Shown here piece after piece: positions 1 through 64,000 of a stretch of DNA of 64,000 nucleotides. The stretch is from a virus: IMG/VR virus record IMGVR_UViG_3300003702_000496, positions 19,253 through 83,252 of that record; one strand, written 5' to 3'. Position 1 is the first letter of the stretch; each line of letters begins with the position of its first letter. Position numbers and translations under genes: made by a program. Under the pieces are notes generated by a model. It saw nothing but the letters and a program-made list of their open reading frames with translations, had not been told where the DNA came from and ran no database searches.

Positions 1-1192
1 TACTTGGTGCTGTATGCGTCATAGCGCCTGCCGTTTCTGATAGATAAAGAGTAGACCCCGCAGTCCATGCCCAAGTATCGTCACGAATAAAACCGTGAAG
101 CAATATTGTTCCCGTCGCTGTATCGCTAATTGCGGCAGGCGCAATGCCTATTACTCTAGCAGTAGCATATGCACTCGCATCTGCCTCAACCACCTCTTGT
201 GTGACCGTGTGAACGCAAACCAAATCAAACGCTGATATTGCCCCACCAGCCAACATTTGCGCTGATAGTCCTGTATAGGTATGGTCTGCTCCTGCGAGCA
301 ACGGGGTTGACATGTCAATAGTGCTTGCATCTGAAAGACGCAAGATTGACGTTCCTGTAGGAATTTGAAAAACAGTTGTATCCGCATCGTTCTTAACGGT
401 TACATCATTTGTTGAACCCTGCCCTGTGAGGATAAGACCTTCAGCGGCAGTATAGCCCATCGTCGCATTGTCGCCAGCCGACGTATCCCCGTCTGCATTT
501 ACGGTAGAAGCTGTTACATCCCCAACAATATCAACATTGGTAGTTCCTGTCGCTACCGTTAAAACATCCGCATCTGCGTCGTTTTTAATAGTTACGTCAT
601 TGGTGGAGCCTTGACCAGTGAGGATCAGTCCTTCGGCAGCGGTATAGCCTATCGCAGAATTATCCCCCGCGGCCGTATCTCCAGCAGGCTCCACTGTACC
701 TGTAGCAGTAACATTCCCAGTTACAGCCATTGCTGTTGCTTCAATAAAAGTTTTAATACGAGATGCAGCAGTTTTTCTATTAGTACCGCCAGCTCCATCA
801 TCTACAATAAACAAGTCAGCGGCAACAACAGCAGCACCAATATCGGTTCCACCATCAATGTCTAAATCATCAATATCACCATCATATGTAGAAGCGGCAT
901 AAGTTTTAAGACGAGAAGCAGTAACCTTTCTATTAGTTCCACCAGCACCATCATCAATAATGAATAGATCAGCGTCAACAATAGCAGCACCTATATCTGT
1001 GCCACCATCAATATCTAATTCGGCAATAGCGACAGTTCCATCTGCTAAAGCTGTAGTTCCTGTAACATTTAATGCTCCAGCAACCGTTAATGTCACACCA
1101 CTTGGAACAGTAAAAGTATCACCAGAATCCCCAATGGTCGTCTCATTTCCGACGCCGGCCGGTGAGATTTTATCTACTTTTAATTCACTCAT
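1..1192 (-). CDS. Tail fibre protein with DIDGGTDIG modules, C-terminus beyond window
   Basis: The start codon is at 1192, after an upstream AGGAG; the frame stays open to the left edge, so the C-terminus is missing. The N-terminal ~55 residues are nearly identical to those of the fibre gene at 6609-7517 (MSELKV.KISPA...). Then come two copies of the shared fibre module (LDIDGGTDIGAA..., DDGAGGTNRK..., SRLKTY) and repeats of the type LILTGQGSTNDVTIKNDAD. Such low-complexity, D/G/T-rich proteins are common fibres of marine myoviruses. The role as a receptor-contacting or connecting fibre is inferred from composition and from the neighbouring fibre genes and chaperone-like gene. Confidence 0.82.
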   Translation of the reverse strand, partial: MSELKVDKISPAGVGNETTIGDSGDTFTVPSGVTLTVAGALNVTGTTALADGTVAIAELDIDGGTDIGAAIVDADLFIIDDGAGGTNRKVTASRLKTYAASTYDGDIDDLDIDGGTDIGAAVVAADLFIVDDGAGGTNRKTAASRIKTFIEATAMAVTGNVTATGTVEPAGDTAAGDNSAIGYTAAEGLILTGQGSTNDVTIKNDADADVLTVATGTTNVDIVGDVTASTVNADGDTSAGDNATMGYTAAEGLILTGQGSTNDVTVKNDADTTVFQIPTGTSILRLSDASTIDMSTPLLAGADHTYTGLSAQMLAGGAISAFDLVCVHTVTQEVVEADASAYATARVIGIAPAAISDTATGTILLHGFIRDDTWAWTAGSTLYLSETAGAMTHTAPS

Positions 1193-1229
1193 GGTTTAAT
1201 ATCTCCTATTTACTATTTATTACCAACGA

Positions 1230-1649
1230 TTAGTCCCATAGGTCTTTTCCCGGAGGAGGTGCCGTTGGCCAAATTATGTCAGTGTCGTCTTCAGCGTTTC
1301 CGGCTGCATTTAAACAGTCTGGATAACCCGCCGGAATATCGCGCAGCGCTTGGCGGTAAACGGCCCACTCCGTTTTCTTTTCTTCGCTTAATTTAGCGTC
1401 TATATTCTGCGTCCAATCAGAACTGACCAATTTACGATTTCGCAGAATACGAACTTGGTCATTAGTGTATACGATGGGCGCTGGAGCGCTAAAGTTTGAC
1501 CCATCCCAATCAAAGCCAAAAGCGGCCGCGTTGCTTGGGTCTTGCACCATTGTTGCGACTAATTCAGCAGTGAACATCTCATTGATGTCTTGATCTCCAG
1601 CATCAATAACTTCCATTACCTTGTTATCTTCTATTCTAGCGTAGCGCAT
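1230..1649 (-). CDS. Tail fibre assembly chaperone-like protein
   Basis: 139 residues. The middle and C-terminal parts carry the signature of phage tail-fibre assembly proteins: a ...QVRILRNRKLVSSDWTQN... segment followed by W..YRQALRDIPAGYPD (about residues 95-113). It directly follows the glycine-rich fibre gene, overlapping its stop by one base (1649), the usual position for a dedicated fibre chaperone. The C-terminus is proline-rich (WPTAPPPG). The family assists trimerisation of fibre tips, although some members stay bound as receptor-binding adhesins. Confidence 0.78.
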   Translation of the reverse strand: MRYARIEDNKVMEVIDAGDQDINEMFTAELVATMVQDPSNAAAFGFDWDGSNFSAPAPIVYTNDQVRILRNRKLVSSDWTQNIDAKLSEEKKTEWAVYRQALRDIPAGYPDCLNAAGNAEDDTDIIWPTAPPPGKDLWD

Positions 1650-3061
1650 TATGCGTACTCCTCTACAACGACAACCCCGTAGCCACCGCCATACGGCGTG
1701 TTGGCGATGTAGCCGCCCTCGCCGCAGCCAACAACTCTATGATTTGCCGTGCTGTTAGTGGCGCCACTGCTTTCATGCTTGCCTTGCATTCCGCCGCCCC
1801 AATATGTTGAACCTCCTGTGCCGCCGTAATCGCCACCTGACAAGCCTTGTTGACCTGTTCCTCCACCTTGGCCAGGGACGTTGATATCCCCACTCGACCC
1901 CTGACCCCCAATCCCAGGATATGCGTCACCGACATGACCGTGGGGGCCGCCGCCAGTTCCGCCCGTCGCAGAACAGTGACTGCCGAAACTAGTGGTTCCG
2001 CCAGCACTAGCTTGGTTGCTAGTCACTTGGGTTCCGCCGTTTCCAATTGTGACGCTAACTGAAGAAATAGAAGTGACATCTATTTTCTTGATTGCGGTCC
2101 CGCCACCACCGCCGCCACCGCCCCAATAGTAGCCGCCGCCACCGCCGGCACCAGTGACGTACACTATAATTTTCGTGATGCCGGATGGCTTAGTCCAAGT
2201 CCCAGTTGAAGAGAGGTATTGACAGCTTTGAAATCCACCACCACCACCAGTCTCAAACGCTGGAGGACTACCAGCACCAGTACTGGTTAAAACTTGGCCG
2301 TCAGTGCCAGTAGCAATTGCTACTGGATTGCCAGAAGCATCATAACTAATTATATTTCCATCAGTTCCAGAGGCCATCTTAGCTAAAGTTACTGCATCAT
2401 CAGCTATATGCGCCGTGTCAATTGAACCATCTACATAATGTTCTGAATCTATTTGATCATCAACTATCTTAGCGCCTATAATCGCATTCGCTGCTATCTT
2501 GGCTGTTGTTACCTGTAAATCTCCAAGGTGTGCTGTATCAATTGAACCATCTACATACATATCACTATCAATAGAATTATCAGCTAAAATAAATGTTTTA
2601 AGTCTTGAAGCCGCTGTCTTTCTATTAGTTCCACCGGCACCATCATCTACAATGAATAGATCAACGTCAACAATGGCAGCACCAATATCTGTTCCGCCAT
2701 CAATATCTATAGAAGAAAGAGTAGTGCCGCCGCCGGCGTTGATATAAGTTTTAAGTCTTGCAGCTGTTGTTTTTCTATTAGTACCACCGGCGCCATCATC
2801 AACAATCAACAAATCTGCATCAACGATATCAGCACCTATGTCTGTACCACCATCTATGTCTAATGTTGTTAATGGCGTAGTTCCAGCAGTCAACCCTGTA
2901 CCAGCACCAGTAAAGCTGGTTGCAGTAAATACACCTGTAGAACTTAATGATGCAGTTTCAGTTGCCGCGGCACTTGTTACAGTTTTAAAACTTAATGAAG
3001 AATCTGAAACAGCAGATATACCTAGACCATTACCTAGGAAAGTGGTTATAAGTTTTGACAT
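1649..3061 (-). CDS. Glycine-rich tail fibre protein
   Basis: 470 residues. The N-terminal half has two DIDGGTDIGA modules followed by a collagen-like array of ADxA/DGSIDTAHxxD repeats. The last ~200 residues form a glycine-rich domain with poly-Gly runs (GGGGGYYWGGGG), starting at TWTKPSGITKIIVYVTGAGG. The same architecture is seen in the fibre at 5767-6576 and resembles polyglycine-sandwich adhesin tips of T4-like phages, so this is probably a receptor-binding fibre. The following gene is its likely chaperone. Confidence 0.82.
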   Translation of the reverse strand: MSKLITTFLGNGLGISAVSDSSLSFKTVTSAAATETASLSSTGVFTATSFTGAGTGLTAGTTPLTTLDIDGGTDIGADIVDADLLIVDDGAGGTNRKTTAARLKTYINAGGGTTLSSIDIDGGTDIGAAIVDVDLFIVDDGAGGTNRKTAASRLKTFILADNSIDSDMYVDGSIDTAHLGDLQVTTAKIAANAIIGAKIVDDQIDSEHYVDGSIDTAHIADDAVTLAKMASGTDGNIISYDASGNPVAIATGTDGQVLTSTGAGSPPAFETGGGGGFQSCQYLSSTGTWTKPSGITKIIVYVTGAGGGGGYYWGGGGGGGGTAIKKIDVTSISSVSVTIGNGGTQVTSNQASAGGTTSFGSHCSATGGTGGGPHGHVGDAYPGIGGQGSSGDINVPGQGGGTGQQGLSGGDYGGTGGSTYWGGGMQGKHESSGATNSTANHRVVGCGEGGYIANTPYGGGYGVVVVEEYA

Positions 3062-3105
3062 GTTACAAGCTCCTCTTGTCTATTTATGTTTAAAAAATTA
3101 GGCTT

Positions 3106-4296
3106 CTATAGCTCTAAAGCTGAATTAAATGGTTCCATACCAAAAACTTTTTCACAAGCATGACAGTCCCAACATCTATTTTTACAAGTCGAAAGTATCT
3201 TGCTTAAACCTCTACCCTTCGGAGTAGCCCAGATTAATTCTATATCTTCTTGGGCATGTTGGTTCTTCGTTATATTATTTATATAGGTCCACCCCATAGG
3301 AAGCCATCGGTCCACAATATAAGGAGCTAATTCCTTCTCATAAATTTCTTCAAAACAATCAGCAAACTCAAATTCTTTTGGACTCATATCATGGGCCCCC
3401 AATACTCCAACTTTCTTACTCGCCGCGCCTGACCAACACATACGAATATTCTTCATTTCTACTGAAGGAGAAATTCTTCCACTGAATTTCATAACATCTG
3501 TATTAGTCATAAATAAATCAACAAGTTCCTTTGTTGCCATTGACATATCAGTACCTAATCTTGGTAATCTCCCCCCAACACCTCTCCATTTCGTGCATGT
3601 CTGACTAAAGGTTTGCCAATAATTAGAGTCAGATTTCTGTAATTCCTCCTGCCAAGAATCATGTTCTCTTTTGAAAGGACAACTAGGCAAACAGCTCTCA
3701 CTGGCAAGCAGAGAAACTTCACAACCTATTTTCTTGGCTTCCCGATACATCTCCTTTAGTAGATCGGAGTCTCTATTCAAAGAACGATCAAAAAGAATCG
3801 TGTTGTATCCTAATGCTGCGTAATCATAAACTTCCTGCGTTGTCTTGACTTGGTGATTAACCGTATTCTTCCACAACATTTCTGGGAACTCTGATTGCAG
3901 AACACCTAACTTCATAAGATGAGTGTTACTAATCGTACAACTTCTCACCCCAAGGTCATAATACACTTTTATATAATCAACAAATTGCTGAGTGACATCA
4001 GGGTCAGAAGCAATTTCACGCGGAATGTTCAACGAATTAACAGTTAAAGAACATTCAATCCCACAGTCATCCTGTAATCTAAGTAATTGTTCAAACTGTT
4101 TTTGAGTGGCGGCGACGCCCATAATCTCTCCGTATCGTTTATCTTCTCCTTTATAGTTATATATAAATTCAGAACCAAAATAGATATCCCGTATTTCTTT
4201 TTTATATTCAGGCGCAGAAGACTTAAACGCATTATAAAAATCTTCATGATTGGGATGGTTATCCCAATGCGCCAAGGAAAATCTTTTTTCAAACAT
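3106..4296 (-). CDS. Peptidase U32-like / cysteine-rich TIM-barrel protein
   Basis: 396 residues with no virion-protein character. A barrel-like core runs through GYNTILFDRSLNRD and GCEVSLLASESCLPSCPF; this C-x3-C region recalls the cysteine motifs of U32-family proteins, several of which act in tRNA or cofactor hydroxylation. The C-terminus has a second cluster, CKNRCWDCHAC, that could bind Fe-S or zinc. It overlaps the upstream sulfotransferase by 8 bases and sits among fibre genes, suggesting modification of surface or fibre components. Family assignment is by eye and tentative; a radical-SAM relative is the alternative. Confidence 0.45.
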   Translation of the reverse strand: MFEKRFSLAHWDNHPNHEDFYNAFKSSAPEYKKEIRDIYFGSEFIYNYKGEDKRYGEIMGVAATQKQFEQLLRLQDDCGIECSLTVNSLNIPREIASDPDVTQQFVDYIKVYYDLGVRSCTISNTHLMKLGVLQSEFPEMLWKNTVNHQVKTTQEVYDYAALGYNTILFDRSLNRDSDLLKEMYREAKKIGCEVSLLASESCLPSCPFKREHDSWQEELQKSDSNYWQTFSQTCTKWRGVGGRLPRLGTDMSMATKELVDLFMTNTDVMKFSGRISPSVEMKNIRMCWSGAASKKVGVLGAHDMSPKEFEFADCFEEIYEKELAPYIVDRWLPMGWTYINNITKNQHAQEDIELIWATPKGRGLSKILSTCKNRCWDCHACEKVFGMEPFNSALEL

Positions 4297-5341
4297 GAGC
4301 CAACTCCAATAACGGTTTCAAATGCGTCTTATATGGAAGCCATTCTGAAGTCTTACGTTTATAAATAGGAGTTTTTACTTGAGATTTAGACGCCGTATTT
4401 ACTTCACGATTATTTAGGTGAGGAGTAAAACACAAATCCTCAACGGGTATTTCCAGATACTCAAATAAACTGTTTATTGTAGATCGGGAATCTGACACAA
4501 GTTTTTTATGATGCATAATATAAATACTATCTGGATATATTTTTTCCCAGTATTTTATTAAGTCAATGTGTCTGTTATAAAAATTACCTATATCAACTAA
4601 ACTATAAGAAAACTCATTACCAGTTTCTTCCCAATCTTGTTTATAAATAGACCAACAAACATCCATAAAATTTCTTTTACAAAAAACAATCTTGGCCTCT
4701 GGTAAACATGATTTTATAAACCCAATCCACCGAAAGTTTAACGGCATTTTGTCGGTAATATAACGATTACCTTTTGTTAATAATTTTATCTTCAAAAGAT
4801 AATTACTTCGTATCGTCTTTAATACATCATGAATCTGTTCACGGCGGTTTATAATTATCGCCTCTTTATCAAACACTAGGGATGTAATTTTCAAAACTTC
4901 TTGTTCAAGAAAAGACAATTCACCACAACCTGTAACTTTAGAATGACCACAAATAATTTGTTCTGTTATAGAAGTACCAGAACGAGGCATACCTACTATA
5001 AAGATGGGAACTATTTGATTATTATCTTGGTAATCTGAAACATCTATCGGAAAAGAATTTTTTAGTTTTCTTACAACTTCAACATCTATTCTATCTATGA
5101 TTTCAAGAGGAAAAGTCGCTCGTCGTAATTTATTAGCTTTGTCCAGACAAGAGAAAGCCAGATCGAAGCTTCCATATTTGTCATAGTATTTAAATTTAGT
5201 ACGCCATTCATGGATATCCATCTCTAAATTGACGTTGACATCCATGATGTTGTCCCATACTTCGTCGGTGAAAGCCTTATCGAAGTTTCCATATTTGTCA
5301 TAGTATTTAAATTTAGTACGCCCTTCATGGATATTCATCAC
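4289..5341 (-). CDS. PAPS-dependent sulfotransferase
   Basis: 350 residues. The 5'-phosphosulfate loop is clear: PIFIVGMPRSGTSITEQII (about residues 112-130), followed by CGELSFLEQE and a 3'-phosphate-binding region KIVFCKRNFMDVCWSIYKQ. This is the TPR-type/protein sulfotransferase superfamily found in many marine phages. The first ~90 residues contain an in-frame tandem duplication (IHE.RTKFKYYDKYG.FD.AF twice). Located between two fibre gene groups, it may sulfate host surface glycans or a virion component; the substrate is unknown. Confidence 0.8.
   Translation of the reverse strand: MMNIHEGRTKFKYYDKYGNFDKAFTDEVWDNIMDVNVNLEMDIHEWRTKFKYYDKYGSFDLAFSCLDKANKLRRATFPLEIIDRIDVEVVRKLKNSFPIDVSDYQDNNQIVPIFIVGMPRSGTSITEQIICGHSKVTGCGELSFLEQEVLKITSLVFDKEAIIINRREQIHDVLKTIRSNYLLKIKLLTKGNRYITDKMPLNFRWIGFIKSCLPEAKIVFCKRNFMDVCWSIYKQDWEETGNEFSYSLVDIGNFYNRHIDLIKYWEKIYPDSIYIMHHKKLVSDSRSTINSLFEYLEIPVEDLCFTPHLNNREVNTASKSQVKTPIYKRKTSEWLPYKTHLKPLLELAHV
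5164..5338 (-). repeat. 117-bp in-frame tandem duplication within the sulfotransferase gene
   Basis: Two ~58-bp segments (5164-5221 and 5281-5338) are almost identical at the DNA level, 117 bp (39 codons) apart. They duplicate the start region of the gene, so two alternative ATG-containing copies exist. The near-identity implies a recent event. Confidence 0.85.
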
Positions 5342-5367
5342 TAAACCCTAAACCCCAATAGGTTTAT

Positions 5368-5754
5368 TCAAAGGCCTTCAACGGGAGGGTCAGGATCATT
5401 AACTTTAGGTACTTCATTTTTTACCGCTGTAATTTTATCCTTCCATTCTGTTGTTCCATTAATCTGATCCCAATACATCATATCCAACTGCGCCTGGATA
5501 CTACCATATTTACTCTCGCGACCTATCTCCATTGCTACTCGTAGGCCTTTAGGACTTTTGTTATATTCATATTCTTCACGATATATTTTGTAGTCATCAT
5601 CTTCTAAAATACGGTCGCCGTTTTGCACTACGGTGTCATCTGGTTTGCTAATCCATTTTAAATTGGGATGGACTTCAAATTCGCCATCGTCACCAACAAT
5701 ATCAACTATTATGCCAGGGTCATCACCTGTATCTGCCCAATATAAAATTTTCAT
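5368..5754 (-). CDS. Putative tail fibre accessory protein
   Basis: 128 residues, acidic N-terminus (YWADTGDDPGIIVDIVGDDG). The C-terminal part, SIQAQLDMMYWDQINGTTEWK followed by ...AVKNEVPK, resembles the small proteins encoded after fibre genes in marine myoviruses. It lies 12 bases downstream of a glycine-rich fibre, mirroring the fibre/chaperone pair at 1649/1230. No catalytic motif is visible; a chaperone role is inferred from position only. Confidence 0.5.
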   Translation of the reverse strand: MKILYWADTGDDPGIIVDIVGDDGEFEVHPNLKWISKPDDTVVQNGDRILEDDDYKIYREEYEYNKSPKGLRVAMEIGRESKYGSIQAQLDMMYWDQINGTTEWKDKITAVKNEVPKVNDPDPPVEGL

Positions 5755-5766
5755 TTTTATTCTCCT

Positions 5767-6576
5767 TTACTTATACTCATACACAAGAACGCACCCACCG
5801 TGAATAAGGACCATCGCGCTATATCCGTTTGCAACTGCGCCGCCCGCAGCACCATAAGCACCTCCAGCATTGCGTACCGTGGTATTTGGTCCTGTTCTTG
5901 TTCCACCCATACCGCCACCAAAATAACTAGGAGCTCCTGCCGAGGAGTTATTGGATGTTCCTGTGTAATCACATTCACCAGCACCGCCGCGCATATTGAA
6001 ATGCCCGCCCGTGCCTATGCCTCCTATACCTCCATTCCCGGCCGATGACGCCTTCGATCCGCCTGTTGCAGAACAATGAGTACCAAAACTAGTAGTTTGA
6101 CCAACAGTATTAGCTGCTGGCGCGCCGGCCACAGTAACCGTCACACTGGATATATTAGTAACATCTATAAACCTTTCTGAATATCCACCTGCGCCGGGCC
6201 CTTCGCCGCCATTGCAATTACTAGCTCCTCCTCCAACTAATTTTACATGTACACTTTTTATTCCAGAAGGTTTTGTCCACGTTTGAGAAGATTGAGTTGT
6301 GCCGCTACTCACAAAAGTCTGCATAGACGCCATACCGCCGCCGGCCGCGGTGCTCATAGTTGGAGGCGCTCCAGCACCAGCCGAAGTTAATACTTGATCA
6401 GCGCTGCCAGTAGCAATTGCTACTGGATTGCCAGAAGCATCATAGCTAAGAATATTTCCATCAGTGCCAGAGGCCATCTTGGCTAAAGTTATTGCATTAT
6501 CAGCAATCGCTGCTGATGGTATCTCACCTGTTAATTGAGTGCCAAAATCATATTTTAATGAAGCATATGTTGCCAT
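5767..6576 (-). CDS. Glycine-rich tail fibre protein (second copy type)
   Basis: 269 residues; a shorter paralogue of the 1649-3061 protein. It shares AITLAKMASGTDGNI.SYDASGNPVAIATG, then WTKPSGIKSVHVKLVGGG and a glycine-rich tip containing SFGTHCSATGG. The tips differ in sequence while the TWTKPSG and HCSATGG landmarks are retained, as expected for exchangeable receptor-binding domains. Confidence 0.8.
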   Translation of the reverse strand: MATYASLKYDFGTQLTGEIPSAAIADNAITLAKMASGTDGNILSYDASGNPVAIATGSADQVLTSAGAGAPPTMSTAAGGGMASMQTFVSSGTTQSSQTWTKPSGIKSVHVKLVGGGASNCNGGEGPGAGGYSERFIDVTNISSVTVTVAGAPAANTVGQTTSFGTHCSATGGSKASSAGNGGIGGIGTGGHFNMRGGAGECDYTGTSNNSSAGAPSYFGGGMGGTRTGPNTTVRNAGGAYGAAGGAVANGYSAMVLIHGGCVLVYEYK

Positions 6577-6608
6577 TTTCTTTACCCCTCCCTAGGGAGC
6601 CTCCCTAT

Positions 6609-7517
6609 TTATTTTTCTGTTAATAACCAGCCTTGAGTTGAATCTACATAAACTAATTCAAGTCCGGCTCGTTCTGTTGTAACTGTCATATCTGCACTTG
6701 CTCCAGCAATCTTTTCTGAATTTCTTCCAACTGTACAAGTATTGCTATCAAATGTTCCAGCATAATCAATTATACGAACATAATCTCCAATACTAGGAGA
6801 AGCTGGTAATGTCATTGTAAATGCTGAAGATGTTGTATTGACAAAATATCCATTTCCTGAAACCATTGTTGTTGCACCAGTTACGACTGCTTGCCATTGA
6901 ACACCGCCAGGATTATAAGTTTTTAATCTCGAAGCAGCAACTTTTCTATTGGTTCCCCCAGCACCATCATCTATAATAAACAAATCTGCATCTACAATAT
7001 CTGCACCAATATCTGTACCACCATCAATATTTAGATTGGCAATAGGAACTTCACCAGCAGCATCTTCGACATAAGTTTTAAGACGAGAAGCAGCTACCTT
7101 ACGGTTAGTTCCACCAGCACCATCATCAATAATCAACAAATCTGCATCAACGATAGCAGCACCAATATCAGTTCCACCATCAATATCTAGATTGACAAGA
7201 CTAAACGCACCAGCACTAGCACCAACATAAGTGGCAAATCTTCCTGCCGTTGTTTTCCTATTCGTTCCACCAGCACCATCATCAATGATCAATAAATCTG
7301 CATCAACAATTGCAGCACCAATATCAGTTCCACCGTCAATATCTAATTCGGCAATAGCGACAGTTCCATCTGCTAAAGCTGTAGTTCCTGTAACATTTAA
7401 TGCTCCAGCAACCGTTAATGTCGCACCACTTGGGACAGTAAAAGTATCACCAGAATCCCCAATGGTCGTCGCTGTTCCACTTGCGGGTGAGATTTTATTT
7501 ACTTTTAGTTCACTCAT
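6609..7517 (-). CDS. Tail fibre protein with three DIDGGTDIG modules
   Basis: 302 residues. After an N-terminus shared with the gene starting at 1192, three consecutive ~40-residue modules (.L.IDGGTDIGA.IVDADL, IDDGAGGTNRK, RLKTY) follow, then a short C-terminal domain (SPSIGDYVRIIDYAGTFDSN) of the type found at the ends of marine phage fibres. It sits behind a TATAAATA late promoter. Likely a structural fibre segment. Confidence 0.78.
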   Translation of the reverse strand: MSELKVNKISPASGTATTIGDSGDTFTVPSGATLTVAGALNVTGTTALADGTVAIAELDIDGGTDIGAAIVDADLLIIDDGAGGTNRKTTAGRFATYVGASAGAFSLVNLDIDGGTDIGAAIVDADLLIIDDGAGGTNRKVAASRLKTYVEDAAGEVPIANLNIDGGTDIGADIVDADLFIIDDGAGGTNRKVAASRLKTYNPGGVQWQAVVTGATTMVSGNGYFVNTTSSAFTMTLPASPSIGDYVRIIDYAGTFDSNTCTVGRNSEKIAGASADMTVTTERAGLELVYVDSTQGWLLTEK

Positions 7518-7538
7518 GGTTTACTATCTCCTATTTAC

Positions 7539-7546
7539 TATTTATA
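7539..7546 (-). promoter_or_regulatory. T4-type late promoter TATAAATA
   Basis: TATAAATA on the minus strand, 22 bases before the fibre start at 7517, with AGGAG between them. It matches the T4 late consensus. Confidence 0.7.
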
Positions 7547-7560
7547 TAGCATAGTTATTT

Positions 7561-8154
7561 TTAAATTACTTCTAAATCGCCGGTCACATTAACGGTGCCG
7601 GTGACGGTCATACTATTTAGAACAGCTAAAAAGCCAGTCACAGTAACAGTAACTCCAGAACTAACAGTTAATGGGCCTGTTGCACTAGCGTTAGTTCCGC
7701 TTGCGATTGTGACATTGTTATCTAATGTTGCAGTATTTACCCTAAATACATCATCAAGTCCATCATCCGAATCGCCGCCGATTTCGCCAGCGCTCCTACC
7801 GAAAAAATAACCAGCACCACCACCGACATAAGTTTTAAGTCTTGCAACTGTTGTTTTTCTATTGGTGCCGCCAGCACCATCATCAATAATCAACAAATCT
7901 GCATCAACGATAGCAGCACCTATGTCTGTCCCACCATCTATGTCTAATGTTGTTAATGGCGTAGTTCCAGCAGTCAACCCTGTACCAGAACCACTGAAAG
8001 AAGTAGTTCCTGTAACAGTTAAATCACCTCCCACAGTTAAATCACCAGAAACAGTGTTTGGCGCAGTAATACCACTAACATCAGAAACCAAATTATTAAA
8101 TTGGATTCTAAATTCTTCTAAACTATTAGTTGGAAGGATTGAACTCGTTGCCAT
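7561..8154 (-). CDS. Short tail fibre protein
   Basis: 197 residues. The N-terminus (LEEFRIQFNNLVSDVSGI) differs from the other fibres and may be the attachment domain. It is followed by one DIDGGTDIGAAIVDADLLI module and valine/threonine-rich beta-helical sequence (TVTVTGFLAVLNSMTVTGTV). Preceded by a TATAAATA box; adjacent to the giant structural gene. Confidence 0.75.
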   Translation of the reverse strand: MATSSILPTNSLEEFRIQFNNLVSDVSGITAPNTVSGDLTVGGDLTVTGTTSFSGSGTGLTAGTTPLTTLDIDGGTDIGAAIVDADLLIIDDGAGGTNRKTTVARLKTYVGGGAGYFFGRSAGEIGGDSDDGLDDVFRVNTATLDNNVTIASGTNASATGPLTVSSGVTVTVTGFLAVLNSMTVTGTVNVTGDLEVI

Positions 8155-8173
8155 TTTTAATTCCTTATTATTC

Positions 8174-8181
8174 TATTTATA
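8174..8181 (-). promoter_or_regulatory. T4-type late promoter TATAAATA
   Basis: TATAAATA on the minus strand, 20 bases upstream of the start at 8154, with AAGGAA as ribosome binding site. Confidence 0.7.
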
Positions 8182-8197
8182 ACGTATTATACATCAT

Positions 8198-11100
8198 TTA
8201 TGCTGCTACATTTGGATAATTAAAATTAATATTATCGTCTGTTGCGAGTTCAAACCTAAATCTTCCGCCCGCATCTGTGGAAGAACCATCTGTTCCGTTT
8301 AATAATATTGCACCATCCGATTCATCTTCCAAATCTATAGCTCCATACTCTGAAATCAGAATATCAGCTGACCTTGTAATTGGTTCCAGAGTAGAATTAA
8401 GATAATTCTGAAATGGTATTGTTCCTTCGTTAATCTTATCTTCAACTATTACTCTGTCACTCTCTAGTTCTAATTTATTGTTGGTTCCAAATCCAGTTTT
8501 GTTTTCAAGTAGTATGTTATCTCCGTGAGCACCAGAAGCCGTTGTTTCATTTTCTTGCATGAAGAAACCACTCTCGTTACTCTCTTCTAAAATTATTGCT
8601 GTTTGTTTTACTGGTGTTGAACCACCTATGCGACCAAAACCAGCATCTACATGAGAATTCAAAACAAGCAATGAAGGTCTAATAATATCTTCTAGTATGA
8701 AAGAATTGTATAGATATACACTTTCAGTAATTAAATATTCTCCAGCATTCGTAGATGAAGAATCTGTACCATTAAGAACTACATTATCTCCAGCATTCGT
8801 AGATGAAGAATCTGTACCATTAAGAACAATATTATCATTTGAATATTCTCCAATATTTTCAAATGTAAAACTAGAGTCATTATTGGCATCAGTAGCATTT
8901 TCAAAAATAAGATTTGCTCCAGCATCTACAGGAACTGCATCGAGCGCGGCGGCGCTGCTTGATCCTATAGGTGTTTGAAAGGAATCATAATTTACCAAAA
9001 GATATCCACTTGTTGCAGTTCCTTTTTCTAATTCAAATTTTGCTGCAGGATTGTGGAAAGGATTTCTTGCAAGTGTTACCAAACCAGTTGATAGATGTCT
9101 TGGAGTGGATTGTGGAATATGTATCTTTATCGTAATAAAAGAAACAAGGGAAACATCGTGATTAGGTCCACCACCCTTGAAAGAAGTTTCAAGTTGTTGC
9201 GAACCACCGGCCTCATTCAACAAAGTTGCAAGAGTATTGGTGGGTTGTAATCCAAATTTATTAAAGATAATTCCAGCAGAAGCATCTTCTAATTCCATAG
9301 AATCACCAGCATTTGTAAATGAAGAATCTGTACCATCCAGAAGAATATCACTGCCTGCATCTGTTCTTGTTACAACATCACTATTTCCAGCACTATCTCC
9401 AGTATTATTTAAAATTAAATTAGTTGTGACTGCTTCTGATTTCTCTGATATAATTTTATCTCCAGCATTTGTCGAAGATGAATCAGTTCCATTAAGAACA
9501 ATGACTCCATTTCCACCAGCACTGGTATCTGTTGCACCTTCAAGCTCTACTCCGACAAAATCAATATAGGCAAACAAAGGAGCTTCTTCTATAATATAAG
9601 ACCCAGCATTTGTCGAAGATGAATCAGTTCCATTAAGAATAATAGAGTCACCCGCAACATTTATATCTTCAGCTTCTTCTAATATGATTTGTTCTTCAAG
9701 TCCACCTAGGGCAATATCAGCAACACCAAGACGACGTTGCATTTTTTCGGAGAACAATACTTCAAGAGTAGAAGCAAGTATTGGAGAGAATTTATCTTCT
9801 GGTGCAGCTATGTCAAGATCGCTATACCATCCACCACCAAGACTTGAACCAGCATTTGTTATTGCAGCAGAAATCGAAGATGCAACTTTTACCTTACCAA
9901 ATACAGCCCAACCCGCTGGATGAACTGCCTTCTTTAATTTATCGAGATAAGTATTTATTCCAAATCCTGCTTGAATTTCATAGGAAAATTGCTGATAATA
10001 GTAAGAATCTTGAATACGATTTAAATCTTCACCAATAAGACTTTCTATGTTGGTTCCATAAGTTTTACTAGTTTCCATAGTAGTTGCTATTGTCGAAGAA
10101 CCTTTTGCAATATTGGCCTTTACAATTTTTGCTGTTGCACCACTCGAATCCGTGATAGTCGTAGGATGAGGATTAATACCAGTAGCTCCAGAAAAGAAAT
10201 CTATGGCATCTTGATTAATAATACTATCGTCAACATTTGTTAAACTTGAATCTGTACCATTAAGTGCTACCACACCATCTGCAGCTGCAACATTCTGTAA
10301 GAGTTTCGCTCCAACATTTGTAGAATCTGAATCTGTTCCCTCTAAAATAATTGTATTGTTATTACCATGCTCTTCATTTAACAAATCTCCACCAGCATTA
10401 CTTAATGAACTATCTGTACCATTAAGAATAATAGTACTAGGATTAATATCTTCAGACGCATTAGTTATAAGAAAAGTGCCAGCACCAGATGATCTTGAAG
10501 AAATTAATTGTGAGTCCTCATGTATAATTCTTCCCGCGGCAGGATTATTACCAAGAGACTCAGCCGTTTCCAATACAAAAATATCACCAGTTCCAGATTC
10601 ATTTGCAATACCATCACCAATAGAAGTTCCATCTCTTGAACTTGCTTCTAATTGTATAGGGGGAAAGAACTCATTATCTGGCACTTCTTGAATAATTGCA
10701 CTACCAGAAGTTTGACCTGTTCCAGATTCAAGAATCATATATCCATCAAGAGTATCCTCAGCATTTAAAGCAATTCTTATACCATCAGCATCTACTATAT
10801 TATCTTCTTCATCAAAAGAACGATTTATACCAATCGTGGTAACTTTAACATCATTACCATCTCTTAACGAATCTTCAAGAGCAATTTCTTCTTCATCACC
10901 AGTTTCCAATGTTACTCTTACAACATCTTCAAATGTTGTTTGTAGAATATTGGTCGATGAATCAAATGATGAAACAGTTCCTGTATGAGTGGTAAGAGTA
11001 TTTTTAGCAACAAAAGTTCCTGTTATATCTTTAAGAGTAAAATTTGCTTTGAATACTAATTCTGGCGCACTACTATAATTAAATCCCTGATTGATTATTA

Positions 11101-12853
11101 CTGTATCGCCAACAGAACCAATGTTATCTGTTGTTGCGAGAAGAGCTGTCCCTGTGCCTGTTGTTGATGTTACAGTAACAGTAGGAATAGTTAAATAACC
11201 TTGACCTCCGTTTCTTAAAAATATTCTTGAAATGCCGCCGCTGTAATCTGTTATTTCTTCTAATGCAAACCTATCTGAACCTGTACTATAGGTATCATTA
11301 CTTTCTTGTTGTATTGATACTTCCATAGAGAGAGTATGTCCAACATGTGAAGCAGCAACATCGTGATAAACCTCTAACTCTAATCTCTCATCGTAATCGG
11401 TTCTATCCGAATCAGTACCATCCAATACAATATATCCTTCAGAGTCGGTTCCCAATTCTACTTGAAGAACAGTTGTATCATAAGCATTATCCAAAAGAAT
11501 TTGATCAGCTGAATCCTCTAACTGAAATGTAAAGTAATCAATATGTGTAACTGTAGCATCTTCCGAAATTATAAAATCACCAACATTTGTAGAAAGTGCA
11601 TCTGTACCTTCCAATACAAGTGATCCATCAATAATAGAAACAAAACCACTAGCTGAGACTGTATCTGAATCTGAAGTTGTAAAAGTAAAAACATCACCAA
11701 CCTCATGAAGAGTTCCAGCATCATCTATTACAACTCCGCTTACTGAACCTCTCTCAATGCTCTCAATTTGACCTTCAGCTAAACCATTACCAATATTGGT
11801 ATTTGTATCTAAAACAAAAGCTTCATCAACTGCATATATAGCACCACCATCAGTAGTCGTAGTTGTAGCTACTATTTGTTTAACTGTAAATGTCATAGCA
11901 ACATCTTGTACCGTAGAGGTTGCAGTTACAATTTCACCATCTGTAAATGCAAATACAGTTTTTAATGAATCTGGATTGAGTTCAAATTCTACTATTAAAG
12001 TATTACCTTCTACAAATTCTTTTGCAGAAACAACAATAGCAACAGCGGCAGATGATTTTCCAGTTAAAGTTGCTCCAACAACTTCTGACCCTATCGCAGT
12101 AGTTGATGGCGAAACTCTCATAATTGTTTTATTAGACCAATTACCATCTGAAACACGCATCATATATTTGTTTGGATAATGGACTACTACTTCTTCACCA
12201 AGAAGCATTCGCATAAAAATTTTATGACCTTCAGAAGTTCCTTTGGCCCTATATAATTCACGAATATTTTTAACTAGTTTTCTTTTATCAATACCCTCAG
12301 TGAGTAAGAGTGGTATTGCGTTCATAAATTCATCACGGAAATTGTCAAGAAAATCATATATTGTATTATCAATATCAGCATATGCTAATAATTGTTGTAT
12401 AGTTTGTACAGGGTTCGCACGATATCTTGTAACCGCGCCACTAGCATTAGAACTTCCACCAGTTACAGTTTCACCCGTTTCAAATTTTTGTTGTGATGTA
12501 ATAAAGAGTCTTGGATTGGTGTTAGATAAATCATCTACAAGAACTTTAGCAGTTGCTTTAGAAGTATCCCCAGTAATTGTTTCACCTACAATAAATTTAC
12601 CACCAGAACTTTCTAAAACTATATCATTACCATCAACATCTAAAACTTTAGAATCAGTTTCTAATTCCAAAAGAAGATTATCAATTGCTACTGTAAGACG
12701 TAACTCTCCAGCTTCTAGATATTCATAATAATTTTTTAAAAATGAAGAAAATATAGGATGGTCTGCCTGAATAAAATCTGGCAATTGTCCATCAATAAGA
12801 GGACTAATTTTTGTAGTTAATTTTCCAGTAGGTGGAGGATCATATAAAGCCAT
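8198..12853 (-). CDS. Giant repeat-rich baseplate/virion structural protein
   Basis: 1551 residues, in the slot right after gp6 where marine T4-like phages carry a large baseplate-associated structural protein (possibly the gp7 position). The first ~220 residues look conserved: LTTKISPLIDGQLPDFIQAD, FLKNYYEYLE, ELYRAKGTSEGHKIFMRML. The rest is beta-rich and acidic, with at least ten copies of a short unit around LNGTDSSSTNAG interspersed with longer linkers. No enzyme motif is visible. The exact T4 counterpart cannot be fixed from sequence alone. Confidence 0.72.
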   Translation of the reverse strand: MALYDPPPTGKLTTKISPLIDGQLPDFIQADHPIFSSFLKNYYEYLEAGELRLTVAIDNLLLELETDSKVLDVDGNDIVLESSGGKFIVGETITGDTSKATAKVLVDDLSNTNPRLFITSQQKFETGETVTGGSSNASGAVTRYRANPVQTIQQLLAYADIDNTIYDFLDNFRDEFMNAIPLLLTEGIDKRKLVKNIRELYRAKGTSEGHKIFMRMLLGEEVVVHYPNKYMMRVSDGNWSNKTIMRVSPSTTAIGSEVVGATLTGKSSAAVAIVVSAKEFVEGNTLIVEFELNPDSLKTVFAFTDGEIVTATSTVQDVAMTFTVKQIVATTTTTDGGAIYAVDEAFVLDTNTNIGNGLAEGQIESIERGSVSGVVIDDAGTLHEVGDVFTFTTSDSDTVSASGFVSIIDGSLVLEGTDALSTNVGDFIISEDATVTHIDYFTFQLEDSADQILLDNAYDTTVLQVELGTDSEGYIVLDGTDSDRTDYDERLELEVYHDVAASHVGHTLSMEVSIQQESNDTYSTGSDRFALEEITDYSGGISRIFLRNGGQGYLTIPTVTVTSTTGTGTALLATTDNIGSVGDTVIINQGFNYSSAPELVFKANFTLKDITGTFVAKNTLTTHTGTVSSFDSSTNILQTTFEDVVRVTLETGDEEEIALEDSLRDGNDVKVTTIGINRSFDEEDNIVDADGIRIALNAEDTLDGYMILESGTGQTSGSAIIQEVPDNEFFPPIQLEASSRDGTSIGDGIANESGTGDIFVLETAESLGNNPAAGRIIHEDSQLISSRSSGAGTFLITNASEDINPSTIILNGTDSSLSNAGGDLLNEEHGNNNTIILEGTDSDSTNVGAKLLQNVAAADGVVALNGTDSSLTNVDDSIINQDAIDFFSGATGINPHPTTITDSSGATAKIVKANIAKGSSTIATTMETSKTYGTNIESLIGEDLNRIQDSYYYQQFSYEIQAGFGINTYLDKLKKAVHPAGWAVFGKVKVASSISAAITNAGSSLGGGWYSDLDIAAPEDKFSPILASTLEVLFSEKMQRRLGVADIALGGLEEQIILEEAEDINVAGDSIILNGTDSSSTNAGSYIIEEAPLFAYIDFVGVELEGATDTSAGGNGVIVLNGTDSSSTNAGDKIISEKSEAVTTNLILNNTGDSAGNSDVVTRTDAGSDILLDGTDSSFTNAGDSMELEDASAGIIFNKFGLQPTNTLATLLNEAGGSQQLETSFKGGGPNHDVSLVSFITIKIHIPQSTPRHLSTGLVTLARNPFHNPAAKFELEKGTATSGYLLVNYDSFQTPIGSSSAAALDAVPVDAGANLIFENATDANNDSSFTFENIGEYSNDNIVLNGTDSSSTNAGDNVVLNGTDSSSTNAGEYLITESVYLYNSFILEDIIRPSLLVLNSHVDAGFGRIGGSTPVKQTAIILEESNESGFFMQENETTASGAHGDNILLENKTGFGTNNKLELESDRVIVEDKINEGTIPFQNYLNSTLEPITRSADILISEYGAIDLEDESDGAILLNGTDGSSTDAGGRFRFELATDDNINFNYPNVAA
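8260..11640 (-). repeat. Dispersed NGTDSSSTNAG-type coding repeats
   Basis: A unit of ~18 residues, (I/V)(I/V)LNGTDSSxTNAG(D/x) followed by (I/L)(I/L)(x)E, recurs at irregular spacing, including two copies back to back near 8740-8830 with nearly identical DNA. Both protein and DNA are repeated, so the array can expand or contract by recombination. Confidence 0.8.
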
Positions 12854-12856
12854 TTT

Positions 12857-14761
12857 TTAAAAACTCGATGTTGGTGTAAAAGAAGATGTTGCTGTATAAG
12901 TTGACCCGGCACCACTATCGCCTACAGCAATGGTATCTACCTCTCCTGTTATAGTAGTGTTAACAAAATCAATCTCTAGTGTCTGATTACGAACTGGAAT
13001 AATATCTTTAGAATTAGGAATTGCAGTTACACGAATTTGCGAAGAAGATACACCATCAACATTTTCAACAGAAGCTATATAAATTCCATCCGTTACTATT
13101 TTTCCTGTTGAATATGTCACTGTACCAGCAGTTGAGTCCTGATAAACTCTAGCTCCACCAGAAATATAATATACTCTTAAATTGCCATCGCCATCGTCAT
13201 CAAAATACATTATATTTGTAGTATCACCACTAATTTTAAATCCCGTTGAAGCAATCACTCCACCTCCAGCTTTATTATGTTCAGAATGAGGATTATAAAA
13301 AACATTATTAAAATTAATTGTGTATGCAGTAGATGCAGTAGTAGTAGGTGTAAAAAATTTAGCCATAGATACATTTGTAACATTACTTGTAATTGATGAA
13401 TCTGTATTGTCAATAAGTCCTGTTACTTTTGAATGTCTAAACAATCCTTCAAATTGTTCAAGGTTAGAATCATTATAGGATGTTAAAGTATTTGATACAA
13501 GTGTTTTTAATTCATCAACAACATATGTTGTTGCACTAGAATTAAATTTAAATGTTGTATTTAAAATTAAATAAATTGTTTCTGGATCAACAATAACAGG
13601 AGTGGTTGACGCTACTGTGTATGGTGCAAGGTCTGTAACTAATTGTGTTTTTTCACTTGTCGTTAAATTAAGTCCTGTCGTTGATTTAATTGAAATAAAA
13701 ACTTTACCATATTCTGCTGTACTTACAACACCAAGACTTGTATCATACGATCCAGTGTCTCCACCAAATACCTGTACAGCTTGCGCGTTTGGAAATAGTT
13801 TTTTTGCATAAAGTTTATAATCTTCAGCAGTTACACATCTACCTTGAGATGCATAATCAAGAGGAGCATTATACTTAATTGATTTTAAAGACTCAGCTTC
13901 AGAACCAGCACTTGCTGGTGAAACTGTTGCAACAGCTACATCAGTGACCGCAGCAATTGCACCAGAGTTTTTAAATACTGATGCTCCATTCGCAGCAGCT
14001 TTATTACTAACAACATATGTTAAAATTACAATATTATCATCAGACAACGCGTTACCAATTATTCCATCCCCAAAGTATACTTCAAACTTTCCAGCTTCAA
14101 CTTCTTGAAGGAAATACACTTCACTTGTTGTACTAACTTTTGTTATATCTGTTGCAAGTGTGTATGTTGTAGTTACTGTATCACTGGATGAATTTTGAAC
14201 TTTAATAATTAAAGTATTTGTATCTGCTTTATTATCAGTAAGAAGAAATCTTTGGTCTGCATCAGAAGTGTCAACAGTATATCTTGTTGTTACAAAGGTT
14301 CCTTCATAAATTTTAACATTTAAAAAAGTAATTCCACTACCAATATTAGATGCAATATGAGAACTTGATGAAACAAATTGATAATCAGTTCCATCAACAC
14401 TTGTTGTAAAAACAGTTCCCGCCAGCATAGTTGCCGAGGAAATTAAAGTATTTAATGTAACATCAACTGTTGCAACAGCTGCTCTAGAAGAAATTGGAAG
14501 ATATCCTAAAGTTTTTGCATGAGAAACTATACTTGATCGTAGTGATGCACTATCTAAAAACATTTCATTTGCAAGCATATTTGCATTGAATCCAAGATAA
14601 TGAGTGTTATATGCAAGAACATCTAAAAGCGCACTCATACCAGACCCTTCAAAATCATAGTCTTTAAATTGTGTCTGACCTTTAAGAAAAATTTTAAGAT
14701 TATTTTTTACTTCATCAAAGTCAAATTCTGTTACCGTTAGTCTTCTAGGATTTAATGCCAT
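12857..14761 (-). CDS. 6: Baseplate wedge subunit gp6 (J-like)
   Basis: 634 residues, the usual size of T4 gp6. The N-terminus is diagnostic: FDFDEVKNNLKIFLKGQ, DYDFEGSGMSALLDVLAYNT, then LGFNANMLANEMFLDSA. Members of this baseplate J/gp6 family form the ring that ties the wedges together. It overlaps the gp25 stop by one base (14761), matching the 25-6 order of T4-like phages. Confidence 0.93.
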   Translation of the reverse strand: MALNPRRLTVTEFDFDEVKNNLKIFLKGQTQFKDYDFEGSGMSALLDVLAYNTHYLGFNANMLANEMFLDSASLRSSIVSHAKTLGYLPISSRAAVATVDVTLNTLISSATMLAGTVFTTSVDGTDYQFVSSSSHIASNIGSGITFLNVKIYEGTFVTTRYTVDTSDADQRFLLTDNKADTNTLIIKVQNSSSDTVTTTYTLATDITKVSTTSEVYFLQEVEAGKFEVYFGDGIIGNALSDDNIVILTYVVSNKAAANGASVFKNSGAIAAVTDVAVATVSPASAGSEAESLKSIKYNAPLDYASQGRCVTAEDYKLYAKKLFPNAQAVQVFGGDTGSYDTSLGVVSTAEYGKVFISIKSTTGLNLTTSEKTQLVTDLAPYTVASTTPVIVDPETIYLILNTTFKFNSSATTYVVDELKTLVSNTLTSYNDSNLEQFEGLFRHSKVTGLIDNTDSSITSNVTNVSMAKFFTPTTTASTAYTINFNNVFYNPHSEHNKAGGGVIASTGFKISGDTTNIMYFDDDGDGNLRVYYISGGARVYQDSTAGTVTYSTGKIVTDGIYIASVENVDGVSSSQIRVTAIPNSKDIIPVRNQTLEIDFVNTTITGEVDTIAVGDSGAGSTYTATSSFTPTSSF

Positions 14762-15207
14762 TATCGTAATCTCTCTAAAAATATTGTTAAATCTACTAAT
14801 TCAGCTGGAAAGTTCTGAACATAAAATTCTATTGTCACTTCATATTCATTACGATCTAAATTAGGAAGAGCTCGAACACCAACCAATCTTGCTCTAGGTT
14901 CATAAGTTTCAATAATATTTTCTATCTTTTTTGTAAGAATAAACGCAGTCATTGGAGTCATTAATTCAAATAATATTGCTCTTACACCAGAACCAATCTC
15001 TGGATGAAAGGGTTTTTCATAATGATTTGTTAATATAAGATTACGAACAGAGCGTTTGACTGCTATAATATCTGTTAATATATTAATGTCATTTGATCCT
15101 GCCTTCTTAGAAAAAAAGAGGTCTAAATCTTTCCATTGCCGAGTATTACGCTCAATATCATTTTGGCCTTGAGCATCTGTATATGCATATGCAGTTGATG
15201 TTGCCAT
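14761..15207 (-). CDS. 25: Baseplate wedge subunit gp25
   Basis: 148 residues; the gp25/W family of small wedge proteins that bind gp6. Visible hallmarks are WKDLDLFF, AVKRSVRNLILTNHYEKPFHPEIGS (abbreviated landmarks VRNLILTN and FHPEIGS), the FELMTP segment and the EPR motif in YEPRARLVGV. Immediately upstream of gp6 and coupled to it. Confidence 0.93.
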   Translation of the reverse strand: MATSTAYAYTDAQGQNDIERNTRQWKDLDLFFSKKAGSNDINILTDIIAVKRSVRNLILTNHYEKPFHPEIGSGVRAILFELMTPMTAFILTKKIENIIETYEPRARLVGVRALPNLDRNEYEVTIEFYVQNFPAELVDLTIFLERLR

Positions 15208-15225
15208 TATAGGTTCCTGTTTATA

Positions 15226-15438
15226 TTATTTATAAGATGTCAGATAATTATCTGCAATATTAACTTCTGATATTACTGCTTCAATATTATCGTGCCAATA
15301 ATTTAAAAATCTGTGTACTCTTGGATACTCTGGTCTTACATCTGCTGTCTGCCAAACGAACTGTTGAAGAATGTGAGTGTAATCTGGCATCCAATATAAA
15401 ATATTTAAAGTTACTATAGTATTTTTTATCAGTATCAT
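15226..15438 (-). CDS. Small conserved hypothetical protein
   Basis: 70 residues. The conserved-looking part is MPDYTHILQQFVWQTADV, then HRFLNYWHDNIEA, giving an alternative start at codon 17 (15390). It lies between the 421-residue structural gene and gp25, probably a baseplate-related or regulatory small protein. Another frame across the same bases (MNNDTDKKYYSNF...) looks less gene-like further on. Function unknown. Confidence 0.55.
   Translation of the reverse strand: MILIKNTIVTLNILYWMPDYTHILQQFVWQTADVRPEYPRVHRFLNYWHDNIEAVISEVNIADNYLTSYK
15227..15234 (-). promoter_or_regulatory. T4-type late promoter TATAAATA
   Basis: TATAAATA on the minus strand 20 bases before the gp25 start; overlaps the 3' end of the small upstream gene. 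Confidence 0.65.
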
Positions 15439-15446
15439 TATTCATA

Positions 15447-16712
15447 CTAACCAACGACGTTTGGATCATAGTTACTCAAGTATGAATATTTTATTTTAAA
15501 ATAGGGCCCATCTTCCTTAGATGGTCCATAACCTGCACCGCGAAGATCAGTTATTTCCATTCGTTTCGTTCCTCTCATACGCCAAAGGTCGCGTGCTCCC
15601 CCCTTTGCTGCAACATGCGTCCCTGCAATAAAATCTCCCCCCGTCGCAGCGAGCGCCTCGGCATTGATGTTTTCATATTCAACACCATGCTGATCATGGC
15701 CGACCGCTTTGGAAATTGGAATCCATGTTTCATCTTCGGCTTTCTCTTGGTACATCCAACCTAAAACCTCAACATTAATCGGCACATATTTTAAGTCTAT
15801 TAAATAATTGTAAAAACTAGTCCTTTCAGTATCAAAGGTGAAGAGCTCTTCAGTGATATCTTCAGTGATGTAACTCGGCCTTCTAGTAAATCCTTTCTTA
15901 GAAACATTTGCGCGTTTGTATACCTTTACTCCTCCTCCAGAAGTTGTAATTGTTTTAGTTTTTTTCGTACCTCCGCCAGTTGTTTCTGTAACAGTTGTTG
16001 TTGATGTAATTGAATCTTCTGGAGTTGCAGCTTCTACTGTTGTTACGCCACCTTTATTATCACTAACTACTATTTCTCTATGTTCTTCTGTTACCTTATA
16101 AGCACCAGTATCTTTTTCGGGAACAACTTTATCATCAGGATTTACCCATGTTGCAACTGTAGTTTCAACATTTGTTTTTGCAGTAGTAATATTAGTATTT
16201 TTATTAAGAACAGAAGGGTTTTCTATTTCGGGAGCAACATCTGCTTGTAAAACACCAGTAGCTTTTTCTACAGCTGTTCCACCAACAGCCGGTAATTCAA
16301 AATTAGGAATAGCTGCACATATATTTCCACCACCAACTGATGATATCCCAGCTTTAGAAATTATATCAGTTAAAGAATATCCAGCAACAGTTAATTCATC
16401 ATCAAAGGAAGTAGCAATAACAGCCGCTAAAGCTAAATACTTACCAACTCCTGCAACGGTTGATTTATCAATATCAAGAAGATCGCCAATTTGTGATTGT
16501 AAACTAATATTAGGAAGAGTTGGTGCAGCAGGAGTTAATTCTCTAACTTTTGTTAATAGGGTGGTAAGTTCTGGTGATAATAGTCCTGATAATGCAGAAG
16601 CATCCACATTCAAATTATCAGTAAGAATATTTTCAATATCTACAAACTTACTTATTAGAGAATTGAAATCGGTATTTGCTCCGCATAAATTTGGTGTTGT
16701 AAAATCTACCAT
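15447..16712 (-). CDS. Putative virion structural protein
   Basis: 421 residues. Residues 1-165 are alpha-helical/hydrophobic (PNISLQSQIGDLLDI, YLALAAVIATSFDDE), residues ~170-270 are a Thr/Glu/Lys-rich linker (TSTTTVTETTGGGTKKTKT), and the C-terminal ~150 are globular (FTRRPSYITEDITEELF ... LRGAGYGPSKEDGPYFKIKY). Located between PAAR and gp25, so most likely part of the baseplate or central spike. Family not recognised. Confidence 0.55.
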   Translation of the reverse strand: MVDFTTPNLCGANTDFNSLISKFVDIENILTDNLNVDASALSGLLSPELTTLLTKVRELTPAAPTLPNISLQSQIGDLLDIDKSTVAGVGKYLALAAVIATSFDDELTVAGYSLTDIISKAGISSVGGGNICAAIPNFELPAVGGTAVEKATGVLQADVAPEIENPSVLNKNTNITTAKTNVETTVATWVNPDDKVVPEKDTGAYKVTEEHREIVVSDNKGGVTTVEAATPEDSITSTTTVTETTGGGTKKTKTITTSGGGVKVYKRANVSKKGFTRRPSYITEDITEELFTFDTERTSFYNYLIDLKYVPINVEVLGWMYQEKAEDETWIPISKAVGHDQHGVEYENINAEALAATGGDFIAGTHVAAKGGARDLWRMRGTKRMEITDLRGAGYGPSKEDGPYFKIKYSYLSNYDPNVVG

Positions 16713-16716
16713 TTAA

Positions 16717-17007
16717 TTATCCCCCAGCAAATACATTAGAACTTCCGGCGGCGACAGAAGTACAACCAGAAATACCATCACCTATTCTGCCAGCACCTTT
16801 TGTATTAACTTTAACTGTAGATGATCCAGTTGCTATAGGTGCCGCATGAGAAGGACAGGGAGAGCCAGGAAGAAGATGGGTTGTATTATTATCTCCTTGT
16901 CTGCTCCATTTGATTGCATTCACATAAACATTAGGTGACCCTTCTGCTCTGGTCATCCCAGAACAATGGGTAACATCTGCATCTCCAATTCTAGTTGCTG
17001 CGGGCAC
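16717..17007 (-). CDS. PAAR-motif spike tip protein (gp5.4-like)
   Basis: 96 residues with PAAR architecture: MPAATRIGDADVTHC at the start, PCPSHAAPIATGSSTVKVN in the middle and GRIGDGISGCTSVAAGSSNV at the end. PAAR proteins cap the gp5 spike with a metal-stabilised cone; conserved His/Cys positions are present. Encoded right after the spike gene, as expected. Confidence 0.9.
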   Translation of the reverse strand: MPAATRIGDADVTHCSGMTRAEGSPNVYVNAIKWSRQGDNNTTHLLPGSPCPSHAAPIATGSSTVKVNTKGAGRIGDGISGCTSVAAGSSNVFAGG

Positions 17008-17194
17008 GTTCTTTCTCCATTAATTCCTGTAACCTAGTATTCCACTTAGCCATTTCTTCATGTTCTTTTTCGGTATGTGGCTCAGATATAAAATCAGGTG
17101 AATATTTAATTACATGTTCAAACTCATCTGGTATATCTTCATACTTGTCAAATGTAACCAACTTTCCGTTTATGATAAATTGAAATTCTGCCAT
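16991..17194 (-). CDS. Small hypothetical protein between spike and PAAR
   Basis: 67 residues: FQFIINGKLVTFDKYEDIPDEF, then a charged helical tail. Its start overlaps the spike stop at 17194 and its end overlaps the PAAR start by 17 bases, so it is translationally coupled to both. Similar small proteins occur in this position in marine myoviruses. Function unknown. Confidence 0.65.
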   Translation of the reverse strand: MAEFQFIINGKLVTFDKYEDIPDEFEHVIKYSPDFISEPHTEKEHEEMAKWNTRLQELMEKERARSN

Positions 17195-18717
17195 TAGTTC
17201 AAATTAATCAATGCAGAATCAATATCAACTTCTGCGCTGACATTCAAATCAAGTGTACCCGTGGTATTATTAGTATGACTTGCTTTAAATGTTTCTGTGA
17301 CTAATCCCTCTGAATAAATTGTAAGACCATCTGCTTCAGTTTTAACATCCATAGCCTTAGCAGACTTCACATTTAATTTATCACCAGCAGAAAATGTTAC
17401 AATACCAGAAACAGTAGATGCTGTTAAATTTGTTTCCGCACTTAATTTCATATTTGCAAGAGTTATAACACTAATGTCATTAACCACATTTAGTTTACTT
17501 CCTTCTATTCCATTAACAGTTCTTGTTTCACTTCCTTCAATAATAGTATCAACATCTTCACCAACTCTACCTTTTATATTTTGTTTAATGTTATACGCAT
17601 AATTTCCTAAAATCTCTTCTTCACGATTACCACCAGAACTCCCCGCACCAATCTTGACACGATGATTCTTATGAATTTTTTGAGTATAATTTCCTTCCAC
17701 CTCCAAATGATAGTCACCTTTAATAAGCTCTCGTACCGTTCCTTCAATTGTTATATTCACATTACCTGTTATAGAAACATTAGAACCACCCGCAATAATT
17801 TCATAATTGTCACCAATTACTTTGACAACTTTTGTGCCAGTAGGATGTATCTCTTCAAATGTTCCAGAAGTATGTTGAGTAAATAACCTTTCTGCGCCAG
17901 GCGAATCATCTATTTCATGTATATGACCTGACTCACTTTCATGGACATGGTTATATGGATATACGCCAGATATATAGAGCGCCGCAGTTTTTTTAATTGA
18001 CTTAGGATCGGGTTCATCCCACCAGCCACGAGTCTCTTCAACAGCTGCATCTGATACTGTGTTAAGATATGGTTGTGTTGCAGTAGGAACACCAGTTCCA
18101 AGTCCAACTATCTTAGCTCTACCTGTGGCATTATCATCAACACCAATAGTTTCATCAACTTTATCTGGATCGCCTCGTAATCGTTGTAATCGTCTATTGA
18201 TAAGAGAGTTATGTGTCTCTGATGTAGCTCCTTGAGCAAGTCTATTAGTATCTACTTCACCCTCTACATGTCCAGAGATCATAGAGGCCTCTTCACCATC
18301 TATAGGATATGGCCCATAGGTAGGAGTACCAGCATATTCTGTTTGGTCTGTATATGGACTTCGGGGATCATTAAACCCCGTTGAATAATCCGCTGGACCA
18401 GAAGGAACCCCTGGCAAAGAACCTATAATAACAGGTTGTTGTTTTTCTTGTGCATCACGAAAGAAACCAATAACCCAACTACCCTCAACAAGAAATGAAG
18501 GAGTGTTGCCCATGCCATGCATAGAAGGGTCTGTAACAGGATGCATAACATGAGCCCACGGCAAGTCAACAGTAGGAAGTGAGTTTAAATCTTTTGTATG
18601 AAATCCAAGACAACGAACCCTAACTCTACCCAAGAGTTTAGGATCGTTTCTATCTTCTACAACACCAACAAACCAAATAAACCCATCTTGGCCCATAAAA
18701 TAACTCTGTTCTGCCAT
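17194..18717 (-). CDS. 5: Baseplate central spike, gp5-like (OB fold plus beta-helix)
   Basis: 507 residues. The N-terminal OB-fold domain is recognisable (FIWFVGVVEDRNDPKLLGRV, PTVDLPWAHVMHPVTDPS, GSWVIGFFRDAQEKQQPVI), as in gp5/VgrG proteins. The C-terminal ~250 residues form the repetitive triple-stranded beta-helix (IHPTGTKVVKVIGDNYEII, VEGNYTQKIHKNHRVKIGA). No lysozyme domain lies between them, unlike T4 gp5; cell-wall digestion must come from elsewhere, for example the lysozyme at 61501. Followed by PAAR. Confidence 0.9.
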   Translation of the reverse strand: MAEQSYFMGQDGFIWFVGVVEDRNDPKLLGRVRVRCLGFHTKDLNSLPTVDLPWAHVMHPVTDPSMHGMGNTPSFLVEGSWVIGFFRDAQEKQQPVIIGSLPGVPSGPADYSTGFNDPRSPYTDQTEYAGTPTYGPYPIDGEEASMISGHVEGEVDTNRLAQGATSETHNSLINRRLQRLRGDPDKVDETIGVDDNATGRAKIVGLGTGVPTATQPYLNTVSDAAVEETRGWWDEPDPKSIKKTAALYISGVYPYNHVHESESGHIHEIDDSPGAERLFTQHTSGTFEEIHPTGTKVVKVIGDNYEIIAGGSNVSITGNVNITIEGTVRELIKGDYHLEVEGNYTQKIHKNHRVKIGAGSSGGNREEEILGNYAYNIKQNIKGRVGEDVDTIIEGSETRTVNGIEGSKLNVVNDISVITLANMKLSAETNLTASTVSGIVTFSAGDKLNVKSAKAMDVKTEADGLTIYSEGLVTETFKASHTNNTTGTLDLNVSAEVDIDSALINLN

Positions 18718-18743
18718 GATAATCCTTTAATAGTATTTGAAAC

Positions 18744-18751
18744 TATTTATA
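18744..18751 (-). promoter_or_regulatory. T4-type late promoter TATAAATA
   Basis: TATAAATA on the minus strand 27 bases before the gp5 start; AAAGGA follows as ribosome binding site. Confidence 0.7.
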
Positions 18752-18755
18752 AGGA

Positions 18756-18932
18756 TTAGTGAAGATCAGGGTCGCGTCCTAAACCAGTTATAGGAATTTT
18801 TTCAATAGAAATATCATTTCTACCTTGAGCTTTATACATCTCATAAGCAGTTTGAGCATCTTTTTCACTCAAAGCATCTGCTAAAATTTTTATAGATATT
18901 ATTCTATATCTTTGAACTTCTTTACTAAACAT
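18756..18932 (-). CDS. Small hypothetical protein (58 aa)
   Basis: 58 codons: begins MFSKEVQRYRIISIKILADA, then SEKDAQTAYEMYKAQGR, ending LGRDPDLH. A full amphipathic, protein-like sequence with an ATG 9 bases after the oxygenase gene stop at 18942. The late promoter of gp5 overlaps the downstream spacer. Function unknown. Confidence 0.65.
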   Translation of the reverse strand: MFSKEVQRYRIISIKILADALSEKDAQTAYEMYKAQGRNDISIEKIPITGLGRDPDLH

Positions 18933-18941
18933 AAAGGTTAT

Positions 18942-19622
18942 TTAGACGATCCACTCGGCCATATTTTTAAATTCTTCGCTTATACCCGAAGCATTTCTCT
19001 TTTCCATTCCCAAGATCAACTGCCACGGATTCATTCCAAGATTCCCTGCAAGAATAATTCTCTCATGGTCACATTGTTGTTCTGATACTTGATGTCTTAT
19101 CCAGCCAGGAAACAATACCATGTTTCCTTTTATCGGAGCAATCTGATATGATGCATCCTCAAAGATTAACGGCGCACAGTTTTCACAACATTCTACATTA
19201 TATACCCAACTCCATATTTGAGGCCAATGCTCATGTAACTTGGTATAATTTCCTTTGGTATATATCGCGCCCCAACAATCATATGGCATTAACGGAACTC
19301 CCTGTCTTGGAGAATTGTCATACGCCAATTCTATTGCCATACGACACACTTCCATAAAATCTGAATTAGTTTCATGCATATACCAGCCAGTCATACTTGC
19401 TTGCACATTAGTTGAAGATTTTTGAACATCACCAATATCCCTACATGTTTGTACAAGTCTTTTCTGAAGTTCTTCGTTTGAACAATCTTTTTGTACAACA
19501 GGATACTTTACACGAAAAGATTGAGAGTGTGGATTGGTTGTTAGTTGTCTAAGTTTCTTTTCCTCTAATATATTTTCTTTTTCTATATTAGATACAAGTG
19601 CTTTTAGATGGTTCCTACTCAT
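18942..19622 (-). CDS. Putative 2OG-Fe(II) oxygenase-like protein, type A (copy 2)
   Basis: About 226 residues from the ATG at 19622, which forms an ATGA overlap with the preceding gene; a longer frame upstream exists but is not needed. The core is LHEHWPQIWSWVYNVECCENCAPLIF, here split as HEHWPQ, C-x2-C and PLIF, then FPGWIRHQV and CDHERIILAGNL. The HxH...H...R pattern suits cupin-fold 2OG-Fe(II) dioxygenases of the putative TIGR02466-like type. The CxxC is shared with its paralogue at 20172 and unusual for the family. Probably early/middle; substrate unknown. Confidence 0.6.
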   Translation of the reverse strand: MSRNHLKALVSNIEKENILEEKKLRQLTTNPHSQSFRVKYPVVQKDCSNEELQKRLVQTCRDIGDVQKSSTNVQASMTGWYMHETNSDFMEVCRMAIELAYDNSPRQGVPLMPYDCWGAIYTKGNYTKLHEHWPQIWSWVYNVECCENCAPLIFEDASYQIAPIKGNMVLFPGWIRHQVSEQQCDHERIILAGNLGMNPWQLILGMEKRNASGISEEFKNMAEWIV

Positions 19623-20182
19623 GGTAATGATGGTTCCTCTGGATACCAATACCATCCTGTAATAATATATTTTGGATGAGTGTGTATAGGATTACCTCTA
19701 TGTTGATACATCCATGCAGCAGGAAATATACAACCCATTCCTTCCTTTGGTTGTATGCGTATCTTCTCATATAGAAATTCTGTTTCACCTTCACCTTTCG
19801 GAATATCATTCAGATAGATAGTCCATACCAGAGCTCTGGCACAGTTTTCCCAATGAGTTATTTCCGCATGGAAATTGTGAAACCCCCCACCCATAGGATT
19901 TGTACGTTGTATCTTAATTTCGGGTGTAAGTAAAATTTTTGCTCCTCTATATGCACAAGGAAACTCTTCCAAGTATTCCCGTAACATGTCCATAGTAGCT
20001 TTGTGTACTGGTTCATATAATTCAGAATTTTCTGGAAGCCATATCTGCTTATCCTTACGACTGACACGATTGGGTTCTTCAATTCTTACATTCTTTGGAG
20101 AACTTTCAAACCAGTCTATAAGAGAGTCACATAGGTCAAAAGAAAGTGCATTATCAAATCCTCTTACAAAATCACGAATCAT
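19619..20182 (-). CDS. 2OG-Fe(II) oxygenase, prolyl-4-hydroxylase-like, type B (copy 2)
   Basis: 187 residues. P4H-like layout: FHNFHAEITHWENCARALVW (HxE iron ligands), TIYLNDIPKGEGETEF, FPAAWMYQHRGNPI (distal His) and a basic residue in HPKYIITGWYWY for 2-oxoglutarate. Paralogue of 20786-21487. Its start lies inside the preceding type-A gene by 11 bases and its stop overlaps the next start (ATGA), so the four oxygenase genes form one operon. Confidence 0.75.
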   Translation of the reverse strand: MIRDFVRGFDNALSFDLCDSLIDWFESSPKNVRIEEPNRVSRKDKQIWLPENSELYEPVHKATMDMLREYLEEFPCAYRGAKILLTPEIKIQRTNPMGGGFHNFHAEITHWENCARALVWTIYLNDIPKGEGETEFLYEKIRIQPKEGMGCIFPAAWMYQHRGNPIHTHPKYIITGWYWYPEEPSLP

Positions 20183-20789
20183 TATTCATATCAATATTTA
20201 AATTGCCCGCAACCATAATACGATCATGATCACAATCATGCGTAGGAACTTCATGCATAATCCATGCAGGGAAAACAATTAACTGAAAAGGTTTAGGCAT
20301 CACTTTGAGTTTCTTCTCGCTTGTAGGAAATATTAATGGAGAACAGAACTCACATGCGTATACACAATAGGTATACGACCAGAGAGATGGCCAATGATTA
20401 TGTACTTTTGCTTCTTGCCATTTCTGGTATATAAGACCCCAACTCTCTTTGATATATAATGGGACTTCTTTTTTTTCGCCGGTCGTATCGGTACGCGTAG
20501 CTACAGGACAAGCTTGTGCAATCTTAATTGCTTCATTTCCAACCACTTCAAAAGATTTATATAACTCATGCATATCCCATCGAGTCATAAGACACTTAGC
20601 CGCAGTACGAGTTTGTAAATGATCGCCTGCATCTCTTATGTCTCTTTCCAAATATTTGTTAAGAGACTTCAACAACGGCCGTTCTTTTTCGTTTATCGTT
20701 TTTATTTTTACTGGATACTTATCCGTAAAATTTGGCCAGGGCCCTCGTTCATTATTTTTTCCATATACTAAATCACTTAATGCACTCAT
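20172..20789 (-). CDS. Putative 2OG-Fe(II) oxygenase-like protein, type A (copy 1)
   Basis: 205 residues; paralogue of 18942-19622, sharing HNHWPSLWSYTY, a CxxC (ACEFCSPLIF), FPAWIMHEV and CDHDRIMVAGNL. Iron ligands would be HxH plus the distal His of MHEV, with Arg of DRI as 2-oxoglutarate ligand, as in TIGR02466-type oxygenases. Its ATG overlaps the stop of the type-B gene at 20786 (ATGA). Confidence 0.6.
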   Translation of the reverse strand: MSALSDLVYGKNNERGPWPNFTDKYPVKIKTINEKERPLLKSLNKYLERDIRDAGDHLQTRTAAKCLMTRWDMHELYKSFEVVGNEAIKIAQACPVATRTDTTGEKKEVPLYIKESWGLIYQKWQEAKVHNHWPSLWSYTYCVYACEFCSPLIFPTSEKKLKVMPKPFQLIVFPAWIMHEVPTHDCDHDRIMVAGNLNIDMNNDS

Positions 20790-21487
20790 ATAACAATCTC
20801 TTGTATGTTGGTTTCATCTGGGTGATGACCATCAAATTTAGGTTCCTTTCCTTTAGGAAGAAAATAAAACCAGCCTGTTGCAATATATTTAAGGCCTTCG
20901 TTTGGTGTAACTCCTTTATGTGGATGTGTCCAACCTGCTGGCCAGATCACCGTTCTACCAGTTTTAGCCCTTACTAGTTTTTCTTGATAAGGAAACCATG
21001 TGCCACACCTCGCGTTATTCAAATAGATCATCCATGCAAGCATACGATAGGGATACGAACCAGAGTGCTCGTTATGCAATGCAAAGAATCCTTCCTTCTC
21101 GCCATCGTATCGTTGCACATTATAGAAAGGACATAATCTCCACTGACTTGCTTTGTTAATCGTATTCAGATAACCATATTTTTTTGTATAAGATTCCAGT
21201 GCAGAATGTATAAAGTAATAAATTGGATCGTTAATGGAATTGTCTGCGCCGAAGTCAAAAGTTTTAGTCGCACAAACCTTTTGACGATTCTTATTAAAAT
21301 ACGCAAGCCCAGAATCCTTGGAAGCATTATCGTCATAAACAGACTCAAAAAATTGAATTATTCTTTCGCAGTTCTTTCTGCCTGCCTCAACCCAATCTTT
21401 ACGAATTAATATCGGTTGAGAAGAACTTTCTTCAACAACACTTCGCGCAGAGTCAAGATCATATGTTTCAATAAAATCAAAAAACAT
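20786..21487 (-). CDS. 2OG-Fe(II) oxygenase, prolyl-4-hydroxylase-like, type B (copy 1)
   Basis: 233 residues. Iron-site region ALHNEHSGSYPYRMLAWMIY (HxE), then NNARCGTWFPYQEK, IWPAGWTHPHKGV (distal His) and LKYIATGWFYF. Same family as 19619-20182 but longer at both ends. First gene of the four-gene oxygenase run. Confidence 0.72.
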   Translation of the reverse strand: MFFDFIETYDLDSARSVVEESSSQPILIRKDWVEAGRKNCERIIQFFESVYDDNASKDSGLAYFNKNRQKVCATKTFDFGADNSINDPIYYFIHSALESYTKKYGYLNTINKASQWRLCPFYNVQRYDGEKEGFFALHNEHSGSYPYRMLAWMIYLNNARCGTWFPYQEKLVRAKTGRTVIWPAGWTHPHKGVTPNEGLKYIATGWFYFLPKGKEPKFDGHHPDETNIQEIVI

Positions 21488-21725
21488 TTTTCATAAATAT
21501 ATATTCGTTTTTTCCCACACTGTTTTCTACCGTGAGGAAAATAGAATTTATATTCTTTTTCTTTACAGGAACAAAGTTTGAAAGCTTCTTGGAATAATAA
21601 TGCGGTACGCCATTCGCCAATTTCATTTTATCATAAGAATCCATGTCAGAAGAGATTTCCGTAATCGTACCGTTCACAGTCTCCCCATACTCATTTTTAT
21701 ATTTTACTATATCACCAATATTCAT
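21477..21725 (-). CDS. Small hypothetical protein
   Basis: 82 residues from MNIGDIVKYKNEYGETVNGT, preferred over an upstream ATG at 21773 because that one lies within the tRNA-like element; AAGAAAAG precedes the chosen start. The first half resembles small beta-barrel (SH3-like) phage proteins. Function unknown. Confidence 0.5.
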   Translation of the reverse strand: MNIGDIVKYKNEYGETVNGTITEISSDMDSYDKMKLANGVPHYYSKKLSNFVPVKKKNINSIFLTVENSVGKNEYIFMKNVF

Positions 21726-21742
21726 ATTCTTTTCTTTCAAGA

Positions 21743-21842
21743 TGGCAGGGAAAGGAATCGAACCTTTCTGCACCGTAATCTGATATACGTCGTTGCTTAA
21801 TCAGAAATATCCACAACGTAAAACCCAGCGACCAGGCCTCCC
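21743..21842 (-). tRNA. Degenerate tRNA-like element
   Basis: The 3' part reads as a near-perfect T-arm (AAAGG, loop TTCGATT, CCTTT) followed by CCCTGCCA. The 5' end GGGAGGC would pair with this acceptor strand at five of seven positions. No standard 7-nt anticodon loop or D-arm is evident; instead there are CGTTG/CAACG and TCTGAT/ATCAGA stems. A strong promoter lies 21 bases upstream. It may be a decayed or rearranged tRNA or a tRNA-like RNA. Confidence 0.3.
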
Positions 21843-21862
21843 ATAAAAGTTAACAATAACAT

Positions 21863-21891
21863 ATACTAACACATAAAGAAATGTTTGTCAA
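21863..21891 (-). promoter_or_regulatory. sigma70-type early promoter
   Basis: TTGACA (21886-21891), 17-bp spacer, TAGTAT (21863-21868) on the minus strand; drives the tRNA-like element and the oxygenase operon. Confidence 0.75.
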
Positions 21892-21894
21892 GAG

Positions 21895-22431
21895 TTATTT
21901 TCTAAAATTTAATTCCACTTTAATTTGATTAGGGTCATATATGAATAGCTGATCAATGGCATTCGGAGGATCACTTTTTTCATTATTTCCTTCACTCAAA
22001 AGAACCCGATTATACTTATAAGAAATTTTATGATCGTCCAACAGATTTTGTGTTTCCTTCAAAAGCTTTACATTACAACGAAATGCGATATGATCAATTG
22101 TACCAGAAGAAAAAGTAAAAGTTCCTGCTGAGACTTCCACAAGATGTATATATGCAGTTTTAGGATATGGCATATATCCCATATAATCAGATAGATAGTG
22201 TATATTGAGATCGAGATACAACCAAGCTCCATTAAAAGGAAACTTCGGCCGGGGTCCATTAATAAATCCAAGTATCTCATAGAACTTTATCGTTTCTTTA
22301 AGATACTTCGTATTAATATTCACATGGTCAAAACTCATTATAACACTTGAATCTCCCCCTGGCGCATTTAGGTCATTCACTGGAATATCTTTCCATACCA
22401 TCGTCTTGCGAGAATTATTTAACATATTCAT
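21895..22431 (-). CDS. VOC (glyoxalase/dioxygenase-fold) protein
   Basis: 178 residues. The vicinal oxygen chelate fold is visible: SFDHVNINTKYLKETIKFYE-type opening with LGF, then GTIDHIAFRC and a final FIYDPNQIKVELNF. The two His and the terminal Glu match the metal ligands of the family. Substrate could be a dioxygenated aromatic, a thiol adduct or an antibiotic; not determinable. Located in an early accessory operon with oxygenases. Confidence 0.78.
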   Translation of the reverse strand: MNMLNNSRKTMVWKDIPVNDLNAPGGDSSVIMSFDHVNINTKYLKETIKFYEILGFINGPRPKFPFNGAWLYLDLNIHYLSDYMGYMPYPKTAYIHLVEVSAGTFTFSSGTIDHIAFRCNVKLLKETQNLLDDHKISYKYNRVLLSEGNNEKSDPPNAIDQLFIYDPNQIKVELNFRK

Positions 22432-22433
22432 AA

Positions 22434-22694
22434 TTAATGCAAAGTCGGTGAATTATCATCTGGGAGTTTTATTTTGCTCATCTCCAAGAAAACTTTTCGC
22501 GCTTCGCCGGGGCCCAACAGCGTTTCATAAAGTTTAAATAAATTTGCACCAACACATCCGGCGACCATTAATGCTTCAGTCATACCATTTGTTTTTTCCA
22601 GTTGGTGCATCATAAAAGTGTTTATCCTAAAAGATATTTCTTCTAAAGCTTCAGGAGAGTTTTCATACTCAGGTCGTTTTGATTTCTTTTTCAT
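22434..22694 (-). CDS. Small hypothetical protein
   Basis: 86 residues from MKKKSKRPEYENSPEALEEI; this start is chosen because it lies 13 bases after the previous stop, while the longer frame overlaps that gene. Mostly helical with GMTEALMVAGCVGANLFKLY. No recognised domain. Confidence 0.6.
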   Translation of the reverse strand: MKKKSKRPEYENSPEALEEISFRINTFMMHQLEKTNGMTEALMVAGCVGANLFKLYETLLGPGEARKVFLEMSKIKLPDDNSPTLH

Positions 22695-22707
22695 GGGGAA
22701 GTTTCCA

Positions 22708-22893
22708 TTAATTGTTGTCAGTTTTTGAGGTGGCGGCCTCTTCTTGGAGTTTAAACCAATCTCTGGTAAAAGGACATTCTGCAAGAGTTTTTTTTAATTG
22801 TATAACATGTTCTTGCATATCTTTAATTTCTTTTTTCATAGAAGATAATTGTCGAGTTAATCTTTCATTCTTTATAAATTGATTATGTTTCAT
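22708..22893 (-). CDS. Small coiled-coil protein
   Basis: 61 residues; residues 10-40 form a heptad-like helix (RQLSSMKKEIKDMQEHVIQL). Its ATG overlaps the stop of the preceding gene as ATGA (22890-22893). Function unknown. Confidence 0.62.
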   Translation of the reverse strand: MKHNQFIKNERLTRQLSSMKKEIKDMQEHVIQLKKTLAECPFTRDWFKLQEEAATSKTDNN

Positions 22894-23114
22894 AATATTT
22901 CATCTTTACTATTTAAATACTTATCCCAGAACTCGTCCCACATATCTGTCTTATGAGTCTCAGTTTTATAGAAAATATCAGATTTACCAGCGGGCCAATC
23001 TTGGCCGCCTGGATGATCACCATGTTTATGTTTGAAATTCTTCAATGCTCTATCAAAGATCGTTTGTTCAAACTCAGTATACACTCCACTCCAACGTATG
23101 ACACTACGACTCAT
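22890..23114 (-). CDS. Small hypothetical protein
   Basis: 74 residues, charged and aromatic-rich (SGVYTEFEQTIFDRALKNF, WDEFWDKYLNSKDE). Linked to both neighbours by ATGA overlaps (23111-23114 and 22890-22893). Function unknown. Confidence 0.62.
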   Translation of the reverse strand: MSRSVIRWSGVYTEFEQTIFDRALKNFKHKHGDHPGGQDWPAGKSDIFYKTETHKTDMWDEFWDKYLNSKDEIL

Positions 23115-23323
23115 AATAATTCCTCTTCAATTAGTCCCGAAAGTATTAAATGAAACTTTCCCCCCAGTTGATGACATCGTGCCCAACCTATATTATACCC
23201 CCAAGGTATATCTGATCTTGCAATTCTTAGATGTTCACAAACAAGTTTTTCTTCCATACTTCCATCGTTATTTTTTAATAGTGTTAGAATTTCATTTCGG
23301 AGACATATATCTTTTTTCAACAT
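23111..23323 (-). CDS. Small hypothetical protein, possible winged-helix
   Basis: 70 residues: LRNEILTLLKNNDGSMEEKL followed by CEHLRIARSDIPWGYNIGW and a short hairpin (GGKFHLILSGLIEEELL). The helix-helix-wing order hints at a DNA-binding winged helix, but no family is recognised. Confidence 0.55.
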   Translation of the reverse strand: MLKKDICLRNEILTLLKNNDGSMEEKLVCEHLRIARSDIPWGYNIGWARCHQLGGKFHLILSGLIEEELL

Positions 23324-23326
23324 GTA

Positions 23327-24091
23327 TTAATTTCCATCAAAAAGAACTTGCATTTTATTAATATTTTGTTCAAATATTTTTGTATTTATATTCATACTAA
23401 ATGATCTTCGTTCACCAATACCCTTAAAAGGATATGCTGTATGTCTTAGATTAGCAGGGAACAAATACCAATTACCAACCTTTGGAACAAATCCTATTCC
23501 ATCATTTTCAAAGAACGCTTTCTCATTAGGACCGCTATTATTCAGAATTTCCAAAACTCCGTTTAAGTCAATATGTTTTTTGTAGTTAGATTTAATGCTT
23601 TTTTTATGTTCCTTTGATAAATCGGGAACTTTCAAAAATCCTACACAAGTTAATTCAGAATCTGGGTGGGTGTGGATGGGATTATAATCTCCAGCAAAAG
23701 ATTGTACATACCAAGCAGATATAACATCAACTTGGATTTCATTAATATTTTTCAATGCTTGTTCTTTAGGAATAATGATAAAATTTTGTTCTGGAATATA
23801 AAGTTCATTATAATATCCAGCTATATATCTTTGTACTTGTTTACCAAACCATTGACCCCATTTATTAATAACATCAATCGGAATTTTAAGTTCCTGTTTA
23901 ACTTGACCAACGAGGGTATGTGAAAAATCTTCTGATTTTAATAGTTCTTCATCTTTAATAATATCATCACAACCTTTATTAAGATCAATTACTAATTCTT
24001 TTGGTAATTCAGCATAACCGATTGGCGGACCAAATGGAAAGTATGTTTGTAAAGGATTTCCGAAATCGTGTGGGGGTAAAGGAGTTTTCAT
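23327..24091 (-). CDS. 2OG-Fe(II) oxygenase (TIGR02466-like)
   Basis: 254 residues. C-terminal double-stranded beta-helix: SAWYVQSFAGDYNPIHTHPD, then CVGFLKVP, NWYLFPANLRHTAYPF and GERRSFSMNIN. His residues of the HxH segment, the RHT His and the later Arg fit the iron and 2-oxoglutarate sites. Separate from the tandem oxygenases and more divergent. Substrate unknown. Confidence 0.75.
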   Translation of the reverse strand: MKTPLPPHDFGNPLQTYFPFGPPIGYAELPKELVIDLNKGCDDIIKDEELLKSEDFSHTLVGQVKQELKIPIDVINKWGQWFGKQVQRYIAGYYNELYIPEQNFIIIPKEQALKNINEIQVDVISAWYVQSFAGDYNPIHTHPDSELTCVGFLKVPDLSKEHKKSIKSNYKKHIDLNGVLEILNNSGPNEKAFFENDGIGFVPKVGNWYLFPANLRHTAYPFKGIGERRSFSMNINTKIFEQNINKMQVLFDGN

Positions 24092-24099
24092 TTCTTTTC

Positions 24100-24255
24100 T
24101 CAGGGAAGTTTCAGCAAAGAGCGCTCAGTTTTTGGGGGTGGCGGCTCTTTTGATTTTTCATTCGACACCTCTTTAAGCTTATCCTTGACCCATTCTGCAT
24201 CATTGATATTATCACGCTCACAAATCTCTGAGATTACCTCAAATATATTTTTCAT
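24100..24255 (-). CDS. Small hypothetical protein (51 aa), paralogue of 24257-24430
   Basis: 51 codons. Shares an ISEIC...DAEW.K..LK...NEKS pattern with the next upstream gene. The C-terminus is proline-rich (EPPPPKTERSLLKLP). The stop is 9 bases before the oxygenase start. A tandem duplication of a small early gene. Confidence 0.6.
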   Translation of the reverse strand: MKNIFEVISEICERDNINDAEWVKDKLKEVSNEKSKEPPPPKTERSLLKLP

Positions 24256-24256
24256 T

Positions 24257-24430
24257 CTATTTGTTCCCTTTAAAATTAACCCAATCCTCAGAGTGTGTTA
24301 CTGATTTTTCATTCGGTAATTTTTTAAGTTCGGCCTTGAGCCATTCTGCGTCATATATCGGTTCACTCTTACAAATCTGAGAGATCAACTTATGTACATT
24401 TAATTCATATACATCTTTTTCTTTATCCAT
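24257..24430 (-). CDS. Small hypothetical protein (57 aa)
   Basis: Starts at the ATG at 24430 with AAAGGA eight bases upstream, rather than at the longer frame's ATG. Contains ISQICKSEPIYDAEWLKAEL and NEKSVTHSEDWVNF. Paralogue of 24100-24255. Function unknown. Confidence 0.62.
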   Translation of the reverse strand: MDKEKDVYELNVHKLISQICKSEPIYDAEWLKAELKKLPNEKSVTHSEDWVNFKGNK

Positions 24431-24504
24431 AATATTTCCTTTAGACACCTTATTGCATTTATAGATTATCAAAGACGGCCCAGTTTTAAGGCCCCCTTTT
24501 TTTT

Positions 24505-24561
24505 AAAAAGTGGAGAGGGGTCAATTGATTTTTCATATTGACTACGAAGAAGACCCCTCTC
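24505..24561 (-). terminator. Rho-independent terminator
   Basis: On the minus strand a 10-bp stem (GAGAGGGGTC/GACCCCTCTC at 24552-24561 and 24513-24522) is followed by CCACTTTTT; it lies just after the gene ending at 24572. Confidence 0.8.
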
Positions 24562-24571
24562 CTACTCTCAG

Positions 24572-24832
24572 CTAGGCAGAAGCAGCTAGTGCTTGATACC
24601 CTGCAGCCACAACAGAGCGAGGCGCCGTGCCAAGACGATACTTGCTATAAGTCTCGCCGAAGCTGTTAGTACGCTGATTGAGGAACACAGGATAACCCTG
24701 CATACGAAGAGAGCTAATAACAGCTCGCGGATTCGCCACACCATAACGTGCGGTAATCTGCTTAGCAGTTAGCTCAGCTCCACCCTCTAGAGCGGTAATG
24801 ACCTTCTCGGTCTTAGTTGTAATTGTCGTCAT
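24572..24832 (-). CDS. Helix-turn-helix-like small protein
   Basis: 86 residues from MTTITTKTEKVITALEGGAE, start chosen because AAGGAG lies at the right distance. A winged-helix-type core, LTAKQITARYGVANPRAVIS then LRMQGYPVFLNQ, is followed by a Tyr/Lys-rich stretch. Common as a small early protein in marine phages; possibly a transcriptional regulator. It has its own downstream terminator. Confidence 0.7.
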   Translation of the reverse strand: MTTITTKTEKVITALEGGAELTAKQITARYGVANPRAVISSLRMQGYPVFLNQRTNSFGETYSKYRLGTAPRSVVAAGYQALAASA

Positions 24833-24907
24833 AAAATACTCCTTACATGACATATCAAGAGCATGCTTATTCGCATACCCATTCAGTAGACCCTATGCCT
24901 ACATGAA

Positions 24908-24975
24908 TAAAAAGGAAGAGCGCCAGGACACATAGCAATTCAGCAATATTCGCAATCCCACTCGGGGCGCTCTTC
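24908..24975 (-). terminator. Rho-independent terminator of the noncoding unit
   Basis: GAAGAGCGCC/GGCGCTCTTC 10-bp stem (24966-24975 with 24915-24924), long 41-base loop, then CCTTTTTATT on the minus strand. Confidence 0.7.
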
Positions 24976-25330
24976 AGTATAAGGACCGCTTCTCAGTCAA
25001 CACGACTTGACCTTACCTACCTACCATCCATTACAGTAAGCAGTCCTTTCTATATTTTCATTCTGGGCCTTGGCGTCCCTCCACCTATTGGCTTCATCGG
25101 GTTTCGAGCTGCGTCCCTCACGCCCATACCCCCAGACCAGAAATATAATTCTCTGGGAGCACCCAATATTCCTTCACCGTAGCTCCATTTCTTACCTTAC
25201 TGGGAAGGCGGAGCGGTTTAACAGTGTTACAGTGTCAACTTCATTGGTTCACAAAACCTTTCAGAGGAGAGACTAGCAGTGTCATGTGACCTAACAGGGG
25301 CGTCCCGTTCCAGAAGTCTCTCTCTCATTA
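24915..25330 (-). ncRNA. Candidate structured noncoding RNA (~400 nt)
   Basis: No convincing frame exists on either strand between the promoter at 25337-25365 and the terminator at 24908-24975. Local GC is higher than in the flanks and several short self-complementary segments occur. The layout promoter, ~400 noncoding bases, terminator suggests a discrete RNA. It does not show the tmRNA, RNase P or tRNA features I can recognise. Confidence 0.45.
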
Positions 25331-25336
25331 TGTCTA

Positions 25337-25365
25337 ATCATAACACAAAACAGAAGCTTTGTCAA
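25337..25365 (-). promoter_or_regulatory. sigma70-type early promoter
   Basis: TTGACA (25360-25365), 17-bp spacer, TATGAT (25337-25342), minus strand; points into the noncoding unit. Confidence 0.78.
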
Positions 25366-25389
25366 GTAAAAAATAAATCTTTTTTTCAG

Positions 25390-25409
25390 TTGTGATAAAA
25401 ATGTCACAC
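25390..25409. promoter_or_regulatory. Operator-like inverted repeat TTGTGA-N8-TCACAC
   Basis: Inverted repeat centred exactly 60 bp upstream of the centre of the -10 box of the 25337 promoter, the same distance as the copy at 25932. Confidence 0.5.
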
Positions 25410-25411
25410 TA

Positions 25412-25612
25412 TCACGGCCGGCCGAGCCTATCCGCTTCCCGCGCTTCGACAAGGTCTTTAAAGAGCCGGGAGGTAGGTGTCGGGCCATAGGTCCATAAGG
25501 ACCCTGTAAGGTACTTGCCTACATGAGCGCTGACATATTCAGCGTCTGAGGTAGGGCTATGAGCAGCTGCGGCTTTGATACCGAGTGCGATGGCCTTTTC
25601 AGTCGCGGTCAT
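25412..25612 (-). CDS. Small hypothetical protein
   Basis: 66 residues, Ala-rich: MTATEKAIALGIKAAAAHS, then HVGKYLTGSLWTYGPTPTSR. Starts directly after the stop of the gene at 25613. Resembles small acidic/alanine-rich early proteins; function unknown. Confidence 0.62.
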   Translation of the reverse strand: MTATEKAIALGIKAAAAHSPTSDAEYVSAHVGKYLTGSLWTYGPTPTSRLFKDLVEAREADRLGRP

Positions 25613-25849
25613 TTAGATACCGGCCCGTTCTAGAGCATGTTTAAAGAGCAACATCGCGCCCTCATCCGTATCAAAACCATCCTCAGAAGCAAAGTCCATA
25701 GAGCTCGATCCATTTACTTCGGGAGCAATACCCTTATCCAAAAGAATATCGGCTACGCCATCAACAGTGTTCGCCCAAGCTGGGTCAGAAGAACCATCCT
25801 CGTACAAATACAAACCACCGTTTGATGCACCAATAAAATTAATCGCCAT
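25613..25849 (-). CDS. Small acidic hypothetical protein
   Basis: 78 residues, strongly acidic (LYEDGSSDPAW, MDFASEDGFDTDEGAMLLF). AAAGGAAAG precedes the ATG and a consensus promoter lies 30 bases upstream. Such acidic early proteins are often DNA mimics or host-takeover factors, but no evidence singles out a role. Confidence 0.68.
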   Translation of the reverse strand: MAINFIGASNGGLYLYEDGSSDPAWANTVDGVADILLDKGIAPEVNGSSSMDFASEDGFDTDEGAMLLFKHALERAGI

Positions 25850-25878
25850 GAATCTCTTTCCTTTTTCGATTATGTCTT

Positions 25879-25907
25879 ATTCTACCATACAATACAGGTT
25901 TTGTCAA
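25879..25907 (-). promoter_or_regulatory. sigma70-type early promoter
   Basis: TTGACA (25902-25907), 17-bp spacer, TAGAAT (25879-25884), minus strand. Confidence 0.8.
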
Positions 25908-25931
25908 CCAAAAAATATATTTTCTTTTTGA

Positions 25932-25951
25932 GTGTGTCATATATATCACAC
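25932..25951. promoter_or_regulatory. Operator-like inverted repeat GTGTGT-N8-TCACAC
   Basis: Inverted repeat centred 60 bp upstream of the centre of the 25879 -10 box, identical in distance to the copy at 25390. Confidence 0.5.
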
Positions 25952-26015
25952 TGCTCGGTTTGATGAAGACACTAAGGCATCCTTCCTTGACCTTTACACC
26001 AAAATTGATGCTGGT

Positions 26016-26186
26016 CTAGGCATGATATAACATAAGGTAATATATGGCCATAAATGCTGCGAGTCCTAGTCCCAACCAAAGGAACAATTTAAGAACAAAC
26101 TTAAAACTTGTCATGGGATTAAAAAATATCTTATAGAAGATATACCCCAAAAATATCAAACATAATATACTAATGAATGTTTCCAT
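26016..26186 (-). CDS. Small membrane protein (56 aa, two TM segments)
   Basis: Two hydrophobic helices: METFISILCLIFLGYIFYKI and FVLKLFLWLGLGLAAFMAIY. Start at 26186 after AGAGAG, 28 bases below a consensus promoter. Could be an early inner-membrane protein such as a superinfection-exclusion factor; function not determined. Confidence 0.65.
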   Translation of the reverse strand: METFISILCLIFLGYIFYKIFFNPMTSFKFVLKLFLWLGLGLAAFMAIYYLMLYHA

Positions 26187-26213
26187 ATCTCTCTATATCC
26201 ATTCTACATACAC

Positions 26214-26242
26214 AGTATACACCAAAGTCAAGGGATTGTCAA
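26214..26242 (-). promoter_or_regulatory. sigma70-type early promoter
   Basis: TTGACA (26237-26242), 17-bp spacer, TATACT (26214-26219), minus strand. The following 26243-26513 stretch carries no gene I can support. Confidence 0.78.
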
Positions 26243-26513
26243 GTCTTTTTTTCAATTAATTTCAAAGAAGTGTCATATAATCAAATAATCAAGAGGGGAT
26301 TGTCTTTTCCGGCTTAGGTATCCCCTATGACCCCCTGAGATAGACGAGCTATGCAATTGTAGCGGCAGCTTGACACTCTATTTGCCCATATAAGTAAATG
26401 CGTGAATTTCAGGACAATTTCAGGAATATGTGAGAAAAACTGCCGAGGGGCCGCAGACTTTAATCCCCACAACTCTATGTTTTTTCAAGCCTTTTTTAAA
26501 TTCTTCCGCATTC

Positions 26514-27035
26514 CTAGTCCCACAGCGGTTTATCCACTGCACGTTTAAGATAGTCCACACCAGATGTTCCCCCAGTACCAGGCCTATTACCTATGATACG
26601 TTCAACGGCTTTCATATGAGAGAATTGCCACTTCTTAAATGCATTTTCTACATCAAGCAATTCTTGTTTTTCAATGCATCTCTCTGACCATTTCCAACCC
26701 AATTTTCTTCGTAAATCCTTTAGTAACCGTTCCATTTCCATATACTGTTCTGATTGTTTTCCTGATGCAGTTCCCAGTGTATCCCTAAAATTCTCATAAT
26801 CTTCATAGGACATCGTAGTGACAATATCCCATAATGAATTTAAGTGATTGAATATTCTTATAATGCGTTTTAAATTAACAGCATAACCATAATTGTTTAG
26901 TTCACCTATTAGTACCTTGAACCACAACTCAGAGGATTGGTGTGCGACTATGAACATGAGCTCTGTAGGCTCATCAGTATGCGGTTTCTGCAACGATAAT
27001 AATGTGTTCAAATTTAGATATTCATCGTATTTCAT
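26514..27035 (-). CDS. Shortened tryptophan 2,3-dioxygenase family protein
   Basis: 173 residues against ~260-280 in bacterial enzymes. N-terminal YDEYLNLNTLLSLQ and MFIVAHQSSELWFKVLIGEL match the TDO substrate and heme region; the C-terminus has WQFSHMKAVERIIG (proximal heme His) and RPGTGGTSGVDYL, the family signature. The helices between them are largely missing, and the family FQSYQ(Y/F)R segment reads KQSEQYM, replacing the substrate-carboxylate Arg. Heme binding seems retained but substrate may differ. Part of an operon with three small genes. Confidence 0.8.
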   Translation of the reverse strand: MKYDEYLNLNTLLSLQKPHTDEPTELMFIVAHQSSELWFKVLIGELNNYGYAVNLKRIIRIFNHLNSLWDIVTTMSYEDYENFRDTLGTASGKQSEQYMEMERLLKDLRRKLGWKWSERCIEKQELLDVENAFKKWQFSHMKAVERIIGNRPGTGGTSGVDYLKRAVDKPLWD

Positions 27036-27154
27036 TACTTCTTTCTCTTTTTTACACCGAGCTCATAAGAAATTCCAATTAAACATACGCTGTATATCCA
27101 AAAATAAAATAGATGTTCCAACGTGAAAAACAATGTATTATCCATTACCCACAT
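27035..27154 (-). CDS. Small membrane protein (39 aa)
   Basis: MWVMDNTLFFTLEHLFYFWI then YSVCLIGISYELGVKKRKK: one hydrophobic helix and a basic C-terminus. Its TAA overlaps the ATG of the dioxygenase gene (TAATG), and it starts 5 bases after the zinc-finger gene, so the three are coupled. Confidence 0.55.
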   Translation of the reverse strand: MWVMDNTLFFTLEHLFYFWIYSVCLIGISYELGVKKRKK

Positions 27155-27159
27155 GATGA

Positions 27160-27381
27160 TTATTCTTTAAGTATATACTTCATACCGCAATAGCCGCAAA
27201 CCGCGAAACCACTCTCTTCTATGGTGTAGTATACAACGGGATGATCATTGTCACACTTAATTTTTCTGTTATGTACTGTGGTGCTGTCAGAACTGAATAC
27301 ATATTTTTCATCTACTCTTACAATGCGTTCCTCTTCGGGAATAACATAGCTATTCTCTGCGTTTGCCTTTCTCAATGGCAT
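27160..27381 (-). CDS. CHCC-type zinc finger protein
   Basis: 73 residues. The C-terminal half has C-x4-H...CGYC (KIKCDNDHPVVYYTIEE, GFAVCGYCGMKY), the zf-CHCC pattern found in NDUFS6-like and short bacterial proteins. Overlaps the upstream membrane gene by 10 bases. Probably binds zinc; partner unknown. Confidence 0.72.
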   Translation of the reverse strand: MPLRKANAENSYVIPEEERIVRVDEKYVFSSDSTTVHNRKIKCDNDHPVVYYTIEESGFAVCGYCGMKYILKE

Positions 27382-27794
27382 GATTTTCCGAACTTTCTTA
27401 AACGAATATAGTTATAGGGAAGCGGAGCGATATAACCAGCTATCAGCATCAGGGGGATTACAAACCAATTCAGTTCAGCACCGCCTGTCACAACGAAGTC
27501 TATTGCGTTCATCACTGCTTCCATAGTTATCATAGAGATAAGGGACATACCAGCTGCGGTTTTGAGCGCGAGTTTAAACGGTAATTGTTTGCTGAGAATT
27601 ATGGTTTCTAACAGAATTGAGGTGAGTATGCCATTTACGATGGCTAACGTCAAAATTGACCACACTGGCCAAGGAATTTCGGTTAACTGAAAGAACAGTA
27701 TAGTACCAAAATCACCTATTGAGCACCCTATCAGACACCATAGCGTGTTGATTAGAGTGCGTTTATATAGATCAATTAGAATGTTATTTTTCAT
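27372..27794 (-). CDS. Four-helix membrane protein (DUF4396-like)
   Basis: 140 residues with about four TM helices. PWPVWSILTLAIVNGILTSI, LALKTAAGMSLISMITMEAV (containing MNAIDF after it) and the C-terminal YIAPLPYNYIRLRKFGKSCH fit DUF4396 proteins, whose function is not established. Start overlaps the previous small gene's stop (ATGA). Confidence 0.6.
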   Translation of the reverse strand: MKNNILIDLYKRTLINTLWCLIGCSIGDFGTILFFQLTEIPWPVWSILTLAIVNGILTSILLETIILSKQLPFKLALKTAAGMSLISMITMEAVMNAIDFVVTGGAELNWFVIPLMLIAGYIAPLPYNYIRLRKFGKSCH

Positions 27795-27904
27795 TTAAAT
27801 TTCTTATACATCATTAAATAGTACATGAATGATCGCGGATAATGGTATGGGTTGGGTATGTCAACCGCAAAATATTCTTCGAGTTTCTCAACTATCTCAG
27901 ACAT
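27791..27904 (-). CDS. Very small protein (37 aa)
   Basis: MSEIVEKLEEYFAVDIPNPY followed by HYPRSFMYYLMMYKKFK. It fills the space between the methyltransferase stop (27910) and the membrane gene, and its TGA overlaps the next ATG, a strong hint of real translation. Confidence 0.55.
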   Translation of the reverse strand: MSEIVEKLEEYFAVDIPNPYHYPRSFMYYLMMYKKFK

Positions 27905-27909
27905 ATCGG

Positions 27910-28638
27910 TTACTTTTTGTACAATATGCTGTTCATGCTGCATGTTGCATTTCTTCCAAAGTAGTCACAATAATATGTATCTACGAATAAAGTATTCGGT
28001 ATTTTCAATTTGGTTTGTGCTCTTCCTCTTGTATCTTCTATAATCATATAATCTTTCTCGTTCATATGCAAATCAAAATACGCTATTACTGCATTTACGT
28101 TCACATGAGCATCCTCTATTATAAGCCACGGATGAGGTGGGAAGTTTCGGTGGCCGACGAAGAAATAGTTCTCGATATCAAACGCCAAGGGCGTTGAGAA
28201 TGCATTCTCTAGTGTCTCTATTTTCTCACTGTCTCCTTTTACGAAAGTCACTCCCTCATAACTAGTAGTTGGTGGATTTATGTCTACGCTAATTATCTTT
28301 GTATTCACAAGTCCATACATCTTACATAAATCTGCCATCCATATTGCACTTCCGCCTTCGCTTCCGCTTCCTATTTCCAGTATCGTAGCGGGTTTTATAT
28401 CCCATATCATCATACTGTACAATGTGAAGTCAAATACGGTCTTGTAGAGGGGTATTCCTTTCCATGTCATGCAATTCTTTACACCCTGGCTCATAAGTAA
28501 TGTATCTATATGTACATGGCTAGTCTCAGGACGTTCCGAAAAAGAAACAAACTTCTCTTGTTTTCTTATTTCCGAAATGTCTTTTTGTTTATCTTTAGAA
28601 AGTATATTAATATTTCTTTTTAAATAGGTGTCTGTCAT
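27910..28638 (-). CDS. SAM-dependent methyltransferase / CmcI-like
   Basis: 242 residues. SAM-binding motif ILEIGSGSEGGSAIWMADL, acidic SVDINPP after strand 2, and HPWLIIEDAHVNV plus MNEKDYMIIEDTRGR, as in the cephalosporin-hydroxylase (CmcI) group of small-molecule methyltransferases. In phages such proteins often modify carbohydrates. Coupled to the upstream secreted protein gene by ATGA. Confidence 0.72.
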   Translation of the reverse strand: MTDTYLKRNINILSKDKQKDISEIRKQEKFVSFSERPETSHVHIDTLLMSQGVKNCMTWKGIPLYKTVFDFTLYSMMIWDIKPATILEIGSGSEGGSAIWMADLCKMYGLVNTKIISVDINPPTTSYEGVTFVKGDSEKIETLENAFSTPLAFDIENYFFVGHRNFPPHPWLIIEDAHVNVNAVIAYFDLHMNEKDYMIIEDTRGRAQTKLKIPNTLFVDTYYCDYFGRNATCSMNSILYKK

Positions 28639-29132
28639 TTAGAAGGATCAATTTGTGGCCACTGTTCAGCATAATCCTCTCCTTTAAAATTAGGATTAAT
28701 TATATTAGGATCACCCATGAGTTCTAATTCTGTTCCTTCCGCTAAAATGCAAGATATACCAGTAGAAGAATGTTCAACAATACTAAATGCGCGTGTTCTG
28801 GGATGAACATATACCATGAATATGGTAGTGACAACAGCCATTTTGTTTTTAGCCACACCTATTGTAAATGGAATCTCTTTATATCCTTCTGTAATAAATT
28901 TTTCCACAACAGGAGTATCGTTGCATGTGACTTGTTTAGGCAGTTTAAATATAGCGCCGTAAGGTCGTTGACCACGGCGAACAACAGGGGGTACTTTTTC
29001 TGGTGGATTTTCCGCAACAACAGGCGCTTCAAGCGGAGTTTCAGTAATAGTTGGGGGAACAATTTCTTGAGCATGTGTTGATGCTGTAGCACTAAACAAC
29101 ATAATCGCAATAATTGCCATAATTATACTCAT
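28635..29132 (-). CDS. Secreted/periplasmic protein of the ExbB-ExbD-like operon
   Basis: 165 residues; signal peptide MSIIMAIIAIMLFSATASTHA with AQE after the likely cleavage site, then a proline-rich linker and a beta-rich domain with two Cys (QVTCNDTP, GISCILAEG). A similar Cys-to-Cys layout occurs in the secreted protein at 59787. It is last in the run of envelope genes beginning with the ExbB-like gene. Confidence 0.65.
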   Translation of the reverse strand: MSIIMAIIAIMLFSATASTHAQEIVPPTITETPLEAPVVAENPPEKVPPVVRRGQRPYGAIFKLPKQVTCNDTPVVEKFITEGYKEIPFTIGVAKNKMAVVTTIFMVYVHPRTRAFSIVEHSSTGISCILAEGTELELMGDPNIINPNFKGEDYAEQWPQIDPSK

Positions 29133-29159
29133 CTTTTATTTAGTGTTTCTTTCTATTTA

Positions 29160-29627
29160 CTAGTCAGAAACACTATCCAATTTATTTTGTCTCTCTTGAT
29201 CTATAAAATTGTATAGTTGTAAATCTATAATCATATGATTATCACCTTGACTATTTGTTCCTCTCATCTCTGTGCCTTCGGGCATTTGTTTTGCTTTTTG
29301 CATCATTTTGCTGATAAGTCTATGCAATTCTTTGGAATAAGGCAATTCATATCCGATAGGTTCTTTTATGCCAGGAGTTAATAACCACAAATAAATTGCA
29401 TCTGGTTCATCAATAAAATGTTTTACTACCAAAAACTTTGAAGGCAGTTCTTTAGTAGTGGGATAACCCATTAATTGTGTATATGTGTACGCAACACTGC
29501 CCGTAAGAAAAAGAACAAGCGGAATGAACACAAAGAGAAATGATTTCCTCTTCACAAGTGTTATTAAAGTAAACAAGCATAACACCGCAAACATTATGAG
29601 TGAAAGGAAAAGTAAACTTACTTCCAT
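29160..29627 (-). CDS. Membrane-anchored protein of the ExbB-ExbD-like operon
   Basis: 155 residues: two N-terminal TM helices (LLFLSLIMFAVLCLFTLITL and FLFVFIPLVLFLTGSVAYTY) and a ~95-residue soluble domain containing DAIYLWLLTPGIKEPIGYEL and SKELHRLISKMMQKA. It begins 3 bases after the ExbD-like stop, so it is probably a partner of the complex. Family not recognised. Confidence 0.62.
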   Translation of the reverse strand: MEVSLLFLSLIMFAVLCLFTLITLVKRKSFLFVFIPLVLFLTGSVAYTYTQLMGYPTTKELPSKFLVVKHFIDEPDAIYLWLLTPGIKEPIGYELPYSKELHRLISKMMQKAKQMPEGTEMRGTNSQGDNHMIIDLQLYNFIDQERQNKLDSVSD

Positions 29628-29630
29628 ATC

Positions 29631-30287
29631 CTACGGAGCTCCGGCCGGTGGTGGCGCACTCTGTGGTTCAACACGACTATCTGTAAATTCTGTTGGGTCA
29701 TTGATGATACTTATTGGGTCTTTATTTGTGTCAATAATACTTCCCAACTTATTCAGAGTTATTCTCCGAATTGTAATTTCCTCTCCTCTTTTGAGCATCA
29801 CCACCTTCTCTTCAAATAAAATTCTATATGGATTTATTTTTATCATTTGCACTGTTATATTTGTTAGGTCCGGCGATTTTTTATTAAACATATGAACATT
29901 GATAATATATTCGCCCGGGTGCCATCCGCGCAATGAGACTACTTCTCTGTTCAGAAGTATAATTTGTCGAGTGCCATCAGGAAGAATAAGTGTATCATTG
30001 ATGGAGCCAAGATCATCCTTATCCAGATGCATCAATCCTTCAACTTTATTCTTGAAAGAGACATGCTTTTTTAGTGGGTTTCGTACCCACAAATCCACAT
30101 CATCATGTGACTCCTTATCCCATTCAAGAACAATAATATATTCCGCTTTTCTCTCCACCTCAGATTGTTTTGTAACTGGATTTATCAACAACAATGCTAG
30201 AATTAACATACTGATAAACGCTAACAGTAGAATGAATAAAAAATCAACAAACGCTAGATTATTATGAAATCTACGAATTTGACGCAT
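29631..30287 (-). CDS. ExbD/TolR/MotB-like protein fused to a DVDLWV beta domain
   Basis: 218 residues. A single TM helix near the N-terminus reads LAFVDFLFILLLAFISML, with Asp at the place of the proton-binding Asp of ExbD, TolR and MotB. The periplasmic part is not the usual ExbD fold: DVDLWVRNPLKKHV, LDKDDLG, LILPDG and REVVSLRGWHPGEYIINVHM resemble DUF2135/YfaP-like beta-sandwich domains. Proline-rich C-terminus. Overlaps the ExbB-like gene by 17 bases. Confidence 0.7.
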   Translation of the reverse strand: MRQIRRFHNNLAFVDFLFILLLAFISMLILALLLINPVTKQSEVERKAEYIIVLEWDKESHDDVDLWVRNPLKKHVSFKNKVEGLMHLDKDDLGSINDTLILPDGTRQIILLNREVVSLRGWHPGEYIINVHMFNKKSPDLTNITVQMIKINPYRILFEEKVVMLKRGEEITIRRITLNKLGSIIDTNKDPISIINDPTEFTDSRVEPQSAPPPAGAP

Positions 30288-30711
30288 TATATGTTACTAA
30301 TTGTATTTTAAGAATGACAGAGGAAATTAGTCCCAATAAGGTTGTGCTTAGAGCTGTATATAGTCCTCTACTCATTGATGACAGAACTGCTCGTATGCTT
30401 TCAACATCAGTGAATTGTACTGAATCAAATGTTCCGATTAACATTATCATAAATCCGATAATGGTTCCTATCATACCGAGCGTAAGAACGGCATCAGAAA
30501 TAAACCATTCTACTTCATTATCAAATTGTTTCTTAAAAAATGATTTATAACCAAGTGATAATGTTGTAGCTCCAAATACCATAGTAATTAGATAAGTTAT
30601 CATTGTTGCATCTTTTTCATACAACGGCAATAACCAATCATTTGCATACGAGAAGTATATCAAAACTCCAAGTACACACATTGTTAACCACCAGCGTAGT
30701 GATTTTATCAT
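30271..30711 (-). CDS. MotA/TolQ/ExbB-like proton channel protein
   Basis: 146 residues from MIKSLRWWLTMCVLGVLIYF; start chosen by the GGGAG site and the ATGA overlap with the preceding oxygenase gene (30708-30711). Three to four TM helices; the conserved core is ISDAVLTLGMIGTIIGFMIM, then IRAVLSSMSRGLYTALSTTL and LGLISSVILK, the classical MotA/TolQ/ExbB domain. Together with the next gene it should form a proton-driven membrane motor; the driven partner is unknown. Confidence 0.8.
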   Translation of the reverse strand: MIKSLRWWLTMCVLGVLIYFSYANDWLLPLYEKDATMITYLITMVFGATTLSLGYKSFFKKQFDNEVEWFISDAVLTLGMIGTIIGFMIMLIGTFDSVQFTDVESIRAVLSSMSRGLYTALSTTLLGLISSVILKIQLVTYNASNS

Positions 30712-31415
30712 ATTACTCCCTTTTTCTGACTTAGTATACTTTTTTCTGTTAATTCCGGCCCGCTTTCCAAATTTTCTTTCTGCTCCCACGGCCTTTCATA
30801 TGACGTATTGATATCGGGATTTGTCTCACCGTATATAATTGGCAACGTGTTCCAAAAGATTACGCCTATAGATACGCGATTTCCTTCATATGGTTGTACT
30901 GCATGAGTTACATTCATTGGAAAGGATATCAGTCTATTTACAATTGGCGCTATCGAATCTGTTTCAATCTCCGCCCATGAGAATAATTCCTTCTCATTTA
31001 TTTTTACTCTGGTAACAGGCGGTTTAGTATAGATATTTAGATGTCCTCCAGCTGTAGGTGCTCTCAGATAATATATAAATGTCTTTTCTGGCGGATTGGG
31101 TGGCGTGTAATCTACTCCGCCACTGGTGCAATAAGATACTAAATCACTATGCGGTAAAGGGTCTTTTGGTCTAATGTTCCACCAAGCAGTTGCACCAGAT
31201 ATATCCTGATGCCACTGCACTGCTGTTGCACTAGATATAGAACTATGATCTAATTCATGGTAGAATTTATAGAAAATCTTATGAACCAGATCATGAAATG
31301 CGTTCTCAGGTTTAGCATTTCTTCCTATCCAGTGGACTTCCGAGAATTTCATAGAAGTCGTGCCCAATGCTAGATATAAGGATTCGTCTAAAAAATTGTC
31401 TGTTATTGTTATCAT
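30708..31415 (-). CDS. 2OG-Fe(II) oxygenase-like protein
   Basis: 235 residues from MITITDNFLDESLYLALGT, start at 31415 in an ATGA overlap with the Fe-S carrier gene. VQWHQDISGATAWW and PHSDLV, then GGHLNIYTK, FPMNVTHAVQPYEGNRVSIG give the HxD...H...R motif of 2OG-Fe(II) oxygenases. It sits between the Fe-S carrier and the ExbB-like gene. Confidence 0.7.
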   Translation of the reverse strand: MITITDNFLDESLYLALGTTSMKFSEVHWIGRNAKPENAFHDLVHKIFYKFYHELDHSSISSATAVQWHQDISGATAWWNIRPKDPLPHSDLVSYCTSGGVDYTPPNPPEKTFIYYLRAPTAGGHLNIYTKPPVTRVKINEKELFSWAEIETDSIAPIVNRLISFPMNVTHAVQPYEGNRVSIGVIFWNTLPIIYGETNPDINTSYERPWEQKENLESGPELTEKSILSQKKGVI

Positions 31416-31711
31416 ACACCGAAGCTTTCCCCACAACCACAAGAACTGGTAGAAGTAGGATTTACTACCTTTAGAAAACTACCACCAAGCTCTGTTACAT
31501 AATCTATTTCGCTACCAATAACATACATCTCTGCCATTGGGTCTAGTATCAGTATATCATCAATTAAATAGGGAGTATTGTCTGTTTCTGATGTTGTTCC
31601 CCATATATATTGGAATCCAGCACAACCCCCGCCCTTTACACCAAGAGTTATGTATCCACCGTTGGACACAGTATGCATATATTCCTTTGCACGACTTGTA
31701 AGTTTAATCAT
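31412..31711 (-). CDS. A-type Fe-S cluster carrier (IscA/SufA/ErpA family)
   Basis: 99 residues from MIKLTSRAKEYM. The three ligand cysteines of the family are present: GGCAGFQY and SCGCGESF near the C-terminus. Carries Fe-S clusters from scaffold to target proteins. The window also encodes SufB, SufE, SufT-like and CGFS glutaredoxin, so it may act with them, although it lies 20 kb away. Confidence 0.85.
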   Translation of the reverse strand: MIKLTSRAKEYMHTVSNGGYITLGVKGGGCAGFQYIWGTTSETDNTPYLIDDILILDPMAEMYVIGSEIDYVTELGGSFLKVVNPTSTSSCGCGESFGV

Positions 31712-31719
31712 ATACTTAT

Positions 31720-31854
31720 TTAGGTTAAACGCTTTGCCTTGCGTAATAGATATGCTATAACCGTATCCCAATAGTTTTTAGCCCATTCGGTTTTAGATAC
31801 TTCCCTCGCAGAATATGCTCGATCTATTCTCTCAGTTATTAAGTCTAAGATCAT
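31720..31854 (-). CDS. Small hypothetical protein (44 aa)
   Basis: MILDLITERIDRAYSAREVS, then KTEWAKNYWDTVIAYLLRK. The ATG at 31854 has a perfect GGAGG 6 bases upstream (31857 is an adjacent alternative). It precedes the Fe-S carrier gene. Function unknown. Confidence 0.6.
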   Translation of the reverse strand: MILDLITERIDRAYSAREVSKTEWAKNYWDTVIAYLLRKAKRLT

Positions 31855-32179
31855 CATTGACCTCCATTCGTTCCTTTAATTCATCAAGTAAATCCATGAA
31901 GGTACGATAAAACTTCTCAGTTCTGGCGTCAAACTCTTCACTAAACTCATTAAAGTATTCTTTGAATTTATTACCATCTTCATCAACTCTAGGTACACAG
32001 AGAGTCTTTATTGTAGAATCTTGTTTAGCAATAGATTTTTTTGCTTGAAGACAGGACTTCATAGAAGGCATATCTATTACGAGAGGCGGATTGCTCTCTA
32101 GTAAGATATGATCATCCATATCTTTAATATAATTACCATCACCACCTAATGCAGTAATAATTAATAATGCTTTTATCAT
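31832..32179 (-). CDS. Secreted or membrane-tethered hypothetical protein
   Basis: 115 residues from MIKALLIITALGGDGNYI; this start makes an ATGA overlap with the small TM gene before it. The hydrophobic start is short for a signal peptide. Two Cys (SCLQAKKS, TLCVPRV) and a charged helical C-terminus (FMDLLDELKERMEV). Function unknown. Confidence 0.55.
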   Translation of the reverse strand: MIKALLIITALGGDGNYIKDMDDHILLESNPPLVIDMPSMKSCLQAKKSIAKQDSTIKTLCVPRVDEDGNKFKEYFNEFSEEFDARTEKFYRTFMDLLDELKERMEVNDDLRLNN

Positions 32180-32277
32180 ATTATCATAGCCCAGGCTAAC
32201 AAACTGAAACATATCCCAAGTATAAACCCAGTTGCCATTCCAGCGGCAAAAGCTCTACCTTCATAATCAATAAACAT
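32176..32277 (-). CDS. Single-TM mini-protein (33 aa)
   Basis: MFIDYEGRAFAAGMATGFIL followed by GICFSLLAWAMII; its TGA overlaps the next ATG and its ATG is 1 base from the stop of the upstream gene. Short but tightly fitted between genes. Confidence 0.5.
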   Translation of the reverse strand: MFIDYEGRAFAAGMATGFILGICFSLLAWAMII

Positions 32278-32457
32278 TTAATATTTTTCCTTCTGCTTTT
32301 TATTTTCTTGTCCAATACCCATTAAAATTAAAAGAACATATGGTATTGTCCAAGCCCAATGTGTTAAGTATCCTGTGATATGCAATGTCATTAACACAAC
32401 ACCTGTTAAACCTGTTGTACTAAGTCCAGCAGGTTTGCTAATTTCTGGTAACTTCAT
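32278..32457 (-). CDS. Small membrane protein (59 aa)
   Basis: Start at MKLPEISKPAGLSTTGLTGV (32457) just after the upstream stop; the longer frame overlaps that gene. Two hydrophobic segments, TGVVLMTLHITGYLTHW and WTIPYVLLILMGIG, then a lysine-rich tail. Function unknown. Confidence 0.6.
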   Translation of the reverse strand: MKLPEISKPAGLSTTGLTGVVLMTLHITGYLTHWAWTIPYVLLILMGIGQENKKQKEKY

Positions 32458-32458
32458 A

Positions 32459-32674
32459 TTACATTTCTCCCCATCCAGCGTTGCGTAGCCACGCATTGTC
32501 CGCTGCGGTGTTATCGTCTTGGATTTTGAAATCCGCCATCTTGGATTTGTCACTAGCGCAGCTGTCACAGATCGTTCTGTCGCCCCAAGGATCGGTATTG
32601 CCGCATCGCACCTCAGTTGCTCGATAGTCGTAACCGTGCGGCACATAAAAGGTCACTTTGTTTTTACATGTCAT
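32459..32674 (-). CDS. Small zinc-ribbon-like protein
   Basis: 71 residues from MTCKNKVTFYVPHGYDYRAT. Cys pairs TEVRCGNTDPWGDRTICDSC suggest a zinc ribbon (C-x12-C-x2-C); CGNTDPWGDR is a recurrent motif of small marine phage proteins. Start 1 base from the stop of the next upstream gene at 32676. Confidence 0.65.
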   Translation of the reverse strand: MTCKNKVTFYVPHGYDYRATEVRCGNTDPWGDRTICDSCASDKSKMADFKIQDDNTAADNAWLRNAGWGEM

Positions 32675-32675
32675 C

Positions 32676-32981
32676 TTATATTTTACTCCATCCAGTAGAT
32701 TCACATTTGAATGTATCTCTGCCAATTATCACCATATCGCCTGGACTTGTACTACGACAGGAAATACCCTTGAACAACTTGGTAACATCTTTATTCTTCC
32801 ACCAAGCGGTATCAATGGTGTTGGTCAATACATATGCTTTCTCTAGCTTCTCATCAGTAGTTAGATTTTTTTTCATATCAATTGACGCAACTTTGTGAGG
32901 GGCGCTGCCATATGCAGCATGTATCACTGTTACCTTCTCAGATAATAGTGTTTTTATTAGGGCATCTGCTATTTTACTCAT
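32676..32981 (-). CDS. Conserved phage hypothetical protein
   Basis: 101 residues. The segment YVLTNTIDTAWWKNKDVT followed by RSTSPGDMVIIG and FKCESTGWSKI looks like a conserved small phage family (RSTSxGDxV). Function unknown. Confidence 0.65.
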   Translation of the reverse strand: MSKIADALIKTLLSEKVTVIHAAYGSAPHKVASIDMKKNLTTDEKLEKAYVLTNTIDTAWWKNKDVTKLFKGISCRSTSPGDMVIIGRDTFKCESTGWSKI

Positions 32982-32987
32982 AAGGAT

Positions 32988-33542
32988 TTACCAGCTGGCG
33001 TAACCATCCCTTGCTTCCATTCGATATGAAGAACGATTATTATTGCGATTATTATTGACAATTTCCCAAGAACCATCAGGTTGTCTGCAAGCAGTTCCGT
33101 ATGCAGAATGACGTTCTCCAGCAATTGTCACCTCAGTCTGATATTCTCGACAATATCGGTTTCCATGCCTAAAAGTATTTACTGGAGTGATGTTTCCATA
33201 ATTTCCAGTGTCGGGGTTGTTCCAAGTGGTAGAAGTACCGCTTCTTGAATATTCAAGCGAATTTTGTGCATTTCTTGTGAGATACATTTGATCTACTTTA
33301 TCCATAGAACTTCCTACATCCCTACCTATTAGGCCTCCAAGAAAAACTCCTACACCAACTGCAACCAATTGTCCTCGGCCCTTTCCTATTTGTGACCCGC
33401 CTAGACCGCCTAGAGCAGCGCCAAGCAACAGTCCAATAGTCTCTTTAGGGCCACTTCCAGCAGTTGCTGAAGTGGTAGCAGCATTACAACCACCTAAAAT
33501 TAATGCAATTGCACATGTAGTTGTCAGTAAAAACTTTCTCAT
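32988..33542 (-). CDS. Glycine-zipper lipoprotein, 17-kDa surface-antigen-like
   Basis: 184 residues. Lipobox signal MRKFLLTTTCAIALILGGC; the Cys at 19 is the lipidation site. A glycine-zipper 2TM region follows (GLLLGAALGGLGGSQIGKG, VGVFLGGLIGRDVG). The C-terminal domain YCREYQTEV...YGTACRQPDGSWEIV matches the RT0821/17-kDa antigen type known from alphaproteobacteria. Probably outer-membrane-located and acquired from a host. Own sigma70-type promoter. Confidence 0.8.
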   Translation of the reverse strand: MRKFLLTTTCAIALILGGCNAATTSATAGSGPKETIGLLLGAALGGLGGSQIGKGRGQLVAVGVGVFLGGLIGRDVGSSMDKVDQMYLTRNAQNSLEYSRSGTSTTWNNPDTGNYGNITPVNTFRHGNRYCREYQTEVTIAGERHSAYGTACRQPDGSWEIVNNNRNNNRSSYRMEARDGYASW

Positions 33543-33569
33543 AACTTTCCTCAGTTCAGTTTATGTTTA

Positions 33570-33598
33570 ATAGTATCATATAGAATATAATTTGTCAA
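33570..33598 (-). promoter_or_regulatory. sigma70-type early promoter
   Basis: TTGACA (33593-33598), 17-bp spacer, TACTAT (33570-33575), minus strand, 28 bases before the lipoprotein ATG. Confidence 0.75.
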
Positions 33599-33650
33599 GT
33601 CTTTATATTTATTCATTATTCCAATGAATTATATAGGTAACGTATCCACT

Positions 33651-33935
33651 TTATAATGTACACAAATCATGATAACCTAGTTCGCGAAGAGTGTTATTCC
33701 ACTCTTCCTCTTTTCTCATAAAGGAAAGTTTTTCGTTTCGGTTTCTGCTATACTCACGAAGTTTCTCTTTGTTATTCTCGCGATATTTCTTTGCAGCTGC
33801 AAGAACTTTCTCTTTGTTATTCTCACGCCATTTCTTTGCAGATTCAAGAACTTTCTCTGGATACCTCTCACGGTATCTAATATTAGAAGCGCGCTTTTTC
33901 TCTGCTTTAGTCATAACAACTTCTTCATTTCTCAT
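33651..33935 (-). CDS. Basic repeat protein (YRENNKEK repeats)
   Basis: 94 residues from the ATG at 33935, which overlaps the amidoligase stop as TAATG. Contains repeats of the type (K)YRENNKEK(V/L) (KKWRENNKEKV, KKYRENNKEKL), often found N-terminal to phage HNH or nucleic-acid-binding domains; no nuclease domain follows. Very basic helical protein, likely nucleic-acid-binding. Confidence 0.6.
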   Translation of the reverse strand: MRNEEVVMTKAEKKRASNIRYRERYPEKVLESAKKWRENNKEKVLAAAKKYRENNKEKLREYSRNRNEKLSFMRKEEEWNNTLRELGYHDLCTL

Positions 33936-34684
33936 TACCATGTCCAATCCCGATTACGCCGGCCGGAGCGCCAAGGCTTCTTCTTTAAAGCGTTAATGTT
34001 ACGAGTTAGTTTGTTCTTCTTATCAATGGTATTAGTGGAGGCCTGCAAACTCTCAGCGAAGTGGATAATGGCCATCTTGACTTCCCTATGCCGTTTGTGG
34101 TAGTTCTTTCCACCGACAATACGAAACTCAATCCATCCAGTACCCTTTTTGATATTCAATTTTGACATGTTGATCGAATCGTACTTGTACTTATTATTCA
34201 TCTTGTTCTTGAGTTTGGTAAACACCCTATCCTGAGAATCATTTTTTCTCAGGGTCAGGCCCTTCTTCATAGGTTCAACAAACTCGTTTTGAGTGCGCTT
34301 GAATGCCCTTAACCACTTCTGTTCATCCACAAGTAGAACTAGTTTTGCCTCATCAATCTTCTTGGTTTCACTTTTTCGGGAGAATCCCAGATTGATATGA
34401 AGACCACATGACGCATTTGTTTGAGCGTTCATGAGTTCCATCAAAGTGAACAATTTGTCTATCGCCTTCAAGCCCTTTTTCAAAGACCAAACAGGCGTGA
34501 CAATCTCCACATCTGAATTGTCCCTATTGGTTGTAACAGAAGGATCATCTGTTACAATGAATTTGTCCCGAGTCCTGAAACTGTTGCGGTCAACAATTTC
34601 GGGGAAGATCGCCTTCACTGCACCTCTGATTGTAGAACTAGGGGCATCTACACCCATCTCTAGTTCATAACCAACTTCGATCAT
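33935..34684 (-). CDS. Amidoligase-family enzyme
   Basis: 249 residues. GYELEMGVDAP at the N-terminus, NRDNSDVEIVTPVW (Glu metal ligand region), NASCGLHINLGFSR and GTGWIEFRIVGG match the amidoligase_2/COOH-NH2 ligase group related to glutamine synthetase and ATP-grasp enzymes. These form amide bonds on peptides or cell-wall-like substrates. Own promoter; close to the PanC-like ligase cluster. Confidence 0.72.
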   Translation of the reverse strand: MIEVGYELEMGVDAPSSTIRGAVKAIFPEIVDRNSFRTRDKFIVTDDPSVTTNRDNSDVEIVTPVWSLKKGLKAIDKLFTLMELMNAQTNASCGLHINLGFSRKSETKKIDEAKLVLLVDEQKWLRAFKRTQNEFVEPMKKGLTLRKNDSQDRVFTKLKNKMNNKYKYDSINMSKLNIKKGTGWIEFRIVGGKNYHKRHREVKMAIIHFAESLQASTNTIDKKNKLTRNINALKKKPWRSGRRNRDWTW

Positions 34685-34713
34685 TACAAAACCTTTTCTC
34701 TCACTTATACCCT

Positions 34714-34742
34714 ATGCTACCATATGGGATAGGGTTTGTCAA
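34714..34742 (-). promoter_or_regulatory. sigma70-type early promoter
   Basis: TTGACA (34737-34742), 17-bp spacer, TAGCAT (34714-34719), minus strand, for the amidoligase gene. Confidence 0.75.
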
Positions 34743-34966
34743 CTAAAATCGCCCGGGGCCCAGAACGCTCGTTCTGGAGTCCAAGAAAAATTTCTATCAT
34801 CGAGCCATCGCCATTCACCCGTTTTCAACGACTGAATAGGAGGCAGACGGCGAGGGTGTGACATTTTTATCACACCTGGCGGCAAGTCTAAGACTTCCCA
34901 CTGGTCGCCGTGTTCATGGACACGGTTTTTCCCGTGTCTGGTGATACCTTTAAGGGTAATAATCAT
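34739..34966 (-). CDS. Small hypothetical protein
   Basis: 75 residues, rich in Trp, Pro and Arg (HGDQWEVLDLPPGVIKM, WRWLDDRNFSWTPERAFW). Driven by the promoter 34975-35003. Its coding sequence contains a copy of the GTGTGA-N8-TCACAC palindrome. Function unknown. Confidence 0.6.
   Translation of the reverse strand: MIITLKGITRHGKNRVHEHGDQWEVLDLPPGVIKMSHPRRLPPIQSLKTGEWRWLDDRNFSWTPERAFWAPGDFS
34856..34875. promoter_or_regulatory. Inverted repeat GTGTGA-N8-TCACAC (third copy)
   Basis: Perfect 6-bp arms with an 8-bp centre, inside the gene at 34739-34966. It is ~150 bp from the nearest downstream promoter, so the regulatory reading is weaker than for the two copies near 25 kb. Confidence 0.35.
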
Positions 34967-34974
34967 TATGTCTT

Positions 34975-35003
34975 ATTCTAACACATGGGACAGGGTTTGT
35001 CAA
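34975..35003 (-). promoter_or_regulatory. sigma70-type early promoter
   Basis: TTGACA (34998-35003), 17-bp spacer, TAGAAT (34975-34980), minus strand, just upstream of the 34966 start. Confidence 0.8.
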
Positions 35004-35016
35004 ATCAGCCCCCCTG

Positions 35017-35167
35017 TTAAGTCATTGAAATTAAAGACAGAATCGAGGTTTTTTTTCTACTTTTTTTGTGGTTAAGCCATTGATAATAAACAAAACTTTT
35101 TTTATGTCTAAGTCATTGATTCTAAACGATTTTGAAAAAAAAGTTCAAAAATCTTTTAAGTCATTGA
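35017..35167. repeat. Four iteron-like repeats TTAAGTCATTGA
   Basis: Copies at 35017, 35072 (one mismatch), 35108 (first base differs) and 35156, spaced 55, 36 and 48 bp, in an intergenic stretch with long T-runs. The last overlaps the stop region of the PanC-like gene. They could be protein-binding iterons, part of an origin, or a transcription-end region. Confidence 0.6.
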
Positions 35168-36045
35168 TATATAAAGATATTGTCTGTGAGGAAGTCATAG
35201 ACCTCAGAAAATGGGCCTGCGGAAATCATAATTATCGCATCTCTATCAAGGGCATTCAATTCTTCTAAAGTCTCAGCACAACAGATGTCCACATAGCATT
35301 CATCCGATTGTATGTGAGAAGTGATATATCTTTTGATATAGTCTATTGATTCAATCTTAGACCAAGTAGATACTTCCTGTAAGGTTTGATATATGGAGAC
35401 AGCCCTCTGACGGTCAGACTGCGTTAATAGTTTATTACGAGAACTACAAGCAAGACCATCAGAATCCCTTATGATAGGAGCTATGACTACCTTTATGGGA
35501 AGACCTAACTGTTTGATAAGAGATTTTAACCCAAAATTTTGATATGCGTCCTTTTGCCCGACCACAGTTATATCTGGCATTATAACATTAAATACTGGAA
35601 AATATGTTGAAAGAACATACGTCAATCTGGGAGAGATAGTCGCATCAAATGTATCACGATTTCTCCAGAAAGCATATGCTTTCTCACACATTTCTATGGG
35701 AATACTCAAATCATCTATATATAATTGATCCCCTACTCCACCAATATAAAAAAATACATCTACCCCATTTGATTTTGCTAATTCAATATCTCTTGAAAGT
35801 CCATTTGACATCTTTCTATATTGCAATAAACTTTTCGTATATTCTTCAGCGGATTGTTCTTTATAATCTACACTGTGACCAGCACTTAGTACCACTACAT
35901 CAGCATTTTCTTTGGCAATCTTTACCAAGGACATATGACCATCATGTAATTCTGCATCTGTATCTATAGATGCTATAGTTTTACCTTCACGTTTTAATCG
36001 TTGACAATAATCTTTTGTCACTTGAATTGATTCTATAAATTTCAT
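35161..36045 (-). CDS. PanC-like adenylate-forming ligase, copy 3
   Basis: 294 residues. Pantothenate synthetase landmarks: ELHDGHMSLVKIAKENADVV (HxGH nucleotide site), PDITVVGQKDAYQNFGLKSL and IIRDSDGLACSSRN (KMSKS-like ATP loop). The pantoate-binding NPxQF motif of PanC is replaced by GHSVDY, and the usual RPGHFxGV is not present. It probably still adenylates an acid, but a different one. Last of four genes in the operon. Confidence 0.8.
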   Translation of the reverse strand: MKFIESIQVTKDYCQRLKREGKTIASIDTDAELHDGHMSLVKIAKENADVVVLSAGHSVDYKEQSAEEYTKSLLQYRKMSNGLSRDIELAKSNGVDVFFYIGGVGDQLYIDDLSIPIEMCEKAYAFWRNRDTFDATISPRLTYVLSTYFPVFNVIMPDITVVGQKDAYQNFGLKSLIKQLGLPIKVVIAPIIRDSDGLACSSRNKLLTQSDRQRAVSIYQTLQEVSTWSKIESIDYIKRYITSHIQSDECYVDICCAETLEELNALDRDAIIMISAGPFSEVYDFLTDNIFIYQ

Positions 36046-36048
36046 TTC

Positions 36049-36915
36049 TTAATTACTTTGATATTTTAGTATTGGTAATTTCTCAATAGTTACATAACCA
36101 GGCGGCGCCTGTAGAATATGAGGTATTCTGTTTATCGTTTGAGCTGATGTTACCACAGGCGATCCTAATCCATCCACTTTTACGTTAAGGTTTGGTTCGC
36201 CCCTTATTTCCCACGCTTTAAACTCTTCCCCCACAATTAACTTATATTGACCAACCATTCTTATACCTTCTTTAGTCGTAATATCCAACTTTGTACCACT
36301 CGCATCTATAGTTTCTTCTACATCTATAATATTCAGATTTAAAGCTGAAGCTACATTATCCCAAAATGTTACATATATACTTGGACTTTTTGATAATGTA
36401 GCAAATGTTTCGGGCCCGAAATTAGTTGTATCAAAACAACTACGATAGATAATTTCATCTATTCGATGGCAAGCACCTGACATTAATACTCCTAGATGCA
36501 CAATACCAAAATCTTGAGCACCAGTTCCAGTGATTGTGACACCATATTCTTTTGCTATATTATCTAATTCAACAGTTAGTTCGGGGTATAGTCTCCATGA
36601 AAATGAAGAACTTTCTCCTATAGTAGCTACATTCTTTCTTGCTTCTAAACACTGTTTGTAAATTGGAAACATTATAGGCAATTCACTTGCTACTGCAACA
36701 ATAACGATATCTGCTGTCTTTGATAACACCTTTTCTGGGTCATCAGATATAGGTACATTCAAATAATCAATGCCGGACAATAAACCCAAATCTTTACCAA
36801 TTTTAGGGCCGGGTCTATTGATTGCTCCTACAATATCAATACCCCTTTCTTTTAATAATCTTGTAGCCAACATATTCATTTGGCCCACACCATATATTAT
36901 AACTTTTGTTGTCAT
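36049..36915 (-). CDS. DapB-like / 2,4-diaminopentanoate dehydrogenase-like oxidoreductase
   Basis: 288 residues. N-terminal Rossmann fold VIIYGVGQMNMLATRLLKER, then GKDLGLL and DIVIVAVASE; the middle GVTITGTGAQDFG and SCFDTTNFGPETF match 2,4-diaminopentanoate dehydrogenase and dihydrodipicolinate-reductase relatives. Expected to reduce or oxidise an amino or imino acid with NAD(P). It lies between two PanC-like genes, 3 bases from each, indicating a shared pathway. Confidence 0.75.
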   Translation of the reverse strand: MTTKVIIYGVGQMNMLATRLLKERGIDIVGAINRPGPKIGKDLGLLSGIDYLNVPISDDPEKVLSKTADIVIVAVASELPIMFPIYKQCLEARKNVATIGESSSFSWRLYPELTVELDNIAKEYGVTITGTGAQDFGIVHLGVLMSGACHRIDEIIYRSCFDTTNFGPETFATLSKSPSIYVTFWDNVASALNLNIIDVEETIDASGTKLDITTKEGIRMVGQYKLIVGEEFKAWEIRGEPNLNVKVDGLGSPVVTSAQTINRIPHILQAPPGYVTIEKLPILKYQSN

Positions 36916-36918
36916 ATC

Positions 36919-37782
36919 TTACCTCGGTTCTATTATAATGTTATCATAAAGTTCATCCACATCACCAAACCTTACATTAACAACAATCACAAATTTTCTA
37001 TCAATTGAATTCAATTCTTCTAGGGTTTCTGCACAACAGATATCTATGCAATTTACTGTTCCATTATTTCTAGTTATACATTCATTAATGTACATTTTGA
37101 TACGTTGTATTGAAGGATATGCAGGCCAAGCAGATACTTCCTGTAATGTTTCGTTAAGGGAAATAAGATTGTTATAATCATCTTTCGTTAAATCTCTATT
37201 ATGAGAACTAAAAGCCACACCATTAGAATCTCTAACGATAGGAGCTATAATTACCTTTATGGGAAGACTTGATTGTTTGATAAGATATTTAAGGACAACA
37301 ATTTGATGTACATCCTTTTGACCTAATATAGATACATCAGGCAGTATAATATTATACAATTCTTTAGCACCCAACATAAATTTCATATTTACAGGGGGAA
37401 AATAAGGTCTATCTATTATCAACTGATCAATTACAGGAATAGAAACATTTAAAGGAGGAATATCTAAATATAAATCATTCATCGGAGGAAGAAAAAGTAC
37501 ATCTACATTATTTAACTTACATATTTCAATTTCTTTTTCTTTAAAATCTTGTTCATATACTTTTAATTGTGCTTCATATTTTTCAATGGAAGAGTCAAAA
37601 TAATCAACTGTGTGACAAATGCTCAATACTACTGCGTCAACATTTTCTTTAGCAACCTTTACCAAGGACATATGGCCATCATGTAAATCTCCTTCAGTAT
37701 CTATTAATCCAATAGTCTTTCCTATTTGTTTTACTTGTCGAGAATATTCTCGCATTTCTTTAATTGACTCAATAATTTTCAT
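36919..37782 (-). CDS. PanC-like adenylate-forming ligase, copy 2
   Basis: 287 residues. DLHDGHMSLVKVAKENVDAV, LPDVSILGQKDVHQIVVL and IVRDSNGVAFSSHNRDL retain the ATP site (SSHN instead of SSRN). The NPxQF region reads CHTVDYF. Start overlaps the stop of copy 1 as ATGA. Diverged from copies 1 and 3, especially in the middle ~90 residues. Confidence 0.8.
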   Translation of the reverse strand: MKIIESIKEMREYSRQVKQIGKTIGLIDTEGDLHDGHMSLVKVAKENVDAVVLSICHTVDYFDSSIEKYEAQLKVYEQDFKEKEIEICKLNNVDVLFLPPMNDLYLDIPPLNVSIPVIDQLIIDRPYFPPVNMKFMLGAKELYNIILPDVSILGQKDVHQIVVLKYLIKQSSLPIKVIIAPIVRDSNGVAFSSHNRDLTKDDYNNLISLNETLQEVSAWPAYPSIQRIKMYINECITRNNGTVNCIDICCAETLEELNSIDRKFVIVVNVRFGDVDELYDNIIIEPR

Positions 37783-38693
37783 CTAGCATAACCAAGATGC
37801 TTTGGTTCTATTATAATGTTATCATAAAGTTCAATCACGTTACCAAATTGTGTAGAAACTAAAATTACTGCTTTTCTATCAATTGTCTTTAATTCTTCTA
37901 AGGTTTCTGCACAACAGATATCTATGTAATTTACTGTTCCGTCAGAAGCTTCTATGCGTTCATTAATATACATCTTAACACGTTGTATTGAGGGATATTC
38001 AGACCAAGTAGATACTTCCTGTAATGTTTTATAGACAGAAGAAACATTTATAAGTTCTTCTTTATTTAAAGCTGCGTTACGAGAACTTAAAGCTACACCA
38101 TTAGAATCTCTAATGGTAGGAGCAATAATTAATTTAATTGAATAATTCAAATCATCTATAAGAGATTTAAGATAAGAAGTTAATTCATAAACATCTTTTT
38201 CTCCAATTACACTCACATCGGGCGACACAATATTAAATATTTTTAAATTCATGAGCAGGTATAGAGATATAATATCTCCATATCCATTAGCTAAATTTGG
38301 ATTCCAAGCCCTCTTTTTGATAAATCTGTCAACAAGAAGACCAGATAAAGTTATTTTATTTGTCAAATTTGAATATACATCTAACATACTAGGTTGAAAC
38401 AATATATCTACATCATATTTTTCACATGTAGCAAGATCATCTTTTAAAAACTCTGCATGATATTCTGCTATATGTTTTTCGTATCTCTCAGGATGATTTA
38501 AATAATAAAAATAATAAAAAGTATGAAAATTACTCATCACTACTACGTCAACATTTTCTTTGGCAACCTTTACCAAAGACATATGACCATCATGTAAATA
38601 AGATTCTGTAGCAACAGATGCTATAGTTTTACCGTCACGTTTAAGTTGTTGAGAATACTCTCGCATCTCGTCAATTGATTCAATAATTTTCAT
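37779..38693 (-). CDS. PanC-like adenylate-forming ligase, copy 1
   Basis: 304 residues. YLHDGHMSLVKVAKENVDVV, PDVSVIGEKDVYELTSYL and TIRDSNGVALSSRNAAL. NPxQF is replaced by FHTFYYF. Among the three copies this has the most canonical SSRN loop and GEKD. Its ATG overlaps the zinc-ribbon gene stop (ATGA). Confidence 0.8.
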   Translation of the reverse strand: MKIIESIDEMREYSQQLKRDGKTIASVATESYLHDGHMSLVKVAKENVDVVVMSNFHTFYYFYYLNHPERYEKHIAEYHAEFLKDDLATCEKYDVDILFQPSMLDVYSNLTNKITLSGLLVDRFIKKRAWNPNLANGYGDIISLYLLMNLKIFNIVSPDVSVIGEKDVYELTSYLKSLIDDLNYSIKLIIAPTIRDSNGVALSSRNAALNKEELINVSSVYKTLQEVSTWSEYPSIQRVKMYINERIEASDGTVNYIDICCAETLEELKTIDRKAVILVSTQFGNVIELYDNIIIEPKHLGYAR

Positions 38694-38866
38694 TTTTTTA
38701 ATTCCACTTCTGCTTTATGTCCACAATGAGGACAAGTCATTTCTGGCCATTTTTTCCAAACAGCATCTGTAGTTGCCCAACTAGTTGCATAACTCCACCA
38801 ATTCATGCACTTAACACAATTGAAATGAAGTATCAACTCTTTTGTATATGTGTGATTTATACCCAC
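38690..38866 (-). CDS. Zinc-ribbon protein, GTG start
   Basis: 58 residues. Two CxxC pairs, NCVKCMNWWSYAT and MTCPHCGHKAE, form a zinc ribbon common in small T4-like marine phage proteins (WKKWPEMTCPHCGHK). An in-frame TAA is only 4 codons above, so the GTG at 38866 is the only plausible start. The predicted transcription start is ~2 bases before it, suggesting a leaderless message. Confidence 0.7.
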   Translation of the reverse strand: MGINHTYTKELILHFNCVKCMNWWSYATSWATTDAVWKKWPEMTCPHCGHKAEVELKK

Positions 38867-38874
38867 TTTGAAAC

Positions 38875-38903
38875 ATTATATAACAATTCTTGATGAATGT
38901 CAA
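38875..38903 (-). promoter_or_regulatory. Perfect consensus sigma70 promoter
   Basis: TTGACA (38898-38903), 17-bp spacer, TATAAT (38875-38880), minus strand; drives the zinc-ribbon/PanC-like operon. Confidence 0.88.
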
Positions 38904-38913
38904 GAACCTTTTG

Positions 38914-39576
38914 TTAACGTCTTTTCTTAGATAACTCCATTGCAATCCAATCCTTGGCTCGCGTATTCTGAACTTTTCTTTTAGCGAGTTTTTGTACACG
39001 TTTGAAAACTTGGGTAAAGATATCCTCTCCAGCATCATTGTTATCTATGATAATCATACCAGCGCCAAAGAAGTTATTAAATTTACCAAGATTTGCTTGT
39101 ACATCTTTCCACGATTTAATTACTTTAGATTCTGGAACACTACGAGGACGTTCTGCATTTCGTTGAAGGGCAACATCAAGAGAGGTGTTCACAAATATCA
39201 TATATGTGTCATATCCCAACTCTTGCAGTTGTCTTGCTTGCATTTGTATCTTATCAAAGTCTCTGCCTGTGCCATCTATGATAAGACCAAGACGCCCCTC
39301 AAGAAAATTTTCTTTTCTTTTTGCAGTAATTTCTTTTGCTCGCGCACGAACAATATCTCTAGGAGCTTCTTGTTCTGAGGGCATCTTGAGAGACAGACCA
39401 GCCTTTTTCAGAAGAGTTTCAAAAGCATCATCTGAATTAACTGATTTAAGTCCCATACCACCAGTGGTGCGTCTGGCAACGTATGATTTACCGCTGCCAG
39501 GCCCACCAGCTAAAAAGAACGCCTTAAATATATTAGGGTCGTAAACCCCCTCTTGCAACTCTCTGAATGTCTTCAT
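38914..39576 (-). CDS. P-loop kinase (zeta-toxin/polynucleotide-kinase-like)
   Basis: 220 residues. Walker A in FKAFFLAGGPGSGKSYVARR, Asp in SVNSDDAFE, and GLIIDGTGRDFDKI (Walker B-like), with lid Arg in ALQRNAERPRSVPES. Found in T4-like marine phages near structural genes; could phosphorylate a nucleotide, nucleic acid end or peptidoglycan precursor. No antitoxin is adjacent. Confidence 0.72.
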   Translation of the reverse strand: MKTFRELQEGVYDPNIFKAFFLAGGPGSGKSYVARRTTGGMGLKSVNSDDAFETLLKKAGLSLKMPSEQEAPRDIVRARAKEITAKRKENFLEGRLGLIIDGTGRDFDKIQMQARQLQELGYDTYMIFVNTSLDVALQRNAERPRSVPESKVIKSWKDVQANLGKFNNFFGAGMIIIDNNDAGEDIFTQVFKRVQKLAKRKVQNTRAKDWIAMELSKKRR

Positions 39577-39742
39577 TAGATATTCGTTCCTTCATCAACT
39601 CTCTTTTATATCCTGCTGTCTCTATAATGTATTTATCATTTTCTGATAGCGGTTCATATTTGCGATTCTGTTTTTGAAAAGTCATCTTCTTAATTCGGTT
39701 TTTGGTCCTAGCCATCCTAGCCATTTTTCTTTTCCTTTTCAT
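39533..39742 (-). CDS. Small basic hypothetical protein
   Basis: 69 residues from MKRKRKMARMARTKNRIKKM, preferred over a longer frame that overlaps the hub gene. Strongly basic N-terminus, then YEPLSENDKYIIETAGYKRE. Overlaps the kinase start by 44 bases. Probably nucleic-acid-binding. Confidence 0.5.
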   Translation of the reverse strand: MKRKRKMARMARTKNRIKKMTFQKQNRKYEPLSENDKYIIETAGYKRELMKERISNEDIQRVARGGLRP

Positions 39743-39794
39743 TTGTGATTTATTGGATATATTATAAGAGGTGATATTATGATTCTCCTTTCGA

Positions 39795-41228
39795 TTATGT
39801 ATTATAATATTTGTAAGATTCCGCGACAGCAACTGAGTCAGCTGAAGGTTCAAAATTATCTGTTGGTGCTTCTAATCTTTCCTCTAAAGAATCTTTTACT
39901 AGATTCATATGCATTGTATGTTTTGCTGGTGATGAACTCGTATCAAAATCGTGTCTAAGTCTTTTGATTATAAATGGACCCTTATAAAATTTGTCAAATC
40001 TATCATTATCTACCCCTATAACAGCAGCTTTATATGGTAAATTAATTGTTACTTTATCTCCAGCATTTATTAATGTATTTCCATGAACTGATATGTTTAT
40101 GTTAAGTGCATTTTCCAATTGTATCATTTGTGAGGTTCTTCTTTGAATCCATTTATGAGGATCGTATGCCATATAAGGAGATGTGTTGTTGGATGTTACA
40201 TGTTGAGAATCAACACTTCCAGTAAGAGAAGTTGGCATCAGAAATGTTCTTGCAGGGAAATCAGATATCCTTGATCCATCTTCTTGTATATGTAATTCGC
40301 TTGCAAGGGGAAACTCTAATTTCCCTTCTGTAACACCACCAACAATATGTGATTCATTATTAAAATTATCATGATAATTATATATTTCAGTTCGATAACT
40401 TTTGTTAAGAATATCGTGAGTTATAAGTTTTGATGCATACATGCCTGTACGATAATTTATAAGACTGTCATTATTAGAAACTATTTGATAATCAAGAATA
40501 GTTCCTAAATCTCTTAATACATCAACCATACCATCTTTTGTTAAATTGGTGCCAGCAACTGATGTAGTATATTCTATAAGAGATGATTCATTATATAAAC
40601 TTGCTAAAGTTCTAAAATTAAATCCTTTAAGATTTTCGTAAAATAAATATGTCGGTTCTCCTTTATAGATAGCCACAGCCTGTTTCATTCCTAAAACAAT
40701 TATGTCTAATGGCCTCATATTTGGAGCAACAAATTTCTTTACGCCGGAACTTTCTTCTATAACTCTATTCTTTTTAGTACCCAAATAATCTACCAACATT
40801 CTATCAACAATATTTGACCAAGAATCAGTTAAACTTTGTGTAACTTTGATTCTCTGATTTTTAACTAATTCTTGACTAACAAAACTTAATACAAATCCTT
40901 GAACACCAGCAGGCGAAATTTCTTGTCTTTTGGATATAGAATGTACGAGAAATACATTTTCAGAAAAATCTATGACTGCACTTTCATTGATGAAAGTTGG
41001 AGTTGCAATTTTAAGATGTAAATATTCTTGACCTAAAAGTGGACCATAAGATGCCAAATTCACAGAATCCATTATTGCAACAGTACCAGAGATTGTCATT
41101 GAAAATATGTTTTCAAAAATAGTTATTCCCATTACCATTGTTGAAAGATCAACTTCTAATCCTGTGGTGGTGATAAGTCTTAATTCTTCTATTATAAAAT
41201 CACCAGGCCCAGTTAAACCTTCAGCCAT
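39795..41228 (-). CDS. Baseplate hub protein (gp27-like)
   Basis: 477 residues. Four-part hub-like layout: an N-terminal beta domain (VMGITIFENIFSMTISGTVA), a middle domain with SQELVKNQRIKVTQSLTDSW, and a C-terminal OB-like part, INAGDKVTINLPYKAA and GPFIIKRLRHDFD. Similar to hub proteins that connect gp5 to the tube. Coupled to gp53 by a 1-base overlap (41228). Confidence 0.7.
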   Translation of the reverse strand: MAEGLTGPGDFIIEELRLITTTGLEVDLSTMVMGITIFENIFSMTISGTVAIMDSVNLASYGPLLGQEYLHLKIATPTFINESAVIDFSENVFLVHSISKRQEISPAGVQGFVLSFVSQELVKNQRIKVTQSLTDSWSNIVDRMLVDYLGTKKNRVIEESSGVKKFVAPNMRPLDIIVLGMKQAVAIYKGEPTYLFYENLKGFNFRTLASLYNESSLIEYTTSVAGTNLTKDGMVDVLRDLGTILDYQIVSNNDSLINYRTGMYASKLITHDILNKSYRTEIYNYHDNFNNESHIVGGVTEGKLEFPLASELHIQEDGSRISDFPARTFLMPTSLTGSVDSQHVTSNNTSPYMAYDPHKWIQRRTSQMIQLENALNINISVHGNTLINAGDKVTINLPYKAAVIGVDNDRFDKFYKGPFIIKRLRHDFDTSSSPAKHTMHMNLVKDSLEERLEAPTDNFEPSADSVAVAESYKYYNT

Positions 41229-41764
41229 TATAAAATGCTCGCTTTCATTAATTTTTGATATTCAGCAACAAAATCTCCAAGATATGCTGGATTAAGTAAT
41301 TTAATTTTTCTTTTTATATCTTGTAATTTTTCCTCATATTCAAAATTAGTAACAGCTGTTGCATCAGAATGATCAGTGTTATCTAAACCAATATCAATCT
41401 TTATAGTAGTATCGCCAGATGTTTGTGATATTTCATAATGATGTGTTGCATCAACTTCTGTTTGCCCGCCATATTTTTCTAAAACATATGCTATAAATTG
41501 AGGATAACTCATAGGCCATTGATGATATCTATCGGTAATATCGTTTAACAAAAGAATAACCCAATGATATTCTGGGTCATCATACAATATATCAGCAACC
41601 ATCTCAGGAGTTTCCCCTTCTTTAACATCATATATATCATAAAATACTGTATTGGTTTTAACTTTTGCTCGAACTGCAACTCGTTTTAACAAATTAGTTA
41701 CAAGTTTAAAATTATAATTTCCAACGGAGTCATATGGAATAACAGGAAAATTTGCAAAATACAT
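41228..41764 (-). CDS. 53: Baseplate wedge subunit gp53
   Basis: 178 residues. Family landmarks: YDIYDVKEGETPEMVADILY, DDPEYHWVILLLNDI and WPMSYPQFIAYVLEKYGG. gp53 stabilises the wedge and bears a LysM-like part. Starts directly after the gp48 stop. Confidence 0.9.
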   Translation of the reverse strand: MYFANFPVIPYDSVGNYNFKLVTNLLKRVAVRAKVKTNTVFYDIYDVKEGETPEMVADILYDDPEYHWVILLLNDITDRYHQWPMSYPQFIAYVLEKYGGQTEVDATHHYEISQTSGDTTIKIDIGLDNTDHSDATAVTNFEYEEKLQDIKRKIKLLNPAYLGDFVAEYQKLMKASIL

Positions 41765-41766
41765 GA

Positions 41767-42945
41767 TTAATATCCTGCTTCAATATGTTTCTTAGTAATG
41801 ATATTCAACTCACTAAAATTTAAAGATATTTGGGTTGTTTGTGGCACACCGCCTGGGTATGTTTTAAATCTATCAGCACCGTATGTTACATTCATTCCCC
41901 TAAGAACGCAAGTTGATATTTTATTAATATGGTTGTTTTCTTTTCCTTTATACATATATGTTATATCAAAAAAACTAGGAATATCCATTTCTCTTACGCC
42001 GTCAGCACCAGCGCCGAGGCCGGCAACATCGACGCCAGCTATATTACCTGTTGAATAATCAGCAGCCATCGCATGTTTAAATCTAGTAACAATACCTTCA
42101 ATATGATCAGCTTCCTGAGAACTTTTTGGTATAAATGTAAAGTCATAAGTAAAGTCTCTCCGGGCGACACCTTCAAACATTAATTCCATTCTTGGAGTAA
42201 TAATTTTACCTCTAGCAATTGATATAAGTGCGGCCGCTCCTGGAGCTACACCTTCTAGTGCTTTTATTCCCGCTACTTTCAATCCTTGACCAGCGCCTTC
42301 AATACCCGCCGTGGCGCCAGAAATAAGTTGATCCATAATGCCGCCTTTAGTTTCCATAAATTTTTTAATTGCAGCGGCACCTGTTTCTGCCCGCAGACCA
42401 ATTTCTTGCTCGCCATATTTTGTTTGATAACTAACTTTAACAGATGCAGGCATATAGATTGAAATGAAACCTTTCAAATCAGTTGTCGCCTTTCTGGACA
42501 TTTGAATGGAATTATTTAATCCAACTGTTGTATTACCAATCTTTATGTCTGATTGATCAACGCCTTCTACTCCATTCGCAGCAACACGCCTGGCCACCTC
42601 TTTCTCCTGATCGGCCGCAGACAGGGCAGAGACACCTCCTCGGCCGCCAGTGGCGACATCCTTTTCAATCTGTGCTAAGGTTTTCGCTTCTCTTGGTTTC
42701 CATGCTTTTAATTTTGCTTTATTTTGTTCTTTAATCGTGAAAATAATATAATGACCTTCTTGTGGATTACCATCTACATTCAAGGGAAAAGACAAACTTT
42801 CTGTTACATATTTGGTATTAACAGTATTCGCGGAAGTAATGCCCAATGCGCCGCCGCTGCCGAGGAATTGCTTGGCGGTTGCGCCAAGTTGAGCTCGATT
42901 TCCTTTCATCTTAACAAATTGTAGTGGTCTTGCGTGATGTGCCAT
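41767..42945 (-). CDS. 48: Baseplate tail-tube cap gp48
   Basis: 392 residues. SLSFPLNVDGNPQEGHYIIF and SIYMPASVKVSYQTKYGEQE are typical of marine gp48 proteins, followed by a helical Ala-rich part and a tube-fold C-terminus (RRDFTYDFTFIPKSSQEADH, LRGMNVTYG). It nucleates the tail tube with gp54. First gene behind the minus-strand late promoter. Confidence 0.85.
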   Translation of the reverse strand: MAHHARPLQFVKMKGNRAQLGATAKQFLGSGGALGITSANTVNTKYVTESLSFPLNVDGNPQEGHYIIFTIKEQNKAKLKAWKPREAKTLAQIEKDVATGGRGGVSALSAADQEKEVARRVAANGVEGVDQSDIKIGNTTVGLNNSIQMSRKATTDLKGFISIYMPASVKVSYQTKYGEQEIGLRAETGAAAIKKFMETKGGIMDQLISGATAGIEGAGQGLKVAGIKALEGVAPGAAALISIARGKIITPRMELMFEGVARRDFTYDFTFIPKSSQEADHIEGIVTRFKHAMAADYSTGNIAGVDVAGLGAGADGVREMDIPSFFDITYMYKGKENNHINKISTCVLRGMNVTYGADRFKTYPGGVPQTTQISLNFSELNIITKKHIEAGY

Positions 42946-42984
42946 TGTTATTTCACCAAAGTAATTGTTTCTGTTGTAAACATA

Positions 42985-43013
42985 TATAAATATCCTTGTA
43001 GAAACTATTTATA
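42985..43013. promoter_or_regulatory. Divergent late promoters (two TATAAATA boxes)
   Basis: TATAAATA on the plus strand (42985-42992) faces gp4; TATAAATA on the minus strand (43006-43013) faces gp48. They cross over within 29 bp. Confidence 0.78.
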
Positions 43014-43017
43014 ACTC

Positions 43018-43464
43018 ATGTCTTATTCGGGTCGATACATACCAAAAAAACCAAACAAATATCGGGGTGATTCACGACGAATCATTTACCGTTCTCTTTG
43101 GGAACGTAAATTTATGGTGTATTGTGACACTAATAACTCCATAATTGAATGGGGAAGTGAAGAAGTCATTATACCCTATTTATCTCCTTGGGATGGTAGA
43201 GTTCATAGATATTTTCCAGATTTTTATATCAAGACAAAACAACATGATGGAACAATCAAGAAGTTTATTATAGAAGTTAAGCCCAAAAATCAATGCATTC
43301 CACCATCTTCAGAACCAAAGAAAAAAACTAGACGATGGTTTAATGAAGTCAAAACATGGGGTATTAATAAGGCTAAATGGAAATATGCAACAGAATGGTG
43401 TAATAATAATGATATGGAATTTAAAATTTTAACAGAGGAACATCTTAACATTCGGTATAAATAA
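43018..43464 (+). CDS. 4: Head completion nuclease gp4
   Basis: 148 residues. YRSLWERKFMVYCDTNNSII, then RYFPDFYIK and FIIEVKPKNQC: a PD-(D/E)xK nuclease-like core with E-x-K. T4 gp4 (50/65 group) completes packaged heads before tail joining. First gene of the plus-strand late operon. Confidence 0.9.
   Translation: MSYSGRYIPKKPNKYRGDSRRIIYRSLWERKFMVYCDTNNSIIEWGSEEVIIPYLSPWDGRVHRYFPDFYIKTKQHDGTIKKFIIEVKPKNQCIPPSSEPKKKTRRWFNEVKTWGINKAKWKYATEWCNNNDMEFKILTEEHLNIRYK
43456..43463 (+). promoter_or_regulatory. T4-type late promoter TATAAATA
   Basis: TATAAATA 8 bases before the gp2-like start, overlapping the gp4 stop codon; too close for a leader to this gene, may serve downstream genes. Confidence 0.4.
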
Positions 43465-43471
43465 TAATGAT

Positions 43472-44029
43472 ATGGCAATAAGTAAATTCATACAAGCGGT
43501 TAAAGATGAAGCGAGAGGAAGACCTCGTTCTACTGCTTGGTATAAAGAAAAAATTAGAGAATTTGGTAAACCTAGTGCTCTAAATTTAATTCGAGATGGT
43601 AAAAGGAATAATAAACCATTTTATGGTAAATTGAATATGTTTTTCTATGATCCTAAATTTAAAAAAACTCTTCCATACTATGATGTATTTCCTCTTGTGC
43701 TTCCGTTAGAAACTTATTCAGATGGATTTCTTGGAATCAATCTTCACTATCTTCCAATTCCATTACGAATTAGACTTCTTGATAAATTAGTAGATTATTC
43801 TAACAACACTAAATTTGATGAATCTACAAAATTAATGGTTGATTATAAAAAATTAAAAAGAATTACTTTAATTAAACCAACCATACATAAATATTTAGCT
43901 GGACAAACTAAATCTCAATTTCGTAGAATTGATGCAGATGAATTTACAATTGCAACTTTACTTCCTGTGCAAAGATTTAAAAAAGCTACTGAGAGCGCGG
44001 TTTGGAAAGAATCTAGGAGTATGATTTAA
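43472..44029 (+). CDS. 2: DNA end protector gp2-like protein
   Basis: 185 residues. NMFFYDPKFKKTLPYYDVFP and YSDGFLGINLHYLPIPLRIR, then IKPTIHKYLAGQTKSQF and a terminal VWKESRSMI are typical of the gp2-like protein encoded beside gp4 in T4-type phages. gp2 protects DNA ends and joins head to tail. Shorter than T4 gp2 (~274). Name by similarity recalled, moderate certainty. Confidence 0.65.
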   Translation: MAISKFIQAVKDEARGRPRSTAWYKEKIREFGKPSALNLIRDGKRNNKPFYGKLNMFFYDPKFKKTLPYYDVFPLVLPLETYSDGFLGINLHYLPIPLRIRLLDKLVDYSNNTKFDESTKLMVDYKKLKRITLIKPTIHKYLAGQTKSQFRRIDADEFTIATLLPVQRFKKATESAVWKESRSMI

Positions 44030-44727
44030 TGTCACCATCCTTCGCACAATTTACGTCAGACCGTGCCGTTCATAAATTCAACGAATTTTTATCAACAATA
44101 AACACCAATGAAGGTTATGCAACAAAAAACCGATTTGAAGTATTAGTTTTGCCTCCGACGGCAATGGCATTTGAAGTTCAAAGCAAAGATATTTCTCTGA
44201 GATGTATAGATGTAACACTTCCTGGGCGTAACTTAGCTACTTTAACTGACTCAAATATTTATGGACCTACTAGAGAAATTGTTAATGGTGTAGTTTATGC
44301 AGAAGGTATATCTCTAACTTTTATTGCAAGTGCTGGTTTGAGGGAAAGAGTATTTTTTGAAGAGTGGCAACAATTAGCATTTAATGACTCAACTTGGGAT
44401 TTAGGATATTATGATGATTATGTAGGGGAAATTCATATATTCATATTAAATAAACAAAATGAAAGAAAATTTGGAATTAAACTTATAGAAGCATTTCCTA
44501 AAACAATTGGAGGGACAGAGTTAGCTATGGAAACTCAAAATGCAATTATAACTCTTCCAATAACTTTTGCTTTTCATTATTGGGAAACTTTAGATATAAC
44601 CAGAATCCCAGATCGTGCAACTATTAGCAACGATCTTGGTGGTACGAGAACATTTAAGATTAATGGTGTACCAGTTACAAAAGAAGAACACGCCGCCGCC
44701 CTTGCACGAGGCGGAAGGCTTGATTAA
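44029..44727 (+). CDS. 54: Tail-tube-fold baseplate protein (gp54-like tube initiator)
   Basis: 232 residues. Tube-like fold with RFEVLVLPPTAMAFEVQSKD, DVTLPGRNLATL, NGVVYAEGISLTFIASAGLR and FHYWETLDITRIP. Could be the tube initiator gp54 or a tube protein gp19-like; the neighbourhood of gp48, gp26 and tape measure favours gp54. Its TA-ATG start overlaps the upstream stop by one base. Confidence 0.7.
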   Translation: MSPSFAQFTSDRAVHKFNEFLSTINTNEGYATKNRFEVLVLPPTAMAFEVQSKDISLRCIDVTLPGRNLATLTDSNIYGPTREIVNGVVYAEGISLTFIASAGLRERVFFEEWQQLAFNDSTWDLGYYDDYVGEIHIFILNKQNERKFGIKLIEAFPKTIGGTELAMETQNAIITLPITFAFHYWETLDITRIPDRATISNDLGGTRTFKINGVPVTKEEHAAALARGGRLD

Positions 44728-44802
44728 CGCAGTTCGGTGAAACCAAACTAACTCGCAATGCAGCGAAAATATATTAAATTCATGAATAAAGGATGAAAAA
44801 TT

Positions 44803-45507
44803 ATGGCACTACCTAAACTTAATACTTTAACTTACGAATTGGAGTTACCCTCTAATGGTGAAACAATAAAATATAGGCCCTTTCTTGTAAAGGAACAAAA
44901 ACTGCTAATGATTGCTCAAGAATCAGAAGAGGATAAACAAATTCAAAGTGCATTTGCTCAAATTATAACCGACTGTACTTTTGGGGAACTTGATCCTTAT
45001 GTTATGCCTATGTTTGATCTTGAATATGTTTTTTTACAATTAAGAAGTAGATCGGTTGGAGAAAAAGTTAAACTCAAGTTAATATGTCCTGATGATAATG
45101 AAACAGAAGTAGAAGTTGAAATTGATTTAAAAGATGTTGATGTTCAAATGACTGAAGATCATACTAATATTGTTAAACTAACAAAAAGTATTTCTATGAC
45201 TATGAAATATCCAAGTTTATCTGATATGGAAGGATTTGATCCACAAGGAAAAATTCTTTCTCTCTTTGAAATGGTTAAAAGATGTATTCTCGAAATTCGT
45301 GATGGTAAAACAATTCATAATAAAGTGGATATTTCAGATAAAGAATTGGATAAATTTATTGATAGCATGTCAACTGAAAATTTTAAAGAATTAAGTAATT
45401 TTTTTGAAACTATGCCGAAATTGAGACATATATTTAAAGTAACAAACCCAAAAACAAAAAAGAAAAGTGAAATTCCAGTTGAGGGACTTCAAAGTTTTTT
45501 CGACTAG
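44803..45507 (+). CDS. 26: gp26-like baseplate/tail assembly protein
   Basis: 234 residues. Conserved gp26 landmarks: LPSNGETIKYRPFLVKEQKL, IITDCTFGELDP, FDLEYVFLQLRSRSVGE and MTMKYPSLSDM. Spacer of 75 bases before it holds AAAGGA near the ATG. Its last codons form a T TTT TTC heptamer followed at once by TAG, and the next reading frame continues in -1; see the separate entries. Confidence 0.85.
   Translation: MALPKLNTLTYELELPSNGETIKYRPFLVKEQKLLMIAQESEEDKQIQSAFAQIITDCTFGELDPYVMPMFDLEYVFLQLRSRSVGEKVKLKLICPDDNETEVEVEIDLKDVDVQMTEDHTNIVKLTKSISMTMKYPSLSDMEGFDPQGKILSLFEMVKRCILEIRDGKTIHNKVDISDKELDKFIDSMSTENFKELSNFFETMPKLRHIFKVTNPKTKKKSEIPVEGLQSFFD
45495..45501 (+). promoter_or_regulatory. Candidate -1 ribosomal frameshift site T TTT TTC
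   Basis: A canonical X XXY YYZ-type heptamer placed in the gp26 frame, 4 bases before the gp26 stop. Slippage would fuse gp26 to the downstream gp51-like frame (…SFF then RLALSHDTL). Confidence 0.6.
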
Positions 45508-45527
45508 CCCTTTCTCATGACACATTA

Positions 45528-45695
45528 ATGAATTATTATCAAGTTAATTTTGGAATGATGCAACATCATAATTATAGTTTAAGTGAATTAGAAGAAATGC
45601 TTCCTTGGGAAAGGGAAATATATGTTGGAATGTTAATGAATTTTTTAGAGGAAGAAAAAAGAAAGAGAGAAGAAGCAGAAAGACGACACAGGTAA
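45528..45695 (+). CDS. gp51-like small tail assembly protein (possibly a frameshift extension of gp26)
   Basis: 55 residues from ATG at 45528: MNYYQVNFGMMQHHNYSLSE, LEEMLPWEREIYVGML, then a charged coiled-coil tail. The ATG has no ribosome binding site, and the frame is open back to 45501 with the conserved-looking LALSHDTL just before it. In T4 gene 51 also follows 26. It is probably made as a gp26-gp51 fusion in the manner of tail assembly chaperones. Confidence 0.7.
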   Translation: MNYYQVNFGMMQHHNYSLSELEEMLPWEREIYVGMLMNFLEEEKRKREEAERRHR

Positions 45696-45698
45696 AAT

Positions 45699-45989
45699 AT
45701 GTCTGATAACGATAAAGTAACAATAGTAGAAGTAGACAGAAGTACAGTTAATCCTGTAGAACAAAGTTGGTATAATAAGGTATCAGCTTCAACTGTCGAT
45801 AAGTGGCGTATTATTCCAAGACTACTTATGGTGTTATATGGCATGGCTTTTTATAAATGTATGGAATGGTTTATGAATTTACCAGACCCATCGATGGCTC
45901 AGGCAGGGTTTGTTTCTACTGTCGTGGGTGCTGGTGCTGCGTGGTTTGGTTTATATGTTGGTTCAGGCAACAAAAATAAGAAAGATTAA
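45699..45989 (+). CDS. Small two-TM protein, holin-like
   Basis: 96 residues. Central TM helices IIPRLLMVLYGMAFYKCMEW and FVSTVVGAGAAWFGLYVGSG with a lysine-rich C-terminus. Resembles short membrane proteins next to tape-measure genes in marine phages and could be the holin partner for the lysozyme at 61501; not proven. Confidence 0.6.
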   Translation: MSDNDKVTIVEVDRSTVNPVEQSWYNKVSASTVDKWRIIPRLLMVLYGMAFYKCMEWFMNLPDPSMAQAGFVSTVVGAGAAWFGLYVGSGNKNKKD

Positions 45990-45992
45990 AAA

Positions 45993-48900
45993 ATGGCATC
46001 CTTAGAAGAAACCACAGAAAAGTTAGCAAAAGCCGCAGCTAAGAAAGAAGCGGCCGCAACTAAGAAAGAAGCTGCCGCAACTAAGAAAGAAGCTGCCGCA
46101 ACTAAGAAAGAAGCGGCCGCAACTAAGAAAGACCGCCTCGCCGACGACGTTGAAGGCGAACGCCGTGTCGAACAGGGTGCCGAAACCATTGAGCAACTCC
46201 GTGGTATTAACGAACAGACCGCTGAAAAAATAACTCAAGATTCTGACGCGACTGGGGCGGCCGCGGCTGAAGAAAAAAGAGAAGCGGGACAGTCAGATCA
46301 GGAGCGGAATAGTTATTTAAAACAAATTGCAGGCGCAATGGGTGGCGGCGCTCCTGGCGATGGCGGGGGCGCAGAAGCAAAGAAAAAGAAAGGTTTGTTT
46401 GCTGGAATAGCGGGCGCTATAGGAGGACTTGGTGGCCCTGTTGGTGCTGGTATCGGCGCATTTATGAAAGGTATAGGTAAGCTCGGCGGATCAGCCGTTG
46501 GATTTGTAAAGGCCATGACATTTCTTGCTGCTGGAATTGCCGCGTTTGCCGTGATCATCGGCGGCGCAACTTGGATTATTTCAAAAATGATGCCATCCAT
46601 CGCAGCAGGCCTAAAAGAATTTGATGGTGTAGATGGTAAAAACTTAATACAAGTTGGCCTGGGTATTGGCGCCCTTGGGGTTGGATTTGCTGCAATGGGT
46701 GGCGGCACTGCTCTTCTAGGTATAGGTGGTTTAATTGGTGGTATTGCAGACGGGATAGGAGGCCTATTTGGAATACAATCTGGCAAACAGCGACTTATTG
46801 ATGATTTAATAGCGTTTGGTGAGGTAGAACTTAATCTTAAAAATATAAAGAATAACTCTAAAGCTATGGCAGCTTATGGTGTAGCAATGACTGCCGGTGC
46901 TGCCGGTGATGCGTTGAACGCTATAGGTGGTCTTGTATCAGCAGTTTTTACTGGTCTTACAGACCTTATAGGTGGTGTACCACTATTAGATAAACTTATG
47001 GCTTTCGGTGAAGTAAAAGTTAATAAAGGAAATGTAATCAATAATGCTGAAGCGATGGAACACTATATGATCGCTATGGTACGCGGCGCTGGTGCTCAGG
47101 CGGCAATGGCGGCCGGGTCCGTACTTAATTTTGTCACCACCGCTGTTGATGGTCTTACAAAACTTATAGGTGGACAAGGTTTTCTAGATTCGACATTAAC
47201 CGGACTGAAAAAAATGTCCGAGGCATCTGGTAGTATTAATAAAGATAACGTAGAAAATGTTGCCGAGGCGATGAGTTCATACACAAAAGCAATGGTATTA
47301 GGTGCTGCGGCAGCTGGTGGTAGGGCATTAGGTGGCGTATTTAATTTTGTAGGAGCAGCAGTAGATGGTCTTACAAGACTTATAGGTGGGGAAGGTGTTT
47401 TAGATACTCAATTAGCAGGTTTGAGGAAAATGTCCGAGGCATCTGGTAATATTAATGCAGAGAATGTAGCGAATGTAGCTACCGCAATGGGAAGTTATGC
47501 TAAAGCCATGGCATTAGGTTCTGTTGGTGAAGGTGGAAAAGCTATCGGTGCCATTGCTAATTTTGTCGGAACCGCTGTTGATGGTCTTACAAGTTTTATA
47601 TTTGGTGGCGAAAAGAAATCTTCTATAGATGTTATGTTAGAGGGTCTAAGAAAATTATCAGACACAAAAGGTATTGATGCTGCCAACGTAGAAAATAACG
47701 CAACGGCAATGGCAAGTTATGCTAAAGCTATGGCATTAGGCGCTGGTGCTGAAGGTGCAAGTGCCCTAGGAAAGGTAGCTGGTTTTGTTGGTGGTATAGT
47801 TAGCAGTATTAGTTCATTCTTTGGTATTGAACAGAAAGACCCAATTACGGAGTTAAAGAGATTTGCTGCAATAGAAATTACAGCAGAAGAAGTAACTCAG
47901 ATAGAAATAAATACTAAAGCGATGGAATCTTACGCAAACGCAATGCTTGCCGTCGGCAAGGTTGAGGGTATTTCAGCTTGGGGTGAATTTGATAAGTTAT
48001 TTGGTGGTCTTGTAAAGAATATTAGTGGTTGGTTAGGTATTGATACTGAACCTGGCCCAATGGAAAAATTACAGGCCTTTGCTGCAATTATTATCACACC
48101 AAAAGAAGTAGATCAAATAAATGCAAATGCTTCAGCTCTAGAAGCTTACGCAAGCGCAATGCAGACGGCGGACTTAGGTAAGGAGACAGTGTGGAGCGCG
48201 CTTGGTGATTTAGCTACTGGCCTTATAGGTAGTATTGGTGGTTGGTTAGGTGCCACACCAAAAGAAAATCCAATAACTAAATTAAAGGAATTTGCTGCAA
48301 TCAGTGTCACAGAAGCAGAAGTAACTCAAATAAATTATAATGCTACAGCTCTAGAAGCTTACTCAAAAGCAATGACATCGATGAGTAAAGTTGAAGATAA
48401 CATGTGGGATGCTCTTGGTGATTTAGCTACTGGCATTGTAGATAATATTGGTGGTTGGTTAGGTGTTACAGAAAAGCCTGGTCCATTAACTAAATTAAAG
48501 GAATTTGCTGCAATCAAGGTTACAGCAGCAGAAGTAACTCAGATACAATCAAATGCATCAGCTCTAGAAGTTTACGCGGCAGCAATGAAGACGGCGAAAG
48601 CAGCTGCTCCGGGAAAAGACCTATGGGATTCTCTTGGGGGTTTAATTACTGGCGTTGTAGATAATATTGGTAAGTGGTTAGGTGTCACACCAAAAGAAGG
48701 TCCATTAACTAAATTAAAGGAATTTGCTGCAATCGAAGTTACAGCAGAAGAAGTACTTCAGATAAATGTAAATGCTGCAGCTCTAAAAGCTTACACAACA
48801 GCAATGACGTTAGCGGAAACAAATGCTCCGAAAAAAGACCTATGGGATTCTCTTGGGGGTTTGATTACTGGCGTTGTAGATAATATTGGTAAGTGGTTAG

Positions 48901-49829
48901 GTGTAACAGAAGCGCCTGGCCCAATGGACAAATTAAAGGAATTTGCTGCAAAAATTGTCACACCGCAAGAACTAGCACAAATAAGAATAAATGCAAACGC
49001 ATTATCTATTTACACGGCAGCAATGAAGGGCGCAGCTGAGGGTGGGCCCACCAAATCAGTATGGGATTCGATTGGTGGTTTGGTTTCTGGCATTATAGGA
49101 AGTGTTGGAGACTTGATTGGGCTCGGCGATGATAGTCCAATGACGAAATTAAAGGAATTTGCTTCTACAGGTCTGACTGATGCAGAATTGGATCAAATAT
49201 CGAGAAATTCAAATGCTTTTAAAATTTATTCACAAGCGATGTCCGTCATTGGTGAAGCTGGTGAAGCTTTTGAAGATAGTGACGTACCAGATTTAACAAA
49301 ATTTGCTAAACAACTGGAGGCCTCTTTTCCTTCTCTTAATAAGGCTATGAAACAGTTTGGTGATAAATCCCTGTTTGACAAATATGAACAATCAGGGAAA
49401 AATCTTAAAGCTATTTTTAGTGCGTTCAAAGATATAGAAGGTATGGGAAGTGAAGACTTTATGGGATCGAGTAATATTAAAGATTTTGCCAACGATTTAG
49501 TAAAATCCCTTCCCAAACTAGAGATAGCAATTGAAGGTAAGGACGATCAAAAAGGCCTTGCTGACCCAACTATAAGATGGAAAGAAGCAGCAGAAAATAT
49601 AAGTCTTTTATTGAATTCTATAGGTGGCGTCAGGACTATTGGAGATCAAATTACGTCAACGGCAGTAAACAAAGCTGCTCAAGCTGCAGCGAACCAAGGC
49701 GAAGCGCCCGGGAACACCGCAATCGACGCTCGCGCAATGTCAACGTCGAGCTCGACTAGTTTTACATTTACTGATACATCGCTGGTGAACTCGGGCATGC
49801 CCGGGCATCTGAGTAGCAACCAAAATTAA
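45993..49829 (+). CDS. 29: Tape measure protein
   Basis: 1278 residues. The first ~110 residues are a charged coiled coil with KKEAAAT heptads. Residues ~130-260 are hydrophobic/glycine-rich with membrane-like helices (FVKAMTFLAAGIAAFAVIIG). The rest is a row of ~60-75-residue repeats of the pattern L.(K)FAAI.VT..EV.QI..NA.ALE.Y..AM followed by LGDL.TG..(D/G).IG.WLG. Size and place (after 26/51) fit the tape measure. It is about twice T4 gp29, so the tail should be longer if the usual ruler relation holds. Confidence 0.75.
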   Translation: MASLEETTEKLAKAAAKKEAAATKKEAAATKKEAAATKKEAAATKKDRLADDVEGERRVEQGAETIEQLRGINEQTAEKITQDSDATGAAAAEEKREAGQSDQERNSYLKQIAGAMGGGAPGDGGGAEAKKKKGLFAGIAGAIGGLGGPVGAGIGAFMKGIGKLGGSAVGFVKAMTFLAAGIAAFAVIIGGATWIISKMMPSIAAGLKEFDGVDGKNLIQVGLGIGALGVGFAAMGGGTALLGIGGLIGGIADGIGGLFGIQSGKQRLIDDLIAFGEVELNLKNIKNNSKAMAAYGVAMTAGAAGDALNAIGGLVSAVFTGLTDLIGGVPLLDKLMAFGEVKVNKGNVINNAEAMEHYMIAMVRGAGAQAAMAAGSVLNFVTTAVDGLTKLIGGQGFLDSTLTGLKKMSEASGSINKDNVENVAEAMSSYTKAMVLGAAAAGGRALGGVFNFVGAAVDGLTRLIGGEGVLDTQLAGLRKMSEASGNINAENVANVATAMGSYAKAMALGSVGEGGKAIGAIANFVGTAVDGLTSFIFGGEKKSSIDVMLEGLRKLSDTKGIDAANVENNATAMASYAKAMALGAGAEGASALGKVAGFVGGIVSSISSFFGIEQKDPITELKRFAAIEITAEEVTQIEINTKAMESYANAMLAVGKVEGISAWGEFDKLFGGLVKNISGWLGIDTEPGPMEKLQAFAAIIITPKEVDQINANASALEAYASAMQTADLGKETVWSALGDLATGLIGSIGGWLGATPKENPITKLKEFAAISVTEAEVTQINYNATALEAYSKAMTSMSKVEDNMWDALGDLATGIVDNIGGWLGVTEKPGPLTKLKEFAAIKVTAAEVTQIQSNASALEVYAAAMKTAKAAAPGKDLWDSLGGLITGVVDNIGKWLGVTPKEGPLTKLKEFAAIEVTAEEVLQINVNAAALKAYTTAMTLAETNAPKKDLWDSLGGLITGVVDNIGKWLGVTEAPGPMDKLKEFAAKIVTPQELAQIRINANALSIYTAAMKGAAEGGPTKSVWDSIGGLVSGIIGSVGDLIGLGDDSPMTKLKEFASTGLTDAELDQISRNSNAFKIYSQAMSVIGEAGEAFEDSDVPDLTKFAKQLEASFPSLNKAMKQFGDKSLFDKYEQSGKNLKAIFSAFKDIEGMGSEDFMGSSNIKDFANDLVKSLPKLEIAIEGKDDQKGLADPTIRWKEAAENISLLLNSIGGVRTIGDQITSTAVNKAAQAAANQGEAPGNTAIDARAMSTSSSTSFTFTDTSLVNSGMPGHLSSNQN
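46041..46133 (+). repeat. 21-bp tandem coding repeat (KKEAAAT)
   Basis: Four full copies and one partial of AAGAAAGAAGCxGCCGCAACT in phase with the reading frame; encodes a heptad coiled coil at the tape-measure N-terminus. Confidence 0.85.
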
Positions 49830-49834
49830 ATAAT

Positions 49835-49864
49835 AAACCCTCTCCAATTTCTCAGAGAGGGTTT
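49835..49864. terminator. Bidirectional terminator
   Basis: AAACCCTCTC/GAGAGGGTTT, a perfect 10-bp stem with a 10-base loop, between the converging tape measure and gp32 genes. Confidence 0.75.
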
Positions 49865-49882
49865 ACATGGACTAATTATTAA

Positions 49883-50827
49883 TTAGTCATCATTAGCAAG
49901 TTTTTGGAAGTAATCCATTGTATCTTCATCCTCATCAGAAGAAGATTGAGCATTACCAGCAGTAACAGTAATAGAAGGATTACCAGCAGTAACACTAATA
50001 GTAGGAGCAGGCTCCTCTTTAGTATCTACAAAAGTAGCTGTTGCAACAGGTTCATCTTCCATAAAAGTTACTGCACTTCCTACTGTAGTTGTTCCAGCAA
50101 GAACCATGCTAAGACGAGTCTTTAATTCATCATATGACTTAAAATTTGTCGGCGCATTAAACTCTTTTAGAGAATATTGTTTCTTCCAAACCTTTTCAAT
50201 AAGCTCATCTTCATCAAACAGGGCAGATGGGCCCTCAAACTCTGACTTATCATAATTCCAGTAACCATCTACTTTACGAATCTTCAATTTGAAGTTCGCA
50301 CCCGCCCAAAAATCAAAAGGATTAACAGCAACCTCATCATCAAATGCAGGCTGCATTGCTTCCATAATCTTATCAAAGATTTTCTTACCATACCGAAAGA
50401 GAAAAACTTTACCTTCCTTCTCAGGATGTTTGGAATCACTCACGACGTAAATATTAGAATAATACTGCAACTTACGTTTTTGACGACGAGCAATTTCTTT
50501 ATCAGATTCTAAACCAGAATTCCAATAAGAAGTATTCATTTCTGATACAGGGTCTTTTTGACCGATAGTGGTAAGAGAGTTCTCAATATACCACTGACCA
50601 GTAGGCCCTTGAAACGCATGATTCCAAAGCTTTGCCCAGGGCATATCTTCACCATCAACTGCTGGCAAAAAACGAATGACTGCATATCCATTGCCCGTCT
50701 TATCGAGCTCTGGTTTCCACAGACGTTCATCCACATAAGACTTTTTCTCTTGGGATTGATTTTCGGACTCTACTACACCAAGTAGTTTATCCAAAGAATT
50801 TTGTTTCTTTAATTGTGCTAACGACAT
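49883..50827 (-). CDS. 32: Single-stranded DNA-binding protein gp32
   Basis: 314 residues. N-terminal cooperativity region SLAQLKKQNSLDKL, core with VIRFLPAVDGEDMPWAKLWN, AFQGPTGQWYIENS, SDSKHPEKEGKVFLFRYGKK and FDFWAGANFKLKIRKVDGYW, and an acidic C-terminus (SSDEDEDTMDYFQKLANDD). In T4 the acidic tail recruits replication proteins such as gp59, also encoded here. The T4 zinc Cys/His cluster is not obvious. Own sigma70-type promoter and strong AGGAGA site. Confidence 0.93.
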   Translation of the reverse strand: MSLAQLKKQNSLDKLLGVVESENQSQEKKSYVDERLWKPELDKTGNGYAVIRFLPAVDGEDMPWAKLWNHAFQGPTGQWYIENSLTTIGQKDPVSEMNTSYWNSGLESDKEIARRQKRKLQYYSNIYVVSDSKHPEKEGKVFLFRYGKKIFDKIMEAMQPAFDDEVAVNPFDFWAGANFKLKIRKVDGYWNYDKSEFEGPSALFDEDELIEKVWKKQYSLKEFNAPTNFKSYDELKTRLSMVLAGTTTVGSAVTFMEDEPVATATFVDTKEEPAPTISVTAGNPSITVTAGNAQSSSDEDEDTMDYFQKLANDD

Positions 50828-50873
50828 TATATTTCTCCTTGTGTTAATGTATATTATCGTATGTTATAGTGTC

Positions 50874-50902
50874 AGTATATACAGATTTATACAATTTGTC
50901 AA
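50874..50902 (-). promoter_or_regulatory. sigma70-type early promoter of gene 32
   Basis: TTGACA (50897-50902), 17-bp spacer, TATACT (50874-50879), minus strand; its -35 overlaps the stop of the oxygenase gene. Confidence 0.8.
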
Positions 50903-51528
50903 GTACCTTCTTGAACAAATTGTATTCTATATAGGTTCTTGTCCGCCTGACGAAAATTGACAAGACCATTCCATGAAAGACCAATCCGTTTTTCCTCAAG
51001 TTGATTTGGCGTATGCCCATGATATAATTGAGATTGAAAAACTAACATAGAATCTTGTGTGCAGGGAAAAGACAACTTTGAAGAAGTGTTTGGGTTTCCC
51101 TGCTGATAATGTTCAGTGAGTGAGATAAACGGTTCCATCTCATGTTTAACTTTATAAAAAGTAAGAGGTGGATGTTTTTCCTCTGATTTTAAATAATATG
51201 TTCCACTGATAATTGAATTAGAATGATTGTGAACTTTTTGTTCACCGCCCTTACCGTTGATATTAATCCAACTTTCTGAAAAGAAAAATTCTTCATAATC
51301 CATACAAAGTTCATTGTCAAGATACTCTTTAGCTTGAATTTCAATCCAGTTTTTTAAATCTTTTAATGATGGGTCAAGCAATATATTATTGAATTTTTCT
51401 GTTCTAAGTTTTGTTGAACCTTTGTATTGTTCATATACAAATTTTGATAAATCCATAGTTTCATAAAATGATGTTGAACTTACATATTGTTTTACGATTC
51501 CAGCAGGAAAAATTGGTACACCGCTCAT
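50899..51528 (-). CDS. 2OG-Fe(II) oxygenase (TIGR02466-like)
   Basis: 209 residues. ESWININGKGGEQKVHNHSN, then IISGTYYLKSEEKHPPLTFY, FQSQLYHGHTPNQLEEKRIG and SWNGLVNF: the HxH...H...R pattern of the putative 2OG-Fe(II) oxygenase family common in marine T4-like phages. Coupled by ATGA to the gene at 51525. Confidence 0.8.
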   Translation of the reverse strand: MSGVPIFPAGIVKQYVSSTSFYETMDLSKFVYEQYKGSTKLRTEKFNNILLDPSLKDLKNWIEIQAKEYLDNELCMDYEEFFFSESWININGKGGEQKVHNHSNSIISGTYYLKSEEKHPPLTFYKVKHEMEPFISLTEHYQQGNPNTSSKLSFPCTQDSMLVFQSQLYHGHTPNQLEEKRIGLSWNGLVNFRQADKNLYRIQFVQEGT

Positions 51529-52331
51529 ACTATTTCCAATTCCTTACACAATTCACTTTTTGTTATATGCGTCACACTATCTTCTTCAAACTCTAGAGTA
51601 GAATCAACCAGATAATATTGAGTATCGCCATCTTCAACTCTAAACATCGTTCTCATTTGATTATACCAATTGTCAGGACTAAACCCTTTTGTGTCTGTTG
51701 GCAGATAATTTTTAGTACCTTTATATATGTTATTTAATGGAGCATCGTATGAACTAAGATCAAATCCTAATACATATACATCTTGTGTATTCTGACTTGC
51801 AAGATATAACGCTGTATTTCCTGCTGACCAGCCGGCCGGATAATCAATAGGAATTACATTATCCTCTTCACACACATATGTAATCCAGATTCCGACATCC
51901 TTTTCCATTTTTAATTTCAAATCTTTCATATCAAGATGCGGATTCATCTGAAGAGCAATATCAATTTTTTCTTGAAGTGTTGTAGGGTCTTTACCTGATA
52001 TTACACACTGATTCGTAACTCTCTTACTTTTGTGAATAAATTCTTCTGGAATATTATATCCCATTAACATCATATCTGCAGCTTCAGAAGGAACAACAGA
52101 CCAATTTGCAAAATGACAATTATTAACATCTGCAAACTCTGGATTATATAAACAATAATCAGAGTCATATATTTCTTGTTGCATACCATAATCTACAGCA
52201 ACTAAATTATGAACATAACCATCATCACGATAGATTGCATTACATCCCCAAGTCATAACATCATTTGCCATAATTTGATTTGGTTTAAACCATGTTCTGG
52301 ATTCACCATTGCCAATAACAAGAGCTCTCAT
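51525..52331 (-). CDS. Rossmann-like hypothetical protein (DUF115/MptE-like?)
   Basis: 268 residues from MRALVIGNGESRTWFK at 52331, in an ATGA overlap with thyX. Nucleotide-binding-type opening ALVIGNGESR, then TWGCNAIYRDD, a middle helical domain, and PAGWSAGNTALYLASQNTQD with VYVLGFDLSSYD. The layout recalls DUF115-like glycosyltransferase/pyrophosphokinase-fold proteins. Substrate unknown. Confidence 0.55.
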   Translation of the reverse strand: MRALVIGNGESRTWFKPNQIMANDVMTWGCNAIYRDDGYVHNLVAVDYGMQQEIYDSDYCLYNPEFADVNNCHFANWSVVPSEAADMMLMGYNIPEEFIHKSKRVTNQCVISGKDPTTLQEKIDIALQMNPHLDMKDLKLKMEKDVGIWITYVCEEDNVIPIDYPAGWSAGNTALYLASQNTQDVYVLGFDLSSYDAPLNNIYKGTKNYLPTDTKGFSPDNWYNQMRTMFRVEDGDTQYYLVDSTLEFEEDSVTHITKSELCKELEIV

Positions 52332-52966
52332 GTTCTCAAAGCTTTCCAACTTACAGGGAATAATTCTTCTGCAAGTTCATCAATTTGATTTGCAATAAAT
52401 TGGGTTTCAAGTTGTGCATCTGGTTTGCATCGCAAATTACATACGCGAGAAAATGCATACAAAGTTCCACTCCAATACCATTCTGTCATCATAGCCTGCG
52501 GTAATACCATACGAGCTTGTTCTGGACAAACACCTCGACGTAGTAAATATTCATATGTCCATTTTGCTCTTCGCAAAGTAGATTGATATTCATCTATCAA
52601 TCTACCGCGAGGATTTATGTTTATGGATTCGTCAGAAGAACCTTGTTTTTTATTCTCAGCAGAACCACGCCATGTATCAGGAATATAAAATTCTGGTTCA
52701 TTGTCAACATACCTACGACTAACTTCGTTCCAAGATAATCCTACCTGATGTTTTACAAGTTGACGAGCAACAAAAACAGGAGCCCGAACATGAAACTGCA
52801 TACTGCAATGAGCAAAAGGACTCCAATGGTCGTGTTTTGCCAAGTACCTGATGAGTTTTTCATCTTGTTCTTCCTTAAATTCTTCGTGTTTAGTTGCAAA
52901 TGAAACTCGAGCTGCATTTACCACCGACAAATCACTTCCCATGTGATCTATCAATTTTACTTTCAT
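52328..52966 (-). CDS. thyX: Flavin-dependent thymidylate synthase ThyX
   Basis: 212 residues. ThyX core: FVARQLVKHQVGLSWNEVSR then RY is the place of the RHRxxSxNxxSxR signature; here the first Arg-His-Arg reads K-H-Q, as in several phage enzymes. Also HDHWSPFAHCSMQF and a C-terminal MVLPQAMMTEWYWSGTLYAF. Makes dTMP from dUMP with FAD and methylene-folate. Start overlaps the SufT-like stop (ATGA). Confidence 0.93.
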   Translation of the reverse strand: MKVKLIDHMGSDLSVVNAARVSFATKHEEFKEEQDEKLIRYLAKHDHWSPFAHCSMQFHVRAPVFVARQLVKHQVGLSWNEVSRRYVDNEPEFYIPDTWRGSAENKKQGSSDESININPRGRLIDEYQSTLRRAKWTYEYLLRRGVCPEQARMVLPQAMMTEWYWSGTLYAFSRVCNLRCKPDAQLETQFIANQIDELAEELFPVSWKALRT

Positions 52967-53298
52967 ATTAATCCTATTTCAAGCTGTGCAGTTTCAGACA
53001 TACTTTCTTGTGTCCACGGAGGATCAAAAGTAACATCTACTTCACACCCAACAATACCTTCAACATTTAATACAGCATCTCTTACCCATATGGGCAACTC
53101 TTCAGCGACAGGACACCACGCACTAGTCAGTGTCATAAGAATCTTGCAAGTTTTCCCCGTTGATTTTTTCAAAGGATTCCAAGTTGGAAATGCATCTTCA
53201 AATGATATATCATATATTAATCCCAACTCATAAATGTCCACAGGCATTTCTGGGTCATATACTGTTTTGAGTTGTTCTATAACTTTATTTTTTAACAT
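52963..53298 (-). CDS. MIP18/SufT-like Fe-S assembly protein (DUF59)
   Basis: 111 residues. VYDPEMPVDIYELGLIYDIS, LMTLTSAWCPVAEELP and VEGIVGCEVDVTFDPPWTQE match the MIP18/PaaD/SufT family, with the CPVAEE cysteine typical of SufT-type members. These proteins help mature Fe-S proteins. Encoded a few genes from SufE and SufB. Confidence 0.85.
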   Translation of the reverse strand: MLKNKVIEQLKTVYDPEMPVDIYELGLIYDISFEDAFPTWNPLKKSTGKTCKILMTLTSAWCPVAEELPIWVRDAVLNVEGIVGCEVDVTFDPPWTQESMSETAQLEIGLI

Positions 53299-53304
53299 AT
53301 TATT

Positions 53305-53380
53305 TGGTGCCGAAGGGAAGATTCAAACTCCCGACCTGTTGATTACAAATCAACTGTTCTATCAACTGAACTACTTCGGC
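53305..53380 (-). tRNA. tRNA-Thr (anticodon TGT)
   Basis: Cloverleaf on the minus strand: acceptor GCCGAAG/CTTCGGC, D-arm AGTTCAGTTGATAGAAC, anticodon stem GTTGA.../TCAAC around loop TTTGTAA, T-arm TCGGGAGTTTGAATCTTCCC-like, encoded CCA. Reads ACA/ACG-type Thr codons. Preceded by a TATAAATA box at 53390-53397 and by a coding gene whose 3' end overlaps it. Confidence 0.9.
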
Positions 53381-53594
53381 CATTATGTTTATTTATATTA
53401 TATTTTCGATTTTGTGGACGATAACCTTTTGGCCACATTGGTTGCCGAGTTGCGAGTTTTTTAACTCTATCAGTCAATTCTGAATTAGACTTTTCTAACT
53501 CAGCGCAATCATACTCAAGTTCTTTGACTCGAGCTTGTAGTTCTAAATTTTCCATTTTAGAAAATCCTTCTTCTCTTTGTTGTGTATTGTCCAT
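53343..53594 (-). CDS. Small coiled-coil protein overlapping the tRNA
   Basis: 83 residues. Residues 10-48 form a coiled coil (KMENLELQARVKELEYDCAE, LEKSNSELTDRVKKL). GGAGT precedes the ATG and a perfect promoter lies 34 bases upstream. The last 13 codons lie inside the 5' half of the tRNA-Thr gene, so transcript processing would truncate its message. Function unknown. Confidence 0.65.
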   Translation of the reverse strand: MDNTQQREEGFSKMENLELQARVKELEYDCAELEKSNSELTDRVKKLATRQPMWPKGYRPQNRKYNINKHNGRSSSVDRTVDL

Positions 53595-53627
53595 TAAATG
53601 GACTCCTTTATCAAGTTCAATAATTGT

Positions 53628-53656
53628 ATTATATACATATTTTTATCAATTGTCAA
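53628..53656 (-). promoter_or_regulatory. Perfect consensus sigma70 promoter
   Basis: TTGACA (53651-53656), 17-bp spacer, TATAAT (53628-53633), minus strand; transcribes the coiled-coil gene, tRNA-Thr, SufT-like and thyX. Confidence 0.85.
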
Positions 53657-54105
53657 GTACCTTCTTCAAATTTACTATTAAATTCATGTGGATAGGGTTT
53701 AGCGCCAGATAGTTTTTTGATGTGGTCAATCATCGCCATCATTCCTACTTGACGGCGAGAGGTAAGACCTACTCCCAATCCCAAATTATGCACTGCCTGA
53801 TGTTTTATCTCTTTTATTTCTTTCTGAGTATGACCACTCATAGCTTCTGTAATAATAGTTACTAACCCCTTGACAATAGCCGCATTACTGTCTCCCGAAT
53901 AATAATAACGATTGTCTTCTTTATTTTGAAGTATCCAAACTTTAGCAAGACATCCAGACATTTCATTTTTTATTATTCTTTCGGATTCGTTAAATTCGGC
54001 CGCGTTTCTACCAATTTCAATTAAATATTGAAATTGTGCCATTTCTCCATCCAGATCAAGTAGAGCTGTTAAATTTTCTGCATAATCATTTAGTGCTATT
54101 ATCAT
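53653..54105 (-). CDS. sufE: SufE-family sulfur acceptor
   Basis: 150 residues. Conserved NEMSGCLAKVWILQ with the sulfur-accepting Cys, YYYSGDSNAAIVKGLVTIIT, then LGLGVGLTSRRQVGMMAMID. SufE takes persulfide from SufS and passes it to SufB. SufS and SufC/D are not in this window. AAGGA lies 5 bases before the ATG. Confidence 0.88.
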   Translation of the reverse strand: MIIALNDYAENLTALLDLDGEMAQFQYLIEIGRNAAEFNESERIIKNEMSGCLAKVWILQNKEDNRYYYSGDSNAAIVKGLVTIITEAMSGHTQKEIKEIKHQAVHNLGLGVGLTSRRQVGMMAMIDHIKKLSGAKPYPHEFNSKFEEGT

Positions 54106-54259
54106 GTTCCTTAATCCATTTCTCCAACTCTTTAACGGAGAAATATAATCCTGCTGGCCATGTCATTGGCTTCATCTTTCTTACTGTTAAATCTGTTTGC
54201 CACGCATTCATTTTATCGTATAAAAATTGTGATAAACTCTCCTCATAATTATTGTTCAT
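54086..54259 (-). CDS. Small hypothetical protein (57 aa)
   Basis: Starts MNNNYEESLSQFLYDKMNAW and contains RKMKPMTWPAGLYFSVKELE. Its ATG overlaps the glutaredoxin stop (ATGA) and its 3' end overlaps the sufE start. Lies in the Fe-S operon. Function unknown. Confidence 0.62.
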   Translation of the reverse strand: MNNNYEESLSQFLYDKMNAWQTDLTVRKMKPMTWPAGLYFSVKELEKWIKEHDNSTK

Positions 54260-54540
54260 CTTTTAGGCACCATGAATGGGTAAATTTTTGAAAATATTTC
54301 TATACGTTCAAGAATTTCCGATATTTCCATATTTTTTAATGTAGAATATCCTCCAGACAGGAATAATTTACCATTATAATAAATTTGTGGAACGGTTTTA
54401 TGTCCTTCGGATTTCATAAAATATAAAGCAGAAGAATCATCATCAATATTGATTTCTTCATACTCTATGTTGTTATCTATAAGATAATTCTTAGCCATGT
54501 TACAATATCCACACCAATGTTTTGTATATATTATTAACAT
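54256..54540 (-). CDS. Dithiol glutaredoxin (CGYC)
   Basis: 94 residues. Thioredoxin fold with active site WCGYC (residues 9-13), cis-Pro in KTVPQIYYNGKLF and GGYSTLK glutathione-binding turn. Likely reduces ribonucleotide reductase or other disulfides; also plausible in Fe-S metabolism given neighbours. Confidence 0.88.
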   Translation of the reverse strand: MLIIYTKHWCGYCNMAKNYLIDNNIEYEEINIDDDSSALYFMKSEGHKTVPQIYYNGKLFLSGGYSTLKNMEISEILERIEIFSKIYPFMVPKR

Positions 54541-54565
54541 TATACTCTACTTTTCTAAAATCTTC

Positions 54566-54742
54566 TCATGAATTATCATCTTTACTGTTTAAGAAGTTCC
54601 TTTTGCCAAAAATATTGTCCCAACCTTTACGGTAAGCTGATGTACGGATACTAGAAAAATATCCGTAATGTACATCCTTTGAAGAAATCGTCTGTTTTTG
54701 TGATTTCCCCTCGTTGGATTTGTCTGATTTTTTTATTTTCAT
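54566..54742 (-). CDS. Small hypothetical protein (58 aa)
   Basis: MKIKKSDKSNEGKSQKQTIS, then DVHYGYFSSIRTSAYRKGWD. Basic N-terminus and a Tyr/Arg-rich C-terminal part. Coupled to sufB by a TAATG overlap at 54742. Function unknown. Confidence 0.58.
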   Translation of the reverse strand: MKIKKSDKSNEGKSQKQTISSKDVHYGYFSSIRTSAYRKGWDNIFGKRNFLNSKDDNS

Positions 54743-56179
54743 TATCCTACAGCACCTTCCATTGAAACCTCTAACAATTTATTTGCTTCGACTGCAAATT
54801 CCATTGGTAGTTTTAAGAATACATCCTTACAAAATCCAGTTACAATAAGATTAATAGCATCTCGTTCACTTATACCTCGTTGGTTGCAATAAAATAACTG
54901 ATCTTCGCTTACTTTTGTTGTTGTCGCTTCATGTTCCACAGTCGCTGTATTATTTTTACACTCTATGTAAGGAATAGTATGAGCACCACACTTATCTCCT
55001 AACAACAATGAATCACATTGGGTATAATTTTTTGCATTATTAGCTCCTTTACCAATTTTTATCAATCCTCTATAAGTATTATTACCATGTCCTGCCGACA
55101 CACCTTTGGAAATAACAGTCGATTTAGTTTTCTTTCCTAAATGATACATTTTAGTACCCGTGTCTGCTTGTTGATAATTACCAGTAAATGCTACAGAATA
55201 AAATTCTCCCACGCTTTCATCTCCTTGCAATATACAAGATGGATATTTCCAAGTAATAGCACTTCCTGTTTCAACTTGTGTCCAAGTAATTTTACTTCGA
55301 TATCCCGCACATTTACCTCGTTTAGTGACAAAATTGTAAATACCGCCCTTACCTTCTTTATTGCCAGGATACCAATTTTGAACAGTAGAATATTTTATTT
55401 CAGCATTATCCAAGGCAACTAATTCAACAACAGCAGCGTGAAGTTGATTCTCATCTCTCATGGGAGCAGTACAACCTTCCAAATAAGAGACATACGAACC
55501 TTCATCTGCAATTATTAATGTTCTCTCAAACTGTCCTGTATTTTCACTATTAATTCTGAAATAAGTACTTAATTCCATAGGACATTTTGTATTTTTAGGT
55601 ATGTAAGCAAAACTACCGTCACTAAAAACAGCACTGTTTAAAGCTGCAAAATAATTATCTCTTTGAGGAACTACGCTACCAAGATACTTCTTCACTAATT
55701 CTGGATATTTAGTCACCGCATCGCTAAAGCTGCAAAACAGGATGCCCATTTCTTCTAACTTTGCAGCGAATGTAGTGCCTACGCTGACGCTATCAAATAC
55801 TGCATCTACGGCCACATTCAATAGCTTCTCTCGTTCTCGTAAAGGAACTCCTAATTTTTCAAAATCATCTAAAATTTCTTGTGGTACTTCATCAATATTA
55901 TTGTATTTCTTTTTGGGGCGAGAAAAATAAATAATATCCTGATAGTTTATTTCTGGATATGTTATTTTAGGCCAATGTTTAGGTTCTTCCATAACGAGCC
56001 ATTGTTGATAAGCTTTCAGTCGCCAATCTAACAACCAACTAGGTTCATTCTTTTCTTCACTTATTTTTATGATAACTTCTTCACTTAGACCCGCTTCAAA
56101 TTGTTCTGTTTCAACATCTGTCGTGAAACCATATTTATAGGACTTCTTCTGTTGCCTCTATTGTCTTAATGTTTATCAT
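54742..56179 (-). pseudogene. sufB: SufB scaffold protein gene with an N-terminal frameshift
   Basis: The main frame encodes ~430 residues of Suf[91 protein letters not shown] and [20 protein letters not shown], all expected for the Fe-S scaffold. The N-terminus continues upstream ([31 protein letters not shown]) but has no start in that frame. The ATG at 56179 ([14 protein letters not shown], stop at 56135) is one base out of phase. Removing one C from GTCC at ~56141 would restore a normal SufB. Either a real frameshift, programmed recoding or a sequence error. Confidence 0.85.
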
Positions 56180-56184
56180 AATTA

Positions 56185-57146
56185 CTAAAGCCTTCTCATA
56201 GCCATTTTTTCAGCAATATAACCAGTGGGTTCATCATTACTCTTAGAGATATTCAAACATTCCTCTAATCTATCTCTAATCATATCAATGAAATTAGCAA
56301 TATGGAAATCGGTAGACACTTTACTATTTTCTTTATAAAGTAATATCACACCACCAGCATTAACCAGATAATCAGGACAATATAGAAGGTTTTCGTCATG
56401 TAGAAGTTGATCACAATACTCATTCTCTAATTGATTATTAGCACTGCCACAAATAATTTTTGTTGATTTAATCAGTTTCTTGATTGTTGTTGGATTAAGA
56501 ATCCCACCCAATGCACAAGGAGAAAATATTTCACACTCAACATCAAAAATTTCATTTGATTTAACAACATTAATATTTGGAAATTTGTTTTTTGCTTTAT
56601 CTATAAGTTCTGGATTAAGATCAGTCACAATAACATTAACGCCTTTATAGTGTAGCATTTCCATAAGAGCGAAACCAACATTGCCCAGACCTTGAATAGC
56701 AACTGTTGACTTGGTTAAAACATTTCTTGGATTTAAAAGTTTTATGGGCCAAAATTTAAAACGAGCAGCAGTTTCCATTGCTTGAATCACGCCATATGCT
56801 GTCGCCGGGCCAGGATCAAGAAAATGAGATGGTATGTTCCGAAATGGAACATAATTTGTATTCTTATGCATCTCAGCAATATCTTCAGGTGTAACTCCAA
56901 CATCTTCCCCTGTAATATACGTTCCACCTAGATAATCAATTACCTTTCCAAACATCTGAAATATCTCAGACGTAAGGCATCCTGTAGGTGGTCTTCTGTA
57001 TTCTTATAAGACCATGCACGACACCCACCAACCGCTGGACCCAACTTTGTATTATGAACAGCTATAATACAATCTAATCCAGATAAATCATCAACTCCAT
57101 GAACCACTCTTTCATATCCATGTATGTTAATCTCTTTTATTTCCAT
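56185..57146 (-). pseudogene. Leucine/glutamate-type amino acid dehydrogenase, internally deleted
   Basis: Two overlapping frames together make most of a Leu/Phe/Val dehydrogenase. Piece 1 (57146 down to 56940) holds SGLDCIIAVHNTKLGPAVGG and CRAWSYKNTEDHLQDALRL. Piece 2 (to 56185) holds EIFQMFGKVIDYLGGTYITG, the NAD fold TVAIQGLGNVGFALMEML, and CPDYLVNAGGVILLY. At the junction about 30 residues are missing, including the GGGK/catalytic-lysine segment, and the phase changes. The product cannot be an active dehydrogenase. Confidence 0.8.
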
Positions 57147-57162
57147 CTGAGTTTTCCTATTT

Positions 57163-57208
57163 TATGCGTGAGAGCGCATATTGACATTTATGCGTGATCA
57201 CGCATAAA
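57163..57208. promoter_or_regulatory. Two tandem palindromes (operator-like)
   Basis: TTATGCGTGATCACGCATAA (perfect palindrome, within 57187-57208) and TATGCGTGAGAGCGCATA (57163-57180, imperfect), sharing the half-site TATGCG, upstream of the dehydrogenase/sufB genes. Confidence 0.65.
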
Positions 57209-57211
57209 ATA

Positions 57212-57514
57212 TTACTTTAATAATTCAACTAACTCATCCGTTTTATACATTTCACAAACTATGTCGCAACCACCAACGAACTCACCCTTTATATACAATT
57301 GTGGAATTGTAGGCCAATCGCTGTACCGTTTAATTTCATCACGGATCAACGGTTCGTCTAACACATTAACGGTTTTAAATTTAACGTCAATATCGGTTAA
57401 TATTTGTATAACTGCTGCTGAGAAACCACATTGCGGAAAAGAAGGAGTGCCCTTCATAAATAACACTACTTGGTGATTATTTATTTCTTGTTTAATTTGT
57501 TCTGTTGGTGTCAT
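57212..57514 (-). CDS. grxD: Monothiol glutaredoxin (CGFS, Grx4/GrxD type)
   Basis: 100 residues, complete. Active site [37 protein letters not shown] glutaredoxins bind and transfer [2Fe-2S] clusters and partner with A-type carriers and BolA. Its place beside sufB supports a Fe-S role. Start overlaps the small basic gene (ATGA). Confidence 0.92.
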
Positions 57515-57660
57515 TTACCTTGACCTCTATATCTTTTCCAATTTCGTTTCTTACTTTTATTCTTTGGCGAACTTCTTACACTGTTTCCAATAGAAGTACG
57601 TTTCTTAACACGACCTATCTTAATCGCATCACCAGCACCCATTCCTACTCTCGCTACCAT
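57511..57660 (-). CDS. Small basic protein (49 aa)
   Basis: [40 protein letters not shown] and WKRYRGQGK. Highly basic, reminiscent of short conserved T4-like marine phage proteins ending in KYRGQG(K/R). Overlaps the CGFS gene start. Likely binds nucleic acid. Confidence 0.65.
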
Positions 57661-57683
57661 ATTCTATCTCCCTATATTATTTA

Positions 57684-58712
57684 TTATCGTTCATATTTAA
57701 TAAGATTATCTTCAAACTCATGTAACCGTTTCCATATACTACGAAGTTCAGTTATTGTAGTCCAGTTATGGAGAAATAAAGCAAATCCCCCATGTACTTT
57801 TTGAAAAGCATTAGATACTTGTACAACTACTCCTAATAATACAACACCAGTAAATAAACTTGGCCCTACTATTAAATATGGTACAATAACCATAAATTGA
57901 TCATATCCGACCATCCATATATCAAAATATCCATAATGCATATACAATCTATGATAATTAAATCTTATTCCAATAAAAAGACTCCATAAGGTTTCTGGTT
58001 GTGCGTAGTTATCTTTATCATCTTCACCTAGTACCAAATCTTTTCTAAATGCAGCTTCAATTTTTTGATTATTATATTCAAGGCCAGGAAGTTTGTATCC
58101 AACAAACCATGAAATAATTATACCTCCAATAGAAACAGTCAATGCTGTCCATACCAACGATCCTGATATATCACTAAAGAAGGGAATAGTAACTGATTCA
58201 CTTAAATTCCATAATACTGGAATAAAAGCAATTAACGTCATTAGTGCTCGTACAACCTGTAATCCTAAAGTCTCAACAATTCTAGCAAATCTATTACAAT
58301 CTTCTTGTATACGTTGACTAGCTCCTTCTATCTCTTCTTTGACATTACGCCAACGAGGGATATAATTAAATGTAATTGCTTGACGCCAACGTAATCCATA
58401 TATGCGTGTGAACCATCCTGTAACTACTGCCAATAATACATATGGAAATGCTAATACAGTAAATGATGGATCACCTTCAAAATTGTTAATTACATAAGAT
58501 AAACTAACTAACTTATCATAAAATAATGTAACACCTTCAGTTGGATTATCTTTATAATCTCCTGCTCTTTGTAATAGATTATAGAAACCTCCATACCAAG
58601 AATTAATAGCAACTGTTAATTGAACTTGCAACCATAAAGATGAACAGAGTAAAGCACCTCCGCCCCAAGCCCATAGAGCCCATTGCTTACTTCTGTAAAA
58701 GGCCTTTATCAT
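57684..58712 (-). CDS. SbmA/BacA-family peptide transporter
   Basis: 342 residues, about 6-7 TM helices. Signature stretches of SbmA/BacA: INSWYGGFYNLLQ, RWRQAITFNYIPRWR, EGASQRIQEDCNRFARIVET, LMTLIAFIPVLWNLS, KLPGLEYNNQKIEAAFRKDL, LGEDD and NYHRLYMHYGYFDIW. The family is a proton-driven importer of peptides, with related uptake of cobalamin or bleomycin, and has an ABC-exporter-like TM fold without ATPase; none is fused here. Slightly shorter N-terminus than E. coli SbmA (~406). Overlaps gene 59. Confidence 0.9.
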   Translation of the reverse strand: MIKAFYRSKQWALWAWGGGALLCSSLWLQVQLTVAINSWYGGFYNLLQRAGDYKDNPTEGVTLFYDKLVSLSYVINNFEGDPSFTVLAFPYVLLAVVTGWFTRIYGLRWRQAITFNYIPRWRNVKEEIEGASQRIQEDCNRFARIVETLGLQVVRALMTLIAFIPVLWNLSESVTIPFFSDISGSLVWTALTVSIGGIIISWFVGYKLPGLEYNNQKIEAAFRKDLVLGEDDKDNYAQPETLWSLFIGIRFNYHRLYMHYGYFDIWMVGYDQFMVIVPYLIVGPSLFTGVVLLGVVVQVSNAFQKVHGGFALFLHNWTTITELRSIWKRLHEFEDNLIKYER

Positions 58713-59289
58713 TAGACTCTTCTATTAAGTTTAGTAATTGAATTCTATACTTATTCTTATCAATTGTTAAAAATCTTTTATAATCATTCATTATTTTTTT
58801 GAGATCAAGCCAAATAATATCATCCTTCAGTTTTTGATTCCACTTTTTGGTAAATTTAACAAGTTCATCCAAAACAATTAATGTCTCTAGAGATAACCTT
58901 CCCCCCAAAAATTCTTTCATTAATTTTGGATGTTCAGATTTCTTGACTTCAAATAAAGGATTAAACTCTTTTACAAAAGGTCTGATTTCTTCACTGAATA
59001 TGCCATAGAAACTATAACGTCTTATTTTCCAATTTTCATAGTTCTCATCATTAAAGCTAGATATATAACCGTTACGATCTTTGATGAAATTAGAAATAAA
59101 ATAATCTCTAATTTCATCATACTTTTTATATTTTCTAGAAAGTTTTACAAAGAAAAATCTGTCTTTGCGTTTATAGAACGAGTCTCTGGATACACGACTC
59201 TTGCCTTTATATGTAATAAAGTCATACTCGGTATTACCAAAATGTGCTTTCATAGCGCAATACATTAAATAAATATCAATTGGTTCCAT
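58687..59289 (-). CDS. 59: Helicase loader gp59
   Basis: 200 residues. DIYLMYCAMKAHFGNTEYDF, then KGKSRVSRDSFYKRKDRFFF and KLSRKYKKY are the N-terminal HMG-like domain of gp59; the C-terminal LSLETLIVLDELVKF and DDIIWLDLKKIMNDY correspond to the all-helical domain. Loads the replicative helicase gp41 onto gp32-coated DNA. Confidence 0.9.
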   Translation of the reverse strand: MEPIDIYLMYCAMKAHFGNTEYDFITYKGKSRVSRDSFYKRKDRFFFVKLSRKYKKYDEIRDYFISNFIKDRNGYISSFNDENYENWKIRRYSFYGIFSEEIRPFVKEFNPLFEVKKSEHPKLMKEFLGGRLSLETLIVLDELVKFTKKWNQKLKDDIIWLDLKKIMNDYKRFLTIDKNKYRIQLLNLIEESNDKGLLQK

Positions 59290-59306
59290 TCTATAAAATA
59301 ATAAAT

Positions 59307-59546
59307 TTAGATGTGGGCACGGGAAATAAATCTATCAGCTTCACTTATTTTATCTTTATATATCCTCTGTAATTCACCATAAGACAACACCTTCAACATA
59401 TACATCTGATCCCACGTTGGAAGATATCTTCCAAATAATTTATGACACGCCTCAATCAACTCCTCCATAAGAAGTTGATCGTAGTGTGAGAGGCCTCTTG
59501 CATATTTTATACGTTCAAAATAATACGGTTTAAATTCCTTACTCAT
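59307..59546 (-). CDS. Small hypothetical protein
   Basis: 79 residues: PYYFERIKYARGLSHYDQLL, MEELIEACHKLFGRYLPTWD. Helical, between gp33 and gp59 like the small genes of T4-like replication operons. Function unknown. Confidence 0.62.
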   Translation of the reverse strand: MSKEFKPYYFERIKYARGLSHYDQLLMEELIEACHKLFGRYLPTWDQMYMLKVLSYGELQRIYKDKISEADRFISRAHI

Positions 59547-59560
59547 TTAAATTTACCTTT

Positions 59561-59779
59561 TTATATCGGCAATTGTGCTTGTTTTGGTAGAAAATTTAAA
59601 TCTCTTGCATTTGCTTCAATTTTTTCTTTAAGTCCCTTTGAAATAAGAGGACTAACGGTATCAGGTTCAAGACCTTCTTTATTGCAATACCATAAAACTG
59701 CTTCCATATGTGTAATTTGTTTTTCTTTTGCAATAATTTCAATTGCCGCAGTAAAACTTTTAGATGTTTTTAGTGTCAT
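59561..59779 (-). CDS. 33: Late transcription co-activator gp33
   Basis: 72 residues from MTLKTSKSFTAAIEIIAKEK; start chosen by AGGA at the right distance. ITHMEAVLWYCNKEGLEPDT and LISKGLKEKIEANARDLNFL are typical of gp33 in marine T4-like phages. gp33 bridges RNA polymerase and the sliding clamp for late genes, matching the TATAAATA promoters found here. Confidence 0.82.
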   Translation of the reverse strand: MTLKTSKSFTAAIEIIAKEKQITHMEAVLWYCNKEGLEPDTVSPLISKGLKEKIEANARDLNFLPKQAQLPI

Positions 59780-59786
59780 GTATATC

Positions 59787-60149
59787 CTACTTAAAATATG
59801 GATTCTTATCATAGGGAACACTCATTTCTCCCCCAACAAGCCCACATGTTATACTATCTGGAAAGGATAACATAAATAACCATCTTCCAGTATTTTGATT
59901 TAAAAATAATTCTAAAAGATTTTCATTTTGATCTAATCCCCACCAAACTTTAACTGTTTGTAATCTTTCTTTTAAATCTTGACGTACAAAATCACTTTCA
60001 GCACATGTCATATTCTTCTGATATAGACGAGGAAAAATATTTGGTTCTTGTCCTATAATTCCATCCTTCACTTGTGCATTTGTATTAGATGCAAAAGTAA
60101 AAACTATTCCTAAACAAATAATTAAAAATCTAACTATATTTTTTCCCAT
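59787..60149 (-). CDS. Secreted/periplasmic hypothetical protein
   Basis: 120 residues. Signal peptide GKNIVRFLIICLGIVFTFAS then NTNA-QV; mature part with two Cys (KNMTCAESD, SITCGLVGG). The layout C...(~45)...C with a central ...ELFLNQNTGRWLFML hints at kinship with the secreted protein at 28635. Periplasmic role unknown. Confidence 0.65.
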   Translation of the reverse strand: MGKNIVRFLIICLGIVFTFASNTNAQVKDGIIGQEPNIFPRLYQKNMTCAESDFVRQDLKERLQTVKVWWGLDQNENLLELFLNQNTGRWLFMLSFPDSITCGLVGGEMSVPYDKNPYFK

Positions 60150-60182
60150 TAAATTATACTCCCATTTTCTTTTATATATATT

Positions 60183-60660
60183 GTGGGGTTAACCATAGAC
60201 CCCACACGGATGTATTTCGGCATCACCCTAGATGTCACTAGGCTAAAGTGAATAATCTGTCTATCGTAAAATAGGCCTCCAACTTCAGCATCAACTCTTC
60301 CTTTCTGTATAACCAAGGGCTTCCCAAGGCTTAACTCAATACTCGCCTTAGTGCGTTAGTATTAAGTGGTAGGTATTCTGTTGCCAGGAACCTACCGAAC
60401 CCCGACAGACTATGCAGCTAGTGCATAATCCTCAAATGCCTCATTATCGTTGGCACTTATTATTTTGACCGATAAGGTGGTCAATCCACAGTTCTCCACG
60501 TTCCTATACATTGTCAGTCGATCCTAGTTCGCCCCCATCAAGAGTACACCTTGAAATATTACTTTCGTCAGTTACTCACCCGATGTACTCATGGTGGAGG
60601 CGACGGGTACTGCCCCCGTGTCCTGTACAATTTTCAGTTCGTATCATCAAACTGTAACTA
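60183..60660 (-). ncRNA. ssrA: tmRNA (ssrA), circularly permuted (two-piece type)
   Basis: On the minus strand the acceptor piece comes first: T-stem ACGGG/CCCGT with loop GGCAGTA, then CGCCTCCACCA (CCA at 60592-60594). After a short spacer the coding piece starts with GGGGGCG (60536-60530), which pairs with CGCCTCC over 7 bp. The tag frame (60454-60410) encodes ANDNEAFEDYALAA and a TAG stop, preceded by AATAATAAGT. Pseudoknot-like GC stems follow, ending in a GTGGGGT/ACCCCAC hairpin (60183-60205). The permuted order is known from alphaproteobacteria and some cyanobacteria. Exact ends are estimates. Confidence 0.93.
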
Positions 60661-60662
60661 TA

Positions 60663-60691
60663 TTTATACCATATTAAACCAGTTTTGTCAA
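60663..60691 (-). promoter_or_regulatory. sigma70-type promoter of the tmRNA
   Basis: TTGACA (60686-60691), 17-bp spacer, TATAAA (60663-60668), minus strand, ending just before the acceptor piece; the -35 overlaps the exonuclease 3' end. Confidence 0.82.
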
Positions 60692-61387
60692 GTGTTTATT
60701 TTGTTCTTTCCATTCTGTAACGGAATCTTTTAATGCTTCCAAATAATCAAATTTTTTCTTCACAAACTCTTGTACTGTACCATCTTCTGTCACTACCAGA
60801 ATTACTATTTGTGAAACATCAATTCCAGTTAACTCAGTAAACATCTCTGCATATGCAGAACCTTGAATATAATAATTTTCGTTCCAAGCATCATCCCGTT
60901 CTCTGGTTGATGTCTTAAAATCTATAACAGACAATACATTATCATATTCTGCGATACAATCAGCTCTGCCTGCTACCTTATATTTGTCACTATATAATCC
61001 ACACTCTTGGGCATAGATATTATCAATGTTACATAATACTTTATTTTTTAATTGAGTGAATAAGCACCAAGGCAGAAAATCTTTTTCATGTTTTTTCCAT
61101 TTATCAGGATAATCTAGAGATACATTATTTAAATAATCCTCACACATATGATGAACTTTGGTGCCTCTAGCTGCAGCTTTACCAGCAACATAATTGGCAA
61201 CATCATTTCCCACACGTTTACGCCATTCCACCAATCCTTTCTTATTACGAATTGATAAAACGGTTGTAATAGAAGGATATTCATTTCCTTCTGGTGTCAC
61301 ATAAAAACGATTTTTATTGATTGTTTTAGTTTTTAGTTTCGGTATTAGTGACGGAACTGTTTTCTGGTGTTTGTATGTCATCTTCAC
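60674..61387 (-). CDS. PD-(D/E)XK exonuclease (RecB-like)
   Basis: 237 residues. EYPSITTVLSIRNKKGLVEW, then GTKVHHMCEDYLNN, GRADCIAEYDNVLSVIDFKT (D...DxK active site) and YYIQGSAYAEMFTELTG (Q-Y motif). This Cas4/RecB-like family is common as a phage recombination or DNA-degradation exonuclease. An alternative start two codons downstream is possible. Confidence 0.82.
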   Translation of the reverse strand: MKMTYKHQKTVPSLIPKLKTKTINKNRFYVTPEGNEYPSITTVLSIRNKKGLVEWRKRVGNDVANYVAGKAAARGTKVHHMCEDYLNNVSLDYPDKWKKHEKDFLPWCLFTQLKNKVLCNIDNIYAQECGLYSDKYKVAGRADCIAEYDNVLSVIDFKTSTRERDDAWNENYYIQGSAYAEMFTELTGIDVSQIVILVVTEDGTVQEFVKKKFDYLEALKDSVTEWKEQNKHLTKLV

Positions 61388-61508
61388 TTTCTTTCATTTC
61401 AAAATTTACATCAATTGAATAAATTGAATATTCTGGGGGAACTTTACCCCAACCTACTGTTCTATCCCATTCTCTTTGGGTATATTTATTGGTATACTTA
61501 TTAAACAT
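61326..61508 (-). CDS. Small hypothetical protein
   Basis: 60 residues: TQREWDRTVGWGKVPPEYSI then an acidic C-terminus (KESEDDIQTPENSS). AAAGGA lies eight bases before the ATG. It overlaps the lysozyme gene by 8 and the exonuclease start by 62 bases. Function unknown. Confidence 0.58.
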   Translation of the reverse strand: MFNKYTNKYTQREWDRTVGWGKVPPEYSIYSIDVNFEMKESEDDIQTPENSSVTNTETKN

Positions 61509-61941
61509 TTCTCATCCTTTCAACAAGCCGATTTGCTCTATTTGTTACTTGGCGATACCAAATGCTATCAACCATTTCATCAGCTGCATCATTCCAATCT
61601 CTTCTACTTACACCACTTTTCATTCCTTTAAATTTGCTTAATCTTGTACGTCCCATATTGAACATCATGTTAGCAATTATTCTTTGAACTTCTTCTGGTA
61701 AATTATGAAAGTCGTAATAAAGAACTTTACAATCCTCTACAACTGTTTCTACATCAGACTCGAAAGCTTCTATAACTCTATTTTCTGATATTTCTGTTCC
61801 TAAACTTTGGCCATGTTCTGGATCATCCTTAGTGATAAGATGACCGATACCAAAAGTAGCATATCCAAGAGGATCATTATATATTTTATATTCACATCCC
61901 TCATCTCGTTTCAATTCTTCTCTCAATTTTTCTAAGTTCAC
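61501..61941 (-). CDS. T4-type lysozyme (GH24 endolysin)
   Basis: 146 residues. ELKRDEGCEYKIYNDPLGYA, TFGIGHLIT give the catalytic Glu (DEG), Asp and Thr triad of T4 lysozyme. MFNMGRTRLSKFKGM and a C-terminal WYRQVTNRANRLVERM are also typical. Hydrolyses peptidoglycan at lysis. No signal sequence, so it needs a holin. Its ATG overlaps the PhoH stop by one base. Confidence 0.93.
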   Translation of the reverse strand: MNLEKLREELKRDEGCEYKIYNDPLGYATFGIGHLITKDDPEHGQSLGTEISENRVIEAFESDVETVVEDCKVLYYDFHNLPEEVQRIIANMMFNMGRTRLSKFKGMKSGVSRRDWNDAADEMVDSIWYRQVTNRANRLVERMRNV

Positions 61942-62654
61942 TATTCTATTCCTATACCTAATTTCATTTTATTAATAAGATAACTACGAACAAAACCAGA
62001 CCTTACAATATCACCAATAGTAAATTCTAAACAATGAAATTCTTCCATTTCCTCTAGAATTCTAAGAAAATCATGTAAACCATTTTTCTCATTCTGTTTG
62101 ATCAAATCCGTTTGATCAAAATCACCACAAAATATTATTTTAGAATCTTGTCCTACTCTTGTTATAATCGTATCTAATTCATGAAAGTTCATATTCTGAC
62201 ATTCATCTACTATAATGATTGCATTATCGAATGTCAATCCTCTTAGAAAAGAAGTTGATAAAAAGTATAGTGTGCCTTGTCCTTTTAATCTGTCATATAA
62301 ATTGTTAAACGATTGTTCATTAGGTTGTTCAAATATAAATTGAACCATATTTTGATACGGAACCTGATATAATGCAGCTTTATCTTCTTCATCGCCGGGC
62401 AAAAATCCAATTTCTCTTGTAGGAATTAAAGAACGAACCAAAATAATTTTTTCATAAGAAGTTTTTAAATTCATTACATCTTTCAATGCAAGATAAAGAG
62501 ATATAAAAGTTTTCCCTGTCCCAGCTGCACCAAACAAAAATTGGTTTTTTCCTTTTTTCCAAGAATCAAAAACCAACTTTTGATTATCAGTAATTGGTTT
62601 AACTGTAACTAAATTATTATAATTAACTTCTTTATTCTTTTTGCTGCTAGCCAT
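61941..62654 (-). CDS. phoH: PhoH-like P-loop ATPase
   Basis: 237 residues. PITDNQKLVFDSWKKGKNQF, Walker A LFGAAGTGKTFISLYL, LVRSLIPTREIGFLPGDEED and Walker B NAIIIVDECQNM, then IFCGDFDQTDL. PhoH-like genes are markers of marine phages; the family includes putative RNA helicase/RNase-associated ATPases. Confidence 0.93.
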   Translation of the reverse strand: MASSKKNKEVNYNNLVTVKPITDNQKLVFDSWKKGKNQFLFGAAGTGKTFISLYLALKDVMNLKTSYEKIILVRSLIPTREIGFLPGDEEDKAALYQVPYQNMVQFIFEQPNEQSFNNLYDRLKGQGTLYFLSTSFLRGLTFDNAIIIVDECQNMNFHELDTIITRVGQDSKIIFCGDFDQTDLIKQNEKNGLHDFLRILEEMEEFHCLEFTIGDIVRSGFVRSYLINKMKLGIGIE

Positions 62655-62678
62655 ATTAAGTCCTAATTAACAAAGACG

Positions 62679-62713
62679 GGAAGAAAGAGGGGGGCCCGAA
62701 GAATACCCCCCTC
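62679..62713 (-). terminator. Rho-independent terminator
   Basis: 8-bp stem GAGGGGGG/CCCCCCTC (62706-62713 with 62687-62694), 11-base loop, then TTTCTT on the minus strand, after the gene at 62805 and ahead of phoH. Confidence 0.6.
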
Positions 62714-62801
62714 TCCCCCAATGCATCGGCGGAGGGACTTCCCAGCTTCCATCAACGCAGTGCGTCGGTGCTGAAGTTCGATTTCTCGCCTGCATCATCT
62801 T

Positions 62802-62809
62802 TATTTATA
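62802..62809 (-). promoter_or_regulatory. Possible late promoter TATAAATA
   Basis: TATAAATA on the minus strand overlapping the stop codon at 62805, ~150 bases before phoH. The terminator between weakens this call. Confidence 0.35.
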
Positions 62810-63113
62810 CCACTTTATGTTTTCTTAATACTTCTCTTGTTTTTATTTCTTTGGTTGTTTTGGTGTGAGTTCCATATCTGTCTGCCAGTGGAGAGCCAGG
62901 GTTTGAGTTTGCTATTTGTTCCATCCGTTCATTAAACCCACCATCTATTTTAGGGCCCACGCCCATGATATGATCGCCAGCTAATGCAACTGCTACTGGA
63001 ACTTGTATAATATGAGAATTATTTTTTAGATATTCTTCTCTGTTATCCATAGACATAAATTCATCATATTCTTGTTTAGTTTTTTTATTATAGAAAGTAT
63101 AAGTTGGCATCAA
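62805..63113 (-). CDS. FmdB-like small phage protein (Cys-less)
   Basis: 102 residues. PTYTFYNKKTKQEYDEFMSM followed by REEYLKNN and GGFNERMEQIANSNPGSPL resemble the N-terminal layout of FmdB-type regulatory proteins that are common in T4-like marine phages, but without the zinc cysteines. Function unknown. Confidence 0.68.
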   Translation of the reverse strand: MMPTYTFYNKKTKQEYDEFMSMDNREEYLKNNSHIIQVPVAVALAGDHIMGVGPKIDGGFNERMEQIANSNPGSPLADRYGTHTKTTKEIKTREVLRKHKVV

Positions 63114-63340
63114 AATCTCATTTCAAGTTGTTGAGGATCGCCTCCCAAAATTATAACTTTATAAGATAAATTATAAACCATTTCAGAAAGTTCTTTTTGT
63201 CTTTTCATCAAGTTTTGCATACATTCTTGCATCTCAAAAATTTCTTTTTTCATAATATCAGTAACATTCATTATATTATTCCCTGCTTCACGATTCTCAC
63301 GACGGGGCCCGATTCCATAGAATTTTATTCCCTGTTTCAT
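63110..63340 (-). CDS. Small helical hypothetical protein
   Basis: 76 residues, with a helical middle (IMKKEIFEMQECMQNLMKRQ) and ILGGDPQQLEMRF at the end. ATGA overlap with the next gene at 63110-63113. Function unknown. Confidence 0.58.
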   Translation of the reverse strand: MKQGIKFYGIGPRRENREAGNNIMNVTDIMKKEIFEMQECMQNLMKRQKELSEMVYNLSYKVIILGGDPQQLEMRF

Positions 63341-63391
63341 TATTACTTTTCTCTAATATATAGTAAGTTTGATAAACTAATATAGAAGATG

Positions 63392-63562
63392 TTAATCTAA
63401 TGCCTCTTTCACTTTCTCTACAAGATTCTCATAAGTTGCATAAGAACCCCCTGTCCATTCACCATCTTTAAACTCACGAATTTCTATATTTCCTGCCGGT
63501 TTGCTTTGACCGTCAATAGCTAATTCGTTTTCTTCCATTAACGATATTTCAACATGTTTCAT
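63392..63562 (-). CDS. Small hypothetical protein (56 aa)
   Basis: MKHVEISLMEENELAIDGQS, then IEIREFKDGEWTGGSYATYE. Acidic beta-hairpin-like. Its ATG overlaps the MazG-like stop (63559-63562). Function unknown. Confidence 0.62.
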   Translation of the reverse strand: MKHVEISLMEENELAIDGQSKPAGNIEIREFKDGEWTGGSYATYENLVEKVKEALD

Positions 63563-63879
63563 CTATTATCACCATCACCTTTAATTTTATTATTCTTCAT
63601 TCGCCGTTGCAGTTTATCAACATTCCACTGTGCAACTTGTTCTAGAGATATACCAAGATCATCAGCAAGAGCAGAGATATACCAAAGTACATCACCTAGT
63701 TCCATGACGATACTGCTCGTGACATTATTCAGACGGTCATCACCACGAACAATCTTCTTTACTTTCTCTGCGACTTCACCAGCCTCTCCACACAAACCAA
63801 GTGCTGGATATATTACCTTGTATTCCTCTGGATATATCGCTGTTGAATGTGCAATTTTTTGGTATTCGTTAAAGTTCAT
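63559..63879 (-). CDS. mazG: MazG-like nucleotide pyrophosphohydrolase
   Basis: 106 residues. YPALGLCGEAGEVAEKVKK (ExxE) and MELGDVLWYISALADDLG (ExxD) are the metal-binding motifs of single-domain MazG-like enzymes. Hydrolyses NTPs, possibly (d)NTPs or alarmones; typical of cyanophage and SAR11-phage genomes. ATGA overlaps on both sides. Confidence 0.92.
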   Translation of the reverse strand: MNFNEYQKIAHSTAIYPEEYKVIYPALGLCGEAGEVAEKVKKIVRGDDRLNNVTSSIVMELGDVLWYISALADDLGISLEQVAQWNVDKLQRRMKNNKIKGDGDNR

Positions 63880-64000
63880 GATGGGAAGCCCCCAAAAATA
63901 CTAACATGACGGAGAAAATCTTTTCCGGCAACATATTGGCGCTTATCAGGTTTTTCTTTTTTGATAGGTTTGCTTCTCAGTTCGCAACCTACTTCATCAT
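63876..64000 (-). CDS. 3' end of an unidentified gene
   Basis: The frame is open from the right window edge to the TGA at 63876-63878, which overlaps the MazG ATG. Visible C-terminus: SKPIKKEKPDKRQYVAGKDF, ending SIFGGFPS. Family not recognisable from 40 residues. Confidence 0.6.
   Translation of the reverse strand, partial: DEVGCELRSKPIKKEKPDKRQYVAGKDFLRHVSIFGGFPS

Follow-up and report, generated by a model that had tools for sequence, protein, structure and literature searches.

Gene organization of the operon

The stretch of DNA analysed here (64,000 nucleotides of IMG/VR record IMGVR_UViG_3300003702_000496; hereafter the window) belongs to a marine T4-like phage, the closest isolates to which are phages of OM43 and SAR11. 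Its minus strand carries an operon of four ORFs (Table 1), transcribed in the order P1, P2, DH, P3 and separated by intergenic gaps of –4, +3 and +3 bp. An earlier note on this DNA had described three divergent PanC-like ligases together with a dehydrogenase, and all four ORFs were confirmed at the place claimed. The span given there, 35161–38866, does enclose the operon genes, but its upper end also takes in a 58-residue mini-ORF. The stop of this mini-ORF overlaps the P1 start codon by 4 bp, an internal ATG would give a product of 38 residues, and matches to zinc-binding families were weak and below cut-off (PF23903, E 8.5e-4). A scan of T4 late-promoter motifs found 16 sites against 9.7 expected, and was uninformative.

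Table 1. Coordinates of the operon genes and other features in the window
Feature	Position	Strand	Details
P1, PanC-like ligase, first gene of the operon	37779–38693	–	304 aa; PF02569, E 4.1e-46
P2, PanC-like ligase	36919–37782	–	287 aa; overlaps P1 by 4 bp; PF02569, E 9.1e-44
DH, NAD(P)-dependent dehydrogenase, 2,4-diaminopentanoate/native amine dehydrogenase family	36049–36915	–	288 aa; NF040740, E 4e-34; PF01113 and PF19328
P3, PanC-like ligase	35161–36045	–	294 aa; PF02569, E 5.2e-38
Mini-ORF with one CPHC (Cys-x2-Cys) motif	38690–38866	–	58 aa; GTG start
Amidoligase_2 protein, downstream of the operon	33935–34684	–	PF12224, E 1.2e-10
P-loop kinase	38914–39576
ThyX	52328–52966

The ligases retain the ATP half of PanC and replace the pantoate half

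The matches of P1–P3 to Pfam Pantoate_ligase (E 4e-46 to 5e-38) rule out chance similarity, and yet the scores against TIGR00018 (122, 140.5 and 159.7 bits) all fall under the panC equivalog cut-off of 212.75. An AlphaFold2 model of P1 (mean pLDDT 86.6, pTM 0.85) confirmed the PanC fold, its top PDB matches all being pantothenate synthetases (TM up to 0.87). Residues were compared between 30 phage copies and 46 cellular PanCs, with alignment positions converted to Mycobacterium tuberculosis PanC numbering through a constant offset. Every phage copy keeps H34, H37, G147, K149, D150, P174, R177, S186, D275 and N276; P28, M30, N58, P59, Q61, most F62 and the R121–V128 block are absent from the same 30. 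Expressed in M. tuberculosis numbering, the ATP/adenylation residues H44, H47, K160, D161 and S197 are retained throughout (30/30) and the R198 equivalent in 26/30, whereas the pantoate-binding N69 and Q72 of NPxQF, the TMG Met and RPGHF are replaced. The residues H57 and Y61 commonly, but not universally, stand in for N69 and Q72 (23/30 and 22/30, respectively). The divergent acid segment cannot be aligned with certainty. Alanine mutants of H44, H47, N69, Q72 and K160 in the M. tuberculosis enzyme lower activity ~1000-fold, while Q72A and N69A hardly alter ATP affinity (PMC5772511). The catalytic loop varies among phage copies as SSHN, SSSN and SSRL, with SSHN occurring in P2 where SSRN is expected.

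These counts uphold quantitatively the motif pattern that the earlier note had read from P1–P3. Essentially all 30 copies retain HxGH, GxKD, SS and also DN at the C-terminus, and have lost NPxQF and RPGHF. Judged from their sequences, P1–P3 possess an intact ATP/adenylation half and a replaced pantoate half, and differ most from one another in the acid-pocket segment. The phage ligases resemble PanC (EC 6.3.2.1, TIGR00018) in fold, length, two-domain layout and the motifs HxGH, GxKD, SS(R)N and C-terminal DN; they depart from it in the loss of pantoate residues and motifs, the sub-equivalog scores, and the separate clade, tandem arrays and domain swapping described below.

Divergence of the paralogues and recurrence of the array

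Pairwise identity among P1–P3 is 62–75% in the HxGH segment versus 20–31% in the acid segment, the acid pocket being the most divergent part of the ligases. Values of dN/dS are below 1 everywhere, and most pairs reach their peak in the pocket; for P1/P2 they are 0.21 (N) versus 0.85 (pocket), the latter being the pocket maximum. In addition, trees of the N- and C-domains conflict significantly, all AU tests supporting the conflict (p from 1.7e-9 to 1.2e-4), which indicates that C-domains have exchanged acid-recognition modules.

The phage copies form a single phage-only clade outside all sampled cellular PanC (support 100/100, branch 0.95). No array copy falls inside true PanC, and their description as divergent paralogues is supported. 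The nearest relative of P2 in the tree is L006:6001-6930, and P3 groups with three tandem copies from L006 (100/100). Searching 754 cellular genomes with the A2 profile gave top cellular scores of 164 and 170 bits, compared to 235–358 bits for full-length phage copies held out of the profile, and cellular identity in the genome-contig scan for ligases was at most 32–33%. Recent capture from a host was rejected because no cellular sequence comes near the phage clade. Two further single-copy phage genes (L016 and L017), located near Asp beta-hydroxylase and desaturase-like genes, were rejected as relatives of the array, since the tree places both inside proteobacterial PanC as a separate acquisition.

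Tandem arrays of 2–7 PanC-like copies each occur in 11 virus records of uncultured marine-type phages, mostly with 4-bp overlaps; tight co-translational spacing is kept in all of them. By comparison, only one of 520 PanC-bearing cellular genomes has a second copy, which is unlinked. An assembly artefact was rejected, given recurrence across independent metagenome records with conserved spacing. All 27 copies aligned together were too diverse a query for scanning contigs; scans by subgroup were used instead, and the last two returned no new contigs. The cluster search recovered tandem paralogues around an amine-type dehydrogenase in other phages, and no pantothenate cluster. We found no ligase match in PHROGs below E 0.0017 and no ligase structure match in BFVD at E ≤0.001; matches among INPHARED isolate phages were only 25–34% identical and either PanC-named or unannotated, and the literature search on PanC-like non-pantothenate ligases yielded nothing relevant. 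The statement that no such phage system is known agrees with all of these searches. Overall, the back-to-back arrays in several phages suggest an as yet uncharacterised system by which phages couple various acids to amines.

The dehydrogenase is related to amine dehydrogenases

DH had been called DapB-like, but lies nearer to 2,4-diaminopentanoate and native amine dehydrogenases than to DapB, as indicated by NF040740 and by PDB matches to 6iaq (E 3e-45) and 7qzl (E 5e-28). The score against NF040740 (118.5 bits, with an equivalog cut-off of 400 bits) makes DH a relative of this family and not the ornithine-pathway enzyme. PF01113 matches at E 4e-8, and PF19328 (DAP_DH_C) at 25.5 bits against a cut-off of 23.3, in its C-terminal part only. 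In common with MATOUAmDH2, CfusAmDH and 6iaq, DH has an N-terminal NAD(P) domain, the end of the C-terminal domain and the catalytic Glu; E101 aligns with that residue of MATOUAmDH2 (E112 of chain 7qzl, or E111 in the corresponding paper, an offset of 1 that was checked at Tyr176). DH differs in length (288 versus ~340 residues), in its embedding within a ligase array, and in the middle region of the catalytic domain, which lacks ~44 residues that solved relatives have, so that the C-terminal domain is a compact variant. Given this shortened middle and a poor model (pLDDT 51), amine dehydrogenase activity is not assured.

DH is conserved in L004 and L006 and lies inside all three complete myovirus arrays. 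It is conserved far better than its neighbours, with 86% identity to L004 versus 62% for P1. The podovirus arrays are without DH, although those contigs are fragments. A relative of DH occurs in only one of 399 Pseudomonadota genomes (E 1e-8), and cellular operon context could therefore not be read.

Proposed function and alternatives

Our leading explanation, held tentatively and with slightly less than even confidence, is that P1–P3 are PanC-fold acyl-adenylate amide ligases that have given up pantoate as substrate and would join distinct acids to a DH-made amine for surface decoration, varied by array turnover and module swaps. Each paralogue would convert a carboxylic acid of its own to the acyl-AMP and hand it to an amine, while DH would reductively aminate a keto compound to yield the acceptor amine, or interconvert keto and amine forms. 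Co-translation of the array could let the ligases serve one acceptor together, whether side by side or assembled into hetero-oligomers. As a weaker part of this explanation, the amides might then decorate the virion or the infected-cell surface, and array turnover with acid-module swapping might vary this decoration. A more specific form, possible but somewhat doubtful, is that an expandable co-translated PanC-derived array diversifies decoration by exchanging acid modules between lineage-specific C-domains, with an acid set particular to each phage and a DH-made amine as the myovirus acceptor. The earlier note had suggested a multi-step pathway, in which the copies would act as successive steps; ligases working in parallel on different acids fit at least as well, given the same ATP half, the most divergent acid pocket, the swapped C-domains and the 2–7 copies.

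Surface modification, also raised in that note, draws circumstantial support from the podoviruses, where the arrays lie within a tail-fibre/Gly-rich/2OG-oxygenase cassette that is inserted between GroES and scaffold and missing from isolate relatives; however, myovirus arrays do not adjoin tail-fibre genes. For its other proposals, nucleotide modification and cofactor mimicry, we found no positive evidence here. In amidoligase/ATP-grasp systems activation proceeds through an acyl-phosphate, as opposed to the acyl-adenylate of the PanC type. The Amidoligase_2 protein downstream of the operon is another putative amide-bond former, for which a partner role is possible but unproven. For phage amidoligase/ATP-grasp amide-ligase systems, roles in cell-wall modification or in metabolite synthesis have been proposed (Iyer et al. 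2009, cited in PMC10580990). They too are phage-borne amide-bond formers, and the Amidoligase_2 gene adjoins the P1–P3 operon, but their fold is unrelated and they are not known to form tandem arrays like those of the PanC type.

The same enzyme logic could instead serve a small-molecule pathway, in which the ligases and DH produce a soluble amide (a cofactor mimic, inhibitor, or anti-defence or exclusion metabolite) during infection. The window encodes a set reminiscent of secondary metabolism, comprising Amidoligase_2, six 2OG-Fe(II) oxygenases, a CmcI-like protein, a Leu/Glu-type dehydrogenase and SbmA/BacA. None of these belongs to the conserved array, which travels without a transporter or carrier and in podoviruses sits in the fibre cassette instead of among metabolic genes; we regard such a pathway as unlikely, albeit the most serious competitor. 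Less probable still is a specific form of surface decoration, the N-acylation of amino sugars with various acids in a phage-directed glycan. Two myovirus relatives (G002 and G003) do carry a module for amino- and ADP-sugars (DegT aminotransferase, GFO/IDH oxidoreductase, NeuD-type acetyltransferase, RfaE-I kinase, RpiB/RfaE-II fusion and glycosyltransferases), but in G002 ~13 kb separate it from the array, and neither the 83-kb record of the phage carrying P1–P3 nor the podovirus contigs showed it. Moreover, classical N-acylation works via acyl-CoA or ATP-grasp/ANL enzymes.

Phage DNA hypermodification employs amino-acid or amine additions, and the genome carries a P-loop kinase and ThyX, so that an amide-linked hypermodified base might be envisaged. 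The chance of this appears slim: marine T4-like phages commonly carry ThyX and zeta-type kinases, the window proteins checked included no hydroxymethylpyrimidine or base-modifying module, and podovirus arrays sit in a structural module. Loss of ligase activity, leaving nucleotide-binding or structural proteins or a drifting array, would suit the variant catalytic loops and the upper pocket dN/dS, but is similarly improbable in view of ATP residues invariant across deep paralogues, dN/dS values below 1 and the spacing kept in all arrays. Finally, an auxiliary set of true pantothenate synthetases boosting vitamin B5/CoA is scarcely credible despite the Pfam/NCBIfam names and marine viral surveys that report pantothenate and CoA genes as CoA boosting (PMC8940887), being effectively ruled out for P1–P3 by residues, score and phylogeny, with panB, panD and panE all absent from the window proteins checked, and 3–7 divergent copies making no sense for a single reaction.

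Implications

The array ligases would receive automated names similar to those of the marine virome pantothenate/CoA genes, and on their residues are very unlikely to boost vitamin B5 or CoA; they are a warning that virome surveys may wrongly assign a vitamin- or CoA-boosting role to 'pantothenate' genes. As natural sets with differing acid pockets, the ligases make acid specificity directly testable in this enzyme class. If our explanation is right, the PanC scaffold would here serve a purpose not described before, as part of a biochemical system of phages that diversifies by a mechanism of its own, through copy number and module swapping. The phages concerned are relatives of those that infect dominant ocean bacteria.

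Operon organization and phage context

The earlier note had described three divergent PanC-like genes and one dehydrogenase, and four minus-strand open reading frames were confirmed, with PF02569 matches (E = 4e-46 to 5e-38) in all three ligases. The genes P1-P2-DH-P3 are co-directional, with spacings of -4, +3 and +3 bp; P2 and P3 share 54% and 44% identity with P1, and all three ligases score far under the panC equivalog cut-off. The window, which spans positions 19253-83252 of an 83,252-base virus record, carries T4-like genes, including baseplate gp6, gp59 and PhoH. By gp6, the closest isolate is Methylophilales phage Melnitz (51%), followed by Pelagibacter phages Mosig and HTVC008M (49-50%). 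An Amidoligase_2 gene adjoins the operon, and cell-wall modification against superinfection has been proposed for phage amidoligases (PMC10580990).

Among other features of the window, a two-piece phage tmRNA has also been described for the related Melnitz (PMC9004378). The split amino acid dehydrogenase may reflect a frameshift, sequencing error or decay, and the best stretch of the tryptophan 2,3-dioxygenase homologue spans about one third of the family profile.

Features of the window and of related viral records
Feature	Record	Position	Strand	Match or remark
P1 (PanC-like ligase)	window	37779-38693	-	PF02569
P2 (PanC-like ligase)	window	36919-37782	-	PF02569
DH (dehydrogenase)	window	36049-36915	-	NF040740
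P3 (PanC-like ligase)	window	35161-36045	-	PF02569
Amidoligase_2 gene	window			adjoins operon
Permuted two-piece tmRNA	window	60319-60695	-	alphaproteobacterial type; tag ANDNEAFEDYALAA; RF01849, 138 bits
Leu/Glu/Phe/Val-type amino acid dehydrogenase	window	56185-57146	-	overlapping frames 56185-56955, 56940-57146
SbmA/BacA-family membrane protein	window	57684-58712	-	E = 7e-114
Iron-sulphur assembly set	window	52963-55992, 31412-31771	-	SufB, SufE, FeS_assembly_P protein, A-type carrier
Short tryptophan 2,3-dioxygenase homologue	window	26514-27035	-	173 aa, possibly truncated
Six 2OG-Fe(II) oxygenases	window	18942-21487, 23327-24091, 30708-31415	-	four consecutive
Single PanC-like gene with neighbours	L016; L017	3500-6759; 3956-6873
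Distant PanC-like protein	L073	8001-8885		59 bits; 119-kb viral contig
DUF6065-like protein	L015	4314-5003		phrog_7084
Sugar operon	L084; L086	169-9767; 8596-17278

Active site and fold

The phage ligases have an intact adenylation site and an acid site that is replaced and diversifying. Thirty phage copies were aligned together with 46 cellular PanCs (numbering of the viral copy L024). All 30 phage copies retain adenylation residues H34, H37, G147, K149, D150, P174, R177 and S186 as well as D275-N276 at the C-terminal end, whereas P28, M30, N58, P59, Q61, D67, P72 and the stretch R121-V128 have given way to other residues. This pattern bears out the earlier claim of kept ATP-site and lost pantoate-binding motifs. 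At a constant offset to Mycobacterium tuberculosis PanC, H44, H47 and K160 are kept, N69 and Q72 are lost (the corresponding places hold His in 23 and Tyr in 22 of the 30 copies), and the Q164 equivalent is kept in 25. Alanine at H44, H47, N69, Q72 or K160 lowers activity of that enzyme ~1000-fold, and N69A and Q72A leave ATP affinity nearly unchanged (PMC5772511). Taken with these mutant data, the residue pattern indicates a rebuilt acid half beside an intact ATP half. The AlphaFold2 model of P1 (pLDDT 86.6, pTM 0.85) has the PanC fold, and its top PDB matches are pantothenate synthetases without exception; confidence is lowest at residues ~111-140, the variable acid segment, where the alignment of phage copies is uncertain.

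Phylogeny and distribution

A tree of the ligase copies, as the earlier note had proposed, placed P1-P3 in a phage-only clade of 32 copies (support 100/100, stem 0.95), separate from 31 cellular PanCs. Paralogue groups cross phage boundaries: P1 groups with L004:8865, P2 with L006:6001 and P3 with three tandem L006 copies (viral record:start coordinate). Outside this clade, within proteobacterial PanC, lie the L016 and L017 copies, an independent phage capture of a single gene, also without NPxQF, located behind a tail fibre and near fatty-acid-desaturase-like and Asp/Asn beta-hydroxylase-like genes.

Eleven IMG/VR records contain arrays of two or more copies, with seven in G002; other records have single copies, several ending at a contig edge. 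Two pairs of records are near-duplicates, and no record derives from an isolate phage. INPHARED gave no match for DH and only PanC-named or unannotated ligase matches (25-34% identity), PHROGs contained no family fitting the ligases, and nothing with a PanC fold turned up in BFVD at E <= 0.001. A ligase-profile match was found in 520 of 754 cellular genomes from two bacterial classes; among the matches listed, each genome has one copy, except one with a second, unlinked copy. The best cellular scores in the 754 genomes were 164 and 170 bits; full-length phage copies that had been excluded from the profile scored 235-358 bits.

Module exchange and selection

N and C parts have been exchanged between ligases, with array expansion and tight gene coupling. 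Same-genome paralogues are 41-86% identical across the HxGH segment; for the acid segment (alignment uncertain) and the C-domain, most values fall at 12-38% and 27-67%, respectively, recent L006 duplicates being more alike. Trees of residues 1-188 and 189-276 conflict: the N part of P1 groups with L004:8865, and its C-domain with P2 and L006:6001. For L067:1030, dS is 0.26-0.54 and then 1.05 against L012, and saturated and then 0.35 against L011, confirming the tree placement of its N part with L012:2470 and its C-domain with L011:2563. AU tests, with groups chosen from the other domain's tree, rejected the alternatives (p = 1.7e-9 to 1.2e-4). Approximate Nei-Gojobori dN/dS values are <1 throughout and, for most pairs, peak in the acid segment.

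The dehydrogenase

DH is a family-level match to 2,4-diaminopentanoate and native amine dehydrogenases, scoring 118 bits against NF040740 (cut-off 400) and matching solved structures of native amine dehydrogenases (6iaq, E = 3e-45; 7qzl, E = 5e-28). E101 aligns to the catalytic E111 of MATOUAmDH2; family members lacking this Glu showed no activity on the substrates tested (PMC11164908). Relative to the solved enzymes, the middle of the DH catalytic domain lacks ~44 residues, and the predicted DH structure is poor. With a search for the same cluster in other phages, also proposed earlier, each of the three complete myovirus arrays was seen to enclose a DH gene; DH evolves far more slowly than the ligases. 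The podovirus-type contigs, all fragments, showed no DH. Because the relatives are without exception metagenome contigs, and mostly short ones, absences in them weigh little.

Gene neighbourhoods and proposed function

Podovirus-type arrays follow the order GroES, tail fibre, Gly-rich collagen-like protein, DUF6065-like protein, 2OG-Fe(II) oxygenase, ~107-aa protein, two to three ligases, scaffold and capsid. Since a scaffold homologue directly follows GroES in isolates HTVC023P and DSL-LC04, the fibre/2OG/ligase cassette appears to have been inserted. In L011 and L067, 2OG oxygenases are interleaved with or follow the ligases. The DUF6065-like protein, which adjoins the fibres of array phages, is related at 43-44% to proteins of haloarchaeal tailed viruses, and some cyanophages also have relatives. 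In myovirus relatives, spanin-like genes and ThyX flank the array, with ATP-grasp-like and radical SAM proteins nearby; two of these relatives carry a long amino-sugar and ADP-activated-sugar operon (RfaE I, RpiB/RfaE-II fusion, aldolases, DegT, GFO/IDH, NeuD-type acetyltransferase and glycosyltransferases).

Amide ligation of acids other than pantoate, which we leave unspecified, ranks well above other readings of the P genes. The divergence pattern would be better fitted by parallel ligases for different acids than by consecutive steps of one pathway. DH would supply an amine, and the amide product would be used on a surface; surface decoration by this product, suggested by the tail-fibre cassette and by glycan genes of related phages, is only moderately likely.
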